A DNA stretch of 64,000 nucleotides from Sphaerolaimus hirsutus (Eukaryota; Nematoda; Chromadorea; Monhysterida; Sphaerolaimidae). The notes beneath the pieces are model-generated. The model did no database searches. It was not told where the DNA came from and was given only the letters and a program-made list of their open reading frames with translations. Of the stretch, positions 1 through 64,000 are shown in pieces. Position numbers and translations under genes: made by a program. The first letter of the stretch is position 1; each line of letters starts with the position of its first letter. The stretch is from assembly GCA_964036195.1 (NCBI GenBank), contig OZ038458.1, positions 2,232,001-2,296,000 on the forward strand, written 5' to 3'.

Positions 1-47
1 TTCATCTTCAATTCCTCAATTTCTACAAAAATACCCCCCCCCCCCAG

Positions 48-38368
<38,321 letters not shown>

Positions 38369-38541
38369 TGGTTTCGGCTTGATTTGAGAGAGTGAAATGC
38401 ATTTGATCTGTTTTCAACCATTCTTCATTTGGCTCGCTTTTATACTGGCTGCAATTTATTTTGACTAATAATGGCGAATTCTTGACTATTTTCAGCAGAA
38501 TCCGGGGGTGAAAATTTAGACTCGTGATAAGTACACACAAT

Positions 38542-40512
38542 TAGGGTGTCAAATTTCCGTTTCCGTTTTCCGTTTCCGCCTTTCCGCAGGAAAATTTTTT
38601 ACCTTTCCGTTTTCCGTTTTCCGGCAGCCGAAAAATTTTTACCTTTCCGTTTTCCGTTTTCCGGCAGCCGAACAATTTTTACCTTTCCGTTTTCCGTTTT
38701 CCGGCAGCTGAAAATTTTTTACCTTTCCGTTTCCGTTTTTCCGGCCCATTTTTCCGTTTTCCGGCTGAAAAATTTTTACCTTTCCGTTTCCGTTATACCA
38801 GGCCATTTTTCCATTTTCTGGCTTGATTTTCAGTTTTCTGGCATTTTTCCATTGTTTTTCCAATCTGTATTTATCTTCAATTGGCTCATCCCATTGTGTT
38901 GTTTTTGTCTCTTGGAGCAGCATTGACAACTGGGATTTCAGAGTCAGTGAAACAGGTGCCGTGAACCCAATTGGGTCACGTGCTGACACCAATAATTTAT
39001 TCAAGTTTCATCTGGTTGGTGTTGTGATGCTGTCAATTTGCAATTTTGGTGTTGATATTGCCAGCATGTCCGTTTGGTGATTTTATTTCATGCCCATTAC
39101 TGCGACAATTTTATTCACCTTTGGACTCCTGTTGTTTTCTGCTATTTCATTCATGACTGATCTGGAGTTTGACAGCCATTCCCTCATGTTCATAGAACAT
39201 TGGTTAAATAAAGCTTTGACTTTGTAATATAGTTCTAAAGCTTCAACTTCATTTGTGACGCTCATGATGAAGTTATCGATGTAAATGTTGTTTATTATCA
39301 TCGCCAACTGGTTTTATTCCCCTTCATTTTCTTCATATTCATTCATGTTGTTTATTGTCACATTTAAATGGTATTTTATGACTGCTCCCAAAATTGCTGG
39401 GCTGCAGGCAAGTCCAAACAGTACGCGTTTAAAACAAAGTACTATTAAGTTATTTTCAGTTACTGGTTTTGAGGCATCTTTCAGCCAGAAAAATCGTGTG
39501 TAGTCTCTAGCTTGGTCATGCAATCCTATTTGCAAAAATGCCTTTTCAATATCGGCAATTAATGCTAGATTGCCTGCCCTGAACCTCAGAAGTAGGCCCA
39601 GTGCTAATGGTGTTGTAATTGGTCCTCTAAAAAAGCACTCGTTGAAACTGGGCTTACCTGCCAACCCATCGTACACGATTCTGCATGATGTCGATTTGCC
39701 CGGCGTGATTACTGGCTGGTGTGGCAGGTAATGAATCCCCTTGTTGTCTGTTTTGTCATCACAGATCTCAATTATTCCCTTTTCTAGTTGGTCGTCCAAA
39801 ACTTTCCGGTATTGTTCGAATAAGTTTGGATCTTTGTTGAACCTTCTTATCAGTGATTTAAACTGCACCAAGGCTTCTGCTTTTACCCGTGGGCAGGTCA
39901 CTGATACTCTCTTTATACAGCCAGTCAATATAGTATCGTTTGTTGTCATTGGATTTTATGCTATTTATTATCATCTCCTCTGCAATGTTGTCATCAATTG
40001 CATAGGGGTCATCAGTGATTCCCACTGCTTCTAGACTGTGAAATTGTCATAGTGTTTCCTTTCCTATGGCCACTATGGCTACTTTTTTATGATTTTTTGT
40101 TGGTTCAGTTAAGCTTGAACTACAAGTGAAGTTACAGGCATGATCCATAGTTGCAGAATGTACAGCTACCACAATCAAAGCCAAACAGGCAAACCTGCAT
40201 GCAGGTTTTCCTTCTGCAAATTTGTCTATTACCGTGCTAATTTCACTTTATTTTTTTCCGTTTCCGTGAAAATTTTGCTTTCCGTTTTCCGTTTTCCGGC
40301 ATTTCATTTTTCCGTTTTCCGTTTTCCGGCCGACAATTTTTTTTTACCTTTCCGTTTTCCGTTTTCCGCTGAGTGAAATTTTTTTACCTTTCCGTTTTCC
40401 GTTTTCCGGCAGAAATTTTTTTTTTACCTTTCCGTTTTCCGTTTTCCGTAAAGTGAAAAATTTTTACCTTTCCGTTTTCCGTTTTCCGTAAAAAAAATTT
40501 TTTGACACCCTA
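38542..40512. mobile_element. TAGGGT-ended hAT-like element with a TTTTCCG minisatellite body, split by a BEL/Pao fragment
   Basis: The ends are TAGGGTGTCAAA and TTTGACACCCTA. A perfect 8-bp TSD, cacacaat, lies at 38534-38541 and 40513-40520. The body is a tandem array of about 45-bp units (ACCTTTCCGTTTTCCG..GGCAG..AAAAATTTTT) in the same orientation on both sides (about 38560-38830 and 40255-40505). The middle is foreign retroelement sequence, so the BEL/Pao piece inserted into, or was captured by, the array. Confidence 0.88.
38860..40060 (-). pseudogene. Broken BEL/Pao-type reverse transcriptase fragment
   Basis: Minus-strand frames carry BEL/Pao RT strings: CRIVYDGLAGKPSFNECF, ADIEKAFLQIGLHDQARDYT, FFWLKD and FKRVLFGLACSPAILGAVI (39314-39949). 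Further pieces are IYIDNFIMSV (39083-39307 frame, the YxD catalytic region, with N where the family usually has D) and DPIGFTAPVSLTLKSQL (38639-39004 frame). The three pieces are in shifted frames and there is no complete gag, protease or integrase. It is a dead fragment, without recognisable LTRs, lying inside a hAT-like element. Confidence 0.85.
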
Positions 40513-40732
40513 CACACAATATACTTTACATAGCACGTGTTTACATATTTGAATATAACGTATCCATTCTTTAACATGCTCAACTGTCCTAAGTCAATAA
40601 TATCGTTATACTAAATATTTCTCATTTCTATTTCCACCTGTTATGTAAAAGCGTCAGGTGCATAAAATAACGCGGGCACCAGAGAAAAATGTTGTTTTTT
40701 TTTGTGGTGCGGCGCCTTGATTCTGACGTCAG

Positions 40733-40913
40733 GTGCCAGTCTCAGACCCTGTAAACTGTCAAATGTCATGCAAAGTGTCAAAAGTCGTGTTAAACGCCCG
40801 GTAAAACGACAAACGTATGTTTGCTATACACAGGGCATTTTTACATGACTTTTGACACTTTATATGACATTTTACATTTTACTGGGCATTTTACAGGGTC
40901 TGGGACTGCCCCC
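40733..40913. mobile_element. Introner-family foldback outside WDFY3
   Basis: The left end is GTGCCAGTCTCAGACCCTG and the right end CAGGGTCTGGGACTGCCCCCAG; the arms pair along the full 181 bp. The element begins with GT (after CAG) and ends with AG, so it has the same built-in splice-site geometry as the intronic copies, but no gene is established around it. Confidence 0.82.
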
Positions 40914-42728
40914 AGAATCCCATCGCTACGCCCTACATATCGATGCGTGTATTCATTCAACACTAGGTATATTTTGTATTTTTTGCCACTGTACGCCGAT
41001 AGCTTAGAAGGACTGGGTGTTTCAGGATGGAATTTTTCTGAAATTATTCAGATTCAGCAATTTCTGGTGCGTGCACAATTTCTCATGTTCGTTTGCAAAG
41101 CCAATTTACCAATGGGTTTTCTGTGTGCTGTTTGTGCCGCACAAATGAAGGCAAATGTGATAATTAAAAATGTAAATGTGTGCGAGCTGGAAAATTGGGG
41201 CTTTGCATGGACGTTTTTGCTTGTGCAAATGTAAATACGCGTTTGCAATTGCGTTACTTGATTTTCCCTAAATATTATTTAGATGATATTTTGCTTGTGA
41301 CCATCATTTACATGTGATGTGTTTTCTTCATTTTCTTGTGGTAACTCCTGCATCCATCGAGTTTATTTTCAGGCCTATTCATTCTTCCATTCCGATTCTT
41401 AGCACCTTTCACAGCATTTAGATACAATTATTGTTTCCCTTTTTCATTAAAATTGATCCATTTTCATATTTATTTGAACACAGCTGAATATTATGTTGTC
41501 ATCAGTTTTTATATTCAAAGATTTATTTTCGATGTATTCTTTGTCCTTTTCTTTCGCTATTTATAATATTTATTTGTTGTGAGACCGTTTTGATGCTATT
41601 TTTGATTTGCCTGTGATAAATATTTACTGTCTGTCGAAATAAAAACGCATAATTTCTGATCGATTGAACATTCTGCGTTCGCAACACAATCCGTACCATT
41701 ATACGCATGTTATTACGCATGTAAGCCCATCACGCATGTAGACCCATTAAAGACACATTATACCCGCAGGGGTAAGAAAGGGGGCGTGTAACCCCACACC
41801 AAACCGCCCAGCTATCTATCTATCCCTGGCGCAACTTTTTTTGGCTACTTTCCCCTGAACACCCCCCCCCCCCTCCCCGCAAATTATCTAGCTATCTGGA
41901 CCGCTTTTGACCAATTTTACCCTAATTTTCACCCTAAATCGCTATTTTTCATATTTACTTATTATAGATTTTCACATTCAAAATAAATAGGTCATGTGTT
42001 TTTATTACATATTTTCTGCATGCCAGGTATAATTAAATGTCTTCTGGGTCAACATGCGGGATGGGTTTACATGCGGAACAGTGCAGCGGCATCAATAACC
42101 GTCTAAAACGCACAGGAGCTTGTTTCCACAGGTTTTACCGATAACACTTCAACTAAAAACTCTGTTTTAAAAACATCCTTGAATCTCATGTCGTCAAATT
42201 TCCAATCTATTTCTGTCTACGATGGCTTTGAAAGTGGGATAAACATGCAAAAAAAAATTATAAATTTGTCGAGAGTAAAACTTGTGCAAACTTGCGCATC
42301 ACCTCCGTACCTTATTACCATTGCAAAACGACAATATACAATACAGAAATAAACAAACGAAAAAGTTGTTAAAGTGTACGTACATTTACTCGAAAAATAT
42401 GCGTACGCGGTAAATACATTTACATACACTTTTTTAGAGTAATGTACTCACTTTTACGCGTACATTTTTAAAGTACCCGCGTACAGATAAAATGTGTTTT
42501 TTGTTGCTAACATCACTATTTTGTGTTGCTAACGTCATAATTATTTGTTGCTAAAATAAGAAAATCTTGAAGAAATCATATCGTTTTTCTAAAAAATAAT
42601 AGATAATGACTAAAAAGTGATAACTAGGTATGTCTTCCATTGTAATAATCACTCTCACGTTCAAAAAGTAGTAGCTTTTACATTTTCTAGGGGAAAAGTA
42701 CTCGCTTTCACATTTTCCTGGGAAAAAA

Positions 42729-42850
42729 GTATTTTACTCACATTTACGCATGAGTACGAGTAAAAAAGTATTTTACTCACATTTACGCATGAGTACGAGT
42801 AAAAAAGTATTTTACTCACGTTTACGCATGAGTACGAGTAAAAAAAGTAT
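42729..42850. repeat. 39-bp tandem repeat, three copies
   Basis: GTATTTTACTCACATTTACG followed by CATGAGTACGAGTAAAAAA repeats three times with one or two changes. Its unit is partly self-complementary (TACTC/GAGTA). Confidence 0.8.
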
Positions 42851-42987
42851 TTAACATTTTCTATACTTTGTGGTGAGTAAAAAATACTTTGCGTTTACAT
42901 ATATTTTACAAAAAAGTTCAGTAATTCCAACAACTCTGGTCCTGGTGCAACCACGCCACTATTAACCCAAAAACACCTTGGCACCAG

Positions 42988-45664
42988 TGTCGCAATGTGG
43001 CACGTGGGCGGCGACAACGCGTTCGGCGTGCAGTTGGCCAAGCGCGTGCTGAGCCAGACGCAGCTGCACATCACCGAGCCCCTGGACAAGTCGCCCCGCT
43101 GCGGCGCCAACAGGAGGCGCAGGAAGAGGGTGAAACTCGACCACGGGGAGCACAGTGCGCAGCGGGGCGAGCTGAGCGAGGACAATGACTGCGTGCCGGG
43201 TGGGTGAGGGATTATGGGTTTTTCACGTTGGTACACTCTGCGGATGGCACGATGTGCATCGCACATACTTATGTCTTGGCGCCATCGTGAGAATGTAAAA
43301 ATTAACATTTTTTACAGATGTAACACGCTGCAAAAATGATGCAGAAATAATGCATTTTTCTTTCAAAACAACATTTACATTTTGTATTCTGCGGTCAGCA
43401 CCGTCATTTTTCGTGAAATCATTTTTTCTTTTATGGGTCAATTTTTTATCAATGATGACGTCATCATGAAGTGTTTCATACAGAAAAATGGATAGCATGC
43501 GGTCCGTGGAATATAAGTATGTGATAAATGACAGATTTTAGTAGATAAGCAGCATTTATAGTATTATGGCTTTACGTTTCCGCTACGATGACAGTGGCGC
43601 ATAAAAAATGAAAATAACACCCAACAAAAGTTATTCAGGGTAATATGGTAGATGCTTTTCCATCTACGCCGACTAACTTGCCCACTAAGCATTCAATCCT
43701 TCCCTCTTGACCAATTTGCAACAACGCAGGCACACCTGACGCTTACCTGTGCAAATCATCAGCCACATGCCGCGGCAACTCAAGCCCCAAACCCATGCCC
43801 GATTTCTCCCCTGCCATCGGTGACGCATGTGGGAAATCTGCGGCGGCGCGCCGTCTGAGCGACAAGTTCCCGCCGCGAATCGCCGCCGCGGCCGCAGATG
43901 TTCCATGTGCATCGAGGATGTTTGACCAGCCGCTGCTCCAGTCCCCCCAGACACATGCAGAGTGCATCGAATTTTGTTGGTTCACACTTTTGATTTTTTT
44001 TGTGGGCATTGCGTATTTACGTTTGCCTACGTAGTTGTTTGTGCATGATTTTTATGTACACATACGTGTAGCTAACTACGTTTTTATGTCCAAAATATCC
44101 TGTTTGGACACATTTATTACATCGGGTACGTAAATGCCTACGTACTATTTACTACGATTTTTACGTCAATTTCTGACGAAATAATCACCCCCCTCGAATT
44201 AACCCCCCGCAAATTTTGCTGGCGAAATAATAAACTTCCATGGGGGTATTTCGAGGTAATACGGATGTATTTTATTGTTTTTCATGCTCAAGTCTGAGCC
44301 CCGCCAGACAACATGCAACACAACTTCATTGCTTTGTGCAATCCCCCGCGCAGACTGGTCGCAGTCGCAGTCGGGCGACGGGTTCGATGCGTCTGCGCTG
44401 CGCCGCGTCGAGTCCAACTCGTCGTCGCAGCACGACAACGTGGCCAGCGCCATCGAACCGGCGCCCGGCTGCAGCGGCGCGCACGGCAGCGAGCAGTGCC
44501 GCAGCCCCTCCCACAGCGCCGCCGCTGCCCACGCGCACACTCCCGCACACGCGGAGACTAACGGTTGCCAGAAGTTGGATAGGCTTTTGAATTGTTTTGC
44601 AGATATCAGTAAGATCTTATTATATTTTCTATTTGAGAAATTTTCTGACATTATATTTAATTACATTTGCTAAAAATTACCCATTTTTTAACACTTAACA
44701 TAATGCACAATTTTATCTAGTATTCTTTAATCTATTTTGCATGAGTAAATTAGAATCTGTATCTTTCTATACGCTATTCTCCCTATCCCCTGATCTCAAC
44801 TCACAACCCCCTCAGAGATGTCCTCCTGTCGCCCAACCCGACGCGGCAGCAGCTGCAGCGGCGCTACGCAGCGGCGGCACAGTCCAGCTGCAGCGGCGGC
44901 AGCAGTTTGTGTCGCCTGGCCGCCAGCGTGGAGCGCCAGCTGAGCAGGAGGGAGGCGGCGCTGTGGCAGGGCGGCAGGACTGCACACGGGCTGCCCGGCT
45001 CCGAATTGCAGCTCAGAGTTCTGGGCACATTGGTTTGTTTTGGAAGGTTTTTATTAGGTTTAATGTTTTCAGGTTTCAAGTTAGATAAAATTGAAAATTG
45101 AGTTTGATGATTCAGAAATCGAACTTCGTGGAGACTGCCACCGGTGGCAATGTGCAGCTGCTCTGTGAGGTTTGCAACTCTGGTTAGTTTTGAGGGTAAT
45201 CATTGATCACAGTAGTATATGTCAGCATAAATCTGTGGCATGCGTTTTTTCTTCATCTGAGAAAAAAATAATATCGTTTTATTTATTTAATTTGCCCTCG
45301 AACTTCTTGCATCAAGTCTGGCTCGGAAAAAAATTGGGGGTAAAATTTCACTGAAAACCTGCTTGATTTCTGCTCACAAAACGCATTTTAGCCGTGAGCT
45401 AGTGAGTGCCTATGCCCATTACTACTCGAACTTCCGTTAGAGTCCTCCATCACTTGTCTGATGTCAATTCAACCAATTACTTTTCAAATCGCCATCACAG
45501 AAAGCAACGAGCGAGTGATTCTGTTTCTCAAGGAAGAACACTGGGAACGTCTCGGGGCGGCGCCCAGTTACAACATCTCCATGCCGTATGAAAAGTTCCA
45601 CTCCGATAGACTACATTTCCCTGCCATTTTATTCCCGCCTTTGATTAAAGTACTGCCGGAATGA
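42988..45664 (+). CDS. Unrecognised multi-exon gene (at least six exons)
   Basis: Exon-like GC-rich blocks with splice sites: 42988-43199, 43730-43975, 44354-about 44570, 44816-45032, 45116-45182, 45501-45664 (stop TGA at 45662). Phases agree between A and B (1), B and C (1), D and E (0), and E and F (1). The C to D junction is not resolved. The product is Ser/Ala/Gln-rich with a basic NLS-like cluster (NRRRRKRVKLD) in the first block. It ends with a compact conserved-looking segment (CEVCNSE..ILFLKEEHWERLG..YNISMPYEKF) that has one CxxC pair. I cannot assign a family; a nuclear protein is an inference from the NLS-like run. The 5' end is unknown. Confidence 0.6.
44185..44265. mobile_element. 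Partial TA-flanked MITE
   Basis: CCCCCCTCGAATTAACCCCC and GGGGGTATTTCGAGGTAATACGG are the words and right end of the CCGTATTTCCTCGA family; the left end is missing. Confidence 0.5.
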
Positions 45665-46577
45665 TATTCTGATTTTGAGGGAATAATTCTGATATGATTT
45701 TCTGATATGATATGGGAACATGATATTCTGATTTGAATTTTTGTGGAATAATTAATTCTTGTTAGTTCTGTTTTATTTCTCACCCTGTTGCCATTTTTAC
45801 CCCTGTTGTCTGGGCCAAGTGCCAATTTTGGGTAAATTTTTAAAAAATGATCTTTGATAACACAAAAATGTTTCCGATAGGCATTTCTAATTTTTGATGT
45901 AAATATTTTGAACATTTATTTGTGTTTGCCCCAAGCTGAAACTGGACCGTGATTCACTTTTCCAAATGTAATGTTTGTTTACCTTTTTTAGTTTTACTGA
46001 ACGAGCTTCCGTGCTGGATGGATTTTGAATGAAACTAAAATGGCGCATTTTCAAAAAATCTTTCTAATCTAAAGTGATCACGTGACGTTTGCCTCAACAT
46101 AACAGGTTTAGTATATTTGCAGTTTCCCTGTGTTGTCTTACGGATGGAAACAACTTCCTAATGATCGTCTCTTTAAAAAAATTTTTGTTTATATGAGAAA
46201 ACGGGTTTTAAGAACTTCGAAATATAGATCTGACTATGAGTTAGGTAACATTTACCGTATATCCTCCATGAAAAACACCCTTGAATAAAAAGACCCCCTT
46301 GAATAACGCTCCTCTCGAAAAACTCCCCTGGTGGTCGGAGGTAAAAATAACACCCTCTTGAATAACTCCTCCCTGTAAAATAACTCCCTGAAAGGCTGAT
46401 TATGTTTAATTAAAATTTCAGTTTCTCTTATCACCACTACGCCGCCGCTGGTGTTATCATTTTATTGTCTTCGCTGTTTATTGTCTTCGCAATCTCTTTT
46501 CATGTTCGGTATCAGTTGAAAAGGTAGTTTTACATTTTTGCGTCATTTTGCAAAGCAGAACAAGTGTTGTATTCAGA
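45665..46577. other. Spacer between the unrecognised gene and the XDH-like exon
   Basis: AT-rich, with GATATTCTGATTTGA words (45,665-45,740) and a degraded TA-flanked MITE near 46,254-46,400 (ACCGTATATCCTCC, then CCCTTGAATAA words). It must contain the promoter of the downstream gene, but I see no clear TATA box. ATTCAG at 46571 lies immediately before the start codon. Confidence 0.5.
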
Positions 46578-46686
46578 ATGGCGCCCGATGCAAATACGGA
46601 GCTAGTGTTTTACGTGAATGGCCGCAGAGTAGCCGATCGAGAGCCGAACCCCACCTGGAGCCTGGCAAAGTACCTCAGGGATAAAC
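46578..46686 (+). CDS. XDH: First coding exon of xanthine dehydrogenase / aldehyde oxidase
   Basis: ATG at 46578 opens a frame with ELVFYVNGRRVADREPNPT and SLAKYLRDK, matching the N-terminal beta-strand and helix of the 2Fe-2S domain in XDH (Drosophila rosy) and the related aldehyde oxidases. The frame reaches a donor at 46687 (AAAC|GTGCGC) in phase 1, after which it would stop at 46701. The next exon, which should carry the [2Fe-2S] cysteines, is not in this window. The known enzyme oxidises hypoxanthine and xanthine to urate. The giant retroelement sits on the same strand in what would be intron 1. XDH versus aldehyde oxidase cannot be settled from 36 residues. Confidence 0.72.
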
Positions 46687-46723
46687 GTGCGCTGTTCCAA
46701 TGAACTATAAATGCATTTGACAT

Positions 46724-46967
46724 TACCGTATTTCCTCGAAGTACCCCCCTAGAAATATCCCCCGTCTCGAAATGCCCCCCCTCAAAATGGTCACTATGAA
46801 TTTATAAACCCCCTCGAAATACCCCCCCCCCCCCAGTTTAGTGTAAATGACAAGAGCTGCAGTTTGTGGTCCGGGCAACCCCGAACACACGTTAAAAGCA
46901 ATGACTGTGTTATGTTAGAACAGGGTTTATACCATCTACATATTTACTTTATTGACACGTTGTCGTT
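46724..46967. mobile_element. TA-flanked MITE truncated by the retroelement
   Basis: It starts TACCGTATTTCCTCGAAGTACC and continues with the same middle as the 36070-36525 copy (GTTAGAACAGGGTTTATACCATCTACATA). Its right half is missing because the giant retroelement begins at about 46961-46968. Confidence 0.75.
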
Positions 46968-47553
46968 TTCTTCCTCTTCCTCCAATTCTTCGTCGGGTTC
47001 GTCAAAATCGGGATCGAGTGAAACCGATTCGGCTTCTGAGTCTGAACGCGCGCCGCCCGTGCCAGCACATAAACAGAAACCGCTCCCAGAGGAGGAAGTG
47101 ATGGAGGTGGAACAAGAGCAGAGTGAACAAGATGTTCAGCAGCAGGAACCAGAGGAGTTGGAAGGCCAGCGGCAAGAACCCCCAGAGCCAGAAACTGAGG
47201 AGGCCAATAACGTAATCATTGGAGAGAAATTGGACGAGTTAATTCAAATGGCGGGCGAGTGGAACACCGAATGGGACGCAGAACGACAGCAGCAGGCCGT
47301 GAATCCAGACAGACAGGTGCTCAGAGAAATGGACGCCATCCAGGAAGAGGCCAATGAAGCTGAGCCCATGCAAGAAGATGAACAGGAACAGGAGCAGCCT
47401 GAGGAAGTGGCTGCACAGCAGCTGCAGCAACCTGCTCGGGTTGTTGTAGTTGGTGCCTCGCCGCCGCCACCGCAAGAGGAACAGAGTCCGCCCCCGCCAG
47501 TGACTCCGACTTTGGCAGGTTTGGAGCCAGAGGAGGAGATGGAAGCGGAGTAA
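46968..47553 (+). pseudogene. Helicase C-terminal tail fragment in the left repeat
   Basis: This copies residues about 1323-1516 of the downstream helicase ORF: Ser-rich, then Glu/Gln/Pro-rich, ending in EPEEEMEAE and stop at 47551. The frame stays open upstream into the truncated MITE (to about 46864), which is fortuitous. It lacks all helicase motifs and is probably just the U3 part of the LTR. Confidence 0.85.
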
Positions 47554-48705
47554 TGGTAATTTAGGTGTACAGGAATTTTTTTGTTTTGTTGTTGTTTTTG
47601 TTTTTTGGACGTTTTTGTTGAGCGAGCTTTTTTCCAGTATAATTGAGTTTTGTTGCATCGAAAATTGATTTTCATTGAGTTTTACCGGTTCAAAAGTTGT
47701 CGTTTTGTGTTCTCAACAAAGTGTGGAAAAATGCGTAATTTTTGATGATAAATTTAAAGTTGGTTTAAATAGTTCTTACAAAACGGTAATTTAATTTTAC
47801 TTCATTTTTAATAGTTTGGCGGTGTTTCGATTTTAGCCGGGAGGTAAAATGTATGGCTGGTGGAGTTTGTGAGCAAAAATGGGTGTCCAAAAATTGTAAA
47901 ATTCCAAAAAATTTAAACGTAAATGTATAAGCAGTTCACCTAATGAATTTATGTAGAGGGTTGTGTACATTTCCGAGCTTACAATAATTTAAACATTTCA
48001 GTTCTACTTCGACGTTGGTTTTGGGCGATTCGGTGGGCGAACGTGGCGTTGACGTTTTCGGCTACGTCGCTGCGCTACGTTGGCAACGTGCATTTCCGTT
48101 TTTCCGGTGCCCCATTGTGTTATGTGTGTCCTTTAGGCCAAGGAAAGGATTGGAGGTATTGAGGATCTGACACAAAGTTGACGCTGTGATGTAGATAGTT
48201 GTTTTTCTTTGTTTAGGAATTTTTTTTAGTTAATTAGGTAGTTTTTTGTAGTTTGTTTTAAAAAGAAAGTGAGACAAGTGAGGTGGCAACAATGTTGTTT
48301 GTGACAGATGGATTTAAAAAGTATTTTTTCATTTAGCAGTTTAGATTGCATGACGGAGTTTCACTTAATTTTCTCTAAGTAAAAGAGTGACGCTGCGGTT
48401 ACGTGTCGTAGTGCGTGGATGGTCAGTGATGACTGAGGGCACATAGGTTGAGATTTGGCTAACTTTCGCTGCATTTTTTTAACTGAGGGCCGTGGCTATT
48501 GATCTAGTATGTACTGTGCATTTCTGCATTTTCGAATTGAGAAGCAAAAGTTGATTTACAAGCGATTTTACAAAAGTACACTGATTATAGAGGTGTGGTG
48601 ATGATTGGTGTTGAAAATGAGAGGTCATTAAAAGAATCGGGTCTAACTCGACAGGCATGATCTCATGTCTAAATGCCTACTCCCTTGGCTTGTTGTGAGA
48701 ACAGC
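46968..48705 (+). repeat. Left copy of the long terminal direct repeat
   Basis: Identical in every stretch compared to 62263-64000, starting TTCTTCCTCTTCCTCC. It includes the last ~194 codons of the helicase ORF and its 3' flank. The repeat does not begin with TG at the exact homology edge; TGTCG at 46961 is a candidate LTR start if about 46 bp have been lost relative to the right copy. The true right boundary of the repeat lies beyond 48705 because the window ends. Confidence 0.9.
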
Positions 48706-49517
48706 CCAGTCCGCCGATCTCATCGAAACAAGCACCCATACAGTGACAAGTGTACTTATTTTTGAGAGAATTGAGCAGTTCGGTATTTTCGGGGTGTGGT
48801 TTTTGCACAGTACGTATGGGATCAAAGCCGTGGCTAACTAATTAACATTCTGGTAGCAGAATGAGTGGTGTAGCAGCGAGAGTGGTCATTTTCATGGTAA
48901 GTGTCTTCGGTAGTTAATGGCTGTTGCGTTTCGGCATGTGGCAGTGGATTCACTTAGAGGTTGTTTAGTTTCGAACCTTCTAAAAAATCATGCAATCTAC
49001 ACATGCATTTGAGCTAAGAAGATTAAAGTTGTTAAAATTTCAGTTGCCAGTCATTTGCATTCGTATTTTTACTTTGCGTTATACCGATTTCACATTCATT
49101 TCAATTCTAGGTTTGGTAGGGAATAGGTAAAACTCGCTCACGTATGTTAATTTTTATTGGATTTTTACTTTTGCAACTTCGCTATTTTTTATCTACCTAA
49201 TCCTAGATTGATTGTTTTTTTTGAGTATTTCCTTTTCCCCTGGAAAACTGATAACTTGACATTTGGATATTTAGGAATTTATGCAAATTTCGTGGTTGAT
49301 CTTTATTATACAAAGAGATGAAATAATAAGCCGCTTGTTTTTCCTGTTTTTTCCCGTATATTTTGATAAGTGTAAAGGTGATTTGATTGAGTGAGTATTT
49401 TATCACTCGGGTGGAATTTCCGGTAAGCGTCTTTAAAACGGTACCGTAATTCATTTTTACCTTGACAGTCAGTGTGAAAGTTAATTCCATTCGCTTTACC
49501 GGTATCCTAATTTTATC

Positions 49518-49724
49518 ATGGATTATCCCACTTACGACATTTTTTCGTTGTGTATTAATAATACGTGTGCGTCTTATGCTTTGGATATCAATGTTATCTT
49601 CGTTTACTATACGCTCTTTTTACTGATGGGATTATTGTTCGCGTGTTTGTTTGTCTCGCTTATCGCTGTGTGTTTCCCCGTTCGTGGAGGTGGTTTTGGA
49701 TTTTCAGTAGAGTTCGCAGAGTAA
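49518..49724 (+). CDS. 68-aa single-span membrane protein ORF in the putative LTR
   Basis: ATG at 49518 (context atcATGg) starts a 68-aa frame: a short polar N-terminus with an N-N-T sequon, then a strongly hydrophobic stretch of about 28 residues (VIFVYYTLFLLMGLLFACLF and on), then a short Gly-rich tail. It resembles small type III membrane proteins but no family is recognised. Expression is unproven, and a chance ORF is possible in AT-rich DNA. Confidence 0.35.
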   Translation: MDYPTYDIFSLCINNTCASYALDINVIFVYYTLFLLMGLLFACLFVSLIAVCFPVRGGGFGFSVEFAE

Positions 49725-50032
49725 TTTTTGAATCGCCCGCCATTTTTTCGCGCTAAAACAAGTTTTTACAGTATCTCTTGTGTTTTTCCTGTTCTTTTTA
49801 TTCTTCTCGCATTCGTTCATTTTCTATTTTCGTACTCGTTCCCGTTCCCATCCGTTTTTGCGCGTGAATTCTTTGTGTTTTTGTGTACTTTGATCGACAT
49901 ATCCTGTAAACTGACGCCGTGAATAATTTTAGGTATGCCTATTTTCAAATTCCGTGTGTCCGTCAAATCGGCTGTAAGCATGCTTCTCGTGGTATGTGGA
50001 AGTGTTGTCTGGACTTGGCTTATGTTGTTGCG

Positions 50033-50074
50033 TATAAAAGCGTACCGTAATTTAGAATAGGGGTCGATTCAGTC
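50033..50074 (+). promoter_or_regulatory. Core promoter: TATA box and TCAGTC initiator
   Basis: TATAAAA at 50033-50039 is followed by TCAGTC at 50069-50074, the arthropod initiator consensus; the A at 50071 is 38 bp from the first T of the box, slightly long. It would start the genomic RNA and so mark the U3/R junction. Confidence 0.55.
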
Positions 50075-50501
50075 GAAATTGCTTCGGTTTTAATTCTTGG
50101 AGTGTTTTCGAAGGTTTTGTGCCGCTGGTTAGAAACTCGCTCTCAGTGTGTTCCCTGTGTTCTATCTGAATGTGTGAATTCTGAGTCTAAAAAATCGCCT
50201 AAAATGAAATCTCTTCTAAAAACTTCGGACCCCTTGGTGTAAATTAGACATTCAACTAATTGCTAGCGCGTTGATAAAAACGCCATTCGCTAAAAAGCTA
50301 AGTTAATTGACGTAGCGTACACCTGTGACATTCACTTCGGTGAATTCACCATTGTGCGTTGCGAATTCAATCGGTAGTCGCTTTTCCGTTGCCTTACTTT
50401 GTCGCTCATCCAACGAGTAGGTGTGAGATCGGTAAAACTTGGCAGTTTGCCATAGTGGAATTTGGTTGAGTAAAAAGCAGCCGGTGAAAATTCATGACAA
50501 C

Positions 50502-50517
50502 TGGTAGCAGCGAGTGG
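50502..50517 (+). other. Primer binding site for initiator tRNA-Met
   Basis: TGGTAGCAGCGAGTGG matches the complement of the initiator tRNA-Met 3' end (TGGTAGCAGAGGATGG) at 13 of 16 positions, including the first nine. It follows TGACAAC, allowing an LTR end in ..CA at about 50498, and lies just before the gag frame. A second, weaker site, TGGTAGCAGA, is at 48851. Confidence 0.6.
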
Positions 50518-51024
50518 TTTGTTTAATATTCCCAGTGAGTTCAGGCGCCTGATCACCGTTTGACAATCGCTGGTGAGAACAAACGAACCACCGCCCGGCT
50601 GGAGGAACGGAAGGCTACCCGATCGACGCAACCGATAAGTACGGATATTTTTGTATTGGGACGTGAAACTGACGAGATTATTAGTGGGCAAAAAAGAGAA
50701 AAGCGGAAAAGTAAGAAAAAACCGAAATCGGTTCAGTTCAGTACGGACGCGCATTGTTCTGAGCCGGGAACTGCTGAGTTGAGTGACGAACCTAACGACT
50801 TTGACGTCAACTGCTGGGCGGACGCGGAAGGACCGGTCCCTGAAAGAGGTGCGGAGGAGCCATTCCCGACCTTTGAGCAAGGCAAGCCAAGTGCGGGTGC
50901 GGAGGTGCCATTCCCGACCGTAGGGCAAAGTAAGTTAGGGCACCGAAGCGCGAGTGCCGGGTACCGAAGCGCGAGTACCCAGTCGTCAAGTGAGTGTGTG
51001 TTTTTCCGGTATTCTACCTTGAGT

Positions 51025-54000
51025 ATGGCGCATGCGAGCGGTAGTGGAGTGAATACGGGTCCAGATGTGGTGCAATTGTTGATTCAAGCGAAAAATTTGA
51101 CTTTGAATCAAATTAATTCGTCGATTGTGGGAAATTCGGTTCAGGGGTCAGAATGGAATCTTAGTCAGGTTGTGACTCAAACGGTGAGTATTGCCGCTTA
51201 TTTGTATAATCAGCGACCCATGAGTTCATTGGAAAATGGGAACATGAGTGATAATGACGAAAAATTAGTGTCGTTAGTAAAGCTAGGGGTTGACTGCTAT
51301 AATTTGCGAAATGATGTGAGTCAAATTGCGGACGCGATTAATGCCTTTGCTGAGTATATTCATTTAGAAAAGCCTGACATGCAAGCGATTAATTCCGTAA
51401 TTAGCGCTGTTTCTAATTCGGGAGGGTGCTCTACCGCTACCACACCGCCTATACCTGCCGTGAGTATGGTTGCTACCAGTAGGGAGGGTTATGCCGCTGC
51501 CATGACTGCGCTTACCGGACAGGTGATACCATTTAAGGGGCGCGCCGATGATAAATTTGCTGATTGGCGTAAAAATTGGGATGCAGTTTGTGAAGCGTTG
51601 CAAATTCCGACAGACGAGCGAAAATCGTTGCTTCCGGTTTATTTGCGTGACAGCGCGCGTTCGATTTACATGTCGCATAAGAGTGAATTGATTAATTTGG
51701 ATTATGAGGAGTTCATGGACGCTTTGGAACGTTATTATACTAACCCCATTTCGGAGCATCATGCGCAAAGGGAAGTAATTAGTAGTGAGCAGGGCGAAGA
51801 TGAGGATGTGTTAAATTGGTCAGTGCGGCTGGAGAAAATTATAAAACGCGCTTTTCCGAAACTTTCAAAAATTGAACGCGAAAAGATGGCAGTGGCGAAA
51901 TTTGTTAGTGGATTGTACCCTGATATCCGTAGAAATGTATCCATTACCGCTGGGGCTAAGTTTCAAGACGTAGTCAATAATGCGCGCACGCAAGAAAGTT
52001 TTCTGGAAATTGATAAGGACAAAGTGGGTGGTAAGAAAAAGTCAAAATCCAACGCTGAATTAGTTTCAGAAGCTACCAATTCGGTAATCGAGCGAATTTT
52101 TGCTTTAGGGGGTGCGGGAGCTTTTGGAAATTCTCCGCCCGCTTCGTCGGCGGCGGAAAATCCAAAGTTTGAGGAACAACGAGTGAAACTGGAAGAACTT
52201 TCTAAGCAATTAGAGGATAAGGATAAGCGTTTAGTTGACTTGGAAAAGCAATTGATAGGTAATAATGCTGCGAAACCAGTTTCCAAGTTTAGGCCGCGTA
52301 AATTTGATGAGGGCTGTTATGAATGTGGGGCAGATGACCATTTTCGTTCTGATTGTCCCAAGTTGTCAGAAGAGGAAAGAGCGCGCTTTAGAAATTTTCG
52401 GCGCGGGCCGCCGCAGCGACCAATGAATAACTTTAGAGGTCCAGCGAATATGATGCGCTCTGCACAGCAACCCGTATATCCCATGCAAGCGGCGCCTTAC
52501 CTGTATTATCCCCCTCCCGCGCAAATGTCAACCACTAATTGGTCTCCAGTGCAACAAGTTCAATCATCGCAAATGGCCATTGCAGCCGCTCTGTCAACTG
52601 AATTGACTGCGTTAAATCCGACGCGCGTGTCTGCGAACTCAGTGAATCATGCACGCTGCGTGCAAGAAAGTAAGGAATATGTGCGCATGATTAGGGTTTT
52701 ACCAGGTCTTGAAAGTTCGGATGAGGAAGCAGAGGATCCATGCAATCCGCCTGAAATAACGCCGCAGGAACATCAATTCATGCTCGAAAGGGAGGCATGG
52801 ATTATGCCTTGGGTTTATGCGCGTTCGTTAGATAGCATGATTTTTCGAACTAAGTGGTGGGCTCAATTGCAACACATGGGTTTGCAGGGGTTGAATATTA
52901 GTGGTTTTTGTGAGCATGCTGATGAGCATCCGCATGACGATTCTGAGGACACGTTGACGTATGTTAAGTTAGAAGCGCTGCTAGAATTAACCATGCATAC
53001 GTTCATGTGTGAACCGCCGGACATTAGTTTGTCGCGAACGTCATCTGATTCTGAGTTGTACGTGTTGTCTGATTATTGTGAAGCAAGCGTGCCAACGTTG
53101 TATCGAACGTGGTCGGAACCGAGTATGTTGCCCAGTGTGTTGAACCGTGTGTTTTTCCTGTGCTGTTTATTTACGTTTTTTGCGAGTGCTGACGCCTTGG
53201 GTGTGATAGGTGGTGGTGTTGCTAAGAAAAAAGGAGTGTCAGAGGAGTGGATTTTGACCGTGCGAAATTTTCTTGAGGGATTTATTGCTGGAATGTGCAC
53301 TTTTGTGTTTCTGAGATTTTTTCTGCCCGCTTTGTGTGAACTGGTGTTGTATTTGGTGTGCGTGGTGTGTGATTGGATAAAATTGAGAGTGTTGCGGTTT
53401 CAATTAAATCGCATGCGAGCGGTAGAAAATAGGCGCAATACTGCAAGGGGTGCGACCCCCGTAACACCGCCGCAAAAGTTAAATCCAATTAGCGCTGACA
53501 GTTCAGGGTATGGCGCCGATATTGAAGAAACGCCAGTGAGTAGATTTAAGCGTTTGCCGCCGCTGCGCGTTCCTAAAGACACTGCCGTCATGGAAAAAGT
53601 TAATGTAGTCACGCTAACTAGTGAAGAAATTGCGAATATCAAAAGTATTGCGGCTAAGCGTAAAGAACTCGTGCCAATTTACTATAGTCCGTCGATTACG
53701 GTAGAAATTGAGGGGAATGAATATAAAAGGTGTCTGTTGGACACAGGTGCGATGAGGTCATTGTGCAGCCCGCTGGTGTTGGCTAGACATCGAAATAATT
53801 GCATAGCGTTTGATGAAGTCACGCCTGTGGGGGGATTGCAAAGCGCGTCTCAATGCAAATTGCAAATTGAGGGTCAGCTGGAACTTCAAGTGATGATTAC
53901 CGGGAAGGCGTTTTCTATTGTGTTTCAGGTGATTAGCGGTTTGTCGGACGACATTTTACTGGGCGCTGATGTGTTGAGGCATATGGTTATTGACATGCCT

Positions 54001-54951
54001 GCGCGTGAGTTGCGAATTGAGAGTGGCGATGCGCGTAAAAAGTTGATTGTGCCTTTTGATAACCCGCAGCCTGTTGTGCAAGAACGGCATGTTTATGCGG
54101 TTGTAACTGAACCGACTGAAATTAAGCCGCGGCATGAAACGATAATTAGTGCAAAATTGTCTGAACCAATTGATGAATTGACGTTTGCGATTGAACCTTT
54201 GAGTGAATTCCATGTGAAAACGGGTGTGTTTGCAGCTAATGCTGTTTATGAAAGTGCGAGTGAATTGTTTCCGGTGCGGTGTGTGAATGTGACTGAAGTG
54301 CCGGTAAAATTGCAAGTGGGGCAGAAAATTGCTATCGTAGAACCAGTGGAGTGTGTTTTACAAGTGCGCCGAGGTGATCCGCCTGCTGAGTGGGTGCGAG
54401 AATGTCGTGAGCGCGATTTGAGTTTTACCGATACTATACTTGAAACTAGTGAGGAAAAAGTACCGACGGAAGGCACTGTACCTTCTAAAGCAGCGAATAC
54501 AACTATGAAAGTGGTTTGTGCTGATGGGAGGGAAATGGACTTTGAGGTACCGGTCGAATTGGACGAAATTAAGCGCCAGCAATTAAAAGAGTTGATTTTA
54601 ACTCATCAGGATGCTTTCGCCAGGGATAAGTATGATTTGGGATATAGTGAATTGGTAGATTATCGACTTCAATTGACTAGCAAAATTCCGGTGGCGTGTC
54701 GAATGTATAGGTTGAGTTTGGATGACCAGCAGTACTTAGAAAAACATTTAAGTTGTTTGCTTGAGCATGACGTCATTGAACATAGTACGAGTCCGTACTG
54801 CGCGCCGACATTAGTTGTTACTAAGCCGGATGGTGCCAAGCGCATGGTGATAGATTATCGACGATTAAATGCCGTAGTTCACGCTCCCCAATTTCCGCTG
54901 CCCAGATTAGACGATACAATAGAGTCATTGCACAGTTGCAAGTATTTTTAG
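51025..54951 (+). CDS. Gag-Pol part 1: Gag, zinc knuckle, membrane segments, protease, start of RT
   Basis: The frame is open from 50560 (no ATG) and the first ATG is 51025, giving about 1,308 codons. Residues are counted from that ATG. An N-terminal helical Gag domain is followed by a retrotransposon-gag-like block (FADWRKNWDAVCEAL). A CCHC zinc knuckle (CYECGADDHFRSDC) begins at about residue 431. Two hydrophobic regions lie at about residues 707-726 and 748-784. An aspartic protease DTGA follows at about residue 906, and then the first RT motifs (TLVVTKPDGAKRMVIDYRRLN). The frame stops at 54949-54951 within RT, immediately after a run of five T; the downstream frame is offset by +1. Upstream of 51025 the open frame encodes a Pro/Ser-rich sequence with PFPT repeats, possibly a non-AUG extension. 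Confidence 0.85.
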   Translation: MAHASGSGVNTGPDVVQLLIQAKNLTLNQINSSIVGNSVQGSEWNLSQVVTQTVSIAAYLYNQRPMSSLENGNMSDNDEKLVSLVKLGVDCYNLRNDVSQIADAINAFAEYIHLEKPDMQAINSVISAVSNSGGCSTATTPPIPAVSMVATSREGYAAAMTALTGQVIPFKGRADDKFADWRKNWDAVCEALQIPTDERKSLLPVYLRDSARSIYMSHKSELINLDYEEFMDALERYYTNPISEHHAQREVISSEQGEDEDVLNWSVRLEKIIKRAFPKLSKIEREKMAVAKFVSGLYPDIRRNVSITAGAKFQDVVNNARTQESFLEIDKDKVGGKKKSKSNAELVSEATNSVIERIFALGGAGAFGNSPPASSAAENPKFEEQRVKLEELSKQLEDKDKRLVDLEKQLIGNNAAKPVSKFRPRKFDEGCYECGADDHFRSDCPKLSEEERARFRNFRRGPPQRPMNNFRGPANMMRSAQQPVYPMQAAPYLYYPPPAQMSTTNWSPVQQVQSSQMAIAAALSTELTALNPTRVSANSVNHARCVQESKEYVRMIRVLPGLESSDEEAEDPCNPPEITPQEHQFMLEREAWIMPWVYARSLDSMIFRTKWWAQLQHMGLQGLNISGFCEHADEHPHDDSEDTLTYVKLEALLELTMHTFMCEPPDISLSRTSSDSELYVLSDYCEASVPTLYRTWSEPSMLPSVLNRVFFLCCLFTFFASADALGVIGGGVAKKKGVSEEWILTVRNFLEGFIAGMCTFVFLRFFLPALCELVLYLVCVVCDWIKLRVLRFQLNRMRAVENRRNTARGATPVTPPQKLNPISADSSGYGADIEETPVSRFKRLPPLRVPKDTAVMEKVNVVTLTSEEIANIKSIAAKRKELVPIYYSPSITVEIEGNEYKRCLLDTGAMRSLCSPLVLARHRNNCIAFDEVTPVGGLQSASQCKLQIEGQLELQVMITGKAFSIVFQVISGLSDDILLGADVLRHMVIDMPARELRIESGDARKKLIVPFDNPQPVVQERHVYAVVTEPTEIKPRHETIISAKLSEPIDELTFAIEPLSEFHVKTGVFAANAVYESASELFPVRCVNVTEVPVKLQVGQKIAIVEPVECVLQVRRGDPPAEWVRECRERDLSFTDTILETSEEKVPTEGTVPSKAANTTMKVVCADGREMDFEVPVELDEIKRQQLKELILTHQDAFARDKYDLGYSELVDYRLQLTSKIPVACRMYRLSLDDQQYLEKHLSCLLEHDVIEHSTSPYCAPTLVVTKPDGAKRMVIDYRRLNAVVHAPQFPLPRLDDTIESLHSCKYF

Positions 54952-57754
54952 CAGTGTCGATATCAATCAAGCGTTTTACAACATTGCGCTGCATCCGGAT
55001 GATAGACATATTACGTCGTTTCGTAATTGTTTTGGTCAATTTCAGATGAAACGTTTGCCGATGGGATTAAAATGTTCCCCGGCTTTAGCGCAGCGCTGTT
55101 TTGAAGTTACAATGGCTGGGTTATTGCACCGGAATGTGTTGGTATATATAGATGATTTGCTCATTTACAGTAGGTCATGGGAAGATCATTTGAGTGATAT
55201 AAGTCAGGTTTTGTCGCGTTTGATAAGTAGCAGTTTTAAAATACACCCAAAAAAGTGTTTTTTCGCGCGCACAACTGCTGTTAAATTCCTGGGTTATATG
55301 GTAGGGCGAGAAGGGATTTGTATACCGGATGATAAGCGAAAGTATTTGAGTGACTGGCCGCTACCTGCGTGTGTGCGTGAAGTTAAAGCGTTTTTAGGTG
55401 CCGTTGGGTTTTTCCGAAGGTTAATTCATAAATGTGCTGAATATGCCGCTCCCTTGTCTAATTTAACTCGAACAAAAACTGAATTAGGAACTGAAAAGTA
55501 TAGCGGAAGTACTCCCGTAGATTTAAATGCAAACCCTGCTGCTTTGGAAGCTTTTAATAAGTTGAAAGTGATGGTGGCTGAGAGTCCCTGTATACAGTAT
55601 CCTGATCCCAGTAAACCGTTCATAATTATTACTGATGCTTCTAAAGTTGCATTAGCTGGCATTTTAGTACAGCGCGCTGAACCTGCCGCCGCTCTGCATG
55701 CGTGTTCATTTTATAGTCGAAAACTTTCTGAAACGCAATCTCGATGGCCTGCGATTACGCAAGAAGCATGTGCTATTTTTGAGAGCATACGCAATTGGCA
55801 TTGTTATTTAGCGGGCCGGCCGTTTGAAGTGTGGACTGATGCGAAAAGTATTTCATGGGTGAAAAATCCCAATTTGGAAACCCATCCCCATACGGGCTTG
55901 CACCGATTTGCGCTAGCTATTCAATCATATCAAGTTACTTTTAAGCATTTGCGTGGGAAAAGTAATGAATTGGCTGATGCTTTGTCGCGCCGGCGTGATG
56001 CACCTGTTGAATTTGATGAGCGTGTTAATTTGGATGAAGCTTTTGAAGAATATGCGTTTGATATACCTGCTGATGAATTGGCGAGAATTTTGACTGAGGA
56101 AATGGCGTTGTTGACATCTGAAGAACATTTGGCTAGTCAAGCAGTAGCTAAGGCTATGGCGCGATTGGCTGCCGCTCAAAATTGGCTGAAACATGCGAAA
56201 ATGAAGTCTTTGGAACCGTCAGTTACGGTAGCTGCTGAACCGCCAGTGGCAAGTGTTGCTACTGTGCGGGCACCACATCCAATGACTATGCGTGTGCGAA
56301 GTAAACTGAAGGCGGAGTCTAATTCTGAAAGTGCTTTGAAATCGCCGCCAAAAAGTGACGATGCGTCTAAATTAATGGCTGGTGGCCGCCGTTCCGCTCA
56401 ATTAATTAAGAAACCGGAAAAACTCGATGCTTTACCTCCTCCCATCACTCCAATTGAAGAGTTGTCACGTTTGCAAAAAGAAGAACCGTATATAATTACA
56501 ATTCGTCATATGTGCGAGGAATCCACTTTGCGTAGGGCCCCACCGTTTTTCATTGATCAATTTGATGTGGTTAGACGTGATGCGGATCCGTCAATATTAG
56601 TGGGTGAAAGGAAATACGACCCTGCGTGCATTCCCCAGTCGTTAGTTGTCACTGTGTTAGAATTGGCGCATAACCACCCCACTGCTGGACATTTAGGTGT
56701 GATGAAAACGTTTGAAAGATTGCGCGAATTTGCTTGGTTTACAAATATGCGTCCAGAATGTGCTAGATGGGTTTCTACTTGCCCTTCGTGCAACGCGAAG
56801 AAAGGATTGCGGCGCTCGATGAAAACTCAAATTCAGAGCCGGAAAATCGCTAAGTATCCCGGTGATTTTATTGCGATTGATGCAGTAGGGCCATTGCCAA
56901 TTACCGAAAAAAGGAATGTGCATGTATTGGTATTTGTGGATCAATGTACGCGTTTTGGTTTAGCAGTGCCCGTTCCCAATTTGAAACAAGATACTGTGGC
57001 TATTGCGTTCTTGCAACATGTGTTACCGATTTTTGGCGTGCCCGCTGTAATCTTATCCGACAATGCACCAAGCTTCATTGGCGGCATTTTTGCGGAATTG
57101 CTGCGTTATCTAAACACAGTGCAGCACAAGTGTTTCAACTACACGCCAAAAGGAAATGGTTTGGTTGAGCGCAGGAATGGCGTCTTAATGGAAATAATTT
57201 CGCATTATGTGAATGGCTCGCATTCGGATTGGGACAAACATTTAGGCGCCGCTGTCTATGCGTATAATACGTCTATGCACCCCTCTATGAAAGTGACGCC
57301 ATATGCGCTGCTATTTGGATCAAATTCTCCGTCACTTTGGGAGCGTATGATCGAGCCGACTGGAAATGGCACCGATAAGGCCGATAAGCCGACGGCGTAC
57401 AGTCCCTTTGTGTCAAATTTAGACGCGCGACTTTCGGACGTCCGCACGGCCGCGCATTCGGCTTTACAACGCGCGCAAGAAAAAGAATGTTTTTATGCAA
57501 ATCGCAGTGCGCGTCGCTTGAATTTGAAGCCCGGTCAATCAGTTCGCGTTTATTCGCCCCGAATTCTTCGAAAGTTAGGTCGCGTTAAGAAGTTCACGCA
57601 TCATTATATTGGCCCGTATGAATGCTTAGATTATGTGCACCCTATCGTGACCGTGTTTAATAGGTTATCTAAGAAAACTTATACCGTTCATGCTGATCGC
57701 GTTAAATTAACAAATGAACCAGTTAATCCCACCTATTCGCAGATTTTCGGTTAA
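54952..57754 (+). CDS. Pol part 2: RT palm, RNase H, integrase (frame +1)
   Basis: The frame is open from just after the break and ends at 57754; its first ATG is internal (55046). RT catalytic YIDD lies at 55145-55156, preceded by LPMGLKCSPA. RNase H follows, with TDAS (about 55631), the QEACAIFE glutamate, WTDAKS and the terminal ELADALSR. The integrase has an H2C2 finger (HNHPTAGH.. to CPSC, about 56675-56805), DDE residues in IDAVGPL, SDNAPSF and GLVERRNG, and a C-terminal GPY/F motif (IGPYECL). These are Ty3/Gypsy hallmarks. All catalytic residues I looked for are present, so the single frame break is the only visible lesion. Confidence 0.88.
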
Positions 57755-58297
57755 AAACCCTGAGATTTTCCGCTCTTCAACCTAAAGTGTCCCAAGTCAA
57801 TTATTCCGTTCAAAACTTAAATTAAAATTCATTTTCATTTTTATTCGGATTATGATTATTCGCGTTTAATTTCGGCCGTCAATTCGTGGTGAGTTCGGGG
57901 TTGCAATTTTTGTGTTTTTGGTTGTGCGCGAGGTAATTTTGTAGCAAAAAGTTGGGTTTTTATGTAAAAAGGTAAAGCGCGAAAATTTCATAAGTGCTAT
58001 TAATTGTTCGTTCCTAATTGTCGTCGCAGTTTTAATTCACCAGTTATTCATATTATCGCATTTATTTTTTCGTTCTAAATTCGTTCTTTAATTTCGTTCT
58101 CATTTTCGCCCATTTCGCAACAAAATAAAAATTATTTTTGGCGCAATATGTTTCACGTAGTGCGTTGAAAATAATTCGCAACTTTTCGATTAGGGTGTCG
58201 CTCAGACCTTCGTGCATTTCGGTGCCGACATTCTGGGTGGCGCATTTTAAGTAGCAATAAGTTGTGTTTTCCGGTGCTCTACTTTGAAGTGTGAAAG
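57755..58297 (+). other. Spacer between pol and helicase ORF
   Basis: 543 bp of AT-rich sequence rich in TTCG words, with no ORF and no polypurine tract. It could carry the splice acceptor or internal promoter for the helicase mRNA; I see no decisive signal. Confidence 0.5.
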
Positions 58298-61200
58298 ATG
58301 ACTAGTTTGGGAGGCGTACCTATGAGTGGGTATGGAGCGAGTTCTAGTTCGTACCGTGGCGGGCGCATAGCCAAGGCGCCGCTCAAACCGTGGACTTCCC
58401 ATGGAAAACAGGGCGGGGACACTATTCCGCCGCTGCCCTACAACCCCCCTCGAAACGCTCGATCGACTTGTCCTGAATTTGTCATCAACAAAAAGTTGTC
58501 AGGAATAGTGGATCGAGTTCACGTCGGCAACGAGCAGCGTCCTACCAGTTATCAATGTCACATTCGTTTCGACGGCGATGCGCAGGCGCTTTTGGAAAGT
58601 TATCCGGAGTGGTCGGAAGCGGAAAGGGCTTATCCATTTTTCACCTATTCGGTCAACAAGGCGGAGCGCGCTCGCGAGCGATCGGTGCAGAAAATTTTGA
58701 AGGAATATAACGAGGCCAACGCGCAGTACGACATGTTTTTGCCGCTTGTCCGCCACGGCATGCATTTTGTCGCGACTGGTATCAGTAGGGTTAGCGCCGA
58801 TCCAAAGTATTGGGAATTGCGCGGCGTCACGATTATGAAAAATGACGCTCAAATGCCATTGTTTTTGGGCCGCCCGGTTGTCATAGTTTCGCAAGGACAG
58901 GTTGACCTCTCCGTCGATGAACCGGCGTCGGAAATTTCACAGAGAAGACAGGAAAATCGCGAAGGGTATCATGCTTATCCGGCCAAGTGGAGGTATCTGC
59001 GTTTGCGGGCGGCGTTCACCCCTTCGCGGTATATCAGTGCACCCCCCTTCAAAGGCGCCGACGAGCGGGATCCGGGCCCTGAAAAGTTGATTTTTGCGCA
59101 CAGCGAAAATGTCATGGAAAGTGACGTACACCCGCACGCTGGGCAATTAGGAGTGGCGCATGTAGAGTATCATGCTTTTGACGACGCCGGCAAAGTCAAC
59201 AACTTTTACTGGGCTCATGCGTATGGCGTGCATATTTTTTCGGCGCGGGAAATTGAGTCTGGTATGGAGTGGAAGGGTGAAATGAACAGAAATCACCTTA
59301 CCTCTCAGTTGCAGCTTCGTTCCATTTTTTTGGCCGCCGCTAATGTGTGTCACGAAGCGCATTTGCGATACACTGCGACTAGGGCGAAAGCGGTGCGTGC
59401 GCAGGTGACTTGGCAAAATGGCCCGCGGGGATTAATTGCGATAATTAGGTGGGAGCGCGTGCATTTAAATCCAGCCGCTGCGATGCGCGACACGGCCGAG
59501 TGGCACAGGAATAAGGCGCAGGGCTACATGTTGAATTTCACTTCGCCTATGTCGTCGCTACAAATCGTCGAAGCTGATCCCCGGGGGGAAGAGCGCGCTT
59601 TGACTGGCCGCCCGCAAATAAGTTTACGCACGGTCAGCGCTGACATCACCGCCGATGCGGTGCAGTTGGTCGCCAAGCCGGACGTGTTGGTGCCGCAGGC
59701 GCTGTCGCCGCATTTGATGCCCAATTGCGATTACATGGTGCGCGGTTCCGCTCTGTCTCCCAGTTATAATGGCCGCATGGAAATTTTGGAACGTTTGTGC
59801 ATAATGGGCCCTAGTGGTTACCGGCCGACAGAGAGTGATACCGGAATGCTCGCTGTAGAAGATCAGGTCAAAATGGCGGTAGTAATGCACAAACAGCTGA
59901 CTCAGGTTGAAACTAATTGGCAGCGCACGCTCGAAAAAATTGAGTCTGACGGGTTGTATGCTGCGGTGCGCAGAGGCACATGCGAAGATTTATTGCAAGC
60001 GCACCAGGGTGATTTTCGGCCGCAGGAGGGGCAGGGGCGTGTGATTGCGTCAGTTATCAAGTCTGTGCGAAAAACTACGCCGCTGTTGTTGATGTGCGAT
60101 TCACCGTTCGGTTCCGGTAAAACGACTGTGCAAAGTCAGTGTGCGTACGCGGTTGCGTATAAGTTTACTGAGAAAAATGACCCGCCGAACCCGCTGAAGA
60201 GGGAATTGCCCTCTGATGCAAACAAAAATGCGCTTTACCACTCCACAATGATTACTTGCAGTGTGAATTCGGCCGCTGATGAGTCTGCTAGACGATCGTT
60301 GCAAAGTTTGGCGGACATCGGCCTGCCTACTTTGGAAAGGGTCGTAGAAGTTTTGCTGCGCAACAGGGAGATATGGACTGCGATGGATGACAAACCGAAT
60401 TTCGAAACCCCTGGCTACGCGCGTTTTTGTCAGGTGCGCGCTGCTTTCGCGATTCGCGTGCTGAGTCCGTTGTTGGAAGTTGACGATCGCTACGTCGATA
60501 TGACGCTCCAGCAATTGCCGCTGCTGAATTTAATCGCGCAAACTATGCCCGTGAATGTGATTCGATTGAATGACCACTGGCTAACTGCCTATGAACGCTT
60601 TACCGCTCAACGCCATATTTGTGACACTTTGAACGAGATCATCGCGAACAATCAGCATCCCGCCGACATTTTCGAAGCCATTCGGTCGCAGTTGCCTTTG
60701 GTTCGTTTGTCCATCGACGAAGACGACGAGGATGATTTGGTGCCACTGGACGATGGTCAAGAGGAAGGTGTGCAGGCGTGGGGGGCCGCGGCTGGCTTTG
60801 TTGACGACAACCAGACGTGGGGCAAAATTTACAAGCGCGAAATGCGACGCCTCGTTAGGGTGGCTACTAGGTTGCATAAGGTGGTGTTGAATGTGCTGCA
60901 GCCTGGTCAAGTTCACGTGACTTTGGATTCATCGCGCGACAAGCGACTGCAAGTTCTGAAATATGCCGCGGTGTTTGTGGACGAGGCGTCTCTGGCGGAT
61001 GAAACTGCCATTTTTGGCGCTGTTTCAAACGCTCGACTCCCCCACAATGGCTTGGTGCTTTTGTTTGGCGATAGCAAGCAGTTGACCCGAATGGTCAGGC
61101 CGCACTCATGGATCGCTCCGATCCTGAAACCTGATCCATCGCTGATAAACAGATTGGTGGAAGGTGTGCTGTGTCCAATTCTGAAGCTCGAGACTGTTTT

Positions 61201-62848
61201 CCGCGGCCACGACGCGCTGATTCAAGCGAATTCTGTCGCTGCGTACGATGGCCAATTGCGCGCGTTCCACGACTACAGCCAGTGGCGGGACAATTTGCCG
61301 CTCATGGCTTGCGGTGCCGATCAGGTGCCTTTGTCTTCTGTGATCGTGCATATGGGCTTCGAGGTGAGCGAGGGCGTGTCTGTTAAGAACTTGACGGAAG
61401 TGGACATTGTGGTGCGCGTTGTGCAGCAATTTGTCATTTTGGCGCTGAACAGCGAGGGCGAGAATGTCGTTCCGTGGAGTAATTTAGAAAACGCTGACTC
61501 GCTGCTGGTGGTGTGTTTCTATTCAGCGCAGGAGAGAAAAGTGATCGATGAATTGGTGCGATTGAGCTGGGCGCAGTTGTTAGGGGGTGAGGGGTTCCCT
61601 GATTATTTAGTGACCCCAGCGTTTTGGCGGAAAAAAGTCATCACTGCTGATCGAGCGCAAGCTCGTGAAGCGCACGTGGTGATTGTGTCCTGTGTGAGGG
61701 GTAGTGTGCCGCGAGTGGACGCTACTGGACATCCGTCGCAGCGCGAGCGCGATGTGATGGACAGAATTGGTTTTTTGGCGATGCCGGAGCGGTGCAACGT
61801 GGCCACGTCTCGAGCCAAAACGGCCAGGGTCGTGATTATGAACGCCGCTACCGTGCTGCATTCTGAGTTTTTCTGGCGTTTTGTGGCGGTGGAATTAGGA
61901 AAGGGACGCGTTTTTTCGTATCATGAGCGGCGTTTGTGGGAGTGTGACCCGTTGGCTAGGTTTTTGTTGCACTGGAGAAGTGCCCCGGTCGACCTGCAAG
62001 AACCCGCTCCGCCAGTGCAAGAAGAAGAAGAAAATGAGGTTCCCCCGCCGGAAGACGTCCAGGAGGTGGATGTGAGCGAACAGCGAGTGTCCCCTCAGCC
62101 AGATGCTGACGTCGCCGCTCCCGATTCCCCAGACGTGCAAATGTTGCCGCCAGAAGAGCAAGAAGAGGAGCCAGAGAAAGTGCAGCCGCGCGCGGAGGGA
62201 AAAGCGGGTTGTTCTCGGTCTCGGCGTCGATATCGCGGTCGTCGTCGCTCTCCCTCGTCGAGTTCTTCCTCTTCCTCCAATTCTTCGTCGGGTTCGTCAA
62301 AATCGGGATCGAGTGAAACCGATTCGGCTTCTGAGTCTGAACGCGCGCCGCCCGTGCCAGCACATAAACAGAAACCGCTCCCAGAGGAGGAAGTGATGGA
62401 GGTGGAACAAGAGCAGAGTGAACAAGATGTTCAGCAGCAGGAACCAGAGGAGTTGGAAGGCCAGCGGCAAGAACCCCCAGAGCCAGAAACTGAGGAGGCC
62501 AATAACGTAATCATTGGAGAGAAATTGGACGAGTTAATTCAAATGGCGGGCGAGTGGAACACCGAATGGGACGCAGAACGACAGCAGCAGGCCGTGAATC
62601 CAGACAGACAGGTGCTCAGAGAAATGGACGCCATCCAGGAAGAGGCCAATGAAGCTGAGCCCATGCAAGAAGATGAACAGGAACAGGAGCAGCCTGAGGA
62701 AGTGGCTGCACAGCAGCTGCAGCAACCTGCTCGGGTTGTTGTAGTTGGTGCCTCGCCGCCGCCACCGCAAGAGGAACAGAGTCCGCCCCCGCCAGTGACT
62801 CCGACTTTGGCAGGTTTGGAGCCAGAGGAGGAGATGGAAGCGGAGTAA
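58298..62848 (+). CDS. ORF3: 1,516-aa UPF1-like SF1 helicase in the env position
   Basis: ATG at 58298 to stop at 62846-62848. Residues 1-560 have no family I recognise. An SF1 helicase core follows in canonical order: Walker A/motif I SPFGSGKTT (602-610), motif II DEASLADE (895), motif III FGDSKQLTR (about 924), motif IV-like ETVFRGHDALIQ..AYDGQL (about 964), motif V ADRAQAREAHVVIVSCVRG (about 1117), motif VI RCNVATSRAKTARVVI (about 1165). This matches the UPF1/Dna2/SMUBP-2 group, which unwinds RNA or DNA 5' to 3'. After about residue 1240 come an acidic/Pro stretch, an RS-rich basic patch (SRSRRRYRGRRR), poly-Ser and a Glu/Gln-rich tail. Codons from about residue 1323 lie in the terminal repeat. 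The frame is intact. No signal peptide or envelope features are seen. Confidence 0.85.
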   Translation: MTSLGGVPMSGYGASSSSYRGGRIAKAPLKPWTSHGKQGGDTIPPLPYNPPRNARSTCPEFVINKKLSGIVDRVHVGNEQRPTSYQCHIRFDGDAQALLESYPEWSEAERAYPFFTYSVNKAERARERSVQKILKEYNEANAQYDMFLPLVRHGMHFVATGISRVSADPKYWELRGVTIMKNDAQMPLFLGRPVVIVSQGQVDLSVDEPASEISQRRQENREGYHAYPAKWRYLRLRAAFTPSRYISAPPFKGADERDPGPEKLIFAHSENVMESDVHPHAGQLGVAHVEYHAFDDAGKVNNFYWAHAYGVHIFSAREIESGMEWKGEMNRNHLTSQLQLRSIFLAAANVCHEAHLRYTATRAKAVRAQVTWQNGPRGLIAIIRWERVHLNPAAAMRDTAEWHRNKAQGYMLNFTSPMSSLQIVEADPRGEERALTGRPQISLRTVSADITADAVQLVAKPDVLVPQALSPHLMPNCDYMVRGSALSPSYNGRMEILERLCIMGPSGYRPTESDTGMLAVEDQVKMAVVMHKQLTQVETNWQRTLEKIESDGLYAAVRRGTCEDLLQAHQGDFRPQEGQGRVIASVIKSVRKTTPLLLMCDSPFGSGKTTVQSQCAYAVAYKFTEKNDPPNPLKRELPSDANKNALYHSTMITCSVNSAADESARRSLQSLADIGLPTLERVVEVLLRNREIWTAMDDKPNFETPGYARFCQVRAAFAIRVLSPLLEVDDRYVDMTLQQLPLLNLIAQTMPVNVIRLNDHWLTAYERFTAQRHICDTLNEIIANNQHPADIFEAIRSQLPLVRLSIDEDDEDDLVPLDDGQEEGVQAWGAAAGFVDDNQTWGKIYKREMRRLVRVATRLHKVVLNVLQPGQVHVTLDSSRDKRLQVLKYAAVFVDEASLADETAIFGAVSNARLPHNGLVLLFGDSKQLTRMVRPHSWIAPILKPDPSLINRLVEGVLCPILKLETVFRGHDALIQANSVAAYDGQLRAFHDYSQWRDNLPLMACGADQVPLSSVIVHMGFEVSEGVSVKNLTEVDIVVRVVQQFVILALNSEGENVVPWSNLENADSLLVVCFYSAQERKVIDELVRLSWAQLLGGEGFPDYLVTPAFWRKKVITADRAQAREAHVVIVSCVRGSVPRVDATGHPSQRERDVMDRIGFLAMPERCNVATSRAKTARVVIMNAATVLHSEFFWRFVAVELGKGRVFSYHERRLWECDPLARFLLHWRSAPVDLQEPAPPVQEEEENEVPPPEDVQEVDVSEQRVSPQPDADVAAPDSPDVQMLPPEEQEEEPEKVQPRAEGKAGCSRSRRRYRGRRRSPSSSSSSSSNSSSGSSKSGSSETDSASESERAPPVPAHKQKPLPEEEVMEVEQEQSEQDVQQQEPEELEGQRQEPPEPETEEANNVIIGEKLDELIQMAGEWNTEWDAERQQQAVNPDRQVLREMDAIQEEANEAEPMQEDEQEQEQPEEVAAQQLQQPARVVVVGASPPPPQEEQSPPPPVTPTLAGLEPEEEMEAE
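62195..62208 (+). promoter_or_regulatory. Candidate polypurine tract inside the helicase ORF
   Basis: GAGGGAAAAGCGGG, all purine except one C, is directly followed by TTGTTC. If it primes plus-strand synthesis, the 3' LTR would start at TGTTC (62210), which fits the TGT at 46961 in the left copy but requires a loss of about 46 bp there. Another purine-rich stretch lies at 62155-62181. Confidence 0.4.
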
Positions 62849-64000
62849 TGGTAATTTAGGTGTACAGGAATTTTTTTGTTTTGTTGTTGTTTTTGTTTTT
62901 TGGACGTTTTTGTTGAGCGAGCTTTTTTCCAGTATAATTGAGTTTTGTTGCATCGAAAATTGATTTTCATTGAGTTTTACCGGTTCAAAAGTTGTCGTTT
63001 TGTGTTCTCAACAAAGTGTGGAAAAATGCGTAATTTTTGATGATAAATTTAAAGTTGGTTTAAATAGTTCTTACAAAACGGTAATTTAATTTTACTTCAT
63101 TTTTAATAGTTTGGCGGTGTTTCGATTTTAGCCGGGAGGTAAAATGTATGGCTGGTGGAGTTTGTGAGCAAAAATGGGTGTCCAAAAATTGTAAAATTCC
63201 AAAAAATTTAAACGTAAATGTATAAGCAGTTCACCTAATGAATTTATGTAGAGGGTTGTGTACATTTCCGAGCTTACAATAATTTAAACATTTCAGTTCT
63301 ACTTCGACGTTGGTTTTGGGCGATTCGGTGGGCGAACGTGGCGTTGACGTTTTCGGCTACGTCGCTGCGCTACGTTGGCAACGTGCATTTCCGTTTTTCC
63401 GGTGCCCCATTGTGTTATGTGTGTCCTTTAGGCCAAGGAAAGGATTGGAGGTATTGAGGATCTGACACAAAGTTGACGCTGTGATGTAGATAGTTGTTTT
63501 TCTTTGTTTAGGAATTTTTTTTAGTTAATTAGGTAGTTTTTTGTAGTTTGTTTTAAAAAGAAAGTGAGACAAGTGAGGTGGCAACAATGTTGTTTGTGAC
63601 AGATGGATTTAAAAAGTATTTTTTCATTTAGCAGTTTAGATTGCATGACGGAGTTTCACTTAATTTTCTCTAAGTAAAAGAGTGACGCTGCGGTTACGTG
63701 TCGTAGTGCGTGGATGGTCAGTGATGACTGAGGGCACATAGGTTGAGATTTGGCTAACTTTCGCTGCATTTTTTTAACTGAGGGCCGTGGCTATTGATCT
63801 AGTATGTACTGTGCATTTCTGCATTTTCGAATTGAGAAGCAAAAGTTGATTTACAAGCGATTTTACAAAAGTACACTGATTATAGAGGTGTGGTGATGAT
63901 TGGTGTTGAAAATGAGAGGTCATTAAAAGAATCGGGTCTAACTCGACAGGCATGATCTCATGTCTAAATGCCTACTCCCTTGGCTTGTTGTGAGAACAGC
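62263..64000 (+). repeat. Right copy of the long terminal direct repeat (cut by the window end)
   Basis: Matches 46968-48705 with no difference seen at any point compared. It contains the helicase ORF's last 586 bp and 1,152 bp of 3' flank. The repeat continues past the window. Confidence 0.9.

Follow-up and report, generated by a model that had tools for sequence, protein, structure and literature searches.

Introduction

Does a Ty3/Gypsy-type provirus of a nematode encode a helicase of its own, or does a helicase gene merely happen to lie beside it? The question is raised by a 64,000-nucleotide stretch of the Sphaerolaimus hirsutus genome (assembly GCA_964036195.1, contig OZ038458.1, positions 2,232,001 to 2,296,000 of the forward strand), hereafter the window. 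A preliminary description had proposed that a retroelement in this window encodes its own UPF1-like SF1 helicase, and our analysis upholds this proposal: the gene, ORF3, is linked to gag-pol in two families, target-site duplications surround the whole unit, ORF3 is under purifying selection, and its profile matches SMUBP2 and UPF1. The anatomy, the two-family linkage, the conservation of the helicase motifs and, for the window's family, the selection are established directly. ORF3 is almost certainly an integral, selected gene of an env-derived Ty3/Gypsy provirus lineage.

Ends and size of the element

The ends of the element comprise the following features.

46961..47867, plus strand: 907 bp that extend the 5' LTR to the left and duplicate 62256-63162 (the tail of ORF3 and the sequence downstream of it)
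47868..50499, plus strand: 5' LTR, 2,632 bp, TGTGAGC...TGACA
50502..50519, plus strand: primer binding site TGGTAGCAGCGAGTGG, read directly, adjoining the 5' LTR
63163..64000, plus strand: first 838 bp of the 3' LTR, which runs beyond the window to the position equivalent to 65794

Both genes had been described as enclosed by one direct repeat, in a genome near 19 kb. The repeat is real: 46962-48705 matches 62257-64000 at 99.9% as far as the window reaches, and the match continues to 50501 in further contig sequence. However, the true LTR is 47868-50499, and the 907 bp before it are an extension of the window copy, missing from 6/6 other copies. An LTR start at 46961, which would overlap ORF3, was rejected since other copies begin at the equivalent of 47868. 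ORF3 lies outside the LTR, because it ends 314 bp before the 3' LTR. With LTRs counted and the extension left aside, the window's element measures 17.9 kb, less than had been estimated. Its two LTRs differ at 3 sites. ACGT, found at 46957-46960 and again after the 3' LTR, is a possible target-site duplication of this copy. The primer binding site, which we take to be of the initiator-tRNA-Met type, has a comparable layout in the single sister-family copy read. At the polypurine-tract position before the 3' LTR, upstream of 63163, there is just a short G-rich run.

Gag-pol frames and a conserved frame change within RT

The gag-pol part contains the following features.

50560..54951, plus strand: ORF1, with gag, env relic, protease and first part of RT; first ATG at 51025
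51544..51885, plus strand: gag capsid domain, PNMA family match, ORF1 residues 329-442 (E 1.3e-5 and 4.1e-6)
52312..52362, plus strand: CCHC zinc knuckle, ORF1 residues 585-601 (Pfam E 0.0028, below the curated cut-off; motif read directly)
53149..53385, plus strand: hydrophobic segments from ORF1 residues 864, 907 and 924, probable env-region remains
53695..53982, plus strand: aspartyl protease, ORF1 residues 1046-1141 (Pfam E 0.044, weak; expected place)
54923..57754, plus strand: ORF2 frame, 943 aa, with the rest of RT, RNase H and integrase (strong Pfam matches)
54943..54952, plus strand: conserved frame-change site TAT TTT TAG C, inside RT

The preliminary description had read a Gag-Pol with zinc knuckle, protease, RT, RNase H and integrase. 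The last three are strongly matched in ORF2 (RVT_1 6.3e-18, RT_RNaseH_2 5.8e-26, Integrase_H2C2 1.2e-15, rve 4.3e-9), whereas the zinc knuckle match falls below its cut-off and the protease match is weak; with the latter included, the domain order protease-RT-RNase H-integrase is that of Gypsy elements. Pol relatives numbered 374, and several of the named ones among the 120 listed are Gypsy-like or Tf2-like. However, pol is not a single frame: the first frame stops at the TAG at 54949-54951, within RT, and a second one carries the remainder. The identical TAT TTT TAG C site occurs in 7/7 other copies with RT read, and the site is also present in the single sister-family copy read. A sequencing error or decay as the origin of the break was rejected, since every copy examined has it and the downstream frame is under selection. 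The length of this second frame is 943 in 50/50 pol copies listed, and the dN/dS of ORF2 among copies is 0.05-0.17.

A second, sister family in the same genome sheds light on the env region. In the single copy read, its pol is 58% identical and its ORF3 39.7% identical (residues 30-1214) to those of the window. Between its gag and protease the sister family has a fusion glycoprotein of mononegavirus type (Monjiviricetes_fusion 1.1e-6, 27.3 bits for a cut-off of 27), so that the lineage carrying ORF3 looks proviral. At the corresponding position the window's family has hydrophobic segments alone. These are probably what is left of an env region; its ectodomain is absent here and present in the sister family.

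ORF3 encodes a UPF1-like helicase

Downstream of pol, ORF3 shows the following parts.

58298..62848, plus strand: ORF3, intact frame for a 1,516-aa UPF1-like SF1 helicase protein (Pfam AAA_12, 3.4e-19)
58298..59977, plus strand: N-terminal region, residues 1-560, kept in the sister family
60110..61819, plus strand: helicase core, with SF1 motifs I, Ia, II, III, IV, V and VI
62018..62845, plus strand: acidic C-terminal tail with an RS-like run, under weaker constraint (dN/dS)

As previously described, Gag-Pol is followed on the same strand, 543 bp past the end of pol, by this separate frame (frames 50560-54951, 55046-57754 and 58298-62848), and the SF1 motifs are complete and in order. Under the names that we presume to apply, these are I GSGKT (605), Ia ITCSVNSAADE (652), II DEAS (895), III GDSKQL (924), IV LETVFRGH (964), V TADRAQARE (1116) and VI NVATSRAK (1167). 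The profile search that had been suggested for ORF3 returned AAA_12; residues 1-560, also singled out for searching, gave no Pfam match at E up to 1. In the window's family, purifying selection acts on ORF3: dN/dS is about 0.1, with 0.04-0.14 outside the tail for copy pairs with dS of 0.14-0.29, and 0.04-0.11 in residues 1-560 for diverged pairs. The RS-like run is missing from the tail in the single sister-family copy read.

When a two-family ORF3 profile was compared with solved structures (PDB), the best matches were SMUBP2 (1.7e-5) and UPF1 (6.5e-4). By this search and by Pfam, which lists no Viral_helicase1 match at E up to 1, ORF3 is closer to UPF1/SMUBP2 than to viral SF1 families. Since no Pfam match to the UPF1 zinc-binding (CH) domain is listed at E up to 1 either, we call the protein UPF1-like and make no claim of a UPF1 orthologue. 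The structure predicted for residues 541-1240 from a two-row alignment has a mean pLDDT of 31.8, too low to be of use, so a UPF1-like fold is predicted from sequence. Residues 1-1240 had no outside relative at E<=0.001 among 7,986 candidates scored, and no ORF3 relatives were found in viral or prokaryote contigs. With residues 870-1210, one outside relative appeared at E 0.003, itself UPF1-like.

Linkage of gag-pol and ORF3 across the genome

One alternative is that chance placed a host or foreign helicase gene beside, or inside, an otherwise ordinary Gypsy element. Gypsy elements do not usually carry a helicase, and the first observation was of one copy, which would suit such an accident. However, the linkage recurs in dozens of copies of two families. 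At least 31 ORF3 copies of 94-100% identity are present in the genome, with stops in 5 of the 31 listed. Among 50 pol copies listed, 31 were resolved, and ORF3 stands behind 30 of them; it is deleted in one. In 12 of the 50, one of them the window's, a listed ORF3 begins 525-548 bp after pol, and of the other pol copies in this set 19 were sampled and 18 have it. In the sister family, an AAA_12 match lies downstream of 57/58 listed pol copies, on the strand of pol, and at a distance of 3.03-3.05 kb in 55 of these. Finally, six other copies of the window's family were checked at both ends. All six share the LTR start and the 2.6-kb LTRs with TG...CA ends, have their own 4-bp target-site duplications (CTAG, GTAG, ACTT, CCAC, CCTA and CATA) and contain ORF3, for a size of 17.9-19.2 kb; the window copy's own 5' end is the extended one. 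In view of the linkage and the duplications around the unit we reject chance nesting, and we consider any chance association extremely improbable.

The preliminary description had proposed that other copies be compared for this linkage, and had named gag-pol copies lacking ORF3 together with ORF3 copies lacking gag-pol as the pattern that would speak for a chance insertion. This pattern did not emerge, and the exceptions are one of each kind: an internal deletion removed ORF3 from 1/31 resolved pol copies, and a 5' truncation left 1/8 ORF3 copies read upstream without gag-pol. The former, C4:21.28M, has lost most of ORF3 and keeps an open pol frame, with a listed 100% protein identity to that of the window. 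Hence, a copy may do without an ORF3 of its own, or ORF3 may work in trans.

A second group of helicase-bearing elements

A further Gypsy-type group in the same genome (group B) carries another UPF1-like helicase, located behind gag. It comprises at least two families, one with env adjoining the helicase, and there is in addition one more related helicase. Similarity among these three helicases is 40-44%. A shared origin of ORF3 and these helicases is not supported: profile comparison aligns the core alone (E 0.012, probability 3.7%), and a narrower profile gives E 0.058 and a probability of 0.9%. An RNase H-integrase tree, which has no outgroup and several weak deep nodes, separates the ORF3 lineage from group B.

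Possible roles of the helicase

As a whole, the best explanation, which we regard as probable, is an integral, selected UPF1-like helicase gene whose product would work on the element's own RNA. Judged from sequence features, action of the ORF3 protein on that RNA is reasonably likely; the narrower idea that it acts specifically by opposing UPF1-type decay can be advanced only tentatively. In the setting of the decay model, the stop codon in RT is followed by over 8 kb of RNA, and even the pol stop by over 5 kb. Host UPF1 senses tails of such length as a decay mark. In the available text of one study, UPF1 binding to HIV-1 and model 3' UTRs scales with length, and frameshifting is proposed as a protection of retroviral RNA (PMC3484045). 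The element helicase, with no CH-domain match, would load on the genomic RNA instead of host UPF1 and strip or exclude surveillance and silencing proteins, with the result that the long polycistronic RNA would stay translatable and packageable. Against this model, ribosomes that pass the in-RT stop often enough might relieve the decay problem with no helicase needed.

By analogy with large RNA virus genomes, the helicase might instead reside in the particle and, while the genome is packaged and reverse-transcribed, unwind or remodel its long RNA and the cDNA. The length of the genome, the ATPase and unwinding motifs retained in ORF3, and the presence of UPF1-like helicases in two unlike Gypsy-type groups of the same genome are consistent with such a role. 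However, no SF1 helicase is described for giant Gypsy elements such as Burro, which exceed 30 kb, in the available part of their report (PMC6431247), ORF3 is a separate frame outside gag-pol, and the copy that lost ORF3 keeps an open pol. We regard a replication role as rather unlikely. As a third possibility, ORF3 could suppress host RNA silencing (piRNA or siRNA), like retrotransposon helicases in plant tests. UPF1-like helicases belong to silencing as well as decay pathways, which would fit this role. Transposon-encoded helicases had a weak suppressor effect in a plant system, as far as the available text reports (PMC6338049); but those helicases are of the RNA-virus type, a type for which ORF3 has no listed match (Viral_helicase1). 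We consider this role unlikely.

Action on the element's own RNA can be placed in a wider scenario, which as a whole we consider unlikely. UPF1-like helicases would have been captured at least twice by Gypsy retroviruses, behind pol in two families and behind gag in at least two. In the first lineage, the capture would be coupled to an in-RT stop that ribosomes have to pass by a +1 shift, and with which the element would switch from structural proteins to RT. The RNA would thereby be an extreme decay target, and the element would bring its own UPF1-like enzyme to survive surveillance. We know of no described retroviral strategy that resembles an in-RT stop combined with a UPF1-like enzyme of the element's own.

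This retrovirus-like lineage has kept a UPF1-like enzyme of its own in two divergent families, under purifying selection where measured. It offers a natural experiment on what reverse-transcribing elements gain from such an enzyme, and opens the relation between retroelement RNA and nonsense-mediated decay to direct tests. HIV-1, by contrast, has no helicase gene and makes use of cellular helicases (PMC3484045). The conserved in-RT frame change would be an unusual recoding site.

Comparison with known systems

The element shares with env-bearing Ty3/Gypsy (Metaviridae, errantivirus-like) the gag, protease, RT, RNase H and integrase in Gypsy order, TG...CA LTRs, a primer site at the 5' LTR, 4-bp duplications and, in the sister family, env. 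It differs in the additional 1,516-aa helicase gene behind pol, in the in-RT frame change and, in the sister family, in an env fused between gag and protease. Burro elements of planarians likewise have a mononegavirus-type env in frame between gag and pol, as does the sister family here; they are also very large and interpreted as proviruses. Their own domains, in the available part of the report, are BIR, ankyrin, MATH, BCL2-like and, in one species, a midasin-like AAA ATPase, with no SF1 helicase named (PMC6431247). Such apoptosis/ubiquitin domains had no Pfam match in the window's frames or the sister-family pieces. LTR elements of bdelloid rotifers also have a family-specific non-envelope ORF3, of which the types named in the available text are DEDDy and GDSL, without a helicase among them (PMC5408684).

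The preliminary description placed helicases elsewhere than in retroelements. The absence it implied was too strong: RNA-virus-type SF1 helicases have been described in LINEs and, in Aedes aegypti and Leptopilina boulardi, as fusions with Ty1/Copia proteins (PMC5563155). For Gypsy elements, our literature search listed none with a separate UPF1-like helicase. TRAS and Jockey LINEs and the Ty1/Copia fusions are, like the present element, reverse-transcribing elements with SF1 helicase motifs. According to the available texts, their helicases are in frame in LINE ORF1/ORF2 or on Copia domains (PMC5563155, PMC6338049), whereas ORF3 is UPF1-like and a separate gene of a Gypsy provirus. Compared with cellular UPF1/SMUBP2, ORF3 has low similarity, its own N-terminal 560 residues and about 285 residues between motifs I and II; yet its motifs V and VI resemble those of UPF1 (AQARE...SCVR, IGF...NVATSRAK), and this family gives its best profile matches among solved structures.

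Structure and Boundaries of the Element

ORF finding in the window copy gave three long frames:

50560-54951, + strand, long frame 1 (ORF1, gag to the first part of the reverse transcriptase, RT)
55046-57754, + strand, long frame 2 (ORF2, the rest of pol)
58298-62848, + strand, long frame 3 (ORF3, the UPF1-like SF1 helicase protein)

In Pfam searches, frame 1 matches a PNMA-type capsid, with a zinc knuckle below the cut-off and a weak aspartyl protease, and frame 2 contains RT, RNase H and integrase. Thus, the preliminary description of a Gag-Pol with all these domains is borne out for the last three and less firmly for the zinc knuckle and protease. ORF3 matches AAA_12 at 3.4e-19. Its seven SF1 motifs could be located in the expected order, as first proposed.

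The direct repeat of the window copy extends past the window edge, and the ends were defined by comparing the region beyond it with the termini of six other ORF3-bearing copies. In all six, the 3' LTR ends in TGACA, followed by different flanking DNA each time, and the 5' LTR starts at the equivalent of window position 47868. Their target-site duplications are CTAG, GTAG, ACTT, CCAC, CCTA, and CATA. These shared ends and duplications define an LTR of 2,632 bp and an element of 17.9 kb in the window (17.9-19.2 kb in the six other copies), with ORF3 located between the two LTRs. Hence, a direct repeat does enclose gag-pol and the helicase, but the LTR proper starts at 47868 and not at 46961, and the size of near 19 kb initially given has to be lowered for this copy. 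The window insertion looks young, since its LTR sequences are mismatched at only 3 of 2,632 sites. ACGT may be duplicated in its flanks. The 907 bp at 46961-47867 are a copy of the ORF3 tail that extends the 5' LTR and is not present in the six other copies; a misplaced plus-strand start and recombination are candidate origins. Three mismatches to the source lie within the first seven bases of this extension.

Elsewhere, the window carries exons of a host gene with a BEACH domain and WD-type repeats (28921-32226) and an RT fragment on the minus strand (39317-39955; RVT_1 at 5e-4, below cut-off). Dispersed repeats of about 190 bp (10109-10300, 18186-18381, 27979-28171, and 40737-40916) match each other and, for several of them, their own inverse. 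Tandem arrays of 40-bp (TTTTCCG-rich) and 39-bp units occupy 40279-40501 and 42723-42845.

Linkage of ORF3 to pol

Searches of the animal's own genome (348 Mb, 762 contigs) with ORF3 yielded at least 31 copies (31 of 819 candidates scored) with 94-100% identity, 26 of which have no inner stop. Eight of the 31 were hand-picked and read upstream, and pol immediately precedes ORF3 in seven of them, with a broken pol frame in three. The exception, C7:9.53M, is a 5'-truncated copy made up of ORF3, with its frame still open, and the 3' LTR. Conversely, pol retrieved at least 50 copies (50 of 2,966 candidates scored). A listed ORF3 lies 525-548 bp 3' of pol in 12 of the 50, including the window. From the other 38, 20 were sampled and 19 stretches were obtainable, of which 18 contain ORF3; the remaining 19 of the 50 stand outside this count. 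The single exception, C4:21.28M, is an internal deletion that joins ORF3 residue ~109 to ~1510 with an 18-bp overlap, most of ORF3 being gone. The linkage of gag-pol and ORF3 implied by the preliminary description is therefore found in both directions.

A Sister Family with the Same Gene Order

An AAA_12 query gave at least 150 genomic matches (150 of 454 candidates scored). The two top-scoring ones are probably host-gene exons; the remaining 148 have scores of 90-98 bits, and many of them lie in frames of ~1,330 aa. Two of these 148 loci were read, and they represent a second family, in which ORF3 follows pol. Its pol is 58% identical to that of the window's family in one locus and 62% in the second, where a shorter piece was compared; its ORF3 is 39.7% identical across residues 30-1214, so that ORF3, including its N-terminal half, is probably older than the split of the two families. 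With the sister pol as query, at least 58 copies were found (58 of 2,115 candidates scored). An AAA_12 match lies downstream on the same strand in 57, at 3.03-3.05 kb in 55 and at 3.7 and 7.1 kb in the others; for one copy, none is present among the matches listed. In one sister copy read, the LTR end and primer site are laid out as in the window's family.

Between gag and protease, the sister family has a match to a Monjiviricetes fusion glycoprotein (1.1e-6, 27.3 bits vs. a cut-off of 27). In the window's family the env ectodomain is absent and hydrophobic segments are all that is left. The best reading of these two observations is a proviral lineage in which the window's family has lost its envelope. 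The sister match, of mononegavirus type, is in frame with gag and protease (L075:1-1356, L076:936-4997).

Frame Change Within RT and Selection

The first frame terminates at CKYF-stop and RT resumes as SSVDINQAF in a different frame. The site, TATTTTTAGC (window 54943-54952), is common to the window and all seven other copies with RT read, and it is identical in one sister copy (L075:2579-2630), even at ~58% pol identity between families. A frame of 943 aa recurs in all 50 listed pol copies, and in 48 of these it is free of inner stops; 52 of the 58 listed sister copies have pol frames of 915 or 919 aa. As the site is kept across copies and both families, the frame change is probably recoding, by a +1 step at TTT-TAG.

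Selection was estimated by the Nei-Gojobori method on six ORF3 sequences of the window's family. For pairs with dS 0.14-0.29, dN/dS is 0.04-0.11 in alignment columns 1-545, 0.08-0.14 in columns 546-1240, and 0.11-0.35 in the less constrained tail, values that are descriptive because the copies are non-independent. Very close pairs are noisier (up to 0.41). For pol 3' of the frame change, dN/dS is 0.05-0.17 (the five open-frame sequences of eight), a range that is descriptive in the same way.

Other Helicase-Bearing Elements

An AAA_11 query gave 28 matches, with open frames of 944-1,183 aa at 13 loci, hereafter group B. Five of these (L010-L014) were read, representing three helicase types that are 40-44% alike. 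A gag-sized frame lies 5' of the helicase in four of the five (L010-L013, two types), with a Retrotrans_gag match in both frames tested (L010 and L013). In L014, the third type, neither a gag-sized frame before the helicase nor a long RT frame behind it was seen. On the 3' side of the helicase, L010 has a single frame for env (1.1e-8) and protease, and L012 has one of 631 aa with no Pfam match; both run on into RT, RNase H, and integrase. The two RT frames of group B that were read are uninterrupted. The best Pfam matches of these helicases are AAA_11, AAA_12, and AAA_30; Viral_helicase1 is above the cut-off in L014 (24.9 bits vs. 21) and weak in L010. They show no clear likeness to ORF3 beyond the core.

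A tree without outgroup was built from 123 RNase H-integrase sequences, drawn from group A (the window's and sister families), from group B, and from the listed relatives (119 of 120 used). A and B fall apart, a 51-leaf split holding A without B having a support of 0.966; many deep nodes are weak. Two captures of a helicase appear likelier than one.

Possible Role of the Helicase and Comparison with UPF1

Against solved structures, the top matches of a profile of the two families are SMUBP2 (1.7e-5) and UPF1 (6.5e-4); group B matches NAM7, the yeast UPF1 (1.6e-6). UPF1 has a zinc-binding domain, whereas no such domain is among the Pfam matches listed for ORF3. The literature searched, without bioRxiv preprints and with only a minority of subscription papers, yielded no Gypsy element that carries a UPF1-like helicase as a gene of its own.

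The helicase could aid reverse transcription or suppress silencing. We consider it likeliest that it would act on the element's own RNA, blunting UPF1-type surveillance. The first stop of the element lies within RT, the rest of pol and ORF3 following 3'. According to PMC3484045, RNA binding by host UPF1 scales with 3'UTR length, and protection by readthrough or frameshifting has been proposed for HIV-1 RNA.
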